Shown here: in pieces, positions 1 to 64,000 of the stretch | Layout: the number at the start of each line of letters is the position of its first letter | Numbering within the stretch: position 1 is the stretch's first letter | From: a virus | Length of the DNA: 64,000 nt | Strand: one strand, 5' to 3' | Virus record (IMG/VR): IMGVR_UViG_3300035180_001563 | Coordinates: 58,194 to 122,193 of that record | Position numbers and translations under genes: made by a program | Notes under the pieces: model-generated | Seen by the model: only the letters and a program-made list of their open reading frames with translations | Databases searched by the model: none | Told to the model about the DNA's origin: nothing

Positions 1-807
1 GGGCAAAAAGAAATCAAGTTCTCTTGGCTTGATAACATCTCTATTATTTTTTGTAAAAACGATATTGTGTTCATTTAGAAAATCTGAAAGCTCCATCTCC
101 CAATTTGAATGTTGGAACAATTTAGTTGAAAATCCATGTTTTTTAAGATGAACTCCAACTGTTCGATCTCCTACGTCCAATTCTTGAGCAATTACATATA
201 AAGGTTTTTGTAAATTGTAATGTTGATCGTATAACCACTCTTTGTCATCCAATAACATTTTTGACTGTGGTGAAATTAACGAAGTACTGAAATTGTTGCA
301 GTGATATTTCTTATCTACCGTTACCTTTATTTTGTTTCTTATTATTGGTGAACTCCACGGATGTTCAACACCATATTTTGTGATATTTGTTAATTTTCTC
401 TTTGTTGTGATTAGGTCAAGTTCTTCTTTACTTTTAGAACTCATCGTCTTTTTAAATTTGGCTCTAAAATTATCTAAATCAGATTTGGTTCTAAGTTCTT
501 TAGAACTGGATATAGTGTTTCCTATACATTTACGGGATTTACATGTGCGTCCATACCTCATTTCATGTGGATCAAATGAACAAAGTGTTCCACATGAACA
601 AATTTTTATCATAGATGGGAATAATCTATCAAATAGTTCTTGATATGATGTAACGTTATGTGACTGGAGGTGTCGTAAAAATTGACCATTCTTACGACAA
701 TATGTGTTATTGTCTATAGGGGAAACTACATACTTTCCGACTAAATCTTCAGGTTTAACATTTGTGTTAGCTAGTTCCAGTGTGGGTTGATGTTGACAAC
801 AATTCAT
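1..807 (-). CDS. Vsr-like (EDxHD) homing endonuclease in the split terminase gene, 3' end beyond window
   Basis: Open reading frame of 269 codons that runs off the left edge. The ATG at 805-807 has a GGAG six bases upstream and lies inside the end of the terminase N-half, a 41-base overlap in another frame. The protein has a cysteine cluster (CSCGTLC, then CKSRKC), a KYGVEHPW motif of the kind repeated in phage homing endonucleases, a helix-turn-helix-like stretch (PLYVIAQELDVGDRTV), and then the start of the nuclease domain (WEMELSDFL ... KPRELDFFLP). The first E and D of an EDxHD site are visible; the IEYxGxYWHS part lies beyond the window. The role is inferred: an endonuclease spreading the split-intein allele, as in the fractured genes described from marine metagenomes. 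Confidence 0.82.
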   Translation of the reverse strand, partial: MNCCQHQPTLELANTNVKPEDLVGKYVVSPIDNNTYCRKNGQFLRHLQSHNVTSYQELFDRLFPSMIKICSCGTLCSFDPHEMRYGRTCKSRKCIGNTISSSKELRTKSDLDNFRAKFKKTMSSKSKEELDLITTKRKLTNITKYGVEHPWSSPIIRNKIKVTVDKKYHCNNFSTSLISPQSKMLLDDKEWLYDQHYNLQKPLYVIAQELDVGDRTVGVHLKKHGFSTKLFQHSNWEMELSDFLNEHNIVFTKNNRDVIKPRELDFFLP

Positions 808-1666
808 ATAATTCTCCAATAGTACAAGTTTTTGTATTTCCTTGCACATCCTGTATTTCTATAATCGTATTTATACTGCAACACTCGTATTCTTGCAACC
901 ATTTGAGCTCACCAATTTTCGCTGTTTCTGTTCTTTTGAATTCCTCGTCTCGTCCAGGTGGTTCATTCCACTTAATCCAAGTTGAAACAAATCCATTTAT
1001 GTCCAACTCTGCACCTCTCCATAGTTGTGCAAAGAGGTTTGAGTCCCCATTTGGGGTTGATGTTATGATACATGCACCACCTGTTGACAGTGTTGGTGAA
1101 ATAGAAGTCCAGAACAATTCTTGAATGTTTGGAGGTACGAAAGCAAACTCATCGCAATACAATAATGAGATTGACATACCACGACCAGAATCTTCTGTGG
1201 TTGCTTGAGATATAATACGGCTCCCATTATCAAAACCTATACTGTGTTTATTCCATTCATCATCAGCAACTCCCGGCTTTAACCACTGGGGTAGATTTTC
1301 GTAAGCTGTTCTAGCTCTTGATATCATTTCCATGGCATTACTGTTTTTATTTGACACTATCAATATAGTTTTATCTTCATGAAAAATAGCAAACCACAAA
1401 AGATATGCTGCTGAAGTTACAGATTTACCTGTCTGTCTTGCTGATAATACTATATTGAGTCGATTTCCATTATAACTATTGATTAACTGTTCTTGATATG
1501 GATATAGATTGAATGGAACGATACCCTTCACAGGATGTTGAATTTTTACATAATGTTTAATGAAATATACAGGGTCAACAGAACATCTCAATAATTCATG
1601 AACTTGATCGTTAGAATATTCAACAAGTTCATGAGCTCTTTTTATATACGGATTTTTTCTAGCCAT
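767..1666 (-). CDS. 17: terminase large subunit gp17, N-terminal half fused to N-intein
   Basis: ATPase half of the DNA-packaging motor, which pumps DNA into the prohead through the portal. Walker A is SARQTGKS (residues 75-82), Walker B is LLYCDEF (168-174) with catalytic E173, and the coupling motif ITSTPNG is at 201-207. The terminase sequence ends at QEYE (258-261). Residues 262-299 are a short intein N-fragment starting CCSINT, and then the frame stops. The nuclease half and the intein C-fragment must lie left of the window. T4 gp17 is 610 residues, so about half is here. It follows the gp16-like gene, as in T4. A simple frameshift is less likely because an endonuclease gene with its own ribosome site starts right at the break. 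Confidence 0.9.
   Translation of the reverse strand: MARKNPYIKRAHELVEYSNDQVHELLRCSVDPVYFIKHYVKIQHPVKGIVPFNLYPYQEQLINSYNGNRLNIVLSARQTGKSVTSAAYLLWFAIFHEDKTILIVSNKNSNAMEMISRARTAYENLPQWLKPGVADDEWNKHSIGFDNGSRIISQATTEDSGRGMSISLLYCDEFAFVPPNIQELFWTSISPTLSTGGACIITSTPNGDSNLFAQLWRGAELDINGFVSTWIKWNEPPGRDEEFKRTETAKIGELKWLQEYECCSINTIIEIQDVQGNTKTCTIGELYELLSTSTHTGTS
770..883 (-). other. short split-intein N-fragment (38 aa) in gp17
   Basis: Block A of an intein is visible: Cys1, then T at position 6 and I at 8, followed by IGELYELL. The spacing matches the very short N-fragment of the AceL-TerL intein, which also sits in terminase large subunit. There is no block B (TxxH) before the stop, so this is the atypical early split. 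The matching C-fragment is outside the window. Confidence 0.75.
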
Positions 1667-1716
1667 ACCCCAAACCCCATCATTTTGTTCTATTTATTGT
1701 GTAAAATAAAGGGGTA

Positions 1717-2139
1717 TCATTTGACAGTTGAGTCTTTCAACATTTTTAATAACTCATTTCTGTCCATTATTAAATTATTATTGACTGTTTTAGGTCCTGA
1801 CTCTTTTGAATTTTTCTCTTTTGCAATTTTTAGTGCAGCCTTCTCCTTTGCCGCTGACAAAGCTGTATTCAAAAAAGCGTTAGCTACTTCCATATTACGT
1901 GCACTATACTTTGGGTCTGACTGTGTTAACAATCCAGCTTGGTCTGCAAAAGACGTCATAGCAGCATCATATACTTCTTGAAACTGACCTTCAATTTCCC
2001 TATCCTTCTCATCGTAAGAATCGATAACAACCATATCTGTTTGAACTTGCTCTACTGTAATTTCAGTAGTACCTCGTTCAATTCCAAATATAGCTTCTAG
2101 GGGATGTTCAACTGTTTTCGTTTCAATGATTGTTTTCAT
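1717..2139 (-). CDS. 16: terminase small subunit gp16-like
   Basis: A 140-residue, highly charged, helical protein immediately upstream of the terminase large subunit. In T4 gp16 regulates gp17 and binds DNA. The segment DREIEGQFQEVYDAAM and the following DPKYSARNMEVANAFL (about residues 47-90) resemble the central coiled-coil of T4-type gp16: an AGQFxxVYDxAM pattern, then a helix with ARNxEVA. The C-terminal tail is short and ends MLKDSTVK. The start is preceded by AGAGGT and a TATAAATA late promoter. The assignment rests on motif memory plus the conserved 16-17 order. Confidence 0.75.
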   Translation of the reverse strand: MKTIIETKTVEHPLEAIFGIERGTTEITVEQVQTDMVVIDSYDEKDREIEGQFQEVYDAAMTSFADQAGLLTQSDPKYSARNMEVANAFLNTALSAAKEKAALKIAKEKNSKESGPKTVNNNLIMDRNELLKMLKDSTVK

Positions 2140-2166
2140 TACAAAACACCTCTTGCAAATGTTTCG

Positions 2167-2174
2167 TATTTATA
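2167..2174 (-). promoter_or_regulatory. late promoter TATAAATA upstream of gp16
   Basis: TATTTATA on the plus strand reads TATAAATA on the coding strand, 28 bases before the gp16 start and just behind the gp4 stop. It matches the T4 late -10 box read by gp55. Confidence 0.65.
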
Positions 2175-2176
2175 CC

Positions 2177-2626
2177 TTAATTTGTGAAGAGTTCTTTCTC
2201 AGTGAGGATACGAAACACTACTCCATTATGATCACACCATCGTTTTGCACTTTCCCATTTTGCCACATTAATAGCATATGTTATTTGTTCGTAAAGGTTT
2301 GATCGTTTTGTAAGTTTAGTTTGACTTGCCGGCTTAATTTCAATTAACTCTTTATGCTCTTGACCATTTTTATCTTTAAATACAATAAAATAATCAGGAA
2401 AGTAATTATGAACCTTCTGATCAGTACATTTAATATAAGGAATCGCTATAACTTCAGAACCCCAATAAGTAATATTTGGATTATTATCTAAGAATTTATT
2501 GAATTTTAATTCCCAAGAAGATCTGTACGTAATCTTATTAACATCTCCAATATATTTTTCAGGATGTTGTGGTTTATATAACCCCTGTAGATATGTTCGT
2601 TGCTTTTTAGGAGCTGGATCTTTCAT
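2177..2626 (-). CDS. 4: head completion protein gp4-like
   Basis: 149 residues, close to T4 gp4 (150), the protein (also called gp50) that completes DNA-filled heads before tail joining. The family signature is present: GDVNKITYRSSWELKFNKFLD (about 27-47), IAIPYIK, NYFPDYFIVF and ELIEIKPASQ. The D of FPDYF and the ExK of IEIK make a TnsA-type PD-(D/E)XK nuclease-like site. Its ATG overlaps the stop of the upstream tube-like gene (ATGA), so translation is probably coupled. Confidence 0.85.
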   Translation of the reverse strand: MKDPAPKKQRTYLQGLYKPQHPEKYIGDVNKITYRSSWELKFNKFLDNNPNITYWGSEVIAIPYIKCTDQKVHNYFPDYFIVFKDKNGQEHKELIEIKPASQTKLTKRSNLYEQITYAINVAKWESAKRWCDHNGVVFRILTEKELFTN

Positions 2627-4017
2627 AATTTAGTTTTAAACATTCCTGACGTACTTTTAACCACACTGTTAACAACTGATTTAATTTCTGAATTAACTAT
2701 CTTCACTGCCGTGTTTTTAATAACGTTTTCGATATTGGTGGGTTGTAGTAGTGAATTAACATTTATGTTGTGTATTGGTGAATAAGATTTATTGTTTGAG
2801 GTTGCAGTTTTTACTATAGACGTAATCGACATAGTACTAGCAATTTTGCTTAAATTAGCAGATGATGTTTGTGAATTCATGGTTTTACTAACAACAGCAG
2901 CCATACTTGTTGTATTGTTTGTGGAGGATCCAATACCTGATAACCCAACACCAGCTTGAACAGGTAATGTTTGTGAATTCATGGTTTTACTAACAGCAGC
3001 AGCCATAATTGTTGTATTGTTTGTGGAGGATCCAATACCTGATAACCCAACACCAGCTTGAGTAGATGATATGACAGCATCAGACATCTTTTTTGTTTCG
3101 GCCACGTTATTAGATACAAACGTATTTAAACTAGTAGAGTTATTTAATAGTGTTGAAGAGGTTACTGCTTGTTGAGTACTACTTGTATTATTACCAGCTG
3201 AGTTATTAGTACTTAAATCTTGTACTGGAAATCCGAGATTATATACCATCCCTGGACATATCTCACTAAGAGCTGTAAGCTCACTCGAATCTGTAGTTGA
3301 TTTGTGTGGTTCAATGTACATTCCATCATATACAAACTCAAATGTGATTGAGTTTGTAGCACTTTCAGTCATATTAAGTTCATCAAAGGCAATATTCGTA
3401 ATTTTAGGATTGAAAAAACTATATACATCCATATACTGATTAGCATCAAATAAGTGGAATACTTGAATTTTGCTGAATATTGATGTCATGTTTTCAATAG
3501 GGCTTCCATTCTCATTCAGAAAAAAACCACTAAATGGACTCTGTTGTAGAGTACCAAAACTAGCAGAAGAGAAATTTGAGTCACTTGGTGCTGATCCAAT
3601 TGAAAAATCGAGGCCTGAAGAAACATTTTCATAATTGGGAGTGGTTCCAGCTGAACCACTAATATTAAATATCGGACTTAAACTTCTAACATAATGAACC
3701 AATGTTCCCATAGAATTGGATCCCTTATCATCATGAACAGACATGCTTACAGGATTGTATTTAACTTGTTTTGGAACTTGAGTTTTAAAGTTATACAAAT
3801 TTACATCCTCATGCTCTATTTCTATTTTAGGGCGTTCGAATTTGTAAACCAATGATCCAATGGACTTAACACCTCCAAAATACTGTTGAAATGGTTCGTT
3901 TATATAGAATGCTACCGCAAAAAGAAATTTCGATTTGGGAGTAAACGAATCCGATATGTCTGTAGCATATGGGGTCATAAAAAGTTGAGTTTTAGATGTT
4001 TGATCTGTTGTTGCCAT
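2623..4017 (-). CDS. tail-tube-fold structural protein, baseplate or tube junction
   Basis: 464 residues. The N-terminal 250 residues resemble the T4-type tail tube fold: VYKFERPKIEIEHEDVNLYN, then VPKQVKYNPVSMSVHDD, and later ITNIAFDELNMTES with a following beta strand. The rest is Ser/Thr/Asn-rich and contains two copies of a 34-residue repeat (QAGVGLSGIGSS...). It lies directly after the tail tube gene gp19. I infer a tube-related baseplate or tube-end protein, such as a gp54-type junction or a tube decoration, but cannot choose. The start is preceded by AAGG. No T4 protein of this full architecture is known to me. Confidence 0.6.
   Translation of the reverse strand: MATTDQTSKTQLFMTPYATDISDSFTPKSKFLFAVAFYINEPFQQYFGGVKSIGSLVYKFERPKIEIEHEDVNLYNFKTQVPKQVKYNPVSMSVHDDKGSNSMGTLVHYVRSLSPIFNISGSAGTTPNYENVSSGLDFSIGSAPSDSNFSSASFGTLQQSPFSGFFLNENGSPIENMTSIFSKIQVFHLFDANQYMDVYSFFNPKITNIAFDELNMTESATNSITFEFVYDGMYIEPHKSTTDSSELTALSEICPGMVYNLGFPVQDLSTNNSAGNNTSSTQQAVTSSTLLNNSTSLNTFVSNNVAETKKMSDAVISSTQAGVGLSGIGSSTNNTTIMAAAVSKTMNSQTLPVQAGVGLSGIGSSTNNTTSMAAVVSKTMNSQTSSANLSKIASTMSITSIVKTATSNNKSYSPIHNINVNSLLQPTNIENVIKNTAVKIVNSEIKSVVNSVVKSTSGMFKTKL
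2857..3060 (-). repeat. two tandem 102-bp coding repeats (34 aa each)
   Basis: Copies at 2959-3060 and 2857-2958 encode QAGVGLSGIGSSTNN... followed by a VSKTMNSQT segment. They differ at only a few bases, so the duplication looks recent. The period of 102 keeps the frame. Confidence 0.85.
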
Positions 4018-4035
4018 AATAAGGTTTATCTTATA

Positions 4036-4058
4036 AGTATTGATTATTTATCAATACT
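4036..4058 (-). promoter_or_regulatory. 9-bp palindrome with a late-promoter-like box in its centre
   Basis: AGTATTGAT and ATCAATACT flank TATTT. On the minus strand the centre reads GATAAATAA, close to the late box, about 20-40 bases before the start of the tube-like gene at 4017. It may be promoter and hairpin at once. Confidence 0.4.
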
Positions 4059-4065
4059 GTACAAA

Positions 4066-4097
4066 AGAAAAAAGACCACTCAATGAGTGGTCTTTTT
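4066..4097 (-). terminator. rho-independent terminator after gp19
   Basis: The stem AAGACCACTC / GAGTGGTCTT has a short loop and is followed on the minus strand by a T-rich run. It sits 16 bases past the gp19 stop. A-rich and T-rich flanks make it potentially bidirectional. Confidence 0.8.
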
Positions 4098-4112
4098 GTT
4101 GAGTTATGCTGA

Positions 4113-4721
4113 TTATAAACTCGAACTGCCTGTAGCGTTAGTACTCTCAATGTTGCTGGTTGTTCCATTAATTTCTTGGACAGCATGATCGTATCTTAAC
4201 GTAGTAGTAATTTCTACCTTTTCATTTGCATTATAATCAAGTTCACCGTAGTTTACTTCTTTAATCCAAGCTCCTTGTAATGTCCATGTTTCGACAACAC
4301 CTTGGTTACCATCCAACATTTCAATAGTAGCAGTGAATTTATACATACTTCCAGTTGCTGTTGCTGGTAAAAATTGTCCATCGGCACCATCATCATTTGC
4401 AATAATGCGTTTTTGACCAGTTAATTGATTTTGCACTACCTGAGAAGCGGTTCCAGTTATGTCATCTTCAAATGTAACTGTGCATTCATTCCATTTATGC
4501 TTTCCAGCTACCCATGCTACTGAGTTGTAACGATGCAATTCAATTTCATCAAATGTTAACGTTGGTCTATTAAACTTAACAACTTGATAAGATAAAGGAG
4601 ATGATGTTGTTCCATACATGTCCTTAAAGGTGATACGCCAGCGGTCCTTGTGTTTTGGATGAAGAATACCTGCTGGTCCAGCACCACCAATAGGAATACC
4701 AAAATCATTAATTGTAGCCAT
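4113..4721 (-). CDS. 19: tail tube protein gp19
   Basis: 202 residues; T4 gp19 is 163. Hexamers stack to form the inner tube of the contractile tail. Family features seen: WRITFKDMYG near residue 28, the strand VVKFNRPTLTFDEIELHRYNS, WNECTVTFEDD, and a C-terminal IKEVNYGELDYNANEKVEIT, the hallmark of T4-type tubes. It is flanked by an inserted HE gene upstream and by the tube-like gene downstream. The start has a GGAG (caggagcaaattATG), and a CATAAATAC late-like box lies further upstream. Confidence 0.9.
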   Translation of the reverse strand: MATINDFGIPIGGAGPAGILHPKHKDRWRITFKDMYGTTSSPLSYQVVKFNRPTLTFDEIELHRYNSVAWVAGKHKWNECTVTFEDDITGTASQVVQNQLTGQKRIIANDDGADGQFLPATATGSMYKFTATIEMLDGNQGVVETWTLQGAWIKEVNYGELDYNANEKVEITTTLRYDHAVQEINGTTSNIESTNATGSSSL

Positions 4722-4801
4722 AATTTGCTCCTGTTAAAAATCAATAAAATGTGTTTAAAGTATTTATGTGCACAACAAAGAAAAGTACGCTTTTCTTGAG
4801 T

Positions 4802-6241
4802 TTATTCATACACGAATTTATACTTCCCACAATCCCACACCCTAATAACTCCATTATTGTTACAGTTTTGTTTCTCGCTTAGATTAGTATCAAAATGGTT
4901 GAGTCGTTTTTCTAAAAACTTCCTTCTGAAATTGAATTTATGTATTCTGTTAAGTCCATCTAGTGAATATGTGTAATCCGGTGGAATGACTTCAACAAAC
5001 TTCCACCCACAACGTTCATACATCTTTCCAACACTCCAACGAGCATCAGCGAAGCTGATTACTGGAATGTTAGAATTTTTGATGTTTTTAACAAAGTGTT
5101 TAAATAATTTGTCAAAACCTCCAATTATGGTATGAGTGGTTGCATACCTGTTAAGATAGTAACATTCATCCCTGGAAATAAAGGACATTACTGCAACAAT
5201 GACATTATCATAATGTAGTGCTAAATTTATAGAACCTGGACCATTGCCCTGGATGTGATTTTTTTCAAAAAATTCTCTCTTTTCATGTGTTGTTATCGTT
5301 TTGATGGAACATTTTCTAGCATATGTAGTTTTTTCACTCAAATTAAGTAAGTGTAATATTTTTCTTTTAACTTGGTCTTTTCTAAATAACCACTCATCCT
5401 CAAAAATGGTAAGAAGTTGTATATTTAGATTTTTACATAAATTGTGTTTATTTGAATGATACTGTTTATCTTTGTAAACATCAGAATGCCAATACACTCC
5501 ACAATATTCTATAGCTAAATTAAATGAGGGGATGTATATATCCAATTCTAATGGAGAAATAATAGATCTTGTATTTGTTTTAAACTGTATATTGTGTTCA
5601 ATTAAAAATTCAGCAATTTCTTTTTCTCCACTACTTCTTGAAAAATTCTTAATTTCAATATTGTGCCTTTTCATATATGTTGACACAATACTGACATCTA
5701 CTCCAACTATCGCGGCGATCTCTGTTAGTGTCCTTTGTTGAGTGTGATGTGTTAGATACAACCATGAAGCATCATTAAGTAAGTCAATTTGTTTTCCTTG
5801 TTGCCATGGATAGTTAACTCCATATCGGAGTGTGGACGTTTTACATTTTTTTTGTTTTATTATTTTTGTTTTAGATGGGTTAGAAACTCCCCAATTAACA
5901 AAACTTGTTTGTTCTTTTTTGAATTTTACCTCATCAGAATTGTTTGAACATTTTAAGGAACAATAATCATGATATGAATTTCGTTTTTTCCCATCATTTA
6001 TAAATCTAACTGTTTGTGTCTTACATTGTTTACACATTGTCTTGGAAGTGATATTGTTAATAACACAATATAACTGTTCTCGTATGTTAGTTAAATCATT
6101 TACTATATTACATGTAAGTTCGGTTAATACTTGTTTAATTTGAGGATTTTGATTTAATAAGATTTTATATTTTGGGTTAATTTTACCTACCTGAGTGATT
6201 ACATTAATTCGTGTTAATTCTTGTAATAATTTTACATACAT
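4802..6241 (-). CDS. freestanding Vsr-like homing endonuclease between gp18 and gp19
   Basis: 479 residues. Domains: a zinc cluster (C70, C73, C94, C98); WGVSNPSKT and RYGVNYPWQ repeat motifs; a helix-turn-helix around 165-195; an EDxHD/Vsr-type nuclease at about 205-290 (GEKEIAEFL, LELDIYIP, IEYCGVYWHSD, FEDEW); and a C-terminal module at 305-445 (KNHIQGNG, ADARWSVGKMYERCGW, RVWDCG). The same C-terminal module occurs in four other endonucleases of this window. It is transcribed with the tail genes and has its own CATAAATAC box and GGAGA ribosome site. Presumed role: cutting an unoccupied allele near gp18/gp19 so that the gene spreads. Confidence 0.85.
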   Translation of the reverse strand: MYVKLLQELTRINVITQVGKINPKYKILLNQNPQIKQVLTELTCNIVNDLTNIREQLYCVINNITSKTMCKQCKTQTVRFINDGKKRNSYHDYCSLKCSNNSDEVKFKKEQTSFVNWGVSNPSKTKIIKQKKCKTSTLRYGVNYPWQQGKQIDLLNDASWLYLTHHTQQRTLTEIAAIVGVDVSIVSTYMKRHNIEIKNFSRSSGEKEIAEFLIEHNIQFKTNTRSIISPLELDIYIPSFNLAIEYCGVYWHSDVYKDKQYHSNKHNLCKNLNIQLLTIFEDEWLFRKDQVKRKILHLLNLSEKTTYARKCSIKTITTHEKREFFEKNHIQGNGPGSINLALHYDNVIVAVMSFISRDECYYLNRYATTHTIIGGFDKLFKHFVKNIKNSNIPVISFADARWSVGKMYERCGWKFVEVIPPDYTYSLDGLNRIHKFNFRRKFLEKRLNHFDTNLSEKQNCNNNGVIRVWDCGKYKFVYE

Positions 6242-6295
6242 AAGTTCTCCGTATTTTAACAGAGGTATTTATGATGATCGTATTAATTGAAAATA

Positions 6296-6320
6296 AAAAG
6301 GGGTCCGAAGACCCCTTTTG
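6296..6320 (-). terminator. rho-independent terminator after gp18
   Basis: The stem AAGGGGTC / GACCCCTT with loop TTCG is followed by a T run on the minus strand, 22 bases past the sheath gene stop. It separates gp18 from the HE gene. Confidence 0.85.
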
Positions 6321-6341
6321 ATAATATCACGAACTGTAACA

Positions 6342-8627
6342 TTAACTCACATTAGTAAACAATGAAGCTCCCGACGGACGAATCACGATTGGAATATAAA
6401 TGAATTCAATCGATTTCTCAGGTTGAACAGCAATATCAATATACAATTCATTGTTATCAATCACATCAGGTGTGTTATTAGATGTGTCACAAATTGTCGC
6501 GAAGTCGTATAAACCACGCTTGACCATGATTTTGTGTAAGAAACCATCAACCATAGCTTTCACGTTGCCTCGTGTAATTGAATCATTTGGTTCAAATAAG
6601 AACGGAACAGTACTCTTGCGTAACTGTCTCCTGATATACTTCATTAAACGAGCCACGTTAACACGGTCTAACGCACTAGCAGCGCTTTGTGAAGTTTTCT
6701 GACCAAAGATAATAATTCCTCTTCCAGGTAAATTTGGAACTGGATTTATGTTTGTGAAGTTTTTGTACAGATTGTCACGTTGACCTTGGTTTAGGTTTGT
6801 TGGAACAAACGTTGTGGCAGTTCCAAGGGTGCCTGTAACATACCCAACCTGTTCGATACCAGTCACAACACCACGTGTTATTCCTGCTGGAGCAAACCAA
6901 ACTTCAGATACACTATCACTATAAGCATAAGTTTTAAGAGCTGTTCCAGACATAGCACAGTAAACCTTAGCACCATCTAAATTGGTACCTAAACAGTGTG
7001 GGTAGTAATACGAAGTGTCATTGCTGTGTTGTCTGGTACTTGTTGTAGAATCTGCCCATAATGATACAACATCTTCAGGACTCATGTTCATTGGAGTGTC
7101 TCCAATAACGAATGCTTCTTCATGTATAGCAAGCGACAGAGAAATCATTTCATCCACGACTTCATGATAGCCAGGACACAAGATCAAATTGTATTCATAC
7201 ACATCTGATAGGAAGTCAGCATTTGGGTTATTAATTGCAGCTGCTAATGCCTGTACAATTGCAACTCTACGTGCAGCATCATTCGATCCAAGAGCAGTAG
7301 CATTTAAAAACTCAGCTGTAAACTTAAACATATCTCCTGCTGACTGAAGAATAGTTGCAACTTCAGAAGGTTGAATAACCATATTATTTGTGTTTGTAGT
7401 GTATGTAACAACAAATGTGTTAGTAGTGAAGCCAGGTCTTAATGGAACATTAACTGTAGAAACTGACAATGTATCACCAGTAGTATATCCTGTTCCATAA
7501 TCTGCAGATGTAAACTCAACAGATATCACAGTTCCATTAATAACCGTTAAATCTGCGACAGCGCCATGACCTGTTCCTGTCAGTGTTGTTAAAGGAACAT
7601 TAGGATAATAACCATCGACGAAGCCAGCCCCGCCGTTTGTTAGATCTATTAAATTACCGCTATATATCCAATTCTGTACAAAAGTATTTAATCCAACATA
7701 CCCATCAGTAGCTGGCAAAGAATAACCATTTGTGTAAACACATAAACCACTACCAGTAAATCCACCAGCACTTGAACATGTAAAGTTAGATTGATCATTT
7801 TGAAATTTACTTTCTAAATTTCTGAAAGAATACATCTTATACACAGGAGCTAGTGCAGCAGCTGCGTCAGAAAGATATTCACTGGATGTAACAGCAGTCT
7901 TGTAGTTTAGAACATTTGCAACGGTAGTAGTAAACCCAGTTCCTGTCGGAATAGATGGTGCTGTTAATACGTCACCAGTTGTATAACCAGTTCCACCAGT
8001 AACCAAAGCTATTTGAGTTACACCACCTCCTGCTGTTGTAATATTTGCAACTGCCCCAACACCAGTTCCACCAACTAGAGGAACATTAGAATAATGGCTA
8101 CTTGCATAACCGGTTCCAGGTGTAGTTGCTGATAATGCACTAACTACTCCAACACTTGTTGGTACCAATTGATTTGCTGTATTATATTCTTGAATTCTTG
8201 TTGCTGTTAACTGCTCAAGAGTAACACCTGCAGCTTGAATAGCCTTATCCCACATATTGATAATATCAGCTTGATTGTCATTTAGATTCACATCTGCTCT
8301 GACTGTATATGCAAGATTAGCAACTCCCAAGAATTGGTTAAGAGCAAATACACCGTACTCATTACGAGTGTCTCCATGTAGTGCATTTCCTTGAGAATCT
8401 GTTAAAAATTTTGGAATACCATAAAGTGAACTACTTTGTGATAAAGATGTGACTGCCCGAACAACGTTGTTTTCATATGTTCCGGCTGCAGGCGTTACAC
8501 CATCAGGTTGTGTCTTCTGATCCGCAGTTGCAAGAAATATTAATGGAACAGTAGGAGCCGTATTTGGAATGAAAAACGATTGATCAGTAATACTTACTGA
8601 AACTCCTGGGGAAACTAAAATAGCCAT
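6342..8627 (-). CDS. 18: tail sheath protein gp18 with two inserted repeat domains
   Basis: 761 residues against 659 in T4. It forms the contractile sheath around gp19. The N-terminus MAILVSPGVSVSITDQSFF and the C-terminal domain (RGIIIFGQKTSQ, then RVNVARLMKYIRRQLRK and FEPNDSITRGNVKAMVDGFL) are classic sheath core. Two related insertions are visible at about 157-240 and 328-410, each with an SNVPL or PNVPL strand and a GTGYTTGDxL motif. They probably decorate the outside of the sheath. The ribosome site AGGAGA precedes the ATG, and a CATAAATAC late-like box lies near 8719. The 173 bases upstream hold nothing else recognisable. Confidence 0.92.
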   Translation of the reverse strand: MAILVSPGVSVSITDQSFFIPNTAPTVPLIFLATADQKTQPDGVTPAAGTYENNVVRAVTSLSQSSSLYGIPKFLTDSQGNALHGDTRNEYGVFALNQFLGVANLAYTVRADVNLNDNQADIINMWDKAIQAAGVTLEQLTATRIQEYNTANQLVPTSVGVVSALSATTPGTGYASSHYSNVPLVGGTGVGAVANITTAGGGVTQIALVTGGTGYTTGDVLTAPSIPTGTGFTTTVANVLNYKTAVTSSEYLSDAAAALAPVYKMYSFRNLESKFQNDQSNFTCSSAGGFTGSGLCVYTNGYSLPATDGYVGLNTFVQNWIYSGNLIDLTNGGAGFVDGYYPNVPLTTLTGTGHGAVADLTVINGTVISVEFTSADYGTGYTTGDTLSVSTVNVPLRPGFTTNTFVVTYTTNTNNMVIQPSEVATILQSAGDMFKFTAEFLNATALGSNDAARRVAIVQALAAAINNPNADFLSDVYEYNLILCPGYHEVVDEMISLSLAIHEEAFVIGDTPMNMSPEDVVSLWADSTTSTRQHSNDTSYYYPHCLGTNLDGAKVYCAMSGTALKTYAYSDSVSEVWFAPAGITRGVVTGIEQVGYVTGTLGTATTFVPTNLNQGQRDNLYKNFTNINPVPNLPGRGIIIFGQKTSQSAASALDRVNVARLMKYIRRQLRKSTVPFLFEPNDSITRGNVKAMVDGFLHKIMVKRGLYDFATICDTSNNTPDVIDNNELYIDIAVQPEKSIEFIYIPIVIRPSGASLFTNVS

Positions 8628-8800
8628 AATGGATCTCCTTAATTAAAGCATTTGTTAACTGTAATTTTTTGTATAGTTTGTGTGCAATACGGGACTACAA
8701 TTATTTCAAATTGTATTTATGAAAACACCCACATATTTTGGTTTTTATACAAATATTTCTCATTAACTGTGGAGATAACCATGTGTATTAATTAGATATT

Positions 8801-9562
8801 TTAATTCACATCAACAACATCGGCAGATGATAATAAGTCGTAATTTATATTCTGATCATTCATCTGTTGTACAATATCTGCAGAAGATACATCCAAGCTA
8901 CTAACTGCACCAATACGAGCGTATATCTTCTTAATGAGTTCATTTTTGAGTTCTGAAGGTCCAGAAATCCAAATAGGCATCTCAAAATTTATAGTAGTTA
9001 CAATCATTCTACGATCAGTCCCAATTGGATAATTTTCTTCATATTGAATATTCCGTAACACTATTTTAGTTATTTTAGTCCAATCAAATGTAGAATCTGA
9101 TGTTTGTAATTGTAAAATTGGATCGAATAGTAAAAATAGTTGTTCTAATATCTGATGTTGAGTGTTCACATTACTTGTGTAAATTGATAACGACATCATG
9201 ATGTCATATGGGTTCGGCATTAATTGGTGGATTGTTTTTGCATCTTCGTGCAATAATCCACCTCTTGGGACGTATTTTACGACTCTAGTAACACCTACAC
9301 CCTTATGTCTATGCATTGCATAACCTATTTCATCAATATGACAACTCATCACTGGTAATCTCAATGGCTTGTTTTGTGTATTGTCACTTAGAATGGCTGA
9401 TACTACTCTATCACGACTACCGTATTGAATAGGAACGATTATATCCTTTTCTGTCCCATCTGCCCTCTTGCCAGTCTTAACCACCATACCACTAAAAACG
9501 TTCATAAATTGAACTATGTAATTTGCAATCTGGTGATCAAAATAATATGTATCAATTGTCAT
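8801..9562 (-). CDS. 15: tail sheath stabiliser / tail terminator gp15
   Basis: 253 residues; T4 gp15 is 272. It caps the tail tube and sheath and is the joint to the neck. Family features: an N-terminal helix YYFDHQIANYIVQFMNVFSG, IIVPIQYGSRDRVVSAI, LPVMSCHIDEIGYAMHR, and PNPYDIMMSLSIYTSN followed by ILEQLFLLFDP. A strand pattern (RRMIVTTINFEMPIW) closes the domain. The position between gp14 and gp18 (gp16/17 having moved) fits. A perfect late promoter box lies 23 bases upstream. Confidence 0.85.
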   Translation of the reverse strand: MTIDTYYFDHQIANYIVQFMNVFSGMVVKTGKRADGTEKDIIVPIQYGSRDRVVSAILSDNTQNKPLRLPVMSCHIDEIGYAMHRHKGVGVTRVVKYVPRGGLLHEDAKTIHQLMPNPYDIMMSLSIYTSNVNTQHQILEQLFLLFDPILQLQTSDSTFDWTKITKIVLRNIQYEENYPIGTDRRMIVTTINFEMPIWISGPSELKNELIKKIYARIGAVSSLDVSSADIVQQMNDQNINYDLLSSADVVDVN

Positions 9563-9584
9563 ATGTTAACCTTACTGTTTTTGA

Positions 9585-9592
9585 TATTTATA
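9585..9592 (-). promoter_or_regulatory. late promoter TATAAATA upstream of gp15
   Basis: Perfect TATAAATA on the minus strand, 23 bases before the gp15 ATG and 33 bases past the stop of the upstream neck gene. Confidence 0.65.
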
Positions 9593-9624
9593 TGTTCATT
9601 TAACCACCATTCATTGAATGGTGG

Positions 9625-11196
9625 TTACTTAGTAATATCTTCACCAGGGATTCTATTTGGACTATGTAACAAATCTTGTAATAGAGGTTTTTGACGGTTG
9701 TAATAGGAACGAGTATCTTCCTCTAAGAAAATCCAACGAACTTTAACAGCACTATACTGATATAACCTTATCAAAATATTATAAGCTGGATCATACGTGA
9801 GTCGGTGATAATCCCCATCCTTAGGATTCGTAGGAAATGACATCCCCTCAGTATAAGGTAGTCCATTTGGTGGCATACCATCATCAATATAAATTTTTGG
9901 TTGATCTCCACCATCTTGGTTAAATCTTGATAAATCTACACCATTAGCTTTTGCATTGTCAATTTCAGCTTGATTAAACTGACGAACATTAGCAGTATCT
10001 TCTCCTAACTCAGGGACTGCTGTTTCAGCAGTGGCTGAAGCTCTTATATTTGCCACAAACGCATCAGCTTGGAAAGGTAGACCTTCAACATTAGTGAAAC
10101 CATTTAGATTAGAAGAAGGATTAAGATCTCCAATGATATCCATCGTTTCTTGACTTGCTAACATTGGTAAAGTTCCTACTCGCTGGATTGATGGTTGCCA
10201 TCCAGGTGTATACCCATTTGAAGACCAGCCAACATCTGTTACTTCCAAATATTTTTTAATCAATTGCATTTTGGTATTAAATTGAGCCTCACTAGGAACC
10301 TCTATGATGTCTCCAACCACAACAGGTCTTCCAAGTGCTGCAACAGCAGTACTAATCGCAATTTGGAATGTTATGTTCTGACTCAAACTCATGTCAATAC
10401 CAAAACGAGACAAGTTGGTCAAATGATCTTGTATATCATAAAATCCTTTAATTTGAACACTCGTTGTTGAGTAGGCCCGATCTCTATTTTCAAGAAATCC
10501 CATCTCATCTTGAACATTGCTTATATCTGTAGCAGTATAATCAATCAACTCTAAACGTTTAACTATCCAAAAATCCAATGACCCACCATTGAAGTTTATA
10601 GGTCGAAGTCTCCAATATCTTGATGCAGTTGATTGCTTAAATGACACTAATTCAACATCTGGTGAATCAGGTAAATTTATTATTGCAACCCCAAACCATG
10701 TTTGATTATTATCAGATCTTTCTATTCGAGCACGGGTAATACGATTTTTACTTTCACACCCCTGCTGAATGCGAATTGTTGTGATGTGATGTCTAACAGC
10801 GGTTTCGATTGAATACCGAAGTCGACCGTTATCTAACCGGATTGGACCAAAATCATACCCTATATAACTGGATAAAGTTACCAAATCTCCTCTTTGAGTT
10901 GATCTCCATTCATTGTTATTTTTGTTGAACACATTATTTGCTGAATAATCTGAATACTCACCACTGGAAATAGGGACACCAGATCCTGTCAAATCTATTA
11001 AACTTCCCTGCTCATGTACACCCATTAATTTAAATATATTGAGAGGAGCAGATGCAATATTGATAGCTTCTGCCATTAAACTTTGAATATAACAATTAGC
11101 TGGATCAGTACTTAAGTTATATGGAGAACACACAGTTTCACTTGAAGCTGTATTGTTACAATCTGTTAGGTTTCCAACTTGTCCACAATTACTCAT
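9625..11196 (-). CDS. neck protein gp14-like with an extra discoidin-like region
   Basis: 523 residues, about twice T4 gp14 (256). It lies between the gp13-type and gp15 genes, where T4 has gene 14. The C-terminal half has a PVVVGDIIEVPSEAQFNTKM segment followed by KKYLEVTDVGWSSNGYTPGW, reminiscent of gp14, and ends VKVRWIFLEEDTRSYYN. Residues about 75-225 (NNEWRSTQRGDLVTLSSYIGYDF ..., SRYWRLRPINFNGGSLDFWIV) look like an F5/8-type galactose-binding beta-sandwich, so it may bind sugars. The start overlaps the end of the HE gene by eight bases. The gp14 call rests on position plus partial motifs. Confidence 0.55.
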   Translation of the reverse strand: MSNCGQVGNLTDCNNTASSETVCSPYNLSTDPANCYIQSLMAEAINIASAPLNIFKLMGVHEQGSLIDLTGSGVPISSGEYSDYSANNVFNKNNNEWRSTQRGDLVTLSSYIGYDFGPIRLDNGRLRYSIETAVRHHITTIRIQQGCESKNRITRARIERSDNNQTWFGVAIINLPDSPDVELVSFKQSTASRYWRLRPINFNGGSLDFWIVKRLELIDYTATDISNVQDEMGFLENRDRAYSTTSVQIKGFYDIQDHLTNLSRFGIDMSLSQNITFQIAISTAVAALGRPVVVGDIIEVPSEAQFNTKMQLIKKYLEVTDVGWSSNGYTPGWQPSIQRVGTLPMLASQETMDIIGDLNPSSNLNGFTNVEGLPFQADAFVANIRASATAETAVPELGEDTANVRQFNQAEIDNAKANGVDLSRFNQDGGDQPKIYIDDGMPPNGLPYTEGMSFPTNPKDGDYHRLTYDPAYNILIRLYQYSAVKVRWIFLEEDTRSYYNRQKPLLQDLLHSPNRIPGEDITK

Positions 11197-12289
11197 TATA
11201 ATTTTCCTTCAACGTATCTAAGAATTCACGTTCCCATATTGTAATTAGATTATACCCTCTATCTAATATTTTTTGTTCTCGTAATAACGTGGTGTTGTAT
11301 AGATACCCAAACTTCTGTTTGGTAACAGGGTTAATTTCATTTGGATCAAAAATGTCTGGATTTCCATGCCAAAAATCTCCGTGAAACTCAAAAACTGTGT
11401 TTGTTTCCGCACAATACCCATCAACTCGCCCTACTCCAGTAACCACATACTCTCCTCCCTTGAGCTTATGTTGAATATGAATTTGATTATCTTGCTCCAT
11501 CTTATCAAGCCACATCACAGAAACTCGTGATACACCTGATAATTGTTCTATTGGATGTCTTTGACCAGAAATAACATTATTCGGTTTAACATACCAACAA
11601 CTCCCAGACTTTACATCAATATGATTTATCTTTGTTCTGGACGTAACGTACGGTTCTGTAATCAACAACGACGGATAGTTTACAGATAACCACTGCTTGT
11701 AAGAACTTGTATCATTAATTTTTCTAACATATTTAAATTTATTATTGGTTAATACTCGGATTGGTGATATGTAAAAAACATCATTACTTATCAAACATTT
11801 ATGCTTTATGGGTTTTGTTTTTGTCCTAAAACGTTCTAATGGTTCAATTTGAATATTGTTTTGTTTAATATATTGGACATATTCTAAATTAGTCATACGA
11901 GGACACCTAGACAATTCAGTTGGACCATGACCTTTTTTAAATTTCTCTGGAGAACACAACCATTCAACCCCAGATTCTTTGTGTCTGTGTAGAATTTTTG
12001 TATTAGTATTTTTATACTCTCCGATTATACAAAAATCTGGTCTGTTGTGGTTAACCCACTCAACATATTGCTGATGGGATATTTTTACTGGTGATTTGTT
12101 GTTTCTGGATAATGGTGGATAAGATGTACCCATTTTAAACTTTTCTGGAGAACACAACCATTCACCCCCAGATTCCTTGTGTCTGTGTAGAATTTTTGTA
12201 TTGGAATCAATATAATACTCTAGAACCTCATAATCTGGTCTATTGAGTAAAATCCATGCTACATACTGGTCGTGAGTTATTTTTTTCAT
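11189..12289 (-). CDS. freestanding Vsr-like homing endonuclease between gp13 and gp14
   Basis: About 366 residues. The N-terminus holds two near-identical modules of about 57 residues (ITHDQYVAW / ISHQQYVEW ... TKILHRHKESG ... WLCSPEKFK), followed by two diverged copies (TNLEYVQYI, SYKQWLSVN), probably DNA-reading units. The nuclease domain is C-terminal: VDGYCAETNTVFEFHGDFWH, then LYNTTLLREQKILDRGYNLI and TIWEREF. This is the variant with EFHG-x-xWHGNP. It lacks the C-terminal HIQG/RWSxG module of its relatives. An ATG at 12289 is chosen; an in-frame TTG at 12304 is possible. No strong ribosome site is seen. A perfect late box lies at 12320. Confidence 0.8.
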   Translation of the reverse strand: MKKITHDQYVAWILLNRPDYEVLEYYIDSNTKILHRHKESGGEWLCSPEKFKMGTSYPPLSRNNKSPVKISHQQYVEWVNHNRPDFCIIGEYKNTNTKILHRHKESGVEWLCSPEKFKKGHGPTELSRCPRMTNLEYVQYIKQNNIQIEPLERFRTKTKPIKHKCLISNDVFYISPIRVLTNNKFKYVRKINDTSSYKQWLSVNYPSLLITEPYVTSRTKINHIDVKSGSCWYVKPNNVISGQRHPIEQLSGVSRVSVMWLDKMEQDNQIHIQHKLKGGEYVVTGVGRVDGYCAETNTVFEFHGDFWHGNPDIFDPNEINPVTKQKFGYLYNTTLLREQKILDRGYNLITIWEREFLDTLKENYNE

Positions 12290-12319
12290 ATAGTTATTGT
12301 ACAACTTCTGGGTTTAGCA

Positions 12320-12327
12320 TATTTATA
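12320..12327 (-). promoter_or_regulatory. late promoter TATAAATA before the gp13/gp14 HE gene
   Basis: Perfect TATAAATA on the minus strand, between the gp13 stop and the HE start, so the HE gene and gp14 can be transcribed late independently of gp13. Confidence 0.6.
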
Positions 12328-12333
12328 CATATA

Positions 12334-15300
12334 TTATCCCATAATAATCGAACAACCTAACCCGATTTCTTCAGGGTTAGAGGCAATACTGTTATCAAGA
12401 TCATCCAAACATTGTTGAAAACTAGCTTGAGCACGTGCCCTTAAATCAACAGCATTTAATGACACTCCTCCTCCAGCTCCTGGTAAAGTAGCATATTTGC
12501 CTCGAATTTCAGCTAGCAATTGACATGCTTCTCCGGTGGCCCAAGTCTGTATCCAGTTATTTAGATATCTATCAGCTAATATATCTTGTTCGGTTCGTTC
12601 TATAACAGCATCCATAAGCACTCGCTCAGGTCTCCAGAGATTTTGGTGAACTGTTAACGTTCTCGTGGTTTCTTCCCAAAAATACATAATATTTGAGGCA
12701 AACAACTTTTCCATTAATTCCAAGTACTCATTAATGACATGATAACTCACAAGATCAAACGTTCCCATTTGGTATAAGTGTTGCAACACTATTTGTCCAT
12801 ACACTCCTTGACCTTCTGCAGTCCCAAGGAAAGCTGATGACATTCTCATCATTCCCATAACACTAACTATCTTATGGAACCCAACTGATCTATTGGTCAA
12901 TTTATATTTTTGTTGCCCAGGCTCTAAATTAAAGAAGAACATCACTCGTTGATAACCAGCAGATCCCCTACGTCTCAGTGTCTGGAATGCTTGATCCACA
13001 CAAAATTCTAATTGTTCTTTTGTTAATTCAACTTGAACGATAGGATAACCAAGTTGTGTTAGAATATTCTCAACCATGTCCCTGCGTCGGGCTGATGAAC
13101 CATCAGTTCCAATTCCAATCTCTCTATATGATGGTCCTGGTAACAAACCATCTGTCCCCGTAGTAGGAGATTGAGCTAACCCCTTTGGAGTTAAACAGAA
13201 TAAAAGATCATCAGCTATAGGATCATTGGGAATAATAGCCATTCTGGATTGAGAACCTGAAGTTCCACTCGTGAATATAAAATGACCATACTCATTTAAC
13301 CTAACATTTGGAACTCGCTTCTTTTCCCACTTTAAATTTTTCCACTCATATAGTGTTTGATCATTGGTATTATACCATTGTGTTCCTGAAGCCATAGAAA
13401 ATGGTTGAGTTTGAAACATTAACGGAACCCATGATACTCCATTCCACACGAATAACGTTTTTGCGTCTGTGTTGTACCAGTACTGACCAACCACCAATGA
13501 AGTTGGGATTACATCAGAACTAATGTAATTAATAGGACTCCACCCCGAACCAGTTTTTATACTCCACTTATGTGATGTTGAGTTAAACCAAAATGTACCA
13601 GTAGATACGTGAGTAGGATCTGAAGCGTTGGATATTAAACATGGATTAATCCACTGCATTCCATCCCACAAAAGAATCGAATTTCCGTTAACCCATATTG
13701 TTGGTTTTACTAGTGAGGGAGCTTTAGCAGGATTAGTTGGACTGTCAACAAAGTTGTTCACGATTGTCCACATCTGATTTACTGTATCCCAAACATGCAG
13801 TTTGGTTTCATCAAAATAGAGACTATCAGCAGCGGGGGTGGTAGGATCTGTAAACCATATTATTAAATAACTTGAAATATCAACCCAAACAGCACCACTC
13901 CACTGATGAAGGGTTTCTAAGTCTGGATTATACCAGAAGCTATTAACTCCCTGTGCTATTGGAGATGTTGTAGCAGTTGAAACAATAACACTTGTGAATA
14001 TAGACGTCCATTGACCAGACATCCGATATGTCAATTTATTATTGGTAGTATTAAACCAGTAATATCCATCTGGAATGAGTCTAGGATCATCTAACCACAC
14101 AAAAGCATTTGTTGGATTCCATACACCTGTTGATGTTTGACCCGGAACGAGTGGACACCGTTGAGAAGAGCAGTCTCCATTGGTTATACCCCAACTACTC
14201 AAAACATTTGTTGTTGAGTTTAACCAATATGAACCACATGGCATAACAGGAGATAATGAAGGGTCAGTTGATTGTGTTATTGTGTTGACAGGAATCCAAA
14301 CCGAACCGTCCCAAGCAAATGATTTATTCCCGTCATACCAAATTGTATCACACCCAGGTTGTGTTGGATCTGAAGGATATGTAATATTGGCTTGTGATAT
14401 CCAAGTTATACCATCCCACATACTCAATTTGTTTGTTTGAGTGTTAAGCCACAAACCACCAATACCGGGAGAGGTTGGTACAACAGACCCCGTAATTGCA
14501 TCCAACGGTTGGTTTGATGCTCCATCCCACAAATATAACGTGTTTGTTGACGGATTGATAAACAATGTTCCTGTTCCTGGAGGAGTAGGTCCTTGTAGAG
14601 GAGAATTTAAAGTTGCAAATGCAAAATTTAAACTATTAACCAGTTGTTGATACGTTTGATTATTCGATCCTTCCACTGGAATAATATGTTTAAAAACAAG
14701 TTGTTGCTGGAGAGTACTGTTTCCTGTTAGATAAGTCTCGTCAAGAAACTCTTCATTTGGATATAAAACTCCAGGTCCATATGGATCACCATACTGATAA
14801 CCATCAATCATAATGGATAATTTGTATGTTTTGTTGACATCTAAACCAGTTCTGTCTGTAGATTGTACTCCTAGTTGAACAACCTGATACCCTGGAGTAT
14901 CAGGTTCTTTTTTACTTTGATAGTCCTGTGAATATGAGTGAGATCCTTCGTAGTGATACGTTAAGACATTATCTACAGCAAATCCAGCAACATAATAAGG
15001 CACGTTTGGCTGTAAACCGGTGATCTTCATTGAAGTGGTAGTTTTATCATCATAAAAAGCACCCACCACTAAACCTGTACCAATCTTATCGCCAGCAAAT
15101 AAATTAACATCTACCGTTGGATCGCCAGTATAAAAACGTTTATTTTCAGGGGTTTGGTTTTGATTTATTTCACACGTGTCTGCAACTATAACAATTCCGT
15201 TATAATTTAAATCATTAATAGAACATCCAGGAGCACCCTTAGGAAGGGTCCATTTTATTGTCGCTGTTGTTGGTGTTGTTCTATCAAGCGTGATCGTAAT

Positions 15301-15360
15301 TTCACGACCTTCGTTAACAATTTTATCTGGCGCGTCTGTATACAACCCTAGAGAAGACAT
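12334..15360 (-). CDS. 13: neck protein gp13 with a 700-residue fibre-like N-terminal extension
   Basis: 1008 residues, whereas T4 gp13 has 309. The last 302 residues, from about M707, are gp13: QVELTKEQLEFCVDQAFQ, LEPGQQKYKL, YLNNWIQTWATGEACQLLAE and IRGKYATLPGAGGG. Before it come a fibronectin-III-like domain (about 10-145) and roughly eleven repeats of about 45 residues of the type GxxWxNxxxxxLxxWDGxxW (for example GGLWLNTQTNKLSMWDGITW). These look like carbohydrate-binding or fibre modules. gp13 sits at the head-tail joint, so the extension would form neck appendages, analogous in place to T4 whiskers. No ribosome site precedes M707, so a separate gp13 start is unlikely. The main ATG has AGGAG. 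Confidence 0.85.
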   Translation of the reverse strand: MSSLGLYTDAPDKIVNEGREITITLDRTTPTTATIKWTLPKGAPGCSINDLNYNGIVIVADTCEINQNQTPENKRFYTGDPTVDVNLFAGDKIGTGLVVGAFYDDKTTTSMKITGLQPNVPYYVAGFAVDNVLTYHYEGSHSYSQDYQSKKEPDTPGYQVVQLGVQSTDRTGLDVNKTYKLSIMIDGYQYGDPYGPGVLYPNEEFLDETYLTGNSTLQQQLVFKHIIPVEGSNNQTYQQLVNSLNFAFATLNSPLQGPTPPGTGTLFINPSTNTLYLWDGASNQPLDAITGSVVPTSPGIGGLWLNTQTNKLSMWDGITWISQANITYPSDPTQPGCDTIWYDGNKSFAWDGSVWIPVNTITQSTDPSLSPVMPCGSYWLNSTTNVLSSWGITNGDCSSQRCPLVPGQTSTGVWNPTNAFVWLDDPRLIPDGYYWFNTTNNKLTYRMSGQWTSIFTSVIVSTATTSPIAQGVNSFWYNPDLETLHQWSGAVWVDISSYLIIWFTDPTTPAADSLYFDETKLHVWDTVNQMWTIVNNFVDSPTNPAKAPSLVKPTIWVNGNSILLWDGMQWINPCLISNASDPTHVSTGTFWFNSTSHKWSIKTGSGWSPINYISSDVIPTSLVVGQYWYNTDAKTLFVWNGVSWVPLMFQTQPFSMASGTQWYNTNDQTLYEWKNLKWEKKRVPNVRLNEYGHFIFTSGTSGSQSRMAIIPNDPIADDLLFCLTPKGLAQSPTTGTDGLLPGPSYREIGIGTDGSSARRRDMVENILTQLGYPIVQVELTKEQLEFCVDQAFQTLRRRGSAGYQRVMFFFNLEPGQQKYKLTNRSVGFHKIVSVMGMMRMSSAFLGTAEGQGVYGQIVLQHLYQMGTFDLVSYHVINEYLELMEKLFASNIMYFWEETTRTLTVHQNLWRPERVLMDAVIERTEQDILADRYLNNWIQTWATGEACQLLAEIRGKYATLPGAGGGVSLNAVDLRARAQASFQQCLDDLDNSIASNPEEIGLGCSIIMG

Positions 15361-15400
15361 CTAGTACTCCTAACTATCAATGTGTATTTATTTATTTTAA

Positions 15401-15739
15401 TTATTGTTTGATAGTTTCGGATGTATTTTTCTTAAGCCACTCTTTTAATTTCATACCCTTCCAAATGGTTGTATATGAAATTTCATCAATCATTGGGTTT
15501 TTAATATCCTCAATCTGTAGATTTACAGGCTGAGGGTCTGCGAGGTTGTCGTATATCCACTCAACTATAACTTGATGCCCAGGTTTTAATAAAATTGTTT
15601 GTTTTTGATCTTCATTAAAGACGACAAGTTTACAATACTTCGAAACGTTGTAACTAGATTTTTGAACAGGGGAGCTCTTTATAGCTTCAAGAAGCTTCTC
15701 TTTGGATTCAAGATATTCTTTAAAGGTTAATCTCATCAA
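15401..15739 (-). CDS. hypothetical protein, 112 aa
   Basis: Not recognised. A small protein with a charged start (MRLTFKEYLESKEKLLEAI), a beta-rich middle (KLVVFNEDQKQTILLKPGHQ) and a lysine-rich tail. Its first residues resemble the start of the nucleotidyltransferase at 32061 (MKLTFKQYIISE), a short lead sequence that recurs in phage proteins. It lies between the HE gene at 15788 and gp13. An AT-rich late-like box (AATAAATAC) lies downstream of it, before gp13. Confidence 0.6.
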   Translation of the reverse strand: MMRLTFKEYLESKEKLLEAIKSSPVQKSSYNVSKYCKLVVFNEDQKQTILLKPGHQVIVEWIYDNLADPQPVNLQIEDIKNPMIDEISYTTIWKGMKLKEWLKKNTSETIKQ

Positions 15740-15787
15740 AAACTCTTTTTGTAGTTAAATTATATTTATTGGAGATTTCCAAATATA

Positions 15788-17983
15788 TTATAATTTGGGG
15801 TTTTTAATTGAGAATTTTAACGTACCACAATCCCATACCCTATAAAAACCATGATTTGTCATGTTTTGGTATTCGGTTAAACTTGGGTCATAGTTAATAA
15901 GAGAATTTTTTAACATATCTTTTCTGTAATTCCATCTGTGTTTACGAACCCCATTAACGATATAAAAATAATCAGGTGGATTATCAACAACTAAGTTAAA
16001 TCCAAGTTGATAGTACATATTCCCTTTACTCCATCGCTTATCAGCATAACTATAAATCTCTGTCCACTCATGATTTCGTTTAAAATGCTCCAGTAATCTA
16101 GATGCAATTCCGGGGATTCGGTAACTAACTTCAGTGCAAAATCGAACCAATTCGAATGTGTTTGTTTGTTTGTTCTTGTGAACACCAATCCCAGTTCGTG
16201 GAACAGAAAATGTCATCACCGCCACCAACTCATCATTATAATATGCACCATAGGCAATCTGAGAATTGTCGTTTCCTTGAACGTGATTTTTATCCAGTAG
16301 TGGAGATTTTTCTTTGTTAGTTATAGGTACAATCTTACAATCTCTTGCGTGTATTCTTGGTATTACATTATTGTTTTGTGTGTAATGTGATAGTTTTCGA
16401 CGAATAAGATCCGGTCGTTGTTTTAATTCATCAGAAAACAACACAAATACTGGTTTGTGATGTCTCTGTGATTGTTTAATTGTACTCTTCCTTTCGTCTA
16501 TTGCCGGTGGAACATTAATATTAATTATAATTAAAACAATTTTTTCACTTTCTAATTCTATAATATTAGAGGTTTGTTGTACTAACGTATAATCAGATAC
16601 ATTAATATATTGGAGCACTTCAGCTGTAAAATTGTTAGTTATTAACTGATCAAAATCACTTTCCCATACAGAAACTACATTATATCCCAAATTAATTAGT
16701 TTTTGTTCTCTTAATATTGTATGTTGATACAAGTCGTTATATGATTTATTGAGATGCTGATTGTATTGAGTTGGATCGTATACTTTTGGATTTCCATGCC
16801 AATAATCTCCATAAAATTCATATATCGTGTTGGTCTTTGGATTAAAACCGTCCACGCGGTATCGTGTTCCTGGAACTCTAAATTCTCCGTACTGTGTTGC
16901 ATGGTTAAGCTTGCAATTGTCACGCAATTCTATATACTTCAACCATACAAGCGATTTTTTTGAAAATTTGTTGTTCCTAGAGCACTGGGGACATCCATAT
17001 CCTTGGATTAAATTATATGGCCTGGGTTTCCATCTATGTTGACACACATTACACTTAACATCTATAGGTATGTGTGTTTGTTGATATTGTCCTAATACTT
17101 GAATTGTTGGTGCTACTGTTAATAATTTTTGTATAAACGTTTGTTGATTATATCTTGCATTTCCATAACAATGTGGACAATAATGTCCATTCATTAACCG
17201 TTCATACGTAGTATCCCATATGTGATTATTTTCACACTGAACTTCAACAGACTCTCGTCTACCGAGTTGATCCCCATGTTGACTACACACTGTCAGTTGT
17301 GGCCATTTTTCTTTTATATCTAATAGTGCTTGTCTAAACCCTCGACGTACAATTCCAGCACAGTGTGGACAACCTATATTTTTGTTAAGTATGTCTCCAG
17401 GTCTTGCTTTCCATCTATGATTATTTTCACACACAAAAACCAGCTTTGACCCACTACCTTCGTACGTTTGTCCTGAATCTAAGTAAATCATACTATCCAA
17501 ACATCCCGAATTGCGAATGTTCAGTTTCTCAATAAATTCATCGTGAGTATACAAATGTAAATGGATGTTATTAATTCGCTTGCATTCGGGACATCCAGAA
17601 CCTTGTATTATTGTTTTTGGTAAAGTTTTCCATTCATGATTGCACTCAACACACCTAAAAATAGATTTCTTGGTCATTCCATTAAATCCACTAACATACT
17701 CAACTTTGGGATATACAAGATTTCGTTTATCCAATCTGAGTAAAAATTGTTCAACTGATATTGTGTTCTTGGTAGATGTATGTTTAATACTACAAATAGG
17801 ACAACCGTGACCTTGTTTTATTCTAATAAAGGGTGCGTTCCAACTATGATTATTTGCACATTTCCATGTATATTTGTAATGAGTTCCTTGATATTGTTGA
17901 GCTGAGGGATCCAAATACAAACCATGTTTCTCAACCTCTTTAACTTCTACGTCAAATTCAGCTTGTGTTTTTTTGATTGACAA
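15788..17983 (-). CDS. large Vsr-like homing endonuclease with five zinc ribbons, downstream of gp23
   Basis: 731 residues, the largest HE here. Five tandem zinc-ribbon modules occupy about residues 35-340, each with a first knuckle (CANNHSW, CVECNHEW, CENNHRW, CENNHIW, CNVCQHRW) and a GCPxC second knuckle. Next comes the nuclease: FRVPGTRYRVDGFNPKTNTI, YEFYGDYWHGNP, then LYQHTILREQKLINLGYNVV and WESDF. The C-terminal module has ARDCKIV, KNHVQGND, ELVAVMTFSVPR, SYADKRWSKGNMYYQLGF and RVWDCG. Presumed mobile gene next to the major capsid gene. A late box lies 40 bases upstream. Confidence 0.85.
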   Translation of the reverse strand: MSIKKTQAEFDVEVKEVEKHGLYLDPSAQQYQGTHYKYTWKCANNHSWNAPFIRIKQGHGCPICSIKHTSTKNTISVEQFLLRLDKRNLVYPKVEYVSGFNGMTKKSIFRCVECNHEWKTLPKTIIQGSGCPECKRINNIHLHLYTHDEFIEKLNIRNSGCLDSMIYLDSGQTYEGSGSKLVFVCENNHRWKARPGDILNKNIGCPHCAGIVRRGFRQALLDIKEKWPQLTVCSQHGDQLGRRESVEVQCENNHIWDTTYERLMNGHYCPHCYGNARYNQQTFIQKLLTVAPTIQVLGQYQQTHIPIDVKCNVCQHRWKPRPYNLIQGYGCPQCSRNNKFSKKSLVWLKYIELRDNCKLNHATQYGEFRVPGTRYRVDGFNPKTNTIYEFYGDYWHGNPKVYDPTQYNQHLNKSYNDLYQHTILREQKLINLGYNVVSVWESDFDQLITNNFTAEVLQYINVSDYTLVQQTSNIIELESEKIVLIIININVPPAIDERKSTIKQSQRHHKPVFVLFSDELKQRPDLIRRKLSHYTQNNNVIPRIHARDCKIVPITNKEKSPLLDKNHVQGNDNSQIAYGAYYNDELVAVMTFSVPRTGIGVHKNKQTNTFELVRFCTEVSYRIPGIASRLLEHFKRNHEWTEIYSYADKRWSKGNMYYQLGFNLVVDNPPDYFYIVNGVRKHRWNYRKDMLKNSLINYDPSLTEYQNMTNHGFYRVWDCGTLKFSIKNPKL

Positions 17984-18022
17984 ATCTAGTATCCTTGATA
18001 ATAAAGTACTATAAATTATATC

Positions 18023-18030
18023 TATTTATA
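18023..18030 (-). promoter_or_regulatory. late promoter TATAAATA before the gp23-linked HE gene
   Basis: Perfect TATAAATA on the minus strand, about 40 bases upstream of the HE start, beyond the gp23 terminator. Confidence 0.6.
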
Positions 18031-18077
18031 TCTAAAGTAACAACCTTTATATTTCCTCCTTTATATCCAACAACAGA

Positions 18078-18112
18078 TAAAAAAATCCCCCATTAAATGG
18101 GGGATTTTTTGT
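18078..18112 (-). terminator. rho-independent terminator after gp23
   Basis: The stem AATCCCCCAT / ATGGGGGATT has a short loop and a T run on both sides, 11 bases past the capsid gene stop. Confidence 0.88.
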
Positions 18113-18122
18113 GCTTATTAAA

Positions 18123-19511
18123 TTAAGCTAAGGACATGCCTGAGACATTAATTTTACCATAATAATCAGCACTGTTACCAAGAGATGTTGCCTTGTTAAC
18201 AAATGTTGCTTTACCATAACGAGTCATCAAACTGACAACAGGTTGGAAAGTCACTGGGTTGATAACAACACCAGAAGACATTAATGGAATGTAAGGACAG
18301 TAGAAGTAACCTGTGTCTATTTCTCCGTTTCCGCCTTTGTAACCAACAAGAATACTGTCGTTACCTGTTCCACCGATATCTGTAGTATCAACTTGGTTCC
18401 ACAAGTAGCTGTAAACCTTGATAGTACCATTCAATGTACCTGCAAGCATTGTGTTGTTAGGTCCCTTGAAAGAACCCTGAACGGCAGGAGCAAAAACGCT
18501 CTTAGCAGCAGATTGAAGAACGGAAACAACCATTGGGGATACAACGATGAAGTTACCAGCACCACGACGAGTCTTACGAGCAATTTCGTTCGCAACGTAA
18601 TTGATCATCACGCCAAGGTTAGCTAAACGATCGCCAACGAAAGTTGGGCGATAGTAACCAGGAGCAGCAGGTAGTGAACCGTCGAAAGATGCAACTGTTC
18701 CAGCAAGACCTAGAAGGTCGTTAATAATTTCGTTATCAATTTCTTGAACGATTTCTGCGGAGAGAGCCTTAGTCATTTCGTTTTCTAGATCAAGACCATG
18801 TTGAGATTGCATATCTTGCATAGCCTCAATTGTCCAACCAGCTTGTAACTTACGTGAACCAGCTTCAACAGCTTGGGACACAACTTCAACGCCCATCTTA
18901 CGACCACCTGAACCTTCAATATATGAACCACCACCACCATGAAGTGAACCAGCGGCGCCATAAGGACCAGTGGCAGCAGCATCAAGAGCTGAAGGCCATG
19001 CATGACCAGTTTCTGTTACTCCAGCGATTGCGCCTGGAGCAGGAGCACCCATACCACCAGCACCAGCAGCCTGTGCAACGTCAGTAGCACCAGCATAGAA
19101 ACGGCGAACTGCGTTTAAGTTACCAAAAGCTTCAAAGTCTGTTGGATCAACGGTACCTGGAATATTACCAATACCATTGTCGATTGCACCAGTAGCAGCA
19201 GCACCAGCAATACTTTCGTTGTACTTGTAACGCAATGTATAAACTAGTCCAACTGGACCTTGCATTGGTTGTACACCGACGATTTCTGTAGCAATTGTGC
19301 TAGGAATAATACGACGAATCATTGGGATGATGATCTTACGGAAACCAGCAATTGCGCTAGTGTCTGTAGATCCTGAAGCAGCTGTTTCTGCCAATACTTG
19401 TTTTCTTTGATTCTCTAAAAGGGTACCTGTGACTTCACGTCTTGTTCCATCAAGACCTTCTAACAGGGCTTCTTTAATTTCGCCCCAATTTTCATGTAGT
19501 TCGTTTAACAT
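18123..19511 (-). CDS. 23: major capsid protein gp23
   Basis: 462 residues; T4 gp23 is 521 before cleavage. Seen: the N-terminal scaffold-facing helices with likely protease sites of the L-x-E type (LLE at 31-33, LAE at 40-42 just before TAASG), GFRKIIIPMIRRIIPSTIAT, a glycine/alanine-rich insertion (150-215), ARKTRRGAGNFIVVSPMVVS, and a C-terminal ATFVNKATSLG. It builds hexamers of the prohead shell and is matured by gp21. It is last in the 20-67-21-22-23 order, with a strong terminator behind it. Ribosome site AGGAG. Confidence 0.95.
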   Translation of the reverse strand: MLNELHENWGEIKEALLEGLDGTRREVTGTLLENQRKQVLAETAASGSTDTSAIAGFRKIIIPMIRRIIPSTIATEIVGVQPMQGPVGLVYTLRYKYNESIAGAAATGAIDNGIGNIPGTVDPTDFEAFGNLNAVRRFYAGATDVAQAAGAGGMGAPAPGAIAGVTETGHAWPSALDAAATGPYGAAGSLHGGGGSYIEGSGGRKMGVEVVSQAVEAGSRKLQAGWTIEAMQDMQSQHGLDLENEMTKALSAEIVQEIDNEIINDLLGLAGTVASFDGSLPAAPGYYRPTFVGDRLANLGVMINYVANEIARKTRRGAGNFIVVSPMVVSVLQSAAKSVFAPAVQGSFKGPNNTMLAGTLNGTIKVYSYLWNQVDTTDIGGTGNDSILVGYKGGNGEIDTGYFYCPYIPLMSSGVVINPVTFQPVVSLMTRYGKATFVNKATSLGNSADYYGKINVSGMSLA

Positions 19512-19541
19512 TTTTTAATACTCCTGTAGTAAGTTAAATGA

Positions 19542-20492
19542 TTAGTTAAGACCTGCAAGGCGTTTCCAAGATTCAGTAACTGCTTCAGACATAGCTTTCT
19601 TGTCGTCGACATCTTCTTCCTCTTCTTCGGTGTCACCTGTTTTTACTTTAAACTTCTTGTCATCGTCTTTTTTATCTTTGACCGCCTTCTTAGCGCGCTC
19701 TTCAATCACGGACTTACTTTCAGCAAGTACTTCATCTTCCTTCTCTGATTCTTTGTCCACAGACTCTTTCAATACACGACCGATAAAGGTCTTGTATGCT
19801 TCTTCCAAACCCTCTGTAGGAACACTCTTGAGAATTGTTTCCATAATCTCATATTGTTTTCCGGAAAGTGGTTTTAAAACTTTTTCCATACGAATCTTGC
19901 GTTCCAATCCTGCAAGTTTCTTTTCTGCTTGCTTACGACCCTCAGTAGCTTGCTCATAACTTTCACGAACATCACGAAGCTCAGCTTCTGTTGAATCTTC
20001 ATCGATGAAACTCTTACGATATTCTTGTACGAAAGATTCAAAAACTTTCTTACCAAATTGAAGTTTCTTAGCTTCTTGAATATCTTCAGTTAATTCTTCA
20101 AATTCAGCCTGTAAGCGAATTTCTAAGAATGCATCTAACTTTTCAATAAGTTCAGCAAGATCTTCTTGTAGTTCTGTAGCCATCTCATGCTTAGCTTCTA
20201 CCAAACGACTTGCATACTCTGCCTCAAGATTACGGAATGCAGAGATGTCTTCTCTTAATTCAGCAATTTCATTCTTAAGGTAGTCTTCAACTTTAAAATC
20301 AATAGCTTCAATCAAAACGTCACGTTCGTTGATCCACTGTTCAGTTAATTCAATACGAACTTGTTCAGTTGCGTCACGTTTTGCAGCTTCTACGGCTTCC
20401 TGAAGGTGAGACTTCATTGCTTCTTCCAATTCAGTCTTTGTTTCTTCAGAAAGAACCTCTGCTTCAAGTAATTTTTTCAGAAGTTCATCCAT
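19542..20492 (-). CDS. 22: prohead core scaffolding protein gp22
   Basis: 316 residues (T4: 269), almost entirely charged helix with long coiled-coil stretches (for example REDISAFRNLEAEYASRLVE and EQATEGRKQAEKKLAGLERK). It has many L/I-x-E sites for gp21, which degrades it in the prohead. The C-terminus is acidic and lysine-rich (GDTEEEEEDVDDKKA), ending ESWKRLAGLN. It lies between gp21 and gp23 as in T4. Ribosome site AGGAGAG; a late box stands upstream. Confidence 0.9.
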   Translation of the reverse strand: MDELLKKLLEAEVLSEETKTELEEAMKSHLQEAVEAAKRDATEQVRIELTEQWINERDVLIEAIDFKVEDYLKNEIAELREDISAFRNLEAEYASRLVEAKHEMATELQEDLAELIEKLDAFLEIRLQAEFEELTEDIQEAKKLQFGKKVFESFVQEYRKSFIDEDSTEAELRDVRESYEQATEGRKQAEKKLAGLERKIRMEKVLKPLSGKQYEIMETILKSVPTEGLEEAYKTFIGRVLKESVDKESEKEDEVLAESKSVIEERAKKAVKDKKDDDKKFKVKTGDTEEEEEDVDDKKAMSEAVTESWKRLAGLN

Positions 20493-20515
20493 GTTACTCT
20501 CCTTTGTATGTTAAT

Positions 20516-20523
20516 TATTTATA
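20516..20523 (-). promoter_or_regulatory. late promoter TATAAATA before gp22-gp23
   Basis: Perfect TATAAATA on the minus strand, 24 bases before the gp22 start, which would drive strong late expression of scaffold and capsid. The rest of the 130-base gp21-gp22 gap shows nothing recognisable. Confidence 0.68.
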
Positions 20524-20622
20524 AATCGCTTATTTTTCAAGGGGTAATCAGTTTTACTGTTTTATAAATCCCCGTAAAAACAACAAGTTACAAAATCTTT
20601 TTTTCTAGTAAAATTTGAAAAA

Positions 20623-21258
20623 TTATTTTTTTATGAACAAATTTTCGCTTAAAAATTTAAGAATCTCTTGTTTAAAATATTTTTGTGCTGCTGGATCGTG
20701 CTGAAGTTGTTCTGCCAAAGTTAAAACACTTCTTCCACTCTTCACCATCTCTAGTGATTCATATATTGAAGCTGGCATAGCTCCTGGAGCTGATGGTGTT
20801 GCAACTATGTCTACGGTAACAAAAGAAAAGTTTTTCACTTGACCATGATCACCAACTTCACCAGCACCTCTAGAACTCACTCCAAGGCGAACACCACTTT
20901 CGACTAACGTCTTAGCAATATTCCCCATAGGGGTAGGTAAAAGTTTTGCTCGACCACACGCATTCGTTCCTTCCATTCTTAAATCTGTGATTGCATGAGA
21001 TATGCGATCCAAATTGATGGAAAGAGTTTGTGGGTGGTCAAGTTCACCAAAAATACCATTCATTTCTTGTATCTTCGTTGATGCTTCCAGTACTGCACGA
21101 GATATTTCACCTAAAGGATAAACTCTATTGTTTCTGTTTTTAATGTCAGCTTGCATAAAGACACCAGACAACCAAACGTTTTTCCCATCAGAAGAAGATT
21201 CTTGAATAATCCCACTTTGAGCTGGGGACAGTTCCTCTATTAATAATTGAGTACTCAT
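20623..21258 (-). CDS. 21: prohead maturation protease gp21
   Basis: 211 residues, as in T4 (212). Serine protease of the herpesvirus-assemblin-like fold that cleaves the core and capsid proteins after L/I-x-E. The catalytic His is in GELDHP (H75) and the Ser in GVSSRGAG (S128/S129), with the third conserved part in VDIVATPSAPGAM. The first segment LSGVFMQADIKNRNNRVYPL is typical. It self-processes in T4. It lies between gp67 and gp22. Confidence 0.93.
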   Translation of the reverse strand: MSTQLLIEELSPAQSGIIQESSSDGKNVWLSGVFMQADIKNRNNRVYPLGEISRAVLEASTKIQEMNGIFGELDHPQTLSINLDRISHAITDLRMEGTNACGRAKLLPTPMGNIAKTLVESGVRLGVSSRGAGEVGDHGQVKNFSFVTVDIVATPSAPGAMPASIYESLEMVKSGRSVLTLAEQLQHDPAAQKYFKQEILKFLSENLFIKK

Positions 21259-21279
21259 ATCTTTCTCCCTTTAGTGAGA

Positions 21280-21582
21280 TTATTCATCCTCATCTTTTTT
21301 TGACTCTTTTGACTTGCTGGGCTTATCCTCTGACTCATCGTCATCGTCATCCTCATCGTCATCTTCATCATCTTCGTCTGAGTCATCGTCCTTCTTGTCT
21401 TCGTCTTCGATTTCCCCATCGTCCTTCTTGTTTTCGTCGTCTTTGTCTTTCTCTTCATCCTTGTCTTCAGCTTCTACAACGGATTTCATTTTTTCGACGA
21501 CGTAAGTACGGAAAATGTCTCGAGCCTTTTCCTCATCTTCATTGATCATTGCATCAACAAGGGCTTTAAGTTCCTCTTTCAT
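21280..21582 (-). CDS. 67: prohead core protein gp67-like
   Basis: 100 residues: a short helical head (MKEELKALVDAMINEDEEKA, then RDIFRTYVVEKMKSV), then an extremely acidic Asp/Glu/Lys tail. T4 gp67 (80 residues) has the same plan and the same place between genes 20 and 21. It is part of the scaffold core that shapes the prohead and is cut by gp21. T4 also has gene 68 here; I see none. Ribosome site AGGAG. Confidence 0.82.
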   Translation of the reverse strand: MKEELKALVDAMINEDEEKARDIFRTYVVEKMKSVVEAEDKDEEKDKDDENKKDDGEIEDEDKKDDDSDEDDEDDDEDDDDDESEDKPSKSKESKKDEDE

Positions 21583-21670
21583 AATTAAATCTCCTTTGGT
21601 TGTTATGGGTTTTGTTGTTCTGTAAATACATACAGTCCGACGATTAATATTTAGTTAAGAAGAATGTATA

Positions 21671-21699
21671 ATCAAAGGGTTACACCTAACCCTTTGATA
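21671..21699 (-). terminator. hairpin after portal gene, no T tract
   Basis: The stem ATCAAAGGGTTA / TAACCCTTTGAT lies 31 bases past the gp20 stop. It lacks a clear T run, so it may be an mRNA-stabilising or processing hairpin rather than a terminator. Confidence 0.45.
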
Positions 21700-21729
21700 T
21701 ATATAAGAAAAAATAAAAAATAATTTGAT

Positions 21730-23397
21730 TTAAATTGGTTTTTCACCACCAGGAGCAGGTACTTCTGCAATGTTAGGTCCACCAGAACCACTAGGACCTT
21801 CACCTTCAGTGCCAGGTTCGGAAAGTCCAAAGTCTCCCCCTACTCCACCACCTACTCCACCACCTACTCCACCAAATCCAACTTCTTGTTCTCCACCATA
21901 TATGTTCTGTAAATCTGAACTATTAGGTGTTTGTTTTATCCCCTTTTCTTGGCGAATCAACATTTCATTTTGTGCAATTTCATCATCAGATAACTGCAGA
22001 TATCTGGCTAGTATAAATCGTTTGGATAGATAAGGAATTGTTTCGACTGAGTTAGCGTTGTTAATCAAACTTGTGTCAAGATCAGCACGTCTGTAATGCT
22101 CATAATTATTTGGAGCTGGTAATTTAATTTTATATAATGATTCATCAATGTTGATGTTGCAATCACGGAGATACATCTTGAACTCTCTGTCAAGAGTTTG
22201 TTCCAATGGAGATTGTAATCTTGACACAAAACGAGCAAACTGTAATTCCTCAATATATGCTGCTCCAACCTTACCATCGTTAAACATACCACCACCTTCT
22301 CCGCCTGGCTTCATCCAGGAACGGGGAACACGTAGACCTCTCAGTACTTTCTCAACCCAATATTCCAAGTCGTTAATCTCACCAAGATTACCTCCACCTG
22401 GAAGAGTTTCAATTTTGGACCCTCGACCATCAGCTGTGGATGCAAAGAAAAAGTCTTCCGTCATACTTTGTGGATTGTAAACAGAATCAATAGATTCTTT
22501 TCCACCTACCGAAGATGGAATCTTCTTTTGTCTAATTTCATTCTTCACTGTTTCCAGATATTGTTTGACCCGGTGAGGAGGCATCTTACCCACATCTACG
22601 TAAAACACTCTTCTTTCAGGAGCACGAACAATACGGTAAATAATCACAGCATCTTCCAGTAACTCTTTTTGCTTATGAGACCTGTACACGCTTCGGAGAA
22701 CTGAATCTCCAAATGGAGCTGATTCAGACATATCATCATTTAATGTGAATCTAACTATATCCTGTATCGGAACATACGATGTTTCATACGGTTCTCCTGT
22801 AGATACAGTATTCATTCCAGATGTTCCACCTCCTGGTGCTCCACCAGCAGTTCGAGGTTTTTTGGTATCAATCCGTACAACAAAACCCATAACCTTTGTC
22901 ACGTTTTCATGGTCTACGATTGCTGCAAGTACGTTTGTTGCTGGAATCCACTCCCATTGATTGTGTGGAGAATTTTTCTTAAAAAAGCAGTCACCATACT
23001 TAATAGTGTTTCTTGCAATTTTAAACATTCTATTGTCCCAAGCATGAATACCAGTCCAGTGACGTAATGCTGCCCGAATGGTCATAACAAGAGAGTCTTC
23101 AACCTGTTGTCCCTCTTCAATTTGCATTTCTATATCTAAAGCTAAACCTGTATTGACGTTTGATGTTGTCATTTCTTCAGCTATTGTATCCAGAGCACGA
23201 GTGACTTCCACATCGTTGTCCATAATGTCATATTCTCTGTATCTGGTGAGTCGAGTAGCAGAACCTTGGACTAAACGTTGATACCATGTATAATTTCCAT
23301 ATGCAGCATATTGACCATCTACACCTTGACTGTCTTGAACTGCAACTACTTCAGGTCTTGAAGATGCAAATTTAAAATAATCTACAAATTTTCCCAT
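21730..23397 (-). CDS. 20: portal vertex protein gp20
   Basis: 555 residues (T4: 524). The dodecameric portal nucleates the prohead and carries the DNA channel. Seen: YTWYQRLVQGSATRLTRYRE, YDIMDNDVEVTRALDTIAEE, the stem region YRIVRAPERRVFYVDVGKMP, GGNLGEINDLEYWVEKVLRG, LRVPRSWM and LEQTLDREFKMYLRD. The C-terminal tail is Gly/Pro-rich, with a GGVGGGVGG run (about 510-545) that is likely disordered. It is first of the head operon, with a perfect late box and AGGAG. Confidence 0.94.
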   Translation of the reverse strand: MGKFVDYFKFASSRPEVVAVQDSQGVDGQYAAYGNYTWYQRLVQGSATRLTRYREYDIMDNDVEVTRALDTIAEEMTTSNVNTGLALDIEMQIEEGQQVEDSLVMTIRAALRHWTGIHAWDNRMFKIARNTIKYGDCFFKKNSPHNQWEWIPATNVLAAIVDHENVTKVMGFVVRIDTKKPRTAGGAPGGGTSGMNTVSTGEPYETSYVPIQDIVRFTLNDDMSESAPFGDSVLRSVYRSHKQKELLEDAVIIYRIVRAPERRVFYVDVGKMPPHRVKQYLETVKNEIRQKKIPSSVGGKESIDSVYNPQSMTEDFFFASTADGRGSKIETLPGGGNLGEINDLEYWVEKVLRGLRVPRSWMKPGGEGGGMFNDGKVGAAYIEELQFARFVSRLQSPLEQTLDREFKMYLRDCNINIDESLYKIKLPAPNNYEHYRRADLDTSLINNANSVETIPYLSKRFILARYLQLSDDEIAQNEMLIRQEKGIKQTPNSSDLQNIYGGEQEVGFGGVGGGVGGGVGGDFGLSEPGTEGEGPSGSGGPNIAEVPAPGGEKPI

Positions 23398-23420
23398 TTT
23401 ATAACACTCCTAATATTTTA

Positions 23421-23428
23421 TATTTATA
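23421..23428 (-). promoter_or_regulatory. late promoter TATAAATA before gp20
   Basis: Perfect TATAAATA on the minus strand, 24 bases before the portal start codon, placed right behind the stop of the HE gene. Confidence 0.68.
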
Positions 23429-23452
23429 GTATCGTGAATGGGGTGTAATTTA

Positions 23453-24355
23453 TTATATTACTAATGCTCTTATTATCTCTGTGATATCGTTAAACTTATC
23501 ATACTTTATAACATGTAAATTGTGTTCTTGGGCTCTAGCGTATTGTTTTTTAAGCGAATCACGATACTTCATCTCAGTGTAACGTTGGTTTGACTTGTGA
23601 AAAAAATGATGTTTTTTGTAGTGTTGTTCCCCATTATACTCAATTAGTATACGTTTTGATGGAACGTAAAAATCAAAAATCAGCAACTGATCTTTATATC
23701 TGACCCGATATTGAAATTCATAAGATATCATGCATTCATCAAGTATCATTTGAATTTGTTTCTCTCCTCTCGACATAGAGCAATAAGGACACCCTTCTCC
23801 AGATAAATGTTTGTTTGGAGTTTGTGTAAATTCTCCATGTTTATTACAAATAATACGCACCTTTTTTCTTGCTCCAAGATAATCAACTTGTGAGTAATCA
23901 TAACGGTTACCGTGTATTTTGGTGAATTTTTCTTTTATATTCAAACTATGGTTTTTTATTTGTAACATCGATACAACTTGTTTGGAACATAACATACATC
24001 CTGAATTTTTGTTAATTACATTATCAAAAGAAGCACTCCATGTATAATTACATGTGTTACAAGTCCATTGAACTTTTTGTTTATATTTTACAAACTCACC
24101 CTCGAACGATAAATTTTTATGCTTAAGCTTTGTTAGTATTTGTTGCATCGATTGATGCTTGCCTGCACATTTTGGACACCCTTGCTTAGAATTTATATGA
24201 GCGTCAGGAGTTTGGTTGAATACCCCATGTACAGGACATTTAATATTAATTTTTGTTTTTGCATTTACATATGTTGACAGGGTATAATCATATTTAAAGT
24301 TATGTACATTGTTTGACTTTTTTACAAAATCTTCTTGACTTGCGCCTTTTCCCAT
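23453..24355 (-). CDS. homing endonuclease with zinc modules, next to gp20
   Basis: 300 residues. Two DUF723-type zinc modules, each with an H-x-x-KYDY or HGNRYDY start, a CPVHG or CNKHG knuckle and a GCPKC or GCPYC knuckle, flank a CNTCNYTW zinc ribbon. The C-terminal EDxHD-type nuclease has SRGEKQIQMILD, LLIFDFYVPSKR, ILIEYNGEQHYKK, then YRDSLKKQYARAQEHNLHVI. It differs from the WHS group by EQHY in place of YWHS. It lies upstream of the portal gene on the same strand and is divergent from the next HE gene. Confidence 0.82.
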   Translation of the reverse strand: MGKGASQEDFVKKSNNVHNFKYDYTLSTYVNAKTKINIKCPVHGVFNQTPDAHINSKQGCPKCAGKHQSMQQILTKLKHKNLSFEGEFVKYKQKVQWTCNTCNYTWSASFDNVINKNSGCMLCSKQVVSMLQIKNHSLNIKEKFTKIHGNRYDYSQVDYLGARKKVRIICNKHGEFTQTPNKHLSGEGCPYCSMSRGEKQIQMILDECMISYEFQYRVRYKDQLLIFDFYVPSKRILIEYNGEQHYKKHHFFHKSNQRYTEMKYRDSLKKQYARAQEHNLHVIKYDKFNDITEIIRALVI

Positions 24356-24446
24356 TATATGACTCCACGTTCTATGTATTTAGAGAAAGAATGTTTTAGG
24401 TAATTTAAGCGTGTATGAGAAAGTTGCTTCCCAGTACTAAACGCTG

Positions 24447-24454
24447 TATAAATA
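24447..24454 (+). promoter_or_regulatory. late promoter TATAAATA for the plus-strand HE gene
   Basis: Perfect TATAAATA, 24 bases before the ATG at 24478. It lies inside the longer open frame that begins at 24415, so the real start is the later ATG, which has AGGAA just upstream. Confidence 0.65.
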
Positions 24455-24477
24455 CATTATATTATTTAGGAACGTAT

Positions 24478-26037
24478 ATGCACGACGAGTTGAAAGAAGC
24501 GTTTGAATCTGGTACTACCATACGAAATAAGACTCCATTATATAAACTGCTGTCTGATAATACCCAACACTTACCTAGTGATTATTTACCTAGACAAAAA
24601 TTGTGGCACTTATATTTCAATACCACAGAAAATCCGGGATGTAAAATATGTGGAAAATCGATTCAGTGGGAGTCGGCAGCAAAAACAGCTGATCAGAAGT
24701 ATCGAACATACTGCTCACGTAAATGTCAATGGTCTGATCCAGAAATTAAGGATAAGAAATACCAAACTGAACTACAACGATATGGTGCAGGACGACCTAC
24801 TGTAGTAGACAAGACTAAAGTAACTAATAACATAAAATATGGCTCTGATTACGCTATCCAACAAGACGAGTATAAGCAAAAACAATCAAATACTGTATTA
24901 TCCAAATATGGAGTGCTTAACATTACTCAATACAAACCTGCACTGAAAAAACGAGATCAAACTAATCTTTCATTGTTCGGTGTGAGATCTCATGCACAAC
25001 AACACTTACCTGATGATGTAGTTATGAAATTGGGTGATTACGACTGGATGAATACTCAACATACAATCAATAAAAAATCAGTAATTGAAATTGCGCAAGA
25101 GTTGAATATTAACTATGAGATTGTATCAAGACATTTAAAATTTCACGATATTTCAATACAACATTACCCTTCATCGTCTTCATACGAAAATCAAATATAT
25201 GATTTTTTGTGTACAATATTAGATTCTATAGATATACAAAGAAATAATAAATCAATACTCAATCCAAAACATATTGATTTTTACATTGAAAAATACAATT
25301 TAGCAATTGAATTTAATGGAATATATTGGCACAGTGAACAAGTTAATCCAGATCGTAGATATCATTTAGACAAAACAAATAAAGCATTAGCACAGAATAT
25401 TGAACTAATTCAAATATATGAATCTGAGTGGATACTTAAACAAGAACTTGTAAAGAGTATTTTACGAAGTAAATTGAAGCAAACTACCAATACCATTTTC
25501 GCAAGAAAATGTGACATTCGTGAGGTCGATAAACAACAAGCAAAACGGTTTTTGGATGAAAATCATATACAAGGAAATACATATAGTTCTGTTAATATAG
25601 CATTATTTTATCAAAATAAAATGGTAGAACTTATCACGTTTGGAACACCTAGATTTTCTAAAAAATATCAATATGAATTGGTAAGATTGTGTTCATTACA
25701 AAATCATTCCATTGTTGGAGGAGTTTCGAAAATATTTAAATATTTCGTTAAAAAGTATAATCCCAACTCAGTGATTTCATATAATGACAAACGGTGGGGA
25801 ACTGGTGCTGTCTATTCAAATTTAGGTTTTAAATTTTCTCATGCATCATCCCCAAACTATTGGTATTTCAAAAGTGGAGATTTAACACTACACTCAAGAG
25901 TCAAATTCCAGAAACATAAATTGCAGTCAATTCTTAATGTGTATGATTCTTCCCTGACTGAGTGGGAAAATATGATTGTAAATGGTTATAATAGGATATG
26001 GGACTGTGGAAACAATATATGGGAATGGTATCCATGA
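24478..26037 (+). CDS. freestanding Vsr-like homing endonuclease between gp20 and tape measure
   Basis: 519 residues from the ATG chosen because of the late box and AGGAA. Domains: a cysteine cluster (CKICG ... YCSRKC); repeat motifs RYGAGRPT, KYGSDYAIQ, KYGVLNITQ and LFGVRSHAQ; a helix-turn-helix near SVIEIAQELNINYEIVSRHL; the nuclease (YENQIYDFL, PKHIDFYIEKY, LAIEFNGIYWHSE, IYESEW); and the C-terminal module (ARKCDIRE, ENHIQGNT, VGGVSKIFKYFV, YNDKRWGTGAVYSNLGF, RIWDCG). The stop is immediately followed by the converging tape measure stop on the other strand, with no spacer. Confidence 0.85.
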   Translation: MHDELKEAFESGTTIRNKTPLYKLLSDNTQHLPSDYLPRQKLWHLYFNTTENPGCKICGKSIQWESAAKTADQKYRTYCSRKCQWSDPEIKDKKYQTELQRYGAGRPTVVDKTKVTNNIKYGSDYAIQQDEYKQKQSNTVLSKYGVLNITQYKPALKKRDQTNLSLFGVRSHAQQHLPDDVVMKLGDYDWMNTQHTINKKSVIEIAQELNINYEIVSRHLKFHDISIQHYPSSSSYENQIYDFLCTILDSIDIQRNNKSILNPKHIDFYIEKYNLAIEFNGIYWHSEQVNPDRRYHLDKTNKALAQNIELIQIYESEWILKQELVKSILRSKLKQTTNTIFARKCDIREVDKQQAKRFLDENHIQGNTYSSVNIALFYQNKMVELITFGTPRFSKKYQYELVRLCSLQNHSIVGGVSKIFKYFVKKYNPNSVISYNDKRWGTGAVYSNLGFKFSHASSPNYWYFKSGDLTLHSRVKFQKHKLQSILNVYDSSLTEWENMIVNGYNRIWDCGNNIWEWYP

Positions 26038-29000
26038 TTAAGTTCTTTTTGGAGCGTTTGCTGTTGGAGCAACAGCAGTCACTCTAGCTTCATGTGCTCT
26101 TAACATAGAGTTGGTGTTTATTTTTTCACTCTCAACAGCATAATAAGCATCTGCTAGTGTTGATGTTGCGTCACTAGTATCTTTAGTGAAATTATTATTT
26201 GTTGTCATTAATTTTACTAATTGTTGCATCGAGTTCTTTAAGTCTTCCATTAACTGAGCTTGAGTTTCCTGTGCTTCAACTGGACCTTCTACACCCTCAA
26301 CTTTAGGAGATGGTGTATAAGGAGATACTACTCTACTCAATCCAGTAGCTCCTCTTGCTACTGGTCCTATTTTATTTCTAGTTGGATTTGGGATTGCAGT
26401 CATCCTATCGAGTGTATTAAGTTTTGCTTCTGTCATTGATGCAGCACCTATGTCTCCTCGATTGTATGCATTGTTCGTATATGCGGTTAAATTAGTTTTG
26501 TTACCGACATCACTAGGTTGATTTGTGTTTTTGTCTTTGTTACCACCAAACCAATCTACAATAGAACCCCAAATGTTTTTAAAGAATGCTTTTGCTTTAT
26601 CCATATATTCACTTATAATTTTTCTTGCCCCAGACAGTATTTCAATTCCACTAGACACTGCCGATTTTGCAGATTCTCCAATAAAATCAAATGCTGAACC
26701 AATACCACTACGGATTTTTTGTCCAAGCCACGCACCAGCTTTAAAAGGTAAACTAAGCAAACCAAGACCTGAAGTTACTCCCGACTTCAGGCTCCCAGCA
26801 ACAAAATCAAATACTGAACCAAATCCTTTTCCAATCATCTTTCCCAAAGCCCCTCCACCTTCTCCCCCTAACCAACCCCCTATAGCTCCTCCAATAGCCC
26901 CACCAGCCCATGTTCCAACAGGACCTAAGAATGATCCTACAATTGCTCCAATCCATTCACCAGCTAAGGCACCTCCAGCTACCCCAGCTGCAGTTCCAAC
27001 TCCAGCTCCAACTCCAGCTCCAACGGATTTTCCTACCTTTCCTGAACTAGCGTATTCTTCAGTCCCTGCTGACACTCCAGAAAATATTCCAGCAATTGGT
27101 CCCAAAAATTTCATCAATTTTGGTGCAAATTCTCCAACATCCCTAGCCAATATAGCAGCTTTTGGTCCAACTTTTCCTTTTTTAAACACATCTAATACAT
27201 CTTTTCCCAACTGCATAACACCAGCTTTCTGAGCGAAAGCAAACATACCAACAGCAACACCAAATGCAGCAACCCATATTCCAAAATTCTTTGCAGCTGA
27301 ATCCATCAACGCTTCAGCTTTGATAGCTGTGCCTCCTGCCCCAACAGCACTACTCTTAATTACCTTTTGTATCTCTTTATCGATTTCTGCTTGTGATTTC
27401 CCCTTCTCTTTACCCAATCTTTGAGCTTCTTGTATTTTTTCAATGGTATCAGTCATTCCTACTGTTAATTGATCGAATGCATTTAGTCTAGCCTCTGCGG
27501 CGCTGGCTGCGCCACTATCCCCCCTATTGTATGCACTGGTCATTTGTTGTTGTAATTCTCCCCGTTTCTTGGCTGTTTCTTGCATCTCGGCCATCAGTTT
27601 CGGATTATCGAACTGTCTCATACGGATTAAATCCCCCATCTCCTTAGCCTTACCAGGATCAACTCCTATCATCATAGCGCCAGCAGTTATCTTTGCAGAA
27701 GTTTGATATCTTTGTCCGAGAGTTTGACTACGGAGTTTTTCCATTGCACCTGCTACAGCTATTGCCTTTTCAGCCGAAAGACCCATTGCTGACAATTCTT
27801 TTGCGCGTGCCAACATAGTTTTGTTCATCATAACTTGTTCTTGGCCAGACAACGTGTTTAAACTATCCTGGATCTCTGATGACTCCATTTGAGCTTCATA
27901 CAATTTCATCAATTCTTCCGAACTTTTTCCAGTGATTGCAGTCATCTCTCTCAAGTGTTTAGTCCATCTATTTGAACCTTGATCTATCGTTTCTCCACCT
28001 TGTTCATATGACTTGGTAAAATTTATTACTTCCATATTCAATGCAGCTGCTAATTTAGGATCCCCCGTTAATTCAAAAAACTTAGAATTATATTTTTCTA
28101 GATTTTTTGTGGTTTCTTCAATACCCTTACCACCAAACGCAGCTTGCGAATTTTGACCTAATATTTTCTGGAATTCTGATGCTGACAAAAACAGCTTCGT
28201 TGCTTCTGTAAACATCGGTGCAACACCAGTTGTATATGCAGCCCTAGCTACTTCTTTAAATTCCCCGTATGCTTTTGCTCCAAAATAAGTAACTGCTGCC
28301 GATGCAACGGATAATATAGAAAATCTGAGTGTACCAAGTATACTGGTAATTCCATTGGCGGAAGCTGCTTCTATATCTTTCGAACCAACACCCATCTTTC
28401 CTAATATACTAGCTTTCCCTCGTTCGTGAAGCTCTTTAACAAAACTGTGATCCATGTTATGAATAGACTCAACTGCTTTAACTGTTCCGTCAGACAACTG
28501 CATTAGTTTAGAATTAAGAACTCCTGTCGTTCCAGCGAGTCTTTTTTGTATTTCATTATAATCCTTGATCCCAGTTAAACCATCTAGTGACCCCCCAACC
28601 TTTTGCATTTCTTGTGACAATTTTCCCAAACCCTTCACAAATAAGGCTTCTGCTGCTGCTTTGCTTGTTGGATCTGTTGACTTGTCAAATAACTCTTTGG
28701 CTGTCTTAATCGACTTATTATATCCTTCCAGCTGAGCTGTTTGACTCCTCACGGTATCGATAAGATTGCTGAACTCTCCAGCCGTTCTAACTCCTTGAGA
28801 TTTAACTAAACTAGTTAGATAACTATTTCCTTTAACTATATCTTCTGCAGTCTTCTGTAATGCCTCCGGTAAATCCTTAGAAATTGTGCTTATATGCTCT
28901 GCAGTTCGTTCAACCTCACTAATTAGACTTGCAACCATATTACTGTGAATCTCTAAGTTTTTTGAAGTTTTCGTTGTTGCTGTGTTCAATTCTTTGAATT

Positions 29001-29262
29001 GTTTTGCTACACTATCAACACCCTTTGCCAGATTACCAAAGGCAATGTTGAATTTGGTGGTTATATTAAGTGTTTGCTTTTGTAATAATGCTTGTCTATC
29101 ATCAAACGTTTCTCGAATGTTCCCTGACCCTTGACCAATACCTCCAAAAGTGTTCCCAACACCCGAAGAAGCAGCCCCTGCTCGACCGGCTGCAGCTGTT
29201 AACGATAGCATAATTTGTTTTGCGATTGAGTTGATGTCGTCTGGGGACATTCCAGTAGCCAT
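26038..29262 (-). CDS. tail tape measure protein
   Basis: 1074 residues. Evidence: a long helical N-terminal half with coiled-coil character; a hydrophobic, glycine-rich stretch (about residues 715-840, with VGAGVGAGVGTAAGVAGGAL and GGAIGGAIGGWLGG) typical of the membrane-active part of tape measure proteins; and large size. T4 gp29 does this job with 590 residues and little similarity, so no T4 symbol is given. The repeated NxxYNRGDxGAAS(x)AEAxLNxxD motif occurs near residues 574 and 930. It would set tail length and sit inside the tube. A CATAAATAC late-like box lies near 29290. Confidence 0.72.
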   Translation of the reverse strand: MATGMSPDDINSIAKQIMLSLTAAAGRAGAASSGVGNTFGGIGQGSGNIRETFDDRQALLQKQTLNITTKFNIAFGNLAKGVDSVAKQFKELNTATTKTSKNLEIHSNMVASLISEVERTAEHISTISKDLPEALQKTAEDIVKGNSYLTSLVKSQGVRTAGEFSNLIDTVRSQTAQLEGYNKSIKTAKELFDKSTDPTSKAAAEALFVKGLGKLSQEMQKVGGSLDGLTGIKDYNEIQKRLAGTTGVLNSKLMQLSDGTVKAVESIHNMDHSFVKELHERGKASILGKMGVGSKDIEAASANGITSILGTLRFSILSVASAAVTYFGAKAYGEFKEVARAAYTTGVAPMFTEATKLFLSASEFQKILGQNSQAAFGGKGIEETTKNLEKYNSKFFELTGDPKLAAALNMEVINFTKSYEQGGETIDQGSNRWTKHLREMTAITGKSSEELMKLYEAQMESSEIQDSLNTLSGQEQVMMNKTMLARAKELSAMGLSAEKAIAVAGAMEKLRSQTLGQRYQTSAKITAGAMMIGVDPGKAKEMGDLIRMRQFDNPKLMAEMQETAKKRGELQQQMTSAYNRGDSGAASAAEARLNAFDQLTVGMTDTIEKIQEAQRLGKEKGKSQAEIDKEIQKVIKSSAVGAGGTAIKAEALMDSAAKNFGIWVAAFGVAVGMFAFAQKAGVMQLGKDVLDVFKKGKVGPKAAILARDVGEFAPKLMKFLGPIAGIFSGVSAGTEEYASSGKVGKSVGAGVGAGVGTAAGVAGGALAGEWIGAIVGSFLGPVGTWAGGAIGGAIGGWLGGEGGGALGKMIGKGFGSVFDFVAGSLKSGVTSGLGLLSLPFKAGAWLGQKIRSGIGSAFDFIGESAKSAVSSGIEILSGARKIISEYMDKAKAFFKNIWGSIVDWFGGNKDKNTNQPSDVGNKTNLTAYTNNAYNRGDIGAASMTEAKLNTLDRMTAIPNPTRNKIGPVARGATGLSRVVSPYTPSPKVEGVEGPVEAQETQAQLMEDLKNSMQQLVKLMTTNNNFTKDTSDATSTLADAYYAVESEKINTNSMLRAHEARVTAVAPTANAPKRT

Positions 29263-29356
29263 AGTATTTTTAATCCGTAAACAGTAATGATATTTATGTA
29301 TTTCAGAAAGGGTATTTTTTCACTTGATATATATTAATAGTCAAATGGAGAGATAT

Positions 29357-30160
29357 ATGGAACAAATTGTACAAACAACAGCGAACTCAACAAACCCACT
29401 ATTGAGTAGGGTTAAAATTCCAGGTGAAACCATCCGTTTACCTTCCAATGGAATTTTTTATGTTAATGGAGAAATAAGCCAAGATGTGACAGACGGAGAA
29501 ATTCACCTATATCCTTTGACAACAATGAGTGAAATTTTGTTACGAAGTCCAGATAAGCTTTTGAACGGAGAAGCACTCATCGAAGTATTAATGCAAAGTG
29601 CTCCACAAGTACTTAAACCAATGGATCTATTATCAAAAGATGTTGACTACATATTAACTGCACTCAGGAAGGTAACATATGGAGATGTGATTGAAATCAA
29701 ATATCAACACACGTGTGAAAATGCAAAAGAACACACATATGGTGTATCACTTTCACGAATACTTGGAGCTTCAAAAGTCATTGATCCAACAACACTAAAT
29801 CAAGTGTTTGCTTTAGATTTACCAAACGGTCAGGTTGTTAAGCTTCAACCAATGAGATTTAAAAATGTGATTGAGATAATGCAATCGGTACAAAGTGTTG
29901 CCTCAGACGATAAGATGATTGGAGAGCAATTAATTAAATCTGTATCGTATATGATTTCAGCTGTTGATGAGATATCTGATCCAGTCATGATATCTGAGTG
30001 GTTAAATCAAATTCCAACTACATGGTTTAATGATATTTCAAAAACAATTGAAAGAATTAGTGATTGGGGACCTGTTTTCGAATATAAAGATGTTTGTTTA
30101 GATTGCGGGCAGGAGGTAGAGTTGTCAGTTTCTCTTAACCCGCTAACTTTTTTTATGTGA
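29357..30160 (+). CDS. 26: baseplate hub protein gp26-like
   Basis: 267 residues from the ATG with GGAG six bases ahead; an upstream in-frame TTG at 29324 is unlikely. Family features of T4-type baseplate protein gp26: ETIRLPSNGIFYVNGEI, DGEIHLYPLTTMSEILLRSP, DKLLNGEALIEVLMQSAP, DVDYILTALRKVTYGDVIEI. It has Cys pairs around HTCENAKEH and CLDCGQEVEL, suggesting a zinc site. It transcribes away from the tape measure gene. Confidence 0.8.
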   Translation: MEQIVQTTANSTNPLLSRVKIPGETIRLPSNGIFYVNGEISQDVTDGEIHLYPLTTMSEILLRSPDKLLNGEALIEVLMQSAPQVLKPMDLLSKDVDYILTALRKVTYGDVIEIKYQHTCENAKEHTYGVSLSRILGASKVIDPTTLNQVFALDLPNGQVVKLQPMRFKNVIEIMQSVQSVASDDKMIGEQLIKSVSYMISAVDEISDPVMISEWLNQIPTTWFNDISKTIERISDWGPVFEYKDVCLDCGQEVELSVSLNPLTFFM

Positions 30161-30384
30161 TATTAAGATGGGGGACAAACGCCGATAAAGTTCAATATAT
30201 CAAGGGATTACAGAAAGAAGCCACTCGTATCGTTGAAGGAGTGGTTTCCCTAATTTATTACATGAGAGGTGCTGTTTCATATACGGAAGCCATGTACATG
30301 ACTTATGCAGAAAGACAAATTATGTCCGACTTCCTTGAACAGCGGTTTGAACACGAAAGTAAAAGGATGTACCCGGTGTACTAA
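30157..30384 (+). CDS. small baseplate-hub assembly protein, gp51-like
   Basis: 75 residues starting with GTG in a GTGA overlap with the gp26 stop, which suggests coupled translation. The C-terminal part (VSYTEAMYMTYAERQIMSDF, LEQRFEHES) resembles the short helical proteins that follow gp26 in other T4-like phages and act as hub assembly factors or tape measure chaperones. Its last bases overlap the converging helicase stop. Function is inferred mostly from position. Confidence 0.5.
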   Translation: MILRWGTNADKVQYIKGLQKEATRIVEGVVSLIYYMRGAVSYTEAMYMTYAERQIMSDFLEQRFEHESKRMYPVY

Positions 30385-31982
30385 TACACTTGGTGGTATG
30401 CGTCAAGCCACCATTTGGGTGTTATATTTTTAGTTTGTTGTTTAAGATAACTAAACGAACTGTCGAGTATATATACTGTCCCCCAATCTTCCTTGTTTCT
30501 AACAACCCGACCGCTAGCTTGAATTACATCTATGAGTGTCTGTCTGAGGTACCATTGTTGTGATAGCTCAGCCTTTCGCTTAATCCACGCGTCTCCTAAA
30601 AACGGAAATCCAACTTTAACAATAATTGCAAAACGTGATAAATCATCAACGAGATCCAAACCTTCGGTGATACTAGGAGATATTAACAACCCTGGCTTAT
30701 CACTTTTTTGAAAACTTTCAATGATTAACCCCCTGTCAATACCACTTTCAGGGTTGTGGTGGAATATATTATGAGGTATTTTGTTTTTTAATTGTTCAGT
30801 TAACCATTTAGCAATAGCAAAATTGGCAGTGTGTATAATTCCAGATTCGTTGTGGTGATGTTCATTCAACAATTGAACAATTGTTTCAATCATTTGCGTT
30901 CTACCCTTACTATTTTCAGGATTTTTCCAAGCAGCGTTCATCTTCATTACAGGCATAAAAAATATTGGTCGGTGTTCTTTTGAGAATTCCGAGTCTAAAG
31001 ATAAGAAAGCAGCTTCTTTTGGATCAATACCTAAATCAGTACAGAACTGTTTATGGTCTAATATCGTTGATGAAAGAAACAAAAACCGATCGGCATGTTG
31101 TTCAAAAACATTTTTAAAATTATGAGCAGCAGATAATCTTTTAATTTTCATATATGTTGGATCTTTAATGAGAACTAATTGGTCTGATATCTCTTTTTCA
31201 TTTATTTCTCCAACTAAGTGAGATATTGTGGTTGAGTGTTCCAATAAACTATTGGTCTCACGCATCTTTCTAATCTCATCAGCTGTATGGGACTTTGAAT
31301 TTGTAAATGTATCTACTTCTTCCAACATGTCACTTAAAATAATATCAAGTTTTGAAAGGTAAGCAGATTTTAACCACATAAAAGCCTGTTGAACATTATC
31401 GTGTTCTTTGTATGGTAGGTTATACTTTTCACACCGCTTTTTCGATATAATAACAGCATCAAATTCAGTTAATTCTTGTTCTATATTATGACATTCATCA
31501 AATACCATTAACTTGCGTTTATTTTTAAAAACTGTTGTGAAGCCCAATATCAACAATGCAAGTTTGTAATTCATTACAACATGAGGGGTTACTTTGGCTA
31601 GTGCCTTTGCATTTTCATAAGGACAGGAACCACATGGAGGTTTGATTAAACCTCCAATATCACAGGTAGTGTTTTTGTTGATGCAGTGATAATTACCCTT
31701 TCCATATAATGTTGCCATAATACGTTGTGGGTTATCTACGAATGACCTTTCGTACTGTTGTTGGAGAATTTTTTGAGGAGTGAGAATAAAAGAACCACCC
31801 GGTGTGGTTTTACCTTCATTTAAATATTGTGCAAATGTTGTTGCTACATGAGATTTACCACCTCCAACAGGAATTTCACAAATCAGATATTTCGCAGTTT
31901 GTTTTTCTAACCATGTTAAAGCGTCAACTTGTGTCAGTCGAGGTTCACTTGTACTATGTGAGAAAAAGTCTAATATACCCAT
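30381..31982 (-). CDS. DinG/XPD-type Fe-S DNA helicase
   Basis: 533 residues. SF2 helicase motifs: Walker A EIPVGGGKSH (about 36-45), DEAH-type box MVFDECHN, and motif VI QASGRVVRNKEDWG with two arginines. Four cysteines between motifs I and II (C at YHCINKNTTC and PPCGSCPY) match the 4Fe-4S domain of Rad3/XPD/DinG helicases. Activity is probably ATP-driven 5'-3' unwinding in replication or repair. It lies convergent to the gp51-like gene and divergent from the nucleotidyltransferase gene. Confidence 0.82.
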   Translation of the reverse strand: MGILDFFSHSTSEPRLTQVDALTWLEKQTAKYLICEIPVGGGKSHVATTFAQYLNEGKTTPGGSFILTPQKILQQQYERSFVDNPQRIMATLYGKGNYHCINKNTTCDIGGLIKPPCGSCPYENAKALAKVTPHVVMNYKLALLILGFTTVFKNKRKLMVFDECHNIEQELTEFDAVIISKKRCEKYNLPYKEHDNVQQAFMWLKSAYLSKLDIILSDMLEEVDTFTNSKSHTADEIRKMRETNSLLEHSTTISHLVGEINEKEISDQLVLIKDPTYMKIKRLSAAHNFKNVFEQHADRFLFLSSTILDHKQFCTDLGIDPKEAAFLSLDSEFSKEHRPIFFMPVMKMNAAWKNPENSKGRTQMIETIVQLLNEHHHNESGIIHTANFAIAKWLTEQLKNKIPHNIFHHNPESGIDRGLIIESFQKSDKPGLLISPSITEGLDLVDDLSRFAIIVKVGFPFLGDAWIKRKAELSQQWYLRQTLIDVIQASGRVVRNKEDWGTVYILDSSFSYLKQQTKNITPKWWLDAYHQVY

Positions 31983-32060
31983 TTGTGTAAAACCTTATTA
32001 TTAATAAATTTCATTTTACACTACTTTGTAATAAATATAAACAATTGACTCTGAACTTTT

Positions 32061-32795
32061 ATGAAATTAACATTTAAACAGTATATCATCTCAGAAGTTG
32101 AACTCTCCGCAAACTTTCCAATACACAAGGAATTGGAACAGTCTATTTGGGATAAAAATGTATTGAGAACTGATGTTAAAGCTGCTATGAAAAAGATTGC
32201 AAAAGAATTTGAAAAATTTCTCGAATCTCCAGATGTTAAAGTTGTAGATGTTATTTTTACAGGAAGTCTTGCCAATTTTAATTACACAAAATATTCAGAT
32301 GTTGATATTCATCTGATATTGGATGCAAAATCAAGTGATAATGATCAATGTGTAATCGACTTACGTGAATTTTTAATGGCAAAGAAAAATTTATGGAACC
32401 AAACACATAATATAGTTATACACAAGTTCCCAGTAGAAGTATATGCTCAGCTTGCAGATGAAAGTAACGTTGCGAGTGGGGTATACAGTTTAACTAAAGA
32501 TGAGTGGATCACAAAACCGACCCACATTTCAAAAAAATATAACAAATACGCCGTTGAAGTGAAGGCAAAACACCTTGCTCATGCTATTGATAAAGTAATA
32601 GAGGATAAAGTTGATGATAGTGACGTTTTAAAGAAAATCATGGAAAAAATCAAGACCATGAGAAAAAGTGGTTTAGAAAAAGGAGGCGAGATGTCGGAAG
32701 AAAATCTCGCCTTTAAAGTTCTCAGAAACAACGGTTATTTAGAAAAACTCACGAAATATCGTACCAAAGTAAGGGATAAAACACTGTCATTGTGA
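32061..32795 (+). CDS. pol-beta-fold nucleotidyltransferase
   Basis: 244 residues. The active-site pattern is plain: GSLANFNYTKYSDVDIHLIL (about 73-92) gives the G-S motif and the DxD metal pair, and VEVYAQ (about 130) supplies the third acid. A helical C-terminal part follows (KYNKYAVEVKAKHLAHAIDK). Such enzymes transfer nucleotides to RNA, protein or small molecules, and the substrate cannot be read here. Similar stand-alone enzymes occur in many T4-like phages. Its 3' end overlaps the converging membrane-protein gene by nine bases. Confidence 0.75.
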   Translation: MKLTFKQYIISEVELSANFPIHKELEQSIWDKNVLRTDVKAAMKKIAKEFEKFLESPDVKVVDVIFTGSLANFNYTKYSDVDIHLILDAKSSDNDQCVIDLREFLMAKKNLWNQTHNIVIHKFPVEVYAQLADESNVASGVYSLTKDEWITKPTHISKKYNKYAVEVKAKHLAHAIDKVIEDKVDDSDVLKKIMEKIKTMRKSGLEKGGEMSEENLAFKVLRNNGYLEKLTKYRTKVRDKTLSL

Positions 32796-33374
32796 GTTAA
32801 ACTCTTTAACCCGCATAGTTGCTCGTTTAAGTTCTTCATAAGAAGTGTTCATCCAACGTTCTTGAGCAAATTTTTCATACTCTACTCCAGTCATCTTTTT
32901 TCTGTTAGCTTCATCGTCGTATATTACAGTTTGAAATGTGCTTCGAGCATATAGTATAAGTGGTAAACCTACTACCAAATCAAGTATCAAACCAAACACC
33001 ATTATAGCCATAAGAATAAAAGCGAGTAACGCCATACCATGTTCTACACCCAATAGAGTACTTTGAATTAACGATGCTTGCTGTCCATCTTCGTGTTGAT
33101 CAGTTAATTCGGACAACACTCCACCAACAACTGCTCCAGTCATAATTGCTCTCGACGTGGGACTTGACATTCCTAGTTGTTCTTTAATAATATTGATAGC
33201 AAAAATAGTACCTACCTGTATCACATAATTGTTTCCGATGTACAACCCACTCTTAACCACATCTGGCCAGTGTCGATCTGGACCATCAACTTCTTTGAAT
33301 GGTTTATATACTTGAAGCAGTGCAGCCACATCAGGTGAAATGTAGTGTACTGAATTGTATCTCAAAGTTCTCAT
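32787..33374 (-). CDS. membrane protein of unknown function
   Basis: 195 residues, not recognised. There is a hydrophobic stretch near 48-65 (YVIQVGTIFAINIIK) and a strong one at about 112-143 (GMALLAFILMAIMVFGLILD continuing into LVVGLPLILYA), with a glycine-rich segment (ITGAVVGGVLSEL-like) between them. Both ends look cytoplasmic and charged. A TTGACT-16-TATTAT promoter just upstream suggests early expression by host RNA polymerase. Confidence 0.65.
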   Translation of the reverse strand: MRTLRYNSVHYISPDVAALLQVYKPFKEVDGPDRHWPDVVKSGLYIGNNYVIQVGTIFAINIIKEQLGMSSPTSRAIMTGAVVGGVLSELTDQHEDGQQASLIQSTLLGVEHGMALLAFILMAIMVFGLILDLVVGLPLILYARSTFQTVIYDDEANRKKMTGVEYEKFAQERWMNTSYEELKRATMRVKEFNSQ

Positions 33375-33403
33375 GATATTCTCCGTGTGGTTTATGTATG
33401 TCC

Positions 33404-33431
33404 ATAATACCCTAATTTTTATTTAAGTCAA
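33404..33431 (-). promoter_or_regulatory. sigma70-type promoter for the membrane-protein gene
   Basis: On the minus strand TTGACT (33426-33431) and TATTAT (33404-33409) are separated by 16 bases, about 30 bases before the ATG. It resembles a host housekeeping promoter. Confidence 0.6.
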
Positions 33432-33460
33432 CAAAAAAGGACGCGTCGCGTCCTTTTTTC
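33432..33460 (-). terminator. rho-independent terminator
   Basis: The stem AAAAAAGGACGC / GCGTCCTTTTTT forms a GC-rich palindrome with A and T runs on the two sides, 19 bases past the stop of the 33479-33904 gene. Confidence 0.85.
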
Positions 33461-33478
33461 TTCCCTTCCCTTGAGAAT

Positions 33479-33904
33479 TTAATTACTTTGAATATCTACC
33501 ACTCCTGATGGTGTATTCATAGCTGCCTGATCTTCTGGAGAATTTCCACTTCCAACAGTTGATTCATCATCTAATGATTCAGGACAGACTTGCTTACATA
33601 CTTCTATATAATCATCCATATCTAGAGGGGAATGTTTAAAACTACACACTATCAAAGCGTTTGCGAATTCGTGTAACATTACATCATCTTTTGCATCTTC
33701 GTGTGACCACTCCATTATACGAATCAAAGTTGGAACATCCATTGCTACTACATCAGGGTGATCTTGTGGTTGATCACGAAATACAGCAGTTGCTGGATCT
33801 GAATCTGGATTAGCTTCTGGATCATATGGTACCTGTTGTTGAGACATGGAAGTGTCAAACTCAAAATCACCCTCATTCATTTTCTTTAATAATTTGAAAG
33901 CCAT
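33479..33904 (-). CDS. hypothetical acidic protein, 141 aa
   Basis: Not recognised. The N-terminal third is disordered and acidic/proline-rich (PYDPEANPDSDPATAVFRDQ). The middle is helical (VPTLIRIMEWSHEDAKDDVM, LHEFANALIVCSFKHSPLDM), and the C-terminus is Ser/Asp-rich. It is transcribed after the RuvC-like gene with its own late box at 33931-33938 (inside the end of that gene) and a strong terminator behind it. Possibly a virion-associated protein, given the late box; that is inference only. Confidence 0.65.
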   Translation of the reverse strand: MAFKLLKKMNEGDFEFDTSMSQQQVPYDPEANPDSDPATAVFRDQPQDHPDVVAMDVPTLIRIMEWSHEDAKDDVMLHEFANALIVCSFKHSPLDMDDYIEVCKQVCPESLDDESTVGSGNSPEDQAAMNTPSGVVDIQSN

Positions 33905-33929
33905 AATAATATTCCTTTGTTGTATTCAG

Positions 33930-34403
33930 TTATTTATAACAAGCTAACCAAAAAGCATCACAAACATCTGCTAGTCCAGTTGTTTTTTTGTATCGTCCCT
34001 TAAATAACTCTAATATTTCTGGAGATAGAGATGATATCATTGCTGCCTTATCTGCTTTTCCAGATCCAGTTGCAAACTTTTTCAAAGATGTAGGAGCAAT
34101 AATTCTACAATTAATGTTGATGTTATTGTTTCGAAGTCCTGTTATCAAAACAAACAACAAACCAGCTAAGTCTCTTGTGGCATCACCTCGTATCCCAAAA
34201 GCAAGCCCTTCGAAATTCACACTGTGTATATTGTGTTTTATAATTAAATTTTGAAATACAGTTGATATTTGACGTGCACGATCATATATGTCTAGTGCAG
34301 CATCAGATTTGAAAGTTCCAAATTCTATGATATTTCTCGTTTCAGATCCATCTAGAACACAAAATCCTGAATTGGTATATGACTGATCGAACCCTAAGAT
34401 CAT
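33930..34403 (-). CDS. RuvC-like Holliday-junction resolvase
   Basis: 157 residues with the RuvC RNase-H fold pattern: MILGFDQSYTNSGFCVLD (first Asp, D5), VNFEGLAFG (catalytic Glu), APTSLKKFATGSGKADKAAM, and LADVCDAFWLA (last acids). RuvC enzymes resolve branched DNA, which in T4 is the task of endonuclease VII before packaging. No gene for that enzyme is seen in this window, so this protein may substitute. A perfect late box stands 25 bases upstream. Confidence 0.82.
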   Translation of the reverse strand: MILGFDQSYTNSGFCVLDGSETRNIIEFGTFKSDAALDIYDRARQISTVFQNLIIKHNIHSVNFEGLAFGIRGDATRDLAGLLFVLITGLRNNNININCRIIAPTSLKKFATGSGKADKAAMISSLSPEILELFKGRYKKTTGLADVCDAFWLACYK

Positions 34404-34427
34404 TATAACCTCTTATAAACGTGAGGT

Positions 34428-34435
34428 TATTTATA
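34428..34435 (-). promoter_or_regulatory. late promoter TATAAATA before the RuvC-like gene
   Basis: Perfect TATAAATA on the minus strand, 25 bases before the ATG of the RuvC-like gene, fitting a late role in clearing branches before packaging. Confidence 0.62.
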
Positions 34436-34448
34436 CCTAAGTGAACTA

Positions 34449-34869
34449 CCCCAATGCTAAAGCATTGGGGCTTCCAGGCCAACGCCCAGATTTTCCTGCT
34501 TCATCATTGTATAACTAGATATATCATATGCTATATCCCCACCAGAGGCAACTCCACAGGCGTAAATTCCGCTAGTTCCCAGCGTATTTAAACCGATGTT
34601 CCGAATATTAATCGCAGCATTAATGTCAAACTGAAAATTAAATTTTCCCTTCAACAGCACATTTGTCAATATTTGCTTTTAACATCTGATTCCACAACCA
34701 ACGAACCGATCCACCCGTCTGTTTTAGCGCGGTTTCCTGATCTGGTGTTGGATTTAATCGGAACGTGAATGCCTTATGCAACTTATGTTCTCCATTTGTA
34801 TAAGAGTATTTGTGATGAAAGTTAGAAGAGAGACCAACTAATTCATCCCCGTCTGGGATGAATTAGTTG
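34449..34869 (-). mobile_element. decayed IS200/IS605-type (TnpB) element
   Basis: About 420 bases. It is bounded on the left by a perfect hairpin (CCCCAATGCT aa AGCATTGGGG, 34449-34470) and on the right by a perfect 15-bp-stem hairpin at 34835-34869 with loop CGTCT. Between them are the two ends of a tnpB/orfB gene with the middle missing. Subterminal hairpins are the recognition ends of this transposon family. Target sites cannot be verified from this copy alone. Confidence 0.65.
34457..34796 (-). pseudogene. tnpB remnant, N- and C-terminal pieces joined by a large deletion
   Basis: One frame (34638-34796) encodes HKAFTFRLNPTPDQETALKQ followed by TGGSVRWLWNQMLKAN, the helix-turn-helix start of IS605-family OrfB/TnpB. 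The other frame (34457-34669) encodes FQFDINAAINIRNIGLNTLG, the C-terminal end with the conserved D-x-NAA-NI piece that follows the RuvC domain. The zinc finger, most of the RuvC nuclease and about 300 residues between are gone, and the two pieces are out of frame, so no active nuclease can be made. The apparent 70-codon frame at 34457-34669 is the relic's tail, not an independent gene. Confidence 0.75.
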
Positions 34870-34880
34870 AGAAGATTGAT

Positions 34881-34905
34881 AAAAAGGGGTCCTAGGACCC
34901 CTTTA
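34881..34905 (-). terminator. rho-independent terminator after lipoprotein gene
   Basis: The stem AAAGGGGTCC / GGACCCCTTT is followed by TTTTTATC on the minus strand, 23 bases past the lipoprotein stop. Confidence 0.85.
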
Positions 34906-34927
34906 TATTATTAACACGGTTGTGATT

Positions 34928-35605
34928 TTAGTTTGTGATCGTTCCGGTTCCACTTGTTCCACCAGCATTCGTAACTGTTGGTGCATATGTACCAGTACCG
35001 GTTGTTCCAGTTCCTGTTAATGAAGACAACGTACCAGCACCTAACACACCAGTTCCAGATAATGATGAATATGTACCAGAACCAATCGTACCCGTACCAC
35101 TCAAGTCACTTGAACTGAACGATCCACTTCCAATCACACCATTGCCACCAATCGTTATATTAGGGGCAGGGGCCTGTACATATTGATAACCAGTGGTGCT
35201 GCCCTTAGTAATTGCATCAATCATGTTAGAACCAGCCTTACCAACTGCCAATATCTGACCTATCGGAGCAGCAGCACCAATAATAGCCTTCGCTAACTCA
35301 AGATTCTGGTTAACTGGAGGTTGGTATGGTGTGATTTGAGCTGACATGTTTTGTGAACCATTCTGTGGGGCGTATACCCTAAACTCTTTAACACCCTTTA
35401 TTTCTATTGATTCACCTTCTCGTGCAACAATGTCAACTAGTGGTCGATCTGCTGCAGCTTCTGCCATTTTAATGTCTCTTTGTGAAGATACGTATAACGC
35501 ATAATTGGGGTCTACTTTTGTGGGTGTTTGTGAACACCCAGTTAAATATATCGCCACCAACGCTATGGCTGTCGAACTTACTACTGTCTTAACCAAATGT
35601 TTCAT
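34928..35605 (-). CDS. phage lipoprotein with GTGT-type repeats
   Basis: 225 residues. The lipoprotein signal peptide ends in a lipobox (IYLTGC, Cys near residue 24), so the mature protein would be lipid-anchored in the envelope. The middle has QNLELAKAIIGAAAPIGQIL, a weak hydrophobic helix. The last 75 residues are a Ser/Gly/Thr repeat (SGTGTIGSGTYSSLSGTGVL and similar units of 10-12 residues), probably an extended beta structure. It might be a lysis or superinfection-exclusion factor, or a virion part, since similar repeats appear in fibres. The function is unknown. Confidence 0.7.
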   Translation of the reverse strand: MKHLVKTVVSSTAIALVAIYLTGCSQTPTKVDPNYALYVSSQRDIKMAEAAADRPLVDIVAREGESIEIKGVKEFRVYAPQNGSQNMSAQITPYQPPVNQNLELAKAIIGAAAPIGQILAVGKAGSNMIDAITKGSTTGYQYVQAPAPNITIGGNGVIGSGSFSSSDLSGTGTIGSGTYSSLSGTGVLGAGTLSSLTGTGTTGTGTYAPTVTNAGGTSGTGTITN

Positions 35606-35709
35606 TTATTTCTCCTTGAAAAACTGTTTGTGAGGTATTAACCCTCAAATTATAATACATTATTTTGTAAAAAGATACAACATATATTTAGTATCGACTA
35701 TAAATTCAG

Positions 35710-38589
35710 TTACTCTTCTTGAAGTGACTCAATTGGGTCAAAAGTGTCTACTTCTTGTATACTACTGAAACCACCTTTCATCTGAACGGTGAGAGTTCTA
35801 TCAAAAACGCTTCCAATTTCATCTCGGTGAGAAATGATGTAAATATTCAGATCTTCATCTCTAGCCTTCTTCTTTAGCATCTTAGCTGACGATTGAACCC
35901 CCACAGAATCCAAACCAACATCAAGCACTTCATCTAATAAACAAATGTTAATTGGTGTGTGTAATTTTTGTAAGACATCTCTAAACGCCAAAGATAATGC
36001 CAGATTGACTCGGGCACGTTGTCCATTTGACAAGTTTCCAAAACTTAAAGGTCTTCCATATAAACTAATCTTTGCTGTCATTTCATGAGTAAACTCAACT
36101 CGATGAACTAACCCAACCTGAGTCAAGTAATGATGAAGTCTCATGTTTAAGAACGGCAAGTTTCTATTAAGTAAAGCCTTTCTAACGAAACTATCCTTTT
36201 TTGTTAAAAGCTTTAACAAGAACTGTTGATGGTCTTGTGTTTTCTTCATCTCATTCAGATTCGTATAATCAATTGGATCGATATCCAATTGTTCTAATTC
36301 TCGGAGAGGCTCCAAGAAAGGGTTTACAGATTTTGTTAAATCTTCCACTTTCTGTATAATTACCTGTTTTTGAGTGTGAATCTCAACCAATTGTTCTATG
36401 TCATCAACCTGCTTTTGTTTCTTTTTAATCTTTAATAAAGTAGATAGATCTTCATCATCGGCGTCAGCGTCGTCTAACCGTTCACTGTATTGACTTAATA
36501 GTGTTTTTGCTTCTTCTAGATTATCTGTGCATTGAGAAATCTTTGATTCAGCATCGGCAAATTGTTGTAAACAATATGGACACTTTTGATCGGATAAATG
36601 GATAAGCTCATGTGTACTATCTTTAATAGTTTTTTCACATCGAAGAATAGAAGCTTTCAACTGCTTCCGTTCCAACATATTATCCTTTAGTTGTTTTTCC
36701 AATTCAGTAACTTCAGTATGTAACTTTTTTTCAACTTCAACGTCAACTGATTCTGCTTCTTCTAATTTTCTCTCATAGTCAACGATTGTTTGAGCATTCG
36801 TGTGTGACCATGTTTCAACTCGCTGTTGAGCAACTTTGAGTTGATCGTTATATCTCGAGTGTTCCTTTTCTAATTGTTCAATACGAACTTTTTGAATCGT
36901 CATCGAGTCTTCATTTGATTTAATCATTTCCTTTAAGATGACTGCTTGTTCAGATAACACTGTAAGGTTGAATAACCGTTCGATAAAGTCAGTTTGATTG
37001 GCTTGATAATGAGAATTCACAGGCATATCTAAGAAAGGAGTATGATTTGCAGATATAACAACAATCCGAACAAACATATCGTATGGCATTCCAATTACAT
37101 CTTGTATAGCTAGATCTGTGTTTTTTACGCTATCCCGAGCTTTATTATCCCCATTAACAAAAAAGTGTACAGAGTTTTCTCTTCCAGACTTTCCAGACTT
37201 TCTTCTTCGTTCAATTTTATATTGAACTCCACCTTTTTCAAATTCAACAATAACTTCAAGATTTTTTCCATTGATATTATTTATCAAATCGTCAACTTTA
37301 ATATCAGAAATTGGTCTATCATAGATTGCATAGGTAAGAGCATTCATTAATGTTGTGTTATGAGTTACGATAAAGTTGTCGGTTATGTATAAGTGATCTG
37401 GGTGATCGATCATAATACACTTTGTGTTCTGCATTCCTAAAAAATCAATAGAGTCTATCCTTAATCCCATGTTTGCATATTGTGTTTGTCCTGTTGTCAC
37501 CCGATCTTTTTTTCGAGTCAAGGAGAATAGTTGAGATGGGGTGTGATAATTAATACTTACGTTGAAAGATGGGCGTCCAGGAATCCTTTCATTATTCTTA
37601 TTCTTATAAAATGGTAAACGTGTGGTCATTTTAGCTGTTCCACCCAACGACCTAACAAGATATTGAACGTCTGTTGCTAGTCTTAAACTTGTGGATGAGA
37701 AAGATATGTTGTGTGTTTTACCAACTGTACCGTCTGTATCAAGTAAACCCTGTAATAGTTGCAATTTCTGCATTTGAGACGTTTTGAGCATATATTGGTC
37801 TGGTATAAATTTTTCATAACTATAACAACCCCACACTCCTATATTCATCAATATTGACCTTAGTGTGTTGCCCTTTGAACGAGTAACGTTATTACACACT
37901 ACATAGTCTTTCGTGTTGTTACGACCGAACAGTCGTAAGTGTTGTCCTAGTGTAATCAGTTGTTCATTAACGCGATTCACAATATGTGCGTCTATAGAAG
38001 TAAACTTGGGAGTTTTATCCGTAAGTCTACCATCTCCCAGCAAAGCACCTAGTAAATATGGGTCTAGTGGTAATTGTGCATCTGAAATATCTTCATGTTT
38101 TGGTAGTGGGACAAAAATTTTATAAGAGTTTCTGTTATAACTAGGATTCATCACCAGTTGTTCTAGTTCCAACGTGGTTAGGGTTTTGGTTCCTCGTTCT
38201 CCAATCGAACCCCACCTAGGTGAAAACACTGACCACAAATGTTCACTGTCTGCTTCAGTTTCTCGGCCATCACCAAATCGAATTTTATACGTAGGTCGTA
38301 CCCCCTCTTGTGGGAATGTATCAATGACCTTTGCGACACTACCGTCTGGTGTTATGACATCGTCACCAGTTTGGATATCACCCATGGTTGTCCACCCAGA
38401 CGGCGTCTTTATGTTACAATGTAACGGTTGCGCTTTACCAACGCCGTTACTGCTTTGACCATTAGTTGTATTATCCAAGTCTTCACCCAAAATTAACGTC
38501 GTACCTGTTTTCTGTAGATCGACTACAGTTTTAACTTTTCCATATGACATGAAATTTGATAAGGAGATTGTTTTAAATTCGATTTTCAT
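35710..38589 (-). CDS. 46: recombination endonuclease subunit gp46 (SbcC/Rad50-like) with intein
   Basis: 959 residues, of which 359 (53-411) are an intein; the spliced protein is 600 residues (T4: 560). The extein parts show an SMC-type ATPase. Walker A is NGVGK^TTLMN, split by the intein at the lysine. The coiled coil has a zinc hook CPYC near its turn. The ABC signature is FGNLSNGQRARVNLALSLAF and Walker B is INICLLDEVLDVG. With gp47 it resects DNA ends for recombination-dependent replication. Its start lies three bases after the gp47 stop. Activity requires splicing, since the nucleotide-binding loop is otherwise interrupted. Confidence 0.93.
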   Translation of the reverse strand: MKIEFKTISLSNFMSYGKVKTVVDLQKTGTTLILGEDLDNTTNGQSSNGVGKAQPLHCNIKTPSGWTTMGDIQTGDDVITPDGSVAKVIDTFPQEGVRPTYKIRFGDGRETEADSEHLWSVFSPRWGSIGERGTKTLTTLELEQLVMNPSYNRNSYKIFVPLPKHEDISDAQLPLDPYLLGALLGDGRLTDKTPKFTSIDAHIVNRVNEQLITLGQHLRLFGRNNTKDYVVCNNVTRSKGNTLRSILMNIGVWGCYSYEKFIPDQYMLKTSQMQKLQLLQGLLDTDGTVGKTHNISFSSTSLRLATDVQYLVRSLGGTAKMTTRLPFYKNKNNERIPGRPSFNVSINYHTPSQLFSLTRKKDRVTTGQTQYANMGLRIDSIDFLGMQNTKCIMIDHPDHLYITDNFIVTHNTTLMNALTYAIYDRPISDIKVDDLINNINGKNLEVIVEFEKGGVQYKIERRRKSGKSGRENSVHFFVNGDNKARDSVKNTDLAIQDVIGMPYDMFVRIVVISANHTPFLDMPVNSHYQANQTDFIERLFNLTVLSEQAVILKEMIKSNEDSMTIQKVRIEQLEKEHSRYNDQLKVAQQRVETWSHTNAQTIVDYERKLEEAESVDVEVEKKLHTEVTELEKQLKDNMLERKQLKASILRCEKTIKDSTHELIHLSDQKCPYCLQQFADAESKISQCTDNLEEAKTLLSQYSERLDDADADDEDLSTLLKIKKKQKQVDDIEQLVEIHTQKQVIIQKVEDLTKSVNPFLEPLRELEQLDIDPIDYTNLNEMKKTQDHQQFLLKLLTKKDSFVRKALLNRNLPFLNMRLHHYLTQVGLVHRVEFTHEMTAKISLYGRPLSFGNLSNGQRARVNLALSLAFRDVLQKLHTPINICLLDEVLDVGLDSVGVQSSAKMLKKKARDEDLNIYIISHRDEIGSVFDRTLTVQMKGGFSSIQEVDTFDPIESLQEE
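37357..38433 (-). other. class 3 intein with LAGLIDADG endonuclease in gp46 Walker A
   Basis: 359 residues starting with Ala (AQPLHCNIKTPSGWTTMGDI) and ending VTHN before Thr. There is no Cys/Ser/Thr at position 1. The covarying class 3 triplet is seen: Trp in block B (SEHLWSV), Cys in block F (NTKCIMID) and Thr in block G (VTHN). Two dodecapeptide motifs, LLGALLGDGRL and LLQGLLDTDGTV, show an intact homing endonuclease. Splicing would start from the block F Cys. Confidence 0.85.
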
Positions 38590-38591
38590 TA

Positions 38592-39641
38592 TTAAACCTT
38601 TAGAGACTTATAGATGTCAATTAACATTTCGTTATTAATGTGCTCAGTGTCAATGTTGTTGAGTAATTGTAGCATCATTTCACTCACCGATAATAATTCT
38701 CCATCTGTAACACTAACATCTACTTCTGTACCACTGATCACATTCTCAATTTCTTCTGATTCTTCAATCACCATCTCACGAAGTTTATACTTATCTAAAA
38801 AAGATTGCCGAATCACATTAATCTCTTCGTATGTGAGAGTGATATCTGCAGAACATTTAACTCTGGATTCAGTTGGGATTTGAATTTTTCCATCGATAAG
38901 CGCTGAAATCGTTGTTTTGATAAACTTTGGACATTGATCCCAATCTTTAAATTCTACCCGATTTGTTATGTAATCATACGTTGCCATTCCTCTTGAGGCA
39001 TCTCCTGCATCCCCAAAATTTGTTGGAAATGTATTTCCGATGTAAGTAACATTTTCAAAATGTTGACGTTTGTGAAAATGTCCTGAAAAAATTTGTTTAG
39101 GACCCTTAAAATCGTTTGAGTTGGGTCCAGAAGGCATTATGTTGTTATACCCAGTAACAATAAACCCCTGAAACTCAAAATGTCCATACCAAACAGGAAC
39201 TTTGAGATAGTTTGCTAATTCAGTATATTCTTCATGGAACATATATGGACAGAATAACGTCGGAATAATAGTTTCCTCACTCACAATCGGGTCGTCGATT
39301 ATTCTAAAATTTTCAAATGAAGATAAGTGAAATACGGAATGGATATCACGAGTGTGTCTATAATACAAATCGTGATTTCCAACATGAAAAAATACAGGCA
39401 ATCCAAGATCATTTAACTTCTTAGCACCATGATACGAAGACTTTAAGGTTGATACGTTAAGAGCACTTCTGTTCTCGTGCCAATCTCCCATAAACACAAC
39501 ATGATCTATGTCTGGGTCTTTGTGGACATTTTCACAAAACCAATCAATATAATTCATGCAATCATTATTGTGTTGATCTGAATTATTTCTCGCTCCCCAA
39601 TGGATATCTGTAAACATCGCAGATTTCTTTAATTTTTTCAT
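38592..39641 (-). CDS. 47: recombination endonuclease subunit gp47 (Mre11/SbcD-like)
   Basis: 349 residues (T4: 339). The metallophosphoesterase motifs are all present: FTDIHWG, MGDWHE, GNHDLYYRH, WYGHFE and SGHFHKRQHF, binding two Mn ions. It is the nuclease partner of gp46; the two genes are adjacent, in the order 47-46 as in T4. The C-terminal region (EEINVIRQSFLDKYKLREMV) would bind the gp46 coiled-coil base. Confidence 0.93.
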   Translation of the reverse strand: MKKLKKSAMFTDIHWGARNNSDQHNNDCMNYIDWFCENVHKDPDIDHVVFMGDWHENRSALNVSTLKSSYHGAKKLNDLGLPVFFHVGNHDLYYRHTRDIHSVFHLSSFENFRIIDDPIVSEETIIPTLFCPYMFHEEYTELANYLKVPVWYGHFEFQGFIVTGYNNIMPSGPNSNDFKGPKQIFSGHFHKRQHFENVTYIGNTFPTNFGDAGDASRGMATYDYITNRVEFKDWDQCPKFIKTTISALIDGKIQIPTESRVKCSADITLTYEEINVIRQSFLDKYKLREMVIEESEEIENVISGTEVDVSVTDGELLSVSEMMLQLLNNIDTEHINNEMLIDIYKSLKV

Positions 39642-39685
39642 TGACTGTCCATTTCAAAAAATAGGATCTTATTATCGTTATTAAT

Positions 39686-40366
39686 TTATTCTTCCGGTAA
39701 TACCGCTGTCTCTACGACAACTTCAACCTCTCCAGTGGATTCTGTGCTTTGTTCTCCAGGTTGTGAGTCTCCATCATATCTTGTTGTGATTACAGACCTG
39801 TTATAATCATCAAAACTTCCATTAAGCATAGCTTCTCGCTTTTCATGAAAATCTTCTTCGTGCTCAAGAATATAATTATATGAGGGATTGAAACCATGCT
39901 CAATCAAAGATTTGTCTTTGATGTCTCTAACACGTCTTTCGTGATTGAGATATTGCGTAAAAGAATTTTTAACACATTGGGTATAAAAGGCGAAAGGGTT
40001 GTTGCTGCGATTTTCATCAAATGCTGCCCATGTTTTACACAACATCAATAAAGCATATGACTGCATATCTTCATTATATGAGTAATTAGCGTAATTACCT
40101 TTTTTACCATATCGTTTTGTCAACATGAGGAACATTTTTGCTAATTCGTTTGTTATCACTCCCTTTAGCTTACTTGCTTTTACCTGAATCATTAAATCTC
40201 TGTTGTTGATATAATTTCGAACAGCTGGAGGTTTTGCAACAGTAGGTGGTTTGACGGCTTTTGGAGGTTTTGCAGCAACACGTGGTTTGACGGCTTTTGG
40301 AGGTTTTGTTGTGTTTTTTTCTTTAGGTGTTATTGATTCTGTTGTTGGAGAGATATTGACGCTCAT
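39686..40366 (-). CDS. 55: late-transcription sigma factor gp55
   Basis: 226 residues from the ATG at 40366 (MSVNISPTTE), preferred over an earlier in-frame start because AAGGAA and a sigma70 promoter precede it. T4 gp55 is 185. The sigma-like core has YNEDMQSYALLMLCKTWAAF, NNPFAFYTQCVKNSFTQYLN, HERRVRDIKDKSLIEHGFNP. It directs RNA polymerase to TATAAATA boxes, which are abundant here. Odd point: the first about 50 residues hold a Pro/Lys repeat (KPPKAVKPRVAAKPPKAVK) not found in T4. Confidence 0.88.
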   Translation of the reverse strand: MSVNISPTTESITPKEKNTTKPPKAVKPRVAAKPPKAVKPPTVAKPPAVRNYINNRDLMIQVKASKLKGVITNELAKMFLMLTKRYGKKGNYANYSYNEDMQSYALLMLCKTWAAFDENRSNNPFAFYTQCVKNSFTQYLNHERRVRDIKDKSLIEHGFNPSYNYILEHEEDFHEKREAMLNGSFDDYNRSVITTRYDGDSQPGEQSTESTGEVEVVVETAVLPEE

Positions 40367-40399
40367 GCTTTGTGAGTTCCTTATAGTTATAGCTTTACA

Positions 40400-40428
40400 A
40401 GTATACAATAGTTTCTGTAATGAGACAA
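40400..40428 (-). promoter_or_regulatory. sigma70-type promoter for gp55
   Basis: On the minus strand TTGTCT (40423-40428), a 17-base spacer and TATACT (40400-40405), about 34 bases before the gp55 ATG. This fits early or middle synthesis of the late sigma factor. Confidence 0.62.
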
Positions 40429-40465
40429 CCAATAAATACATTAGATGTGATAAGAGAAAACATAT

Positions 40466-41200
40466 ATGGCTGCTTCAACAGATGAGTTCAAAGTTAAATT
40501 GGTGTCCGCACTAGATGTTAATTCATCCGAGGCCACAGGACGGAAAGTTGTAATATTTAACGTATCTCCACAAATCAATGAACAAGGAACAGTTGAGTAT
40601 GATCCAATTCAGATAATTCAAGGTCCAACCACATTTCAAGCATACAAAGGTACGTCAGCTAGAACATTCTCACTATCTACAACAAAGTTGATATCCAGGA
40701 CACCAACGGAAGCTCGTGACAATATACAAATATTGAACATTCTCCGTTCGTGGAGAATGCCATATTTCGGGTACCAAAAGAATACAGATGACGTTTCCAA
40801 ATTTTTCAGTGCTGTGAAAAACACCGGAGCCTTAAAAACTAACTCTCTAGATCAATTAAAACAACAGAGCAATGCTTTAGTATCTAGACTGGGGGCTCCT
40901 CCGGAGATATTATATTTTTCTGCTTATTCTCAATCTAATTCATCATCAACATCTGCTGAAGGTCAATTTCGTGGGAATATCAAAAGAGTCCCGGTTGTAT
41001 TAACGTCCCTTTCAATTACATATCCGGATGATGTAGCATATATTCCTACTGCTATGAGAGGTGAAGTTGATGCTCTTGGTGGAGTCCCCTTTCCAGTAAT
41101 AATGACTATTGGTCTTGAATTAACTGAAACTCATTCACCTGGAGAAGTTAATGTATTTAATTTAGCTAAATATGCCAATGGTGTATTGGATGGATTCTAA
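40466..41200 (+). CDS. baseplate tail-tube cap, gp48-like
   Basis: 244 residues. It shares the plan of T4-type tube cap/initiator proteins: SLSTTKLISRTPTEARDNIQ (the RTxxEA motif), ILRSWRMPYFG, LGAPPEILYFSAY, VPVVLTSLSITYPDDVAYIP, and the ending FNLAKYANGVLDGF. It would sit on the hub and start tube polymerisation. It is followed two bases later by gp53 and then by the hub-lysozyme gene, a baseplate cluster. It could be gp54 rather than gp48. An AATAAATAC late-like box lies near 40431. Confidence 0.6.
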   Translation: MAASTDEFKVKLVSALDVNSSEATGRKVVIFNVSPQINEQGTVEYDPIQIIQGPTTFQAYKGTSARTFSLSTTKLISRTPTEARDNIQILNILRSWRMPYFGYQKNTDDVSKFFSAVKNTGALKTNSLDQLKQQSNALVSRLGAPPEILYFSAYSQSNSSSTSAEGQFRGNIKRVPVVLTSLSITYPDDVAYIPTAMRGEVDALGGVPFPVIMTIGLELTETHSPGEVNVFNLAKYANGVLDGF

Positions 41201-41202
41201 AC

Positions 41203-41511
41203 ATGGCAAAAAACTCACTCACTATTACAAAATCAAGATATAATAAGGGAGGTCAAACTGTATCGTACCCAAATCGATTAGATTGGTGGGAACGATACGT
41301 GTTTCCAATCAGCAAAGAAGATGTGTTGTACACAATTGAGTCAAAATACAATAAGCGTCCTGATTTACTAGCGTATGATGTTTATGGTTCACCGGTTTAC
41401 ACTTGGTTCATTTTACAATATAATAATATAATCGATATTAATATAGAGTTTGTAACTGGAACAATGATCAGACTTCCAACTGTATATAGAGTAAAAACAG
41501 AGATAACATAA
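41203..41511 (+). CDS. 53: baseplate wedge protein gp53-like
   Basis: 102 residues against 196 in T4. The conserved N-terminal half of gp53 is present: YPNRLDWWERYVFPISKEDV, YTIESKYNKRPDLLAYDVYG, VYTWFILQYNNIIDINIEFV and a final LPTVYRV. The LysM-like second half of T4 gp53 is absent. It is tightly packed between the tube cap and the hub genes; its stop is directly followed by the next ATG. Confidence 0.82.
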   Translation: MAKNSLTITKSRYNKGGQTVSYPNRLDWWERYVFPISKEDVLYTIESKYNKRPDLLAYDVYGSPVYTWFILQYNNIIDINIEFVTGTMIRLPTVYRVKTEIT

Positions 41512-44253
41512 ATGGCGAATGTAACAAATAACTCGAGCAATCAACCACAGAGCGATCCATCACAATCGTCGACTACACAAGCCAATGAGGTACACGATTT
41601 TAACCCAGATTATTCCTCTGATGATCCTACTATCAATCCTAAGGCCAATCCATTAAAACAGTTTAGAACATACTCATATCGATTTGTTCATATTGTGAGT
41701 GACTCTACTCAAATTATACAGAATTTAATGGCTGCTGGTGGTTCTGACATGAACATATATACTCATCCTGACTTGATTGGGGAAGGTCCAAGATTTGGTC
41801 TTAAAACTTTAGGTGGATCCAAAGGTTTACCTGAATCTAAATATGTCATTATTTCAAATACAGCCACAGACTCAAATATCGTTTTTAAATCTGTATATCT
41901 GAGGTCTTATTTTGGAGGAGGAACAAGTACATCAGAAAATACAGCAAACCCTCCTGGAACTACAGGTAACCCCTCTGATGAATTAAAGATGACGTTGATC
42001 GAACCGTTTGGAGTTAGGTACGTTGAGTATATATTGGGTGCTTGTAATCAACTGAATATGAAAAGTTCAGGCCAGGCTATACACGTTCTTAAAGTATTTT
42101 TTGTTGGTCATAAAAGTGATGGAACAGTTGAGATTCTTTCTGGGTACAATCCTATAACATTTGCCTTTACAAGCATATCTATGGATTTTACAAGCTCTCA
42201 AACAACATACACCATAGAAGCTGTACCTACCATGAATGCGGGGGCAAGTTTACCTACAGCATCTATGATTGGTACAAGTACCTTTACTGTACATGGAGGG
42301 ACGTTTAAAGATTTTGTTGATAATTTCAATAGAATTCTTCAAAAAGACAGTGCAGACACCCAAAAGAAATTAGACGAAGAGAAGAAAAACGAAGTTGCTC
42401 CTATATACACCATAACCATTGCACCAACGTCACTGTACCAAACAAAAGATTATATAGTACAGGATCAAGTTCATGATAAAAACAAGGAAGAAAATCCTGA
42501 TAATTGGACTATGTGTACAGCAGTTGGCAGTCAAATACAAGATCTAATCATGCATGCGTTTGCTACATGTAAAAAAGCTTTGGAAGATCAAAAACCAACT
42601 GAATATGATAAGAATGGTATTGCAACCACATATATTCCCAACATCTTTACATATACGAAACAGTTTGTGAATGCAAAAGGACAAATTCAAACTCAATACT
42701 TATATGAAATACAAAAAGTACCAAAGACAGTGTTCAAGAGTACAAATGATCAAGCTGAAACTAAATCAGACTCAACTTCGGATTCAACTGCCTCAAATTC
42801 ATCATCTTTGGACAGCAAACGCTTTAATGACTTTTTACAACAACAGTTATCGAGAGCAAACTTGTTAGAGTTTGATTTTGTATTTTCTGGAATCAATGAT
42901 GATATAATTGATTATCAGATGGTAATGACAAATGGATTGGCGTTACTGAGTAATACAGTAACCCCACCTCAAAATCTGTCACAAAAAACCCAAACATCAA
43001 CAACTCCAGTTGATGGGGTTAAAAAGAACACAAATCAAGTTCCAGATGATAAGTCTACTGCTCCAGAATCAAAGTCAAACACAACCACTGGTAGTCAACC
43101 ACAACTAGTAAGATACACAAAATCTCTACCACTAAAAGATCCATCTTCATATCAAATGTTTTTGTCAATGATGAGAACTTATACTCAGTACGAAGTAGCT
43201 CAAACAACAATTACAATAATGGGTAATCCTCGGTTATTTGATCAGTGCACTATAAACCCAAAACTGTTAATAGATACAACACAAGGGCCTAGCAAAGAAG
43301 ATTACATGCGAGAGGTGCCAGCATATGCAAAAATTAATGTGTTCATGCCTCAAATCGACCCCAATACAGGATATGTTAATTTTGAAACTATTCCAGAACG
43401 TGGATTCAGAAACCCATTTTGGTACGATGGAATTTTTCAGATATACGTTATAGAAAATTTCTTTGATGATGGAATATTTAAACAAAAACTTACTCTCTTA
43501 CCAAATGTAACTTCAGATGCTGTTTCAGACGTCTATACAGAAAAAGATCACAATATGTCATCGTCACCCGGAACAAACGGTAAACGAACAGCATCAGATG
43601 CTAAAAGCGCTTCCAATGTTAAACAAAAAAATTCATCAACGTCTAAATGTGTTACCCGTGGTATTCCAGTTGTTTTAGATGGAACTGATGGTGGAACAGG
43701 TAGTACAAACGTCAAAGCCTTTCTTAAAACAATTCGCTTCGCAGAAGGAACTGCAGCTCCTGATGGTTGGACTCGTGTTGTCAATGGAAAACTTACAAAC
43801 TCAGGCACTGTTCTCTCAACTGCTTCTGAGGCTCAAGCATATGCAAATGCTCACAATCTCTCTGGGTCATTTAATAGTACTGGTTATAGTGGCAATATTC
43901 ATTTTACAGGTGGGTATAGTAAACATCCAAACGCAGCAATTCATTGGGCTAATGGTCAACCAACATCCAGTGCTGCAGGAGCATATCAGTTCCTATATAA
44001 GACGTGGAATGGTATAGTCAGTGCAAAACACTTACCTGATTTTTCTCCCGTAAACCAAGACATAGGAGCTGTATATTTGATAAATGGTAGAGGAGCTCTC
44101 ACCGACGTCAAACAAGGAAGATTTGAAGATGCTATTGAAAAATGTCAACTGGAGTGGGCCTCACTAGGACCTCATTATGGACAAGGATATATATGTATTG
44201 AGAATCTTAAAGCAGCATATGAAAAATATGGTGGAACATATATAGCTTCGTGA
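41512..44253 (+). CDS. baseplate hub protein fused to a lambda-R-type peptidoglycan lytic domain
   Basis: 913 residues. The N-terminal about 700 are baseplate-like, with QFRTYSYRFVHIVSDST, FGVRYVEYILGACNQLNMKS, two low-complexity Ser/Thr/Lys linkers (about 415-435 and 485-530), and a beta segment ending GIFQIYVIENFFDDGIFKQK. Residues about 730-913 match lambda endolysin R: FLKTIRFAEGT with catalytic Glu745, GGYSKHPN, SSAAGAYQFLYKTWN, LPDFSPVNQDIGAVYLI, RGALTDVKQGRFEDAIEKC. It would cut the cell wall during tail penetration, as T4 gp5 does with an unrelated lysozyme. This is a fusion I do not know from T4. Confidence 0.78.
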   Translation: MANVTNNSSNQPQSDPSQSSTTQANEVHDFNPDYSSDDPTINPKANPLKQFRTYSYRFVHIVSDSTQIIQNLMAAGGSDMNIYTHPDLIGEGPRFGLKTLGGSKGLPESKYVIISNTATDSNIVFKSVYLRSYFGGGTSTSENTANPPGTTGNPSDELKMTLIEPFGVRYVEYILGACNQLNMKSSGQAIHVLKVFFVGHKSDGTVEILSGYNPITFAFTSISMDFTSSQTTYTIEAVPTMNAGASLPTASMIGTSTFTVHGGTFKDFVDNFNRILQKDSADTQKKLDEEKKNEVAPIYTITIAPTSLYQTKDYIVQDQVHDKNKEENPDNWTMCTAVGSQIQDLIMHAFATCKKALEDQKPTEYDKNGIATTYIPNIFTYTKQFVNAKGQIQTQYLYEIQKVPKTVFKSTNDQAETKSDSTSDSTASNSSSLDSKRFNDFLQQQLSRANLLEFDFVFSGINDDIIDYQMVMTNGLALLSNTVTPPQNLSQKTQTSTTPVDGVKKNTNQVPDDKSTAPESKSNTTTGSQPQLVRYTKSLPLKDPSSYQMFLSMMRTYTQYEVAQTTITIMGNPRLFDQCTINPKLLIDTTQGPSKEDYMREVPAYAKINVFMPQIDPNTGYVNFETIPERGFRNPFWYDGIFQIYVIENFFDDGIFKQKLTLLPNVTSDAVSDVYTEKDHNMSSSPGTNGKRTASDAKSASNVKQKNSSTSKCVTRGIPVVLDGTDGGTGSTNVKAFLKTIRFAEGTAAPDGWTRVVNGKLTNSGTVLSTASEAQAYANAHNLSGSFNSTGYSGNIHFTGGYSKHPNAAIHWANGQPTSSAAGAYQFLYKTWNGIVSAKHLPDFSPVNQDIGAVYLINGRGALTDVKQGRFEDAIEKCQLEWASLGPHYGQGYICIENLKAAYEKYGGTYIAS

Positions 44254-44258
44254 TTTAG

Positions 44259-44287
44259 TTGTCATGTTATTCTTCTGGTGTTATAAT
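44259..44287 (+). promoter_or_regulatory. sigma70-type promoter for dsbA-like gene and gp43
   Basis: TTGTCA (44259-44264), exactly 17 bases, then TGTTATAAT with an extended TG (-10 at 44282-44287). This is the strongest host-type promoter seen in the window, right after the hub gene stop. Confidence 0.75.
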
Positions 44288-44325
44288 TAACGCTAATAAA
44301 AAGTTTTACTTATAAGGAGAATAAA

Positions 44326-44637
44326 ATGGCTCGACCAAAAAAACAACCAGATACAGCCCCCGTCACAAATGCAGCTCCCTCTTCCCCAGCGGACCGAGAA
44401 AAACTTAGAACGATGCTTGAAGAAATTGTCCATGCAATGAGACGGGCAGATGATGAGAAGGTGTCTATTAAGGAAATTAAAGACGAAATCAAAAAACAGT
44501 TTGGTATTGCTCCAAAATACACAGGCAAGATGGCAAAAACAATGTACAAACATGCATTTGATGAAGTCAAAGCAGAAAATTCTGAATTTGAAGATCTTTA
44601 TCAAACTATCGTTGAAGGAATCAGCGAAGACCAATGA
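44326..44637 (+). CDS. DsbA-like double-stranded DNA-binding protein
   Basis: 103 residues. After a basic, proline-rich lead (MARPKKQPDTAP) comes a helical core: REKLRTMLEEIVHAMRRADD, VSIKEIKDEIKKQFGIAPKY, AKTMYKHAFDEVKAENSEFE, ending LYQTIVEGISED. This pattern matches T4 DsbA, which binds late promoter regions and enhances transcription. It overlaps the gp43 start by four bases (ATGA), so the two are coupled. Ribosome site AAGGAGA. Confidence 0.62.
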   Translation: MARPKKQPDTAPVTNAAPSSPADREKLRTMLEEIVHAMRRADDEKVSIKEIKDEIKKQFGIAPKYTGKMAKTMYKHAFDEVKAENSEFEDLYQTIVEGISEDQ

Positions 44638-47600
44638 GTTACATATCTGCTTTGTATCGTCGCTCAGACGATGAGGTAATTGTGTGGGAACGAAATAATG
44701 GGGTTCGGGATGTCAAGAAATATCCTGCTCCTTATCATTTCTATATAGAAGATGAAAAAGGTAAATATAAAAGTATTTTTGGAAAAAAGCTCAGAAAAAT
44801 TGAGTTTGATTCAAATGAAGAATTTCAAAATACAAAAAGAAAACTATCAAGAACACCGTTATATGAGTCTGACATAAATCCAGACATAAAGATACTTTCG
44901 CAATTTTATTATAATGTAACTCCTCCAAAGTTGAATGTGACGTTGTTGGATATTGAGGTTGATTATAATCCATTAATTGGATTCTCTTCCACAAAAAATC
45001 CATATGCTCCAATAAATGCTGTTGCTCTACATCATATACATACAGATAGATCTATTGTTATTGCTGTTCCTCCTCCAAAGTGGGACAAATCAACATTCGA
45101 CGAGTCATTACGAGAATTGTCTGAAATTGTGTTTGTTCGTAATGAGAAGGAATTATTAAATATATTGTTAGATGAAATTGAAGACTCTGACATATTATCT
45201 GGTTGGAACTGTATTCCTGAGACACAAAATGTGTGGCTTCGAGATAAAATCGTCCCGTTCCGACAAATTGGGTCACAATTGTATGACTCTACTGTACTCC
45301 GTAAGTCTGATATAATGGATAAACAACTTACAACCATTACAACTGCGTTGGGACACACATTTGAGTGTTCTCCAGAACACAGATTTCCAGTGTTGTTGGT
45401 ACCTAATGAAAAATACACAAATCTACAAAACAAAATAGTTCAACGGGTGGATATTTCTGTAAACCAAATGGTGTCGTTGATGAATGATGGCTATTCAATA
45501 TTTACAGAATCGTGTGTTCGTAATAATACGAATACATGCAACCCGTTGTTTACTAATGAACAACTATATTTGGCTGGGTTAATTTACACTGATGGAACAC
45601 TAAAGGACAAAAATAATGTAATTGATACTGGGTATGTGGTGTATCAATCAGATAGTGAAGTTCTTAACAACATACCTTTAGTTACAACAAAGTTAGTTGG
45701 GCCTCACAAGAGATGTTATTCAAGAGTGATCGAGTTTTCACTATTGGGAAAAGAAGTTCATAATTTAATCTACGAAGATACGAAAAAACGACTGAATGTA
45801 GAAAAACTATCAACGCTATCAAAAAAACAATTTTATTATTTTTTGGCTGGGTTGTTAGACGGAGATGGATATGTTTCATCGAACAGCGTTGAGTTGTGCA
45901 ATTATAATAATGACACAAGTGCCTTGGCTGAATTATGTTTATGGAACGGAATTATCACGTCAATAAGACCAAATGTGGTTAGATTTTTAAATTTATCTGT
46001 TTTGGATATACCTACACTAAAACTTAAACGACGGACAACGATATGTTCTACCTACCATCCTATTTTAAAAAGAGATTCAAACCAAAAGGCTAAACAAACA
46101 ACTTTTAAAGTTATAGGTCAGTCTCTGTACACAAGGATTTGTGATATTAATATTTCCGACCTCAAAGTCCCAATGATGGACATAGAGACAGATACTCATT
46201 ATTTTTATTCAAAGGGAACAAAGACTCACAATAGTGACTTCTTTGATATGCCATATATTGCTAAACGGATTGAAAAAACTTTAGGAAAAAGTCAGCTACG
46301 ACGATTATCTTTTGAGGGGGCTGACATGCCTCGTTATCGAGAAGTTGAGGTGTTCAAACAACAGCAGATTGCGTGTGATTTGTCGGGTCGAGTACATCTT
46401 GATTACATGAATTTATTCAAAAAATATGAGGTTGCTGAAAGACCATCATATAAATTAGAATCGATTGCAGAGGAAGTGTTACCACATCTACCAAAATTGG
46501 AATATGAGGGTTCATTAGCAGACTTATATAAGAAAGATTTTAATCATTTCATCAAATATAATATTAGAGATACGGAAATCCTTAAAGGGTTTGAGAAAAA
46601 ATTAGGTTATATTTCTTTAGCAAACGTAATGTGTCATTCATCCACATCCCAATTTAAGGATGTGTTTGGTACATTGAAGTTGTCTGACTTCGCTGTTGTA
46701 AACTACTGTCATTACGAGCTAGACGTAAAAGTTCCAGATTGGGATGGAGATAAACCAGATGGAAAGATTCAAGGAGCATATGTTCTATTACCACAGATCG
46801 GATTGCATGAATGGATTGGAAGTATCGATATTGGTGGACTATATCCAGCAAGTATACGAAGTATCAACATTTCACCTGAAACGTTGATTGGACAATTTTC
46901 AGATAAAGTAAATGATTGGGAACGAATTTTTAATAATACCGATGATGATCTTACACTTGAATATGATACAGGTGAAGTAGAGACTAGGACAGCAGTAGAA
47001 TGGAAGAAATATTTATTAAATAAAAAGTGGGCTGTTAGTGGGTTTGGAACAGTATTTGACCAAAACACACCTGGAGTTTTCCCAGCAATTCTATCATCGT
47101 GGATCAATAAACGCAAAGAGTATCAAAAGTTAAAAGCAAAGTACTATGCTGATGCAGAGGCTTGCACAGATCCAGACGAAAAGAGTAAGTTAGAGGAACT
47201 ATGTGCATACTATGATCGTCTGCAATATGTAATGAAAATTAAGAGTAATAGTTTTTATGGAGCTATTACAAACTTTTACTTCAGGTTTTTTTCGTTAAAT
47301 GGAGGAGAGTCTGTAACCGGGACTGGAAGAATAGTTCTAAAACATCAAATTAAAAAAACAGCAGAGATTCTTGATGGTGAGTATAACATAGAACCTCCTT
47401 TTGATGAGGATAGTTTCAATAAAATGGGGAGAACGTTTCCATCTGAATCGATAATATATTCAGATACTGACTCAGTTGTTGGATCGACTGTTCACATCAC
47501 AAACCAAGGAGATCAAACGATTGAGACGTTGTTTAATATGTACTCATCTGATAACTGTAACAACTTTACGTGCAAACCACAAAATTTAGAAGTTCTCACA

Positions 47601-47819
47601 TATGATCCGATTAATCAGAACCCATACATGGGAGAAGTTGAATACATATACAGACATCTGGTCAGTAAAGAAAAATGGTTAATACAAAGTGAGCATGGTG
47701 ATTCTGTTGAAATTACCGGTGACCATTCTGTAATGGTAGAACGTGAAGGAAAGTTGATTGAAGTTAAACCCGAAAATATTATTTGTGGTGATTTGTTAAT
47801 AACGTGTGTAGAAGTATGA
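44634..47819 (+). CDS. 43: DNA polymerase gp43, N-terminal part with one whole intein and one split N-intein
   Basis: 1061 residues. The exteins make a family B polymerase. Exo I is VTLLDIEVDYNP; exo II is SGWN^SDFFDMPYIAKR, interrupted by intein 1 (residues 193-533); exo III is YNIRDTEIL. Motif A is IDIGGLYPASIRSINIS and motif B is MKIKSNSFYGAITNFYFRFF. Motif C begins IIYSDTD and is cut there by a split intein (from residue 947). The gene stops at the end of the N-intein; the rest is encoded at 48903-49862. Both catalytic regions, exonuclease and polymerase, therefore depend on protein splicing. The start overlaps the dsbA-like gene. Confidence 0.93.
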   Translation: MSYISALYRRSDDEVIVWERNNGVRDVKKYPAPYHFYIEDEKGKYKSIFGKKLRKIEFDSNEEFQNTKRKLSRTPLYESDINPDIKILSQFYYNVTPPKLNVTLLDIEVDYNPLIGFSSTKNPYAPINAVALHHIHTDRSIVIAVPPPKWDKSTFDESLRELSEIVFVRNEKELLNILLDEIEDSDILSGWNCIPETQNVWLRDKIVPFRQIGSQLYDSTVLRKSDIMDKQLTTITTALGHTFECSPEHRFPVLLVPNEKYTNLQNKIVQRVDISVNQMVSLMNDGYSIFTESCVRNNTNTCNPLFTNEQLYLAGLIYTDGTLKDKNNVIDTGYVVYQSDSEVLNNIPLVTTKLVGPHKRCYSRVIEFSLLGKEVHNLIYEDTKKRLNVEKLSTLSKKQFYYFLAGLLDGDGYVSSNSVELCNYNNDTSALAELCLWNGIITSIRPNVVRFLNLSVLDIPTLKLKRRTTICSTYHPILKRDSNQKAKQTTFKVIGQSLYTRICDINISDLKVPMMDIETDTHYFYSKGTKTHNSDFFDMPYIAKRIEKTLGKSQLRRLSFEGADMPRYREVEVFKQQQIACDLSGRVHLDYMNLFKKYEVAERPSYKLESIAEEVLPHLPKLEYEGSLADLYKKDFNHFIKYNIRDTEILKGFEKKLGYISLANVMCHSSTSQFKDVFGTLKLSDFAVVNYCHYELDVKVPDWDGDKPDGKIQGAYVLLPQIGLHEWIGSIDIGGLYPASIRSINISPETLIGQFSDKVNDWERIFNNTDDDLTLEYDTGEVETRTAVEWKKYLLNKKWAVSGFGTVFDQNTPGVFPAILSSWINKRKEYQKLKAKYYADAEACTDPDEKSKLEELCAYYDRLQYVMKIKSNSFYGAITNFYFRFFSLNGGESVTGTGRIVLKHQIKKTAEILDGEYNIEPPFDEDSFNKMGRTFPSESIIYSDTDSVVGSTVHITNQGDQTIETLFNMYSSDNCNNFTCKPQNLEVLTYDPINQNPYMGEVEYIYRHLVSKEKWLIQSEHGDSVEITGDHSVMVEREGKLIEVKPENIICGDLLITCVEV
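45210..46232 (+). other. LAGLIDADG intein in gp43 exonuclease motif II
   Basis: 341 residues, Cys1 (CIPETQNVWL) to THN, followed by Ser. Block B is GHTFECSPEHRFPV. The two endonuclease motifs YLAGLIYTDGTL and FLAGLLDGDGYV are intact. Block F is PMMDIETDTHYFYSKGTKTH. It sits at the codon between GWN and SDFFD. Confidence 0.88.
47472..47816 (+). other. split intein N-fragment (115 aa) at gp43 motif C
   Basis: It begins with Ser at SVVGSTVHI (block A) after the extein YSDTD. Block B is VEITGDHSVMVER. The frame ends TCVEV and stops, with no LAGLIDADG region. Its partner is encoded at 48903-49058. Confidence 0.88.
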
Positions 47820-48961
47820 AATATACTCTACATGATTTCATCGTATCGTCCCAGAGCATCCATGGTGACAAATATGATTATTCAAAATCTATTTACATAA
47901 GTTCGAAAATCAAGATAGAGATAATATGTAGACAACATGGGTCGTTTTGGAGTCTTCCAACGAATCACATATCTCGTAAATCTGGATGTCCTACATGTAG
48001 TGGGTATAATACAAACAAACATAGTTTTATAAAAAAAGCAAGAAAGGTACATGGAGAAAAGTATGACTATTCATTAACAGATTACAAGTCGCCTTTTGAA
48101 AAAATTAGTATTGTTTGTCCTGAACATGGAGAGTTTGTTCAATTTCCCAACAACCACCTGAATAATAAACAAGGATGCTCTGCTTGTTCGGGGAACAAAA
48201 AGAGCAACGTAACAGAATTTATTGAAAAATCAAAGTTAATACACAATAACAAATATGATTACACATTGGTAGAATACTCTAATAATTCTACAGCGGTAAA
48301 TATTCTGTGTCACGTTCATGGTAAGTTCACTCAACAGCCAGACTCACATCTCCAAGGTCACGGTTGTCCAGCCTGTTCTGGACTTAAACGTGTATCTATT
48401 TCTGACTTTATTGAAAGATCTAAGTTAGTTCATGGGGATACTTTTGACTACTCAAACGTAACCACTATTAAAAATACGTATACTAAAATACCAATAATAT
48501 GTAAAATACACGGACAATTTTATCAGACACCTGAACTTCACTGGTTATGTGACGTGTGTTGTCCAGGGTGCAACCGAGTATCATTTTCCAGAAAGAGCAT
48601 AGAATGGTTAACTCAAATGGAAAACACGTACAACATCACGATTCAACACGCACTCAAGCCTGGGGGTGAATTCCGTATTCCTGGAACGAGACTTCATGTA
48701 GACGGATATTGTATACAAACAAATACGATATATGAATTTCATGGTGATATATGGCATGGTAATCCAACAAAATTTGAACCAAATGAACTTTGTCATCCAT
48801 ACAGCAAACTCACCGCAGGAGAATTATTCGCAAAAACAACTCAACGTGAGGAATTGTTACGAAGTTTAGGGTATACCTTAATAACTATATGGGAGAACGA
48901 TTATGATATCATCCGAAGGAAAAACATACAAAATAGTAAAAACACGCATACAGACTGTTAA
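47816..48961 (+). CDS. Vsr-like homing endonuclease inside the split gp43 gene
   Basis: 381 residues from the ATG in the ATGA overlap with the polymerase N-half stop. Four tandem DUF723-type zinc modules (HGDKYDYSK, HGEKYDYSL, NNKYDYTLV, HGDTFDYSN starts, each with C-x2-HG and GCP-x2-C knuckles) fill residues 1-255. The nuclease follows: FRIPGTRLHVDGYCIQTNTI, YEFHGDIWHGNP, REELLRSLGYTLITIWENDY. It lacks the RWSxG C-terminal module. Its 3' end overlaps the start of the polymerase C-half by 59 bases in another frame. Inferred to spread the fractured polymerase allele. Confidence 0.87.
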   Translation: MKYTLHDFIVSSQSIHGDKYDYSKSIYISSKIKIEIICRQHGSFWSLPTNHISRKSGCPTCSGYNTNKHSFIKKARKVHGEKYDYSLTDYKSPFEKISIVCPEHGEFVQFPNNHLNNKQGCSACSGNKKSNVTEFIEKSKLIHNNKYDYTLVEYSNNSTAVNILCHVHGKFTQQPDSHLQGHGCPACSGLKRVSISDFIERSKLVHGDTFDYSNVTTIKNTYTKIPIICKIHGQFYQTPELHWLCDVCCPGCNRVSFSRKSIEWLTQMENTYNITIQHALKPGGEFRIPGTRLHVDGYCIQTNTIYEFHGDIWHGNPTKFEPNELCHPYSKLTAGELFAKTTQREELLRSLGYTLITIWENDYDIIRRKNIQNSKNTHTDC

Positions 48962-49058
48962 GAGATCTGGTACGTTTGATGAAGAGTACGTATATGATTT
49001 TGGGATGAAGGATCAAACTAAGCCTTGGTTCTTTGGGAACAACATTCTGCTACACAAC
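48903..49058 (+). other. split intein C-fragment (52 aa) at gp43 motif C
   Basis: MISSEGKTYKIVKTR start, block F DEEYVYDFGMKDQTKPWFFG, block G NNILLHN, then Ser at +1. Its length and blocks complement the 115-residue N-fragment exactly, so the split is the canonical one, unlike the terminase intein. Confidence 0.88.
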
Positions 49059-49862
49059 AGCGTTTACTTCAAAACGCATGCTACAAATCAACTCGAAGCT
49101 ACACAAACTGCTGACGCTGTCGCCACTGTAGTAAACGATTCATTTCAATCGTTTATGCAAAAGGCATTCTTGTGTAATCCAGGATACGATGATTTGATAA
49201 AGTCAAACAGAGAAGTGGTTTCAGATCGTGGAATTTTTGTTGATAAAAAACGGTATGTCCTCCATCTTGTTGATTTAGATGGTCACAACGTCGACAAACT
49301 GAAGATTATGGGTCTTGAATTAAAAAAGACTACCCTACCAAAGCCAATCGCAAAAAAACTTTCATCGTTTGTTGAACGACTATTAAAGGGTGACGATTGG
49401 ACTCTTATTGCAAGAGATATTGTTGATTTTAAAGTTGAATTAATGAATACATCTGATATTACGACGATTGGACTGCCAAAAGGAATCAAAGGTGTCGAAG
49501 ACTACACTTCAGCTTGGAAACTTGATAGTAAAACTAGATTACCAGGGCATGTGAGTGCTGCAATTCTTTGGAATACAATGTTACTCGAACATGGAGATAA
49601 AGAAAGTACTGAAATTACTTCAAATATGAAAATCAAAGTGTTTTATTTGACAAGAATGTTTGGTCGATTTAAAGCAATTGCAGTACCAACTGATTTGGTA
49701 ATCCTTCCACAGTGGTTTATTGATAACTTCATTCCGATCATTGATAAAGAACTGCAGATTGAGAAATTGGTAGATGATACAATTCAGAAGATTCTGACAG
49801 CAATTGATAAAGAAGCTCCTAGTAGACAGAGTATGTTCGTTGAAGAGATGCTTGAATTCTAA
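48903..49862 (+). CDS. 43: DNA polymerase gp43, C-terminal part with C-intein
   Basis: 319 residues. Residues 1-52 are the intein C-fragment; the extein starts SVYFKTHATN, which completes motif C (YSDTD^SVYF). Polymerase thumb features follow: VVSDRGIFVDKKRYVLHLVD, KIMGLELKKTTLPKPI, and VSAAILWNTM. The C-terminus QSMFVEEMLEF is the conserved clamp-binding tail of T4-type polymerases. The ATG has GGAG seven bases ahead, inside the HE gene. After trans-splicing the polymerase has about 872 residues (T4: 898). Confidence 0.93.
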   Translation: MISSEGKTYKIVKTRIQTVKRSGTFDEEYVYDFGMKDQTKPWFFGNNILLHNSVYFKTHATNQLEATQTADAVATVVNDSFQSFMQKAFLCNPGYDDLIKSNREVVSDRGIFVDKKRYVLHLVDLDGHNVDKLKIMGLELKKTTLPKPIAKKLSSFVERLLKGDDWTLIARDIVDFKVELMNTSDITTIGLPKGIKGVEDYTSAWKLDSKTRLPGHVSAAILWNTMLLEHGDKESTEITSNMKIKVFYLTRMFGRFKAIAVPTDLVILPQWFIDNFIPIIDKELQIEKLVDDTIQKILTAIDKEAPSRQSMFVEEMLEF

Positions 49863-49885
49863 ATATACGTTTGATTGGAGATAAA

Positions 49886-50731
49886 ATGAAAAACGTTAAA
49901 CTGGCTTTGTTGATTTGTTCTTTAGTATTTTCAACAAACGCATTAGCTAATAAACACCACAAACATTATCACACACGAAAACATCTACACATTGCAACTA
50001 AATTAAATAACAAGTCTCCATTTTTTTCTCGTGTTGTGTTTATAAAGAGTGTTGATGAGCAGAATATCGTTTTTCAAAAAAATGTTGAAAAACCTTCTTC
50101 AATTGCTTCTATTACCAAACTAATGGTTGCTACTATTATTGCTGAGAATAACCTTCCTATGGATGACCAAATACAATTAACCGAAGAGGATGCAGTCGCA
50201 TCTTCAAGGCTTAAAGTAGGCGAGAAATACACACGTGGACAACTATTGAATGTGGCTCTCATGTCTTCGGATAATAGAGCTGCTCACGCTTTAGCGAGAA
50301 CATATCCTGGAGGATTAACTGTTGCCATTAATACAATGAATGAAACAGCAACTAAGTTAGGAATGAATGAAACCTTATACATAGAACCAACAGGTCTTGA
50401 CGCAAGGAACCATTCAACAGCAGCAGATTTAACAAAATTAATGAATTATGCTAAACAGTTTCCTGTGATTACTCAATATGCTTCTATGGCTAAGAACGAA
50501 ATATCTGATAAAGTGTTTTATAATACAAATGCATATATTCGTTCTGGTGAGTGGACTAATATCGTTCTATCAAAAACAGGATATACACAAGCAGCAGGTA
50601 AGTGTATGGTTGTCGTGATGAATATAAGAGAAAAATTGTATGATATTGTAATATTGGGAGCTAGTAGCAGTAAGCAGCGACTTAAAGATTTAGCTACTGC
50701 GAAGAAAATGATTGAAAAAGAAGTTAGTTAA
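49886..50731 (+). CDS. D-alanyl-D-alanine peptidase (PBP7/S11 family)
   Basis: 281 residues from the ATG with GGAG; an in-frame TTG at 49871 is less likely. A signal peptide (MKNVKLALLICSLVFSTNALA) predicts export to the periplasm. The penicilloyl-serine transferase motifs are complete: SITK (75-78), SDN (128-130) and SKTG (229-232). A His-rich stretch follows the signal. These enzymes trim D-Ala or cut peptide cross-links in the cell wall. The gene lies directly after gp43, far from lysis genes. It is rare in phages; a host-derived gene affecting wall turnover or lysis is the inference. Confidence 0.85.
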   Translation: MKNVKLALLICSLVFSTNALANKHHKHYHTRKHLHIATKLNNKSPFFSRVVFIKSVDEQNIVFQKNVEKPSSIASITKLMVATIIAENNLPMDDQIQLTEEDAVASSRLKVGEKYTRGQLLNVALMSSDNRAAHALARTYPGGLTVAINTMNETATKLGMNETLYIEPTGLDARNHSTAADLTKLMNYAKQFPVITQYASMAKNEISDKVFYNTNAYIRSGEWTNIVLSKTGYTQAAGKCMVVVMNIREKLYDIVILGASSSKQRLKDLATAKKMIEKEVS

Positions 50732-50754
50732 TGTAACCTAAAGTAGGAGCGAAA

Positions 50755-51072
50755 ATGATTTTAAAAAATGCAAATGGAACAGTTGAACGAGTTGCAGGGA
50801 CAACCTGTAAAAATTGTTCGTTCTCTCAAACAAAACCATCCGTAAAAGTATCGAAAGATGAACTTAATGAATTTGGTGGACTGACACCAACAGATAAAAA
50901 AGATATTGCAAACCAAAAAGGTGGTGTTATCACTATGCCAGGAAAAAATTCCCAACTAAAAAATTGTGGTGTAGTCAGTCACCAACAGATCAACCAATAC
51001 GTAACAGAACGTATGTGGTGCAATTTTTGGAACGTTCCAGGCACCTTAAGATCATTTACTCCTGACAAATGA
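50755..51072 (+). CDS. hypothetical protein with cysteine motifs, 105 aa
   Basis: Not recognised. Cysteines at CKNCSF (18-21), KNCGVV (about 70) and MWCNFWN (about 88) could bind zinc or an Fe-S cluster. The middle is polar (VSKDELNEFGGLTPTDKKDI). Its stop overlaps the start of the DUF488-type gene by four bases (ATGA), so the two may work together. Ribosome site AGGAGCG. Confidence 0.62.
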   Translation: MILKNANGTVERVAGTTCKNCSFSQTKPSVKVSKDELNEFGGLTPTDKKDIANQKGGVITMPGKNSQLKNCGVVSHQQINQYVTERMWCNFWNVPGTLRSFTPDK

Positions 51073-51464
51073 TTTACACTTCAAACTACGTCCGTAGTGC
51101 AAAATACGCACTTTCATATGCTATTAGTGTTAAACCACCTGAATGGTATGTGGGAAAGTGTTTACCACAACTGGCTCCAACATGGGACATGGTTAATCAA
51201 TCAAAATCTGGAAGATTAACTCATGCTCAATATACAGAACAATATATCAATTTGTTATCTAAACGAAGGTTTACTCCTGATCGTGTAATGGATGCCCTTC
51301 CTGATAACTCCCGTTTACTTTGTTATGAATCACCTGGAGAGTTTTGCCACAGACGAATTCTAGCCCAATGGATACAGGACGAACTTGGGTTAATAATTTC
51401 AGAATGGGTTAGCGAAGAAGATATGTATAAAGAACAGCTGATAAACGATTTATTAGAATTTTGA
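51069..51464 (+). CDS. DUF488-family protein
   Basis: 131 residues. The C-terminal signature of DUF488 is clear: LLCYESPGEFCHRRILAQWI, with Cys, Glu and HR placed as in the family. An N-terminal TSNYVRSAKYALSYAISVKP strand-helix and a region near YINLLSKRRFTPDRV complete the fold. The biochemical role of the family is not settled. It sits between polymerase and clamp genes in a probable operon. Confidence 0.72.
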   Translation: MIYTSNYVRSAKYALSYAISVKPPEWYVGKCLPQLAPTWDMVNQSKSGRLTHAQYTEQYINLLSKRRFTPDRVMDALPDNSRLLCYESPGEFCHRRILAQWIQDELGLIISEWVSEEDMYKEQLINDLLEF

Positions 51465-51470
51465 TTATCG

Positions 51471-51499
51471 TTGATTTTACCATACCAAAGTTGTATACT
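51471..51499 (+). promoter_or_regulatory. sigma70-type promoter for gp45
   Basis: TTGATT (51471-51476), a 17-base spacer and TATACT (51494-51499), 25 bases before the clamp ATG. This supports early expression of replication genes from here. Confidence 0.65.
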
Positions 51500-51524
51500 A
51501 AATAAAATTATAAGAATAAATCAT

Positions 51525-52238
51525 ATGAAGTTATCTAAAAATATTGTTGATTACATCCGAAATGCGATTAAGGTTGCAAAGTTGGTTGGAATTGAATCTA
51601 TTGCGTTTGAACCAGGTATAGTACGAGCGATGGATGATAATAAAACCGTAGTTATTTGTCATTCGAATAATGTCCCAACTTTTGAATTTAGTGGAATTGG
51701 AATCGGACGTCTTGATCTATTCACGTCAAGATATGGATTAGTTGATGGTAGAGATCAACTTATCGTAGAAGCTGAATTAGATACAAAGTCTGGTACAAAC
51801 CAAATATCTCAACTTATATTTAAAGCGAAAAATATTAAAGTAGAATATCGCTGTGCAAACTCCACCACAATAAGAGCTCCTAAATCAATCAAAGATGTTA
51901 TGACGTATGAATTCGTGTTAAATGCGGATGGAGTTGATACTTTAATCAAAGCCCAAAATGCGATGGGAGTCGAGTACGTAACTGTCATTAGTGATAAAAC
52001 ATCAGGAATGCGTTTCGAGTTGGTTGATATAAACAGAGATATATTTGTGCATGAATTTTCAGCCCAAGCTGTTAATATTGAAACTAAAACAAAGAGTGAG
52101 TTTGTTCATCGATATCCACTCAAAACATTAACAGCGTTGTTTAAACAAGATGCAACACAACGAATTGAGGTTGGAGAAAGAGGCTTTATGAAACTGGTTG
52201 TTTATGGTCTTGATGTATTCGTTCTCCCTTCAATTTAA
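51525..52238 (+). CDS. 45: sliding clamp gp45
   Basis: 237 residues from MKLSKNIVDY, the same start as T4 gp45 (MKLSK), 228 residues there. An upstream in-frame ATT/TTG extension overlaps the promoter and is excluded. The two-domain clamp pattern is seen: an acidic helix and strand alternation, IGRLDLFTSRYGLVDGRDQL, YEFVLNADGVDTLIKAQNAM, and EFSAQAVNIETKTKSEFVHR. The trimeric ring tethers gp43 and also activates gp55-dependent late transcription. Confidence 0.82.
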   Translation: MKLSKNIVDYIRNAIKVAKLVGIESIAFEPGIVRAMDDNKTVVICHSNNVPTFEFSGIGIGRLDLFTSRYGLVDGRDQLIVEAELDTKSGTNQISQLIFKAKNIKVEYRCANSTTIRAPKSIKDVMTYEFVLNADGVDTLIKAQNAMGVEYVTVISDKTSGMRFELVDINRDIFVHEFSAQAVNIETKTKSEFVHRYPLKTLTALFKQDATQRIEVGERGFMKLVVYGLDVFVLPSI

Positions 52239-52271
52239 CAGGCGTAAATATTATTAAACCAAAGGAATTAC

Positions 52272-52535
52272 ATGTTTAATATCTTTAGAAAAAAGAAGAA
52301 AAATCCAGAGGGAAAGGATAGTACTGAACCATGGGTTCAAGTAATCGGCGAACACATTGATCCTAAGTATGGTATTCGTATTGAATTGGATTGGAACGAT
52401 GCGTTTGTGGACTATTTAAAACGGAATGGGTATACGGGTACCAGTGATGAAACAATCGTACAAAAATGGCTTGCACACCTGTATAAGCATTTGGTAGAAA
52501 ACATGAATCCAAACCAATCAACAACGTTTGAATGA
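52272..52535 (+). CDS. hypothetical protein, 87 aa
   Basis: Not recognised by function. A basic start (MFNIFRKKKKNPEGKDS) is followed by IRIELDWNDAFVDYLKRNGY, then ETIVQKWLAHLYKHLVEN, a compact helical protein. I recall similar small proteins beside replication genes in other T4-like phages, but no role. Ribosome site AGGAAT. Confidence 0.6.
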   Translation: MFNIFRKKKKNPEGKDSTEPWVQVIGEHIDPKYGIRIELDWNDAFVDYLKRNGYTGTSDETIVQKWLAHLYKHLVENMNPNQSTTFE

Positions 52536-52536
52536 C

Positions 52537-52866
52537 ATGATGTTTATCTTTAAAATATTAAAACAAGCTATCATTTTATCTAGAGAACAACATAAGCAAG
52601 ATGTTGAAAAACGAGAAAAAACTCGAATAGCGAAATTATTTAATGATCGTTACACTTATCGAAAAGAGTGGATTCTAGGACTTGAACGACTTACTGGAAT
52701 ATCATTGGGGGGAATTCCTCCTAGGGGTGGTTTTGCTTGGATGTGTCCTGATTGCAATAAAATCCATCACCCAATTAAATATAGTGCATTGACAGGATTA
52801 CATTATCCAAGCTGTTGTTCTTATCCTGAAGGACACAGATTAGACTACCATATTAGAGTTGAATAA
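52537..52866 (+). CDS. hypothetical zinc-binding protein
   Basis: About 109 residues, start at one of two adjacent ATGs just after the previous stop (52537 or 52540); an upstream TTG is less likely. A helical N-terminal half rich in Arg/Lys is followed by CPDCNKIHHPIKYS and SCCSYPEGH, a likely zinc knuckle. Its stop lies three bases before the RNase H start. The function is unknown. Confidence 0.6.
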   Translation: MMFIFKILKQAIILSREQHKQDVEKREKTRIAKLFNDRYTYRKEWILGLERLTGISLGGIPPRGGFAWMCPDCNKIHHPIKYSALTGLHYPSCCSYPEGHRLDYHIRVE

Positions 52867-52869
52867 ATT

Positions 52870-53781
52870 ATGGACACAATATTATTGATTGATATGAGCA
52901 ATATTCTACATAAAACGTTTTTTGTAAACGCAAAAGAGGATATTGAAACGTTAAACGCTCTTGCGTATCACACATCTCTGATCACATTAAACAAGTACCA
53001 CAAAATATATAAACCATCAAAAACTGTATTTGTGTTTGATCGTGAGAATTGGAGAAAGTGGTATACTACATCTGACTTGTGTTATTCTGGAAAAATATAT
53101 AAAGGCCAGAGAAGACAAAATATGACTCCCAGTCAACGTAAACGATATGAAACGTTTTTAGAATTCGTTAACGATTTTGAACAATTAATGAGGTCACATA
53201 CTGGAATCGCGTGCCTTGCCGCGCATGGACTCGAGGCTGACGATCTAATCAGTGGTATGGTAGAAGTATATTCAGAAGAGGATGAAGTTGTTATTGTTAC
53301 TGCTGATAAAGACATGTTACAGTTACTGAGATATCCAAATGTGCAGCTGGTGGATCCAACCACTGGAAAAAATCGAACGTTAGAGGAGTGGGATAATGAT
53401 GCTGACTTCTTTATGTTCAATAAATGTATTCGAGGAGATGTTGGTGATAATGTTCAAGCGGCTTATCCAAGGATCAGATCTACCAAAATCAAAGAAGCTT
53501 ATGATGATCCTTACAAACGTGTTAATATAATGAATGACGTATGGAAAAATCAAACAGGGAAAGAACTATCTGTTAAGGAACTGTTTGAAGAAAATGAAAT
53601 GTTAATGGATCTTTCAAAACAGCCACAATGTGTTCGTCGTAAAATATTTGAAACAATTTCCTATGAAATAGATAACACAGGACAATTTTCTCATTTCCAC
53701 TTTTTACGGTTTTTAGGCAAATATCAACTGAAAAAGGTTGCTAATCAATTAGAAACCTTTATCCCATTATTGATGGGATAA
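52870..53781 (+). CDS. rnh: RNase H / 5'-3' exonuclease (FEN family)
   Basis: 303 residues, as T4 RNase H (305). PIN/FEN active-site acids are visible in LLIDMSNILH, FDRENW, LEADDLISGM, VTADKDMLQLL and RGDVGDNV. It removes RNA primers and flaps from Okazaki fragments. The RKRYETFLEF arch region is present. It is followed by a broken HE gene 11 bases later. Confidence 0.9.
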   Translation: MDTILLIDMSNILHKTFFVNAKEDIETLNALAYHTSLITLNKYHKIYKPSKTVFVFDRENWRKWYTTSDLCYSGKIYKGQRRQNMTPSQRKRYETFLEFVNDFEQLMRSHTGIACLAAHGLEADDLISGMVEVYSEEDEVVIVTADKDMLQLLRYPNVQLVDPTTGKNRTLEEWDNDADFFMFNKCIRGDVGDNVQAAYPRIRSTKIKEAYDDPYKRVNIMNDVWKNQTGKELSVKELFEENEMLMDLSKQPQCVRRKIFETISYEIDNTGQFSHFHFLRFLGKYQLKKVANQLETFIPLLMG

Positions 53782-53792
53782 ATCACACAGAA

Positions 53793-54044
53793 GTGAAAAA
53801 TAAAAGTACAGAACAATTCATAACGGAAGCACAACTAGTCCACGATTTTAAATATGATTATTCATTAACACAATACACTCACAGTAATGTTAAAGTTGAC
53901 GTTGTCTGTCATCTTCATGGAATATTCCACATATCTCCAAATGCCCATCTGAGAGGAGAAGGGTGTAAACTATGTGGGATTCTACGACGTGGTGCAAAAA
54001 ATAATAAAACAACACAAGATTTTATAAACGTGGTAGTTCAGTAG
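53793..54044 (+). pseudogene. homing endonuclease remnant with one DUF723-type zinc module
   Basis: 83 codons from a GTG. One complete module (QLVHDFKYDYSL, VVCHLHGIF, HLRGEGCKLCG) is followed by the first residues of a second (NNKTTQDFINVVVQ), and then a stop. No nuclease domain remains before the converging membrane-protein gene. By comparison with the genes at 47816 and 54894, about three quarters is missing. It is likely a deletion relic. A short functional DNA-binding peptide cannot be excluded. Confidence 0.72.
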
Positions 54045-54056
54045 ATACTATTCTAA

Positions 54057-54551
54057 TTATGTAGCAGGTTCTACATTAGTGGTAGTATCAACCGACGGTG
54101 TAACATTCGGGGAGGATACTGGAAGGGATCCAGGTCCTGGTAAAGATGAATCTCCTCCTACTTGTGGAGGAAGACTCTTGCTAACAAACTCTCCTGCTGT
54201 TCCACCACCATGTTTTAACCATTCATTAAAACCAGCTCCACCGACTAAGTAAGTAAGATAGATTCCGAAAATATCGATCGTTAAAGCCGACCTATCCATT
54301 AAACTGATAACAACCCAGGTGGAGACAACAAGGCCTATTAAATATCCTAATTTATATGGAGACGTCCTGTTTGTTGTATAATCAACGATCAAATGTTCCC
54401 ACTGAACGGGACTATTTGGATTTTTGTCTCCTTGAACAAACAACCACACAAAAAACGCTAGAATGCATATAATGAACCATGTAGCAGTTGAAAAGGGCAA
54501 AGAGAGTAAAAAATGTCCAATACTAGACATTCCGGTGATAATTTGTTCCAT
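54057..54551 (-). CDS. membrane protein with a proline-rich tail
   Basis: 164 residues. Three hydrophobic segments: about 20-42 (STATWFIICILAFFVWLFV), 67-87 (KLGYLIGLVVSTWVVISLM) and 93-108 (DIFGIYLTYLVGGAG). A C-terminal Gly/Pro/Ser/Thr tail follows. It is the only minus-strand gene between 40.5 and 56.4 kb. I cannot assign it; size and topology would suit a holin-like protein, but no signature proves it. A CATAAATATA late-like box is just upstream, shared region with the PAAR gene. Confidence 0.6.
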   Translation of the reverse strand: MEQIITGMSSIGHFLLSLPFSTATWFIICILAFFVWLFVQGDKNPNSPVQWEHLIVDYTTNRTSPYKLGYLIGLVVSTWVVISLMDRSALTIDIFGIYLTYLVGGAGFNEWLKHGGGTAGEFVSKSLPPQVGGDSSLPGPGSLPVSSPNVTPSVDTTTNVEPAT

Positions 54552-54596
54552 TATAATGCTCCATAAATACGTTTATATTTATGCAAAAGGTTAAAA

Positions 54597-54884
54597 ATGC
54601 CATCAATTTGTAGAATTGGAGACCCATTCACATGTGGAGATACTGAAGGACATGGAAGTCCAAACGTATTTGCCAACAACATTCCAGCAACTAGAATAAA
54701 TGTAGATAAAACCAATGGACATTCGTGCTTTCCTCCTGTGGTTGTTGTTAGTGGATCTCCTAACGTATTCATCAATAATATAGAAACAGCAAGAGTTGGA
54801 GATCCCCATGAGGGTCACTGTTGTGTTTCATGTCATGGTGGTAATGTTCAATCAGGTTCTCCTAACGTATTCGTTAATAGTTGA
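54597..54884 (+). CDS. PAAR-repeat tail spike tip protein
   Basis: 95 residues. The PAAR pattern is present: MPSICRIGDPFTCGD, two GSPNVFxNNI repeats with GSPNVFVNS at the end, and His/Cys zinc ligands (GHSCFPP, GHCCVSCHGG). PAAR proteins form the sharp, zinc-held tip on the gp5-type spike (T4 gp5.4). It probably crowns the hub-lysozyme protein at 41512. It is followed 9 bases later by an HE gene. Confidence 0.88.
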   Translation: MPSICRIGDPFTCGDTEGHGSPNVFANNIPATRINVDKTNGHSCFPPVVVVSGSPNVFINNIETARVGDPHEGHCCVSCHGGNVQSGSPNVFVNS

Positions 54885-54893
54885 TTACTACAC

Positions 54894-55862
54894 ATGCCGA
54901 AAAAATTAACATCAGAACAATTCATACAAACATCAAATCTAATTCATCATAACAAATATGATTATTCTGAGGTTGTGTATGTTAACTCTAAGTCTCCAGT
55001 AACTATAATATGTCCAACCCATGGAAAGTTCACACAAACACCCAATAACCATACTATAGCAAAACAAGGATGTAAAATGTGTGGTATTAATTGTACATCA
55101 ATTAAAAATTCATTAAATACAAAAACATTCATCGAGAAGTCCAGACATATACATGGTGAATTGTATGATTATTCACAAACGATATATACACGAACTTACG
55201 ACCCCGTAAATATCATATGTCCTTCTCATGGTATATTTTCAGTAGTAGCCAAGGAACATACTTCTGTCAAGCACAAACGTGGATGTCCAGAATGTAGTAG
55301 AATTTCATATAGAAACAAAAGGCAAAAAGTGTTGAGTGACTTTATAGCTGATGCTACAAGTATTCATGGAAACATATACGATTATTCACAAGTTGAATAT
55401 AATACTACATTTGAGAAGGTTTCTGTAATATGTGCAAAACACGGACCTTTCTGGGTTCCTCCAAACGCTCATGTGTCTGGAAAAACTGGTTGTCCGAAAT
55501 GTAATATGTCAAAAGGTGAAAGATTAATAAAACAAAGACTCGAGCAATTCGGAATATCATTTCAACAACAAAAAACCTTCGAAACGTGTGTTAATGATAT
55601 CACAAATAAAAAACTCCGTTTTGATTTCTATTTAACAAAGCAAAACATATTAATAGAATATGATGGTGAATCTCATTTTACACCCGTAAAGTTTAATGGT
55701 ATGACAGAAGAACAGTCAATCTCGGAATATATGAGAGGACAGTACAGAGACATTCTCAAAAATAACTGGTCAATTGAAAATAACATATATTTAATTCGCA
55801 TCCCCTACTATATACCAAAAGAAGACTTCGATAATATATTCAAAGAACTTTCGTGTATATAA
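54894..55862 (+). CDS. homing endonuclease with three DUF723-type zinc modules
   Basis: 322 residues. Modules start at LIHHNKYDYSEV, HIHGELYDYSQT and SIHGNIYDYSQV, each with C-x2-HG and GC-x2-C knuckles, spanning about 1-205. The nuclease is the EYDGESHF type: KGERLIKQRLEQFGI, LRFDFYLTKQNILIEYDG, then a long helix YMRGQYRDILKNNWSIENN. It is close in build to the gene at 23453. It sits between the PAAR gene and a small virion-type gene. Confidence 0.83.
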   Translation: MPKKLTSEQFIQTSNLIHHNKYDYSEVVYVNSKSPVTIICPTHGKFTQTPNNHTIAKQGCKMCGINCTSIKNSLNTKTFIEKSRHIHGELYDYSQTIYTRTYDPVNIICPSHGIFSVVAKEHTSVKHKRGCPECSRISYRNKRQKVLSDFIADATSIHGNIYDYSQVEYNTTFEKVSVICAKHGPFWVPPNAHVSGKTGCPKCNMSKGERLIKQRLEQFGISFQQQKTFETCVNDITNKKLRFDFYLTKQNILIEYDGESHFTPVKFNGMTEEQSISEYMRGQYRDILKNNWSIENNIYLIRIPYYIPKEDFDNIFKELSCI

Positions 55863-55897
55863 TACGATTGGTCTCCCTCAATTTTTGATATGTAAAT

Positions 55898-55922
55898 AAA
55901 GTTGTGATTAAACACAACTTTT
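55898..55922 (+). terminator. possible terminator hairpin
   Basis: The stem AAAGTTGTG / CACAACTTT has a six-base loop and a short T run, 36 bases past the HE stop. It overlaps a TAAATAAAG late-like box and precedes the next ribosome site. Confidence 0.5.
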
Positions 55923-55936
55923 ATAGGAGATTCAAA

Positions 55937-56371
55937 ATGAAGGGAAAATACAGACATTTGGAGTGGTTGGAATTAGAAGGTGGTATCATGACAGAATGTG
56001 CTATCATGAAAAGATCAAACGATGGACATACGTGGTTTTTCCCTGTGTCTCCACTCGATACAGTTGACAAACAAAGATTGTTAAATGTACTTAAAAACCG
56101 TAACTCTGAGCTGTATGAACTTTGGGATCTCATGTCTCAAATTACTCTCGGAAATGGTATTAATGCATTAACATATTTTAACCAACTTGTTAAAGTTAGA
56201 ACACCATCTGGTCAGATTGTTCCTTTTGGAAGTGGACGTTTTGGTGCTCCTACAGCTCCAAACCCTTACGGAAACCAAACAGAATTATCCGATAATCTTT
56301 CAGATAATTCTGATCAACTTAGTGAGGCAGTTGCTGTTGCTAAGGCAGGACGTGGTAGAACTGGACGTTGA
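55937..56371 (+). CDS. hypothetical protein, 144 aa
   Basis: Starts at the ATG with AGGAGA (55937); an earlier in-frame start would run through the hairpin. Not recognised. A beta-rich first part (KYRHLEWLELEGGIMTECAI, TWFFPVSPLDTVDKQRL) precedes a helical part (RNSELYELWDLMSQITLGNG). A Ser/Asp-rich and Gly/Arg tail ends AGRGRTGR. A strong bidirectional terminator follows. Confidence 0.65.
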   Translation: MKGKYRHLEWLELEGGIMTECAIMKRSNDGHTWFFPVSPLDTVDKQRLLNVLKNRNSELYELWDLMSQITLGNGINALTYFNQLVKVRTPSGQIVPFGSGRFGAPTAPNPYGNQTELSDNLSDNSDQLSEAVAVAKAGRGRTGR

Positions 56372-56385
56372 CATTTTCAACAGAC

Positions 56386-56419
56386 AAAATAAAACCGCCT
56401 TCGGGCGGTTTTATTTTTT
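56386..56419. terminator. bidirectional rho-independent terminator
   Basis: AAAACCGCC ttcg GGCGGTTTT flanked by A-rich and T-rich runs, between two converging genes. The stop codon of the minus-strand HE gene lies inside the right arm. Confidence 0.9.
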
Positions 56420-58105
56420 CCATATATCAAATCTTATAGTACCACAATCCCATAACTTATGGTATCCTCGTTCTTTCATAATTTCAAATTCTGTTTTGTT
56501 TGGATCAAACCCCAGGCTTACTAAATTTGATTTTTTAAAATTGTATCTGTACAATCTAGCAACTTTTTGAGTTTGTATATACCAATAATTTGGTTTACTG
56601 TATGATGTTAGTGTAAAACCAAGCTGTTCATATAAGTTGCCTGTAGACCACCGTCTATCCGCATAACTATATATGTGCGTCCAATTATGATTTTTCTTGA
56701 AGTGTGTTAATAATTTTCCGGCGGCCCCTCGGACTACATATTTTGAATTGGTTGCAAATCTATTTAACTCCCAACTTCCATCTCCATTTATTTTATTTTT
56801 TCCGCCTTTTAGGTGGGATGGAGCTGAAAATGTCATAACTGCAATCAATTCTTCATCAAAAAACAAACCTAAAGATACTTTTGCTTTGTCTGCTCCTTGT
56901 ATATGAAACTGATTCAAAAACGAATTCTTTTGATATGCTTCTATGCTTCTTATATTACACTGTCTCGCATTGATTCTCAAAGAATTAGAGTGCTCTAATA
57001 TGTGTGATATCTTTGACTTTACTGTCTCTGGAGAGTTAATCCATTCATCTTCAAATATTGTTAATAATTTGTAACCACGCTCTCTACACTTTTCTAATTT
57101 TTTAACATGATAATATCTATCATCTTTAACAGCATCCGAGTGCCAATATAACCCACAATATTCGATTGCTATCTTGTGGTTGGGAATAACGATATCAAGT
57201 TCTTGTGGATGTATTATTTGTCTGTCACATATGATAATATCTTCTCCTACAATAGAACGAACAAATTGTTCAACTTGTTGTTCACCTGCTGACCTGTATT
57301 TTGTGGGAAAACTAACACTTTGTGATTTAATTAATTTTTCAAATGTATCCTTACCTATACCAAATGTTGAACATATTTCTGTTAAAGACATATTATTAAC
57401 CATATTTGTTAAAATATCTTTAACATCATCATCATTTTTCAAGTCATTAAATTCAGCAGATAATCGGATGTCAGTCCCTTCTGTTTTAATCCCCCACATC
57501 TTTACATGTTTGCGAAGATATCCAGTACTAACTCCAACCAATTTCCCTATATGGGTAAGCGGGATTCGTTTGTTGTAATATAAATCTTCAACAACCTGTT
57601 TCGTTAAAGGATATTGAGCATTTTTTTGTGACAGTAAACTCTTTCCAGTTGAGCTGTTGTGTAGTGTAATATCATGTAATTTACATAAAGACACAACCAT
57701 ACTTTGACCACAATCTAAAGCTTTCATGATATTAGATTGAGTGATGTGTTCATTCACTAAATCAACAAAACTTGCTTTATTAATAGCGATTAAATAATTT
57801 TTATATGACAGTTCTTTAAATTTAACTGGTTTTCGTATTTTATGTTTGTTCAACACTGTAACGATGGGTTGAGTTGACGTTCCAACCCTAGACGCAATTT
57901 CGGTTATACTTAAATCTTGTGTATACCATTGTATTACTTGTTGTTCATCTATCGAGCACTTGCGTGGTTTTGCAGGTTTCCATACATTGTTTTTCTGTAA
58001 CAACCACCTTATCTTATCCACTGAACAGTCGTGTTCACGTGCAAGAATTTTTAGTTGTTTTCCGTTTTGGTAATCTTCAATGATTTGATGTGTTTGTGAT
58101 TCCAT
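56411..58105 (-). CDS. Vsr-like homing endonuclease with HTH array and RBS-sequestering leader
   Basis: 564 residues. The N-terminal half is a chain of helix-turn-helix units: KQLKILAREHDCSVDKIRWL, LSITEIASRVGTSTQPIVTV, IPLTHIGKLVGVSTGYLRKH, MSLTEICSTFGIGKDTFEKL. The nuclease has AGEQQVEQFVRSI, PQELDIVIP, IAIEYCGLYWHSD and FEDEW. The C-terminal module has ARQCNIRS, NQFHIQGAD, ELIAVMTFSAP, GAAGKLLTHFKKNHNW, SYADRRWSTGNLYEQLGF and KLWDCG. The ribosome site and start codon lie in one arm of a perfect inverted repeat. It is inserted in a fibre-gene region. Confidence 0.87.
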   Translation of the reverse strand: MESQTHQIIEDYQNGKQLKILAREHDCSVDKIRWLLQKNNVWKPAKPRKCSIDEQQVIQWYTQDLSITEIASRVGTSTQPIVTVLNKHKIRKPVKFKELSYKNYLIAINKASFVDLVNEHITQSNIMKALDCGQSMVVSLCKLHDITLHNSSTGKSLLSQKNAQYPLTKQVVEDLYYNKRIPLTHIGKLVGVSTGYLRKHVKMWGIKTEGTDIRLSAEFNDLKNDDDVKDILTNMVNNMSLTEICSTFGIGKDTFEKLIKSQSVSFPTKYRSAGEQQVEQFVRSIVGEDIIICDRQIIHPQELDIVIPNHKIAIEYCGLYWHSDAVKDDRYYHVKKLEKCRERGYKLLTIFEDEWINSPETVKSKISHILEHSNSLRINARQCNIRSIEAYQKNSFLNQFHIQGADKAKVSLGLFFDEELIAVMTFSAPSHLKGGKNKINGDGSWELNRFATNSKYVVRGAAGKLLTHFKKNHNWTHIYSYADRRWSTGNLYEQLGFTLTSYSKPNYWYIQTQKVARLYRYNFKKSNLVSLGFDPNKTEFEIMKERGYHKLWDCGTIRFDIWKK

Positions 58106-58166
58106 GTAATATTTACTCCTGTGTAGTTTATTTATTTTTGTTCACACAGGAGTAAATATTACATGG
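58102..58166 (-). promoter_or_regulatory. perfect 23-bp inverted repeat hiding RBS and start, late-like box in the loop
   Basis: Arms 58102-58124 and 58144-58166 are exact reverse complements; the loop is 19 bases. On the minus strand the 3' arm carries AGGAG and the ATG of the HE gene, so read-through mRNA would fold and block translation. The loop reads AAATAAATAAAC, close to the late box. A transcript starting there would lack the 5' arm and be translatable. Confidence 0.7.
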
Positions 58167-58175
58167 ATTTAAAGG

Positions 58176-59267
58176 TTATGCAGTGCTTCTGGCTACCTGA
58201 ATAATAAGGGTATATATAATAGTTAAGGTTCTATTCTGACTCTTGCGAACAGGACTGAATATCAAATGAGTTAAAAGTCGTTCTCCCTCTAAGTTGGAGT
58301 CTGTTGTATTATTTTGTAATCCAGCACCTTGCCCAGTAACAGCAGTTTCAACTGCTAAATATCCAACCAAAGAATTAAACATCCAGTTTGGTGGAGGATT
58401 TACTGTATCGACGACAACAGTGGAGGTTGAACCAACAGAATTGGAAACGAATCGAAGAGCACCATAAGTATTCACAGTACCAGAAGTATTTGAAATTTGT
58501 GCTATACAACCCGACATTGTTCCTGGAACATTAAGTATTTCTATCAAGTCACTGTACAACAATTCACCACCCACACCTGAACCAGTACCTGTATTAAAAG
58601 TTATAACTTGCTTTGTTCCACTATCTACAGTAATACTGAAAGTATATACGGTGTTTTGAGTAAGTCCAGTTACGCTTGTATCAAACTTAGTCCCCACATT
58701 AATATCCTGATAACCTGCAGTATTAATTAACGAAGACCCAGAAGTAAATAAACCAATTTCATCAAACACGAACGCATCTTGAGGATTTTCTGAAGGTGGT
58801 AATTGGTCAGTGATTGTTTGACCTGATGGTTCAAATGGATTAAGTGTACATGTAATAACAACTGAAGATGTTAACCCATTATCTTGACTAACTACTGAAT
58901 TCTTTGATGGGTCATTTGTAGGATCAGAGCCCGGTCCAGTTCCATCTAATAAACTTATTTCATCAACAACTTCAGAGTATGTTTCGTTATATAATTGGGA
59001 TCTCCATCCCGCAGTATCAGGAGCTTGTCCATCGTTTGGTGTTTTATAGGCAATTTGTCCTGCGGCATTTATAATAGTTCCACCATTTCCAAAAGCCATT
59101 CTATATACGTATGAATTATTTTCGTGAGCCAAGGCTCTGGAGATAATTCGAGATAAATTTTGAGGATGTACAGCGTTAGTTTCATCTACATGAACTTGAC
59201 CCAAGTCATCAATAATTTTAGCGTGTCCCAATACACTCACTGGAAGGGAATATTCATTTATTTTCAT
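58176..59267 (-). CDS. tail fibre or baseplate-attached virion protein
   Basis: 363 residues. The N-terminal part (YVYRMAFGNGGTIINAAGQI, AGWRSQLYNETYSEVVDEIS) resembles structural proteins of marine T4-like phages. The middle includes an Fn3-like strand set (TGLTQNTVYTFSITVDSGTK). The C-terminus RTLTIIYTLIIQVARS is a hydrophobic strand, perhaps the trimer core. A perfect late box and a ribosome site precede it. The exact place in the virion is not known. Confidence 0.6.
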   Translation of the reverse strand: MKINEYSLPVSVLGHAKIIDDLGQVHVDETNAVHPQNLSRIISRALAHENNSYVYRMAFGNGGTIINAAGQIAYKTPNDGQAPDTAGWRSQLYNETYSEVVDEISLLDGTGPGSDPTNDPSKNSVVSQDNGLTSSVVITCTLNPFEPSGQTITDQLPPSENPQDAFVFDEIGLFTSGSSLINTAGYQDINVGTKFDTSVTGLTQNTVYTFSITVDSGTKQVITFNTGTGSGVGGELLYSDLIEILNVPGTMSGCIAQISNTSGTVNTYGALRFVSNSVGSTSTVVVDTVNPPPNWMFNSLVGYLAVETAVTGQGAGLQNNTTDSNLEGERLLTHLIFSPVRKSQNRTLTIIYTLIIQVARSTA

Positions 59268-59301
59268 CTAAACTGCTCCATATACTTTTAGTGTTGTTTT
59301 G

Positions 59302-59309
59302 TATTTATA
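59302..59309 (-). promoter_or_regulatory. late promoter TATAAATA before the fibre-type gene
   Basis: Perfect TATAAATA on the minus strand, 35 bases before the ATG at 59267. Confidence 0.6.
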
Positions 59310-59333
59310 AATTTAACGTTGAAAGAAACATCA

Positions 59334-59367
59334 CAAAAAGAAAGGTGAAATTCGATGAATTTCACCC
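59334..59367 (-). terminator. rho-independent terminator
   Basis: GGTGAAATTC / GAATTTCACC with a three-base loop, then TTTCTTTTT on the minus strand, 27 bases past the stop of the 59394-59996 gene. Confidence 0.8.
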
Positions 59368-59393
59368 TTGCTTATACCTCTGCACCAATAATT

Positions 59394-59996
59394 TCATTTT
59401 AAAGAAAAGTTGTTAACTTCTCCTCCAGTCTGTAGAGTTCTGCTCTTTGCGTTCCATTCACTCTTAAACATCAATAAACGAGTTGAATAATCTTCAAACA
59501 CAGTCCAAACATTACCTTCAGCTAACACTTGACCCTGATCGTTTGTGATAAAAAACACTTCAGATAATTTTTTCTTAAGAGCATAGAACATTGTACTTGC
59601 ATATGCTGCTCCTGTTCCATGTTGAACCATAAATGTTGCAAACTGTTTACGAGTTGCAGAAGGATTATCCTGTAAGAACTTTCTAGCTTGAACTGCTTGC
59701 TCTCCACGAGAAGTTTCTTTCTTCTTAGCAGCATCAGCTCCTAGTTTAATTGTTCCTTGTTTTCTTTCAGTCGGCTTCTGTGTTTTCTTGTGTTGAGGAG
59801 CAACTTCATCACCCTCTTCTTCATGGGACTCTTTCCCCTTTCCAATAATCTTATCTGGATTAAAATCTTTAACCTTGACACCTCGTTTGGCCAAATCTTT
59901 GTCAGCTTTTGCTACAAGTGCACGTTCAGAAGGAGAGAGATCTTCATCATCTTCCCACTCGGACAACATTTGGTATTTTGTATTATTTGCATTCAT
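59394..59996 (-). CDS. hypothetical protein, 200 aa, charged with an HTH-like centre
   Basis: Not recognised. Residues 1-100 are highly charged and disordered (WEDDEDLSPSERALVAKADK, KESHEEEGDEVAPQHKKTQK). The centre (RGEQAVQARKFLQDNPSATR, KQFATFMVQHGTGAAYASTM) looks like a winged-helix or HTH unit. The C-terminus EGNVWTVFEDYSTRLLMFKS is beta-rich. It lies among fibre genes; it could be a fibre-assembly or transcription factor, with no direct proof. Confidence 0.6.
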   Translation of the reverse strand: MNANNTKYQMLSEWEDDEDLSPSERALVAKADKDLAKRGVKVKDFNPDKIIGKGKESHEEEGDEVAPQHKKTQKPTERKQGTIKLGADAAKKKETSRGEQAVQARKFLQDNPSATRKQFATFMVQHGTGAAYASTMFYALKKKLSEVFFITNDQGQVLAEGNVWTVFEDYSTRLLMFKSEWNAKSRTLQTGGEVNNFSLK

Positions 59997-60016
59997 ATGT
60001 TTTCTCCTACTTGTTA

Positions 60017-60229
60017 TTATCCAACAACACGAGCATTACCTGCTCTTGCTGATGAAAAGTTAATTGTTAGTGTGTTATTACTTGTTGTTACTACGTTTAG
60101 AGGAAGAATTTTTTCCAACACTCCATTATCATGAACATACACATCACAACCAACCAACGGGTTATTGAGATTGTGATTGATCGTCCATGTTGTAGAAGCA
60201 GAAATCTGTGTGTGATTAAAAAAAACCAT
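60017..60229 (-). CDS. mini fibre protein, single TTWTxxHNL domain
   Basis: 70 residues, made of one beta-type domain: ISASTTWTINHNLNNPLVGC, VYVHDNGVLEKILPLNVV, TLTINFSSARAGNARVV. The same plan recurs in the next genes and in the gene at 63496. Likely a trimeric virion or fibre-tip module. Ribosome site GGAGA upstream. Confidence 0.62.
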   Translation of the reverse strand: MVFFNHTQISASTTWTINHNLNNPLVGCDVYVHDNGVLEKILPLNVVTTSNNTLTINFSSARAGNARVVG

Positions 60230-60240
60230 TCATAATCTCC

Positions 60241-60468
60241 TTAGACGATCTTGGCACGGCCAGTCTGTGCTGTAGAAAAAACAACGTTAACATTGTTTGA
60301 ATCTACAACTTGAACTTCAAGCGGAATGACCTTAGTCCATACAGACGACACATTCAAATAACAATCGACAACAGGAGTGATTGTTTTCAAGTTGTGGTTG
60401 ATTGCCCAAGTGGTAGCAGGTGTTGTTTGCTCAAAGTAAAACGTGTTTAATATAGTTTTAAGTCCCAT
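60241..60468 (-). CDS. mini fibre protein, single TTWxxxHNL domain
   Basis: 75 residues: TTPATTWAINHNLKTITPVV, SSVWTKVIPLEVQVVDSNNV, NVVFSTAQTGRAKIV. A paralogue of the gene 11 bases downstream, probably in one transcription unit with it. Likely virion function by domain type. Ribosome site GGAGA. Confidence 0.62.
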   Translation of the reverse strand: MGLKTILNTFYFEQTTPATTWAINHNLKTITPVVDCYLNVSSVWTKVIPLEVQVVDSNNVNVVFSTAQTGRAKIV

Positions 60469-60480
60469 TTTATTTCTCCA

Positions 60481-61113
60481 TTACACTAATCTAGCTGTTC
60501 CAGCTGTTGGGGTTGAGAATGTGATTGTGACTTGGAACGCATCATCAACTGTAATTCTTGATGGTTGAATTTCAGCACCCATTGAATCAAATACTCTAAC
60601 TGTTGGTACATAGCCAAGCCAATGCCGTACAACCCAAGTGCTTGATGGAGTACTTTGGGTAAATTCATAAGCGTATTGTGGTGTAATTAACCCACTATAA
60701 TACACATCTGAACCGTACATACAAACTGCGGTGCCTGTCGTAGCGTTCCCCAAACTAACTTGAACGGTATTATCATCTACATAAGAAACATCCTGTGGAA
60801 TAATCTGATATCCATTCGTGTCATAAACCTGAACCATTGGATATAAAGGAGTATTTGTTGAATATGTTGTAGTTGCAAAGTTGTGAGAAACAGTCCAAGT
60901 TGTAGAACTGGAACTTTGTGAGTGCACATACGTATCATGTGAAGGACCTAAAGGAATCCAAATGAGAGATCCTGTGTTTACACAAATCCAAACTCGCTTG
61001 TTTTTAAAAGCCACACGTCCTTCTATCGGAGTCAAAGGAAATGCTGACTCCGTTTGGAGAGAAGCTTGTTGAGCTTGGTTATCGTTAAGGTCCAAGTCGC
61101 CATATAATTTCAT
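60481..61113 (-). CDS. fibre-type protein with two TTWxVxHNF/WL domains
   Basis: 210 residues. The N-terminal segment MKLYGDLDLNDNQAQQASLQ with VAFKNKRVWICVNT is a fibre lead sequence shared with the next gene upstream. Two copies of the recurring domain follow: SSSTTWTVSHNFATTT (about 70-138) and TPSSTWVVRHWLGYVPTVRV (about 153-210). It would be a short tail-fibre or baseplate appendage. Its start lies 16 bases after the 61130 gene stop. Confidence 0.65.
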   Translation of the reverse strand: MKLYGDLDLNDNQAQQASLQTESAFPLTPIEGRVAFKNKRVWICVNTGSLIWIPLGPSHDTYVHSQSSSSTTWTVSHNFATTTYSTNTPLYPMVQVYDTNGYQIIPQDVSYVDDNTVQVSLGNATTGTAVCMYGSDVYYSGLITPQYAYEFTQSTPSSTWVVRHWLGYVPTVRVFDSMGAEIQPSRITVDDAFQVTITFSTPTAGTARLV

Positions 61114-61129
61114 CGTACTATCCTTTACA

Positions 61130-61540
61130 TTAAGCTACTGGGTACACTGTAGTATCTCCAAACATCACAACAACACGCCCAGTTTCAGGAGAACCAAAAC
61201 TAATACTAACTGTATTATTATCAGTAGGAGTAATTTCTCCAGGGATCAACATATTACCGGTTGTGTCATACACTTGAACAAGCGGACTACCTGTATTTAA
61301 GTTATGAACAACGGTCCACGTTGCTGATGCTGTTTCTTGATCGTGAATTGCTGTATTGTTCATTGATGTTAAAGGAACCCATGCTGGTACATTTGAGACG
61401 ACCTCAACACAAATCCAAACACGTTTCCCAACATAGGCGATACGTCCTACTACTGGTGGATTTGGAAAAGTTAACTCTTCTTGCAAAGCCATTCTCTGCA
61501 TTTGATTGTTATTAAAGTCAAGGTCTCCATACGATTTCAT
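61130..61540 (-). CDS. fibre-type protein with lead sequence and one domain
   Basis: 136 residues. MKSYGDLDFNNNQMQRMALQ and GRIAYVGKRVWICVEVVS match the start of the 60481 protein, so the two genes are paralogues. One recurring domain follows: TASATWTVVHNLNTGSPLVQ, VYDTTGNMLIPGEITP, TVSISFGSPETGRVVVMFGD. A perfect late box lies upstream. It is the first of four consecutive small fibre genes. Confidence 0.65.
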   Translation of the reverse strand: MKSYGDLDFNNNQMQRMALQEELTFPNPPVVGRIAYVGKRVWICVEVVSNVPAWVPLTSMNNTAIHDQETASATWTVVHNLNTGSPLVQVYDTTGNMLIPGEITPTDNNTVSISFGSPETGRVVVMFGDTTVYPVA

Positions 61541-61582
61541 TTGAACAGACTCCTAAATTGATATGATGTAATTTCATGCATG

Positions 61583-61590
61583 TATTTATA
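61583..61590 (-). promoter_or_regulatory. late promoter TATAAATA before the mini fibre gene array
   Basis: Perfect TATAAATA on the minus strand, 43 bases before the ATG at 61540, behind the HE gene stop. Confidence 0.62.
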
Positions 61591-61602
61591 CTTTTTGGTG
61601 TC

Positions 61603-63423
61603 TTATTCATTATAATATATCCAAACAGTATTTCCGCAATCCCATATTCGATCATAACCATTGTTGACCATGTTATTCCATTCTGTTAAATTGGCATCAA
61701 ATGTGGTTAATAGTTCAGGTAATTTGTGTTTTTGAAACGTGTTTCTTGAAAAAAGTTGCGTTGAAGCATTTTTCTTGAAATACTTATAGTTGGGTGCACT
61801 CCAATTTTCTTGTTTAAATCCTAATCTGTCATACACATTACCGATTCCGTATCTCATATCACAGTACGATAGCAGCGTTTTTGGATTATATGTTCTAATA
61901 AAATAATAAAATAATCTACTCGCCCCACCAACAACCGTATATCCTGCTTTTGAACAAAAACGAAGTAATTCCCAATCAACGTGTTTGTTAAATCGTGGTT
62001 TTCCAAATGTCATAAGTGACACCAATTCATCATTATAAAATAATCCAACCTTAACAGACGAGTTTACGTGCCCTTGAATATGATATTGGTTAACAAATGT
62101 AGTAGCTTGTGTTGAGTCAACATTTCTAATTTCACACTTACGTGCAAATAGTTTTTTATTCTTATCTAATAAGGTTTGTATTCTTGATTTTACGATATCT
62201 TTTTTATTGATCCATTCAATATCATACACGTGAATTAATCGTATTCCACGGTTTAGGGATTCTTTGGTTTTCGTTAAATGATAACATTTAGATTTTCCAT
62301 TAAGTTCTGAATGCCAAAATATTCCGTTTACTTCAATTCCAATGTTCAATTCAGGTAATAAGATGTCAATTTCGTGTGGATTGATTGCTGTTCTATCATT
62401 TTCTACAATAAGCCCAGAATAAAGAGATTTTATAAATTCAACAATTTCAATGTGATGAGAAGATGTGTAATAATATTTTATTGGGATATCATATAGTTTA
62501 AATCGAGTTTCAACTGTATGTGGAGAAACTGATAAGTTCTTTGCAATTAAACAAAGAGGAAGTTTGAGGGTATGGTGTTGTTCAGTGAGCCATTCTCTAT
62601 TCTTTAATATTTGGAGTGTATTTGAGTCTATATGACGATGGTTTGTACTCTCTACTCCATATCGAGATAAGTTTGTTTGGATACGTTTTTCCAAATATCC
62701 AGGTAATTCACTTACATGATGAACACCATATTTTTTAAACACTAACCCCTTTATTTCTTTTTGAAACTGTGAAGATTTGAAAGGATTTTCTACTCCATAC
62801 CGCTCTACATTTTTTGTTTTGTTGCTTTCTATTATATCAGGTTTTTGGATTATATGTTCTACTCCATAACGACTCAAATTTGTTTGTTTCTTTTTTTCTT
62901 GTGATGTAGTTATTTGGGACGGATTTTCTACTCCATAACGAGTTTTCATTGTCTCTTTTTGTTTTATTTTAATTTCTTCACTACAAGAAGCATTTTTGTT
63001 TCCGTATTTCAATAAGTTAGTTGACTGCATTTTTTCCAGAATCATTGGGGATTGTGCTGGGTGTTCTACACCATAATGTTCTTTTGTAGTTTTCTTTTTC
63101 TTTTCAATGATGATAGAATCTGTTTGCATGCAACGAAGACAGCAATATTCTCGGTATGGTTTATCTTCTTTTCCTAAAAACTCAACCGGATTTGAGCAGT
63201 TAGAATTTGAACACGTGTGTTGATGTGTTATGTTGTGTGTAATACAAAAAATTCGTTCTGTCCAGGATGCACCATCTCGAAGAAACACCGTGTGTTGTTT
63301 GATTATATTTTTATCTTCTATATCTGTTTGATTCAACGAATTTGATTTATTACTATTTACTCGTCCTCTCTTATCAAACCACTTGTGTCGTTTTAATAAT
63401 GCCAAAATCTCCAAATTGTTCAT
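61603..63423 (-). CDS. Vsr-like homing endonuclease with YGVE-type repeats, in fibre region
   Basis: 606 residues. A cysteine cluster (CSNSNCSN ... CCLRCMQ) is followed by seven repeats of about 25 residues with HYGVEHPAQ, KYGNKNAS, RYGVENPSQ, RYGVEHIIQ, RYGVENPFK, KYGVHHVSE and RYGVESTNH. Then comes a helix-turn-helix (LPLCLIAKNLSVSPHTVETR) and the nuclease (HIEIVEFIKSL, PHEIDILLPELN, IGIEVNGIFWHSE, VYDIEW). The C-terminal module has ARKCEIRN, YHIQGHVN, ELVSLMTFGKPR, GGASRLFYYFI, YCDMRYGIGNVYDRLGF and RIWDCG. Only a GGAGA ribosome site separates it from the upstream terminator. Confidence 0.86.
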   Translation of the reverse strand: MNNLEILALLKRHKWFDKRGRVNSNKSNSLNQTDIEDKNIIKQHTVFLRDGASWTERIFCITHNITHQHTCSNSNCSNPVEFLGKEDKPYREYCCLRCMQTDSIIIEKKKKTTKEHYGVEHPAQSPMILEKMQSTNLLKYGNKNASCSEEIKIKQKETMKTRYGVENPSQITTSQEKKKQTNLSRYGVEHIIQKPDIIESNKTKNVERYGVENPFKSSQFQKEIKGLVFKKYGVHHVSELPGYLEKRIQTNLSRYGVESTNHRHIDSNTLQILKNREWLTEQHHTLKLPLCLIAKNLSVSPHTVETRFKLYDIPIKYYYTSSHHIEIVEFIKSLYSGLIVENDRTAINPHEIDILLPELNIGIEVNGIFWHSELNGKSKCYHLTKTKESLNRGIRLIHVYDIEWINKKDIVKSRIQTLLDKNKKLFARKCEIRNVDSTQATTFVNQYHIQGHVNSSVKVGLFYNDELVSLMTFGKPRFNKHVDWELLRFCSKAGYTVVGGASRLFYYFIRTYNPKTLLSYCDMRYGIGNVYDRLGFKQENWSAPNYKYFKKNASTQLFSRNTFQKHKLPELLTTFDANLTEWNNMVNNGYDRIWDCGNTVWIYYNE

Positions 63424-63441
63424 ATGATTATCTCCAAATAA

Positions 63442-63471
63442 AAAGAGAGCGGAGATAAATCCGCTCTCTTT
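63442..63471 (-). terminator. rho-independent terminator after the fibre gene
   Basis: AAAGAGAGCGGA / TCCGCTCTCTTT with a six-base loop and T run on the minus strand, between the 63496 fibre gene and the HE gene. Confidence 0.87.
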
Positions 63472-63495
63472 GACTTACCTATAAGTATTTATTTG

Positions 63496-64000
63496 TTATC
63501 CTTTTACCCCCATACAAACACATGCACCAGCAACTGCAGTATTAAATGTAACTGTAACTGTGTTTATATCTGTAAATGTGATACTTTGTGGAATAATAAC
63601 TTCATCAGTATCATCAACGATTGTAACGTTAACATACTTCTGACCAATACCATGAGTAACAGTCCAAGAAGTAGCTGCTGTTCCAACTGTTTCTAAGTGA
63701 TAAATCTTCTGTGCTTGCCATGCAGTACCATCAGCAATAAGAGCTGTTCCAGAAGTTGTTGCAGGAGCTGTTCCAACATCATGCAAATCACCAAGGTTAA
63801 TACCTGCTGTGTTCACAGAAACAGTAACTGTTCCAGCGCTTTCAACTGTAGTAACTGTTGAACTACCAGCAATTTTCAATGTTGCACCAAGAGCTACTGT
63901 ACTAGAACCTGTATCACCAGCAACTGTAATGGTGTTGTTTGATAACACAACTGCACCGGCTGTAACTGTGAAGTCTGTACCGAAACTAGCAACACCCTTC
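63496..64000 (-). CDS. tail fibre-type protein, 5' end beyond window
   Basis: The frame stays open to the right edge (168 codons here), so the in-frame GTG near 63948 is not taken as the start. The visible part begins with short repetitive beta segments (TDFTVTAGAVVLSNNTITVA, GSSTVTTVESAGTVTVSVNT), then INLGDLHDVGTAPATTSGTA, a fibre linker, and ends with one copy of the recurring domain (TAATSWTVTHGIGQKYVNVT, VIIPQSITFTDINTVTVTFN). It is probably the C-terminal end of a long tail fibre. Confidence 0.7.
   Translation of the reverse strand, partial: KGVASFGTDFTVTAGAVVLSNNTITVAGDTGSSTVALGATLKIAGSSTVTTVESAGTVTVSVNTAGINLGDLHDVGTAPATTSGTALIADGTAWQAQKIYHLETVGTAATSWTVTHGIGQKYVNVTIVDDTDEVIIPQSITFTDINTVTVTFNTAVAGACVCMGVKG

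What the first reader, a model, noticed from the sequence alone, without database searches (positions are those of the whole stretch)
44634..49862. DNA polymerase needs two splicing events, one cis and one trans
The polymerase carries a complete LAGLIDADG intein in exo II and a split intein at motif C (YSDTD^SVYF), with a zinc-finger Vsr-like endonuclease gene between the halves. Both proofreading and polymerising sites are interrupted. Three frames overlap: N-half stop with HE start (ATGA), and HE 3' end with C-half start (59 bases). Fractured polymerase genes of this kind are known only from few phage and metagenome cases.
Basis: partly seen in the sequence, partly recalled or inferred. Interest (0 to 1): 0.85.

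Follow-up and report, generated by a model that had tools for sequence, protein, structure and literature searches.

The report
Phage DNA polymerase in two pieces
A large bacterial virus encodes its main DNA-copying enzyme in two separate genes that should be stitched together by self-splicing protein segments, with a selfish DNA-cutting gene lodged between them; the arrangement is real and well formed, but it belongs to a kind already known from other phages.

Summary
A phage family-B DNA polymerase (ligated product 872 aa) is interrupted by a 341-aa LAGLIDADG intein in exo II (GWN^C...HN^S) and is broken at motif C (YSDTD^S) into halves ending and starting in a 115-aa N-intein and a 52-aa C-intein. 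A 381-aa endonuclease gene lies between the halves. The predicted fold of its C-terminal domain best matches Vsr and the Vsr-like homing endonuclease I-Bth0305I. Removing the inteins restores gap-free alignment at both junctions against seven relatives. All canonical splicing residues are present. Splicing itself is inferred.

Each component is known. The same split intein at the same site is published for Pseudomonas phage MIJ3 and annotated in Aeromonas Aes508 and Tenacibaculum PTm1 (both with Vsr nucleases). I found the exo II intein allele at the identical site in about six other phage polymerase lineages. What looks unusual is that one polymerase carries both: none of the 92 IMG/VR loci compared does, apart from copies of this one.

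Beyond the finding, the same 122-kb record holds a second fractured gene (terminase) and a third cis intein (SbcC). A sister phage has those sites and exo II empty, and a different, unsplit motif C intein two codons upstream.

The parts
44634..45209 (+). Polymerase extein 1 (192 aa): N-terminal and exo I (LLDIEVD) region, ending at GWN of exo II
   Evidence: PF03104; alignment to 7 relatives
45210..46232 (+). Cis intein in exo II, 341 aa, GWN^CIPETQ...KTHN^SDFF; LAGLIYTDG at 45570-45596 and LAGLLDGDG at 45843-45869
   Evidence: homologues at the identical site
46233..47471 (+). Polymerase extein 2 (413 aa): rest of the exonuclease domain, motifs A and B, and YSDTD of motif C (47457-47471)
47472..47819 (+). 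N-intein of the split intein (115 aa, SVVGST...ITGDHSVMV...) and stop codon TGA
   Evidence: PF14890; TIGR01445; homologues
47816..48961 (+). Endonuclease gene, 381 aa: four zinc-finger-like repeats (about residues 1-258), then a Vsr-like nuclease domain (about 259-377) with D296-G and YEFHGDxWHGN
   Evidence: phrog_681 E 1.6e-55; conservation; model and fold match
48903..49058 (+). C-intein of the split intein (52 aa, ...YVYDFGMKDQTKPWFFGNNILLHN^S)
   Evidence: the only upstream ATG of this frame before the conserved block, preceded by GGGAGA
49059..49862 (+). Polymerase extein 3 (267 aa): SVYF of motif C and the remaining C-terminal part of the polymerase domain; stop codon
   Evidence: phrog_262 E 6.4e-36

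Best explanation
This is a fractured family-B DNA polymerase gene of a jumbo-type tailed phage. Three overlapping genes make three proteins. In the N-half, a complete class 1 intein with a LAGLIDADG nuclease domain cuts itself out of exo II in cis. The N-intein on the N-half then binds the C-intein on the C-half, and trans-splicing joins YSDTD to SVYF, giving one 872-aa polymerase whose proofreading and polymerising motifs are both rebuilt. The gene between the halves is a Vsr-like homing endonuclease. It most likely cuts intein-free polymerase alleles near motif C, so that repair copies the split intein with the nuclease gene. The exo II intein would spread in the same way through its own LAGLIDADG domain. 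Shown: gene layout, intein homology, exact junctions, catalytic residues, predicted nuclease fold, empty sites in relatives. Inferred: splicing, assembly of an active polymerase, DNA cutting, homing.
For: Ligated product of 872 aa aligns gap-free at both junctions to seven polymerases. N-intein has Ser1 and T-x-x-H; C-intein has VYDFGM, HN and +1 Ser; exo II intein has Cys1, block-B His, HN, +1 Ser and both LAGLIDADG catalytic Asp. The split intein is homologous to the MIJ3/PA5oct split intein (39% identity) and to the Salicola SCTP-2 cis mini-intein (46.5%). All eight split pairs compared carry opposite net charge on the two halves (window -11/+2), whereas SCTP-2's cis intein is -6/-4. Homologous exo II inteins of 335-343 aa sit at GWN^C in about six other polymerase lineages. 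At the same DTD^S site other phages have a cis mini-intein (L140) and a split intein without a nuclease gene (L156). dN is about 0.18-0.19 against a saturated or undefined dS in all three extein segments versus the sister phage, consistent with purifying selection on both halves. No Rfam intron in the window. Nuclease model (pLDDT 81.5) best matches 1vsr (E 0.013), 1cw0 and 3r3p I-Bth0305I.
Against: No splicing or nuclease activity was measured. Fold matches are modest (no PDB hit below E 0.001). Split phage polymerase 43A/43B of Aeromonas phage 25 is reported active as two co-purifying polypeptides (PMC2988022), so covalent joining is not the only way to make an active enzyme. Homing sites could not be tested. 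The cis LAGLIDADG intein of L013 also has oppositely charged halves, so charge is only supporting evidence.
Confidence: 0.9

Rival explanations
1. The halves assemble non-covalently into an active polymerase and the motif C intein no longer splices, as reported for the split 43A/43B polymerase of Aeromonas phage 25.
For: Split gp43 subunits of phage 25 co-purify and have polymerase activity (PMC2988022).
Against: All splice residues and both intein blocks are conserved here. The break lies inside the catalytic motif C, with 115- and 52-aa intein halves that would stay attached at the active site.
Confidence: 0.06
2. The polymerase is decaying or the locus is an assembly artefact, and another polymerase replicates the phage.
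For: The record is probably a fragment (122 kb against 320-385 kb in the nearest named relatives); a DNA Pol III alpha-like fragment is present, as described for group 2.2 jumbo phages (PMC7824862).
Against: No frameshift or internal stop; low dN on all three exteins; a polymerase broken in the same way in named, sequenced phages; no polA or second polB in the record.
Confidence: 0.03
3. The break is repaired at RNA or translation level (intron, frameshift or bypass) rather than by protein splicing.
For: Group I introns occur in gene 43 of related T4-like phages (PMC2993671).
Against: No Rfam match in the window; 20 in-frame stops and a conserved endonuclease ORF lie between the halves; the flanks are intein, not intron.
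Confidence: 0.01

Closest known systems
Split DNA polymerase B of Pseudomonas phages MIJ3/PA5oct (PMC6892783; NC_071039)
   Same: Homologous split intein (39% identity) at the same DTD^S site, with an endonuclease gene between the polymerase halves
   Different: The endonuclease is of another type (annotated Hef-like in PA5oct, HNH in the MIJ3 paper); exo II is uninterrupted; polymerase only 33% identical
Fractured gp43 of Aeromonas phage Aes508 (JN377894) and Tenacibaculum phage PTm1 (AP019524)
   Same: Annotated 'intein-containing split DNA polymerase precursor' with a VSR endonuclease between the halves at DTD^S. Aes508 combines this with a cis group I intron, so cis plus trans splicing of one polymerase is precedented
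   Different: Their additional breaks are an intron and a Seg-like gene (Aes508) or other inserted genes (PTm1), not a LAGLIDADG intein in exo II; intein identity 28-33%
'Fractured genes' described by Dassa et al. 2009 (doi 10.1093/nar/gkp095; text not held, from my knowledge and its citation in PMC6892783)
   Same: Enzyme gene broken by a split intein with a free-standing, often Vsr-like, endonuclease gene in between
   Different: No added cis intein in the same gene recalled
Salicola phage SCTP-2 polymerase mini-intein
   Same: Nearest relative of the window's split intein (46.5% identity, UFBoot 88)
   Different: Contiguous, no endonuclease, inserted two codons upstream (YGD^TDS)
Trans-spliced replicative polymerases: Nanoarchaeum equitans PolB (bipartite intein at pol-c; PMC549080) and Trichodesmium DnaE (split gene with several inteins; Liu and Yang 2003, title seen)
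   Same: Replicative polymerase needing trans-splicing; Trichodesmium DnaE combines cis and trans inteins (from my knowledge)
   Different: Cellular; the N. equitans split coincides with the pol-c allele position (YGD^TDS in Mimivirus), two codons from the window's; DnaE is an unrelated polymerase family

Membership tests
Fractured gene (split intein plus free-standing endonuclease) | Conserved enzyme gene broken into two ORFs | tested here: met
Fractured gene (split intein plus free-standing endonuclease) | N-intein at the end of ORF 1 and C-intein at the start of ORF 2, joining exteins exactly | tested here: met
Fractured gene (split intein plus free-standing endonuclease) | Free-standing endonuclease gene between the halves | tested here: met
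Fractured gene (split intein plus free-standing endonuclease) | Trans-splicing occurs | not testable with these tools
   needs expression; residues are present
Class 1 LAGLIDADG intein (exo II) | Cys1, block-B His, C-terminal HN, nucleophilic +1 residue | tested here: met
Class 1 LAGLIDADG intein (exo II) | Two LAGLIDADG motifs with catalytic Asp | tested here: met
   LAGLIYTDG and LAGLLDGDG
Vsr-like (EDxHD) homing endonuclease | Vsr fold | tested here: met
   AlphaFold pLDDT 81.5; the top Foldseek hits include 1vsr, 1cw0 and 3r3p at E 0.013-0.21, probability 0.97-1.00; none below E 0.001, so support is moderate
Vsr-like (EDxHD) homing endonuclease | Conserved acidic and His residues of the nuclease motif | tested here: met
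   D296 G297, E307, G310 D311, W313 H314 G315 N316, W359 E360 invariant in 11 homologues
Vsr-like (EDxHD) homing endonuclease | Cuts the intein-free allele and promotes homing | not testable with these tools
   needs cleavage and cross assays

The most novel reading that the evidence does not exclude
Interruption of both the proofreading and polymerising motifs makes the polymerase a double-gated zymogen, and the phage exploits the two splicing steps (with those of terminase and SbcC) as a timer or checkpoint for replication and packaging, rather than merely tolerating parasites.
Probability: 0.06. Interest if true: 0.75.

Novelty: new member of a known kind. Interest (0 to 1): 0.4.

Why it matters
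It gives a natural pair of inteins, one cis and one split, in a single essential enzyme, in a phage that carries a second, differently split intein in terminase. That makes orthogonality of split inteins testable in one cell and adds candidates for protein engineering, including one with a very short N-intein. The series at one site (empty, cis mini-intein, split intein, split intein plus nuclease) bears on how endonucleases break genes. The exo II intein allele appears to be a recurrent and little-described insertion site in phage polymerases.

Tried and rejected
Megablast of 16 kb against public phages: no match. Rfam scan for introns: none. Sequence searches of the endonuclease and the exo II intein against solved structures gave only chance matches or none. 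A single-sequence fold of the endonuclease failed (pLDDT 28); the aligned one worked. The Dassa 2009 text is not held. Literature searches for an exonuclease-domain intein together with a split intein, and for the AceL-TerL split intein, gave no paper. Sliding nucleotide identity to the sister phage was moderately high just around the exo II site (0.87 for codons 181-200) and low around motif C (0.53-0.65), too noisy to claim co-conversion. Promoter and terminator counts in the locus do not exceed shuffles.

Full report
WHAT IS THERE. The window is the right-hand 64 kb of a 122,193-base linear virus record. Neighbouring genes include a major head protein, tail sheath, tape measure, SbcC/SbcD, a clamp-like processivity factor and an exonuclease, so this is a tailed phage. 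Its polymerase is closest among named phages to those of the jumbo phages XacN1 (385 kb; 45% identity) and CM1 (320 kb; 42.5%). The record is therefore probably a fragment of a larger genome. The polymerase starts at 44634 with an ATGA overlap with the upstream gene, a weak DsbA match. It has three coding segments: exteins 44634-45209, 46233-47471 and 49059-49859.

THE TWO INTEINS. The first is a continuous 341-aa intein in exo II, GWN^CIPETQ...KTHN^SDFF. It has Cys1, a block-B His, HN and Ser+1, and two LAGLIDADG motifs that both keep the catalytic Asp. The second is split: 115 aa at the end of the N-half (Pfam Intein_splicing E 2.8e-8; NCBIfam intein_Nterm) and 52 aa at the start of the C-half, with Ser1, ITGDH, VYDFGM, HN and Ser+1. 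Removing both gives 872 aa. Both junctions then align without a gap to L013, XacN1, CM1, SCTP-2, PA5oct, KP13-7 and VPALA. I take this as the strongest evidence for the predicted splice points.

THE GENE BETWEEN. The 381-aa protein has four zinc-finger-like repeats and a C-terminal nuclease domain. It matches phrog_681 (endonuclease) at E 1.6e-55. Eleven homologues share an invariant D-G, then Y-E-x-x-G-D-x-W-H-G-N, then W-E. A model built on that alignment has mean pLDDT 81.5. Its top PDB matches include E. coli Vsr (1vsr, 1cw0) and the homing endonuclease I-Bth0305I (3r3p), at E 0.013-0.21 and probability 0.97-1.00. The label Vsr-like is thus supported by fold. Cutting and homing are inferred. 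The nuclease is not tied to this intein: among the 80 best IMG/VR homologues, only the one contig identical to the window carries the intein. The 122-kb record has several more paralogues.

RELATIVES AND HISTORY. The same intein family interrupts motif C in many phages, at two positions two codons apart. At DTD^S it is split in the window, PA5oct, VPALA, Aes508, CP21, PTm1 and LR756500. It is a cis mini-intein in L140, and split without any nuclease gene in L156. At YGD^TDS, the position the Mimivirus paper gives for the pol-c allele (PMC549080), it is a cis mini-intein in SCTP-2, a cis LAGLIDADG intein in L013, and split in KP13-7. In a small tree the window's intein pairs with SCTP-2's unsplit one (UFBoot 88), so being split does not follow descent; the tree is short and this is tentative. 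Homologous exo II inteins of 335-343 aa occur at the identical site in about six other polymerase lineages, some only 26-30% identical to this polymerase. Of 92 loci compared, only the window's own copies have both sites filled. Not every locus could be judged at both sites, and 80 of them were chosen for polymerase similarity, so this does not show that the combination is absent elsewhere.

SISTER PHAGE. L013 (178.8-kb contig; polymerase 75% identical) has an empty exo II site and a different motif C intein. Its terminase and SbcC are uninterrupted, and align without gaps to the window phage's proteins across the predicted junctions. dN is low in all three extein segments (about 0.18-0.19, dS saturated or undefined), consistent with purifying selection.

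BEYOND THE FINDING. The same record has a second fractured gene. The terminase N-half (window 767-1666, minus) ends in a 38-aa N-intein. A Hef-like endonuclease ORF follows. The C-half, outside the window, starts with a C-intein of up to 128 aa that holds the block-B and block-F residues and HN^C. Such very uneven splits are known from TerL inteins such as AceL-TerL (from my knowledge; no paper found). SbcC carries a 359-aa cis intein in its P-loop. The phage thus appears to carry four inteins in three genes, two of them split.

VERDICT. The parts are known: MIJ3's split polymerase intein (PMC6892783), Aes508 and PTm1 annotations, the fractured-gene class of Dassa et al. 2009, and cis plus trans inteins in Trichodesmium DnaE (the last two from my knowledge). 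The new elements are the combination in one phage polymerase and the exo II allele. I score it as a good new member of a known kind.

Noticed in passing
window 767-1666 (minus), continuing to record positions 56303-59051 (partly outside the window): Second fractured gene: terminase large subunit in two halves with a 38-aa N-intein and a C-intein of up to 128 aa, with a Hef-like endonuclease ORF between them; the ligated 536 aa aligns across the junction to an intact terminase in the sister phage.
   Followed up: partly
window 35713-38589 (minus): SbcC/gp46-like protein with a 359-aa cis intein (LAGLIDADG_3 E 4.6e-10) in the P-loop, GVGK^AQPLHC...VTHN^TTLMN; the sister phage has the empty site.
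   Followed up: yes
L013 (IMGVR_UViG_3300035181_001013): Sister polymerase carries a complete LAGLIDADG intein at YGD^TDS, two codons upstream of the window's site, so related phages hold different inteins at neighbouring positions of motif C.
   Followed up: yes
L156 around 7270-7960: Polymerase split intein at DTD^S with only a short gap and no endonuclease gene between the halves: an intermediate or a relic of nuclease loss.
   Followed up: partly
L015/L016 at 6422-10150 (and 907-4316): Polymerase with the homologous exo II intein whose frame breaks just before motif C without any recognisable intein; the same contig also appears to have an intein-interrupted helicase gene with an endonuclease ORF beside it.
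   Followed up: no
record positions 27773-28003 (minus), outside the window: DNA polymerase III alpha-like fragment (PF07733 E 2.5e-10), possibly the minimal split Pol III reported for group 2.2 jumbo phages (PMC7824862).
   Followed up: no
window 15788-17983, 11189-12304, 23453-24355, 54894-55862 and outside: Several paralogous zinc-finger endonuclease genes, some with the same WHGN nuclease motif, sit beside capsid, structural and recombination genes.
   Followed up: partly
window 44259-44287: Strong promoter-like sequence (TTGTCA-17-TATAAT with TG) just upstream of the polymerase operon; promoter counts in the region are not above chance overall.
   Followed up: no
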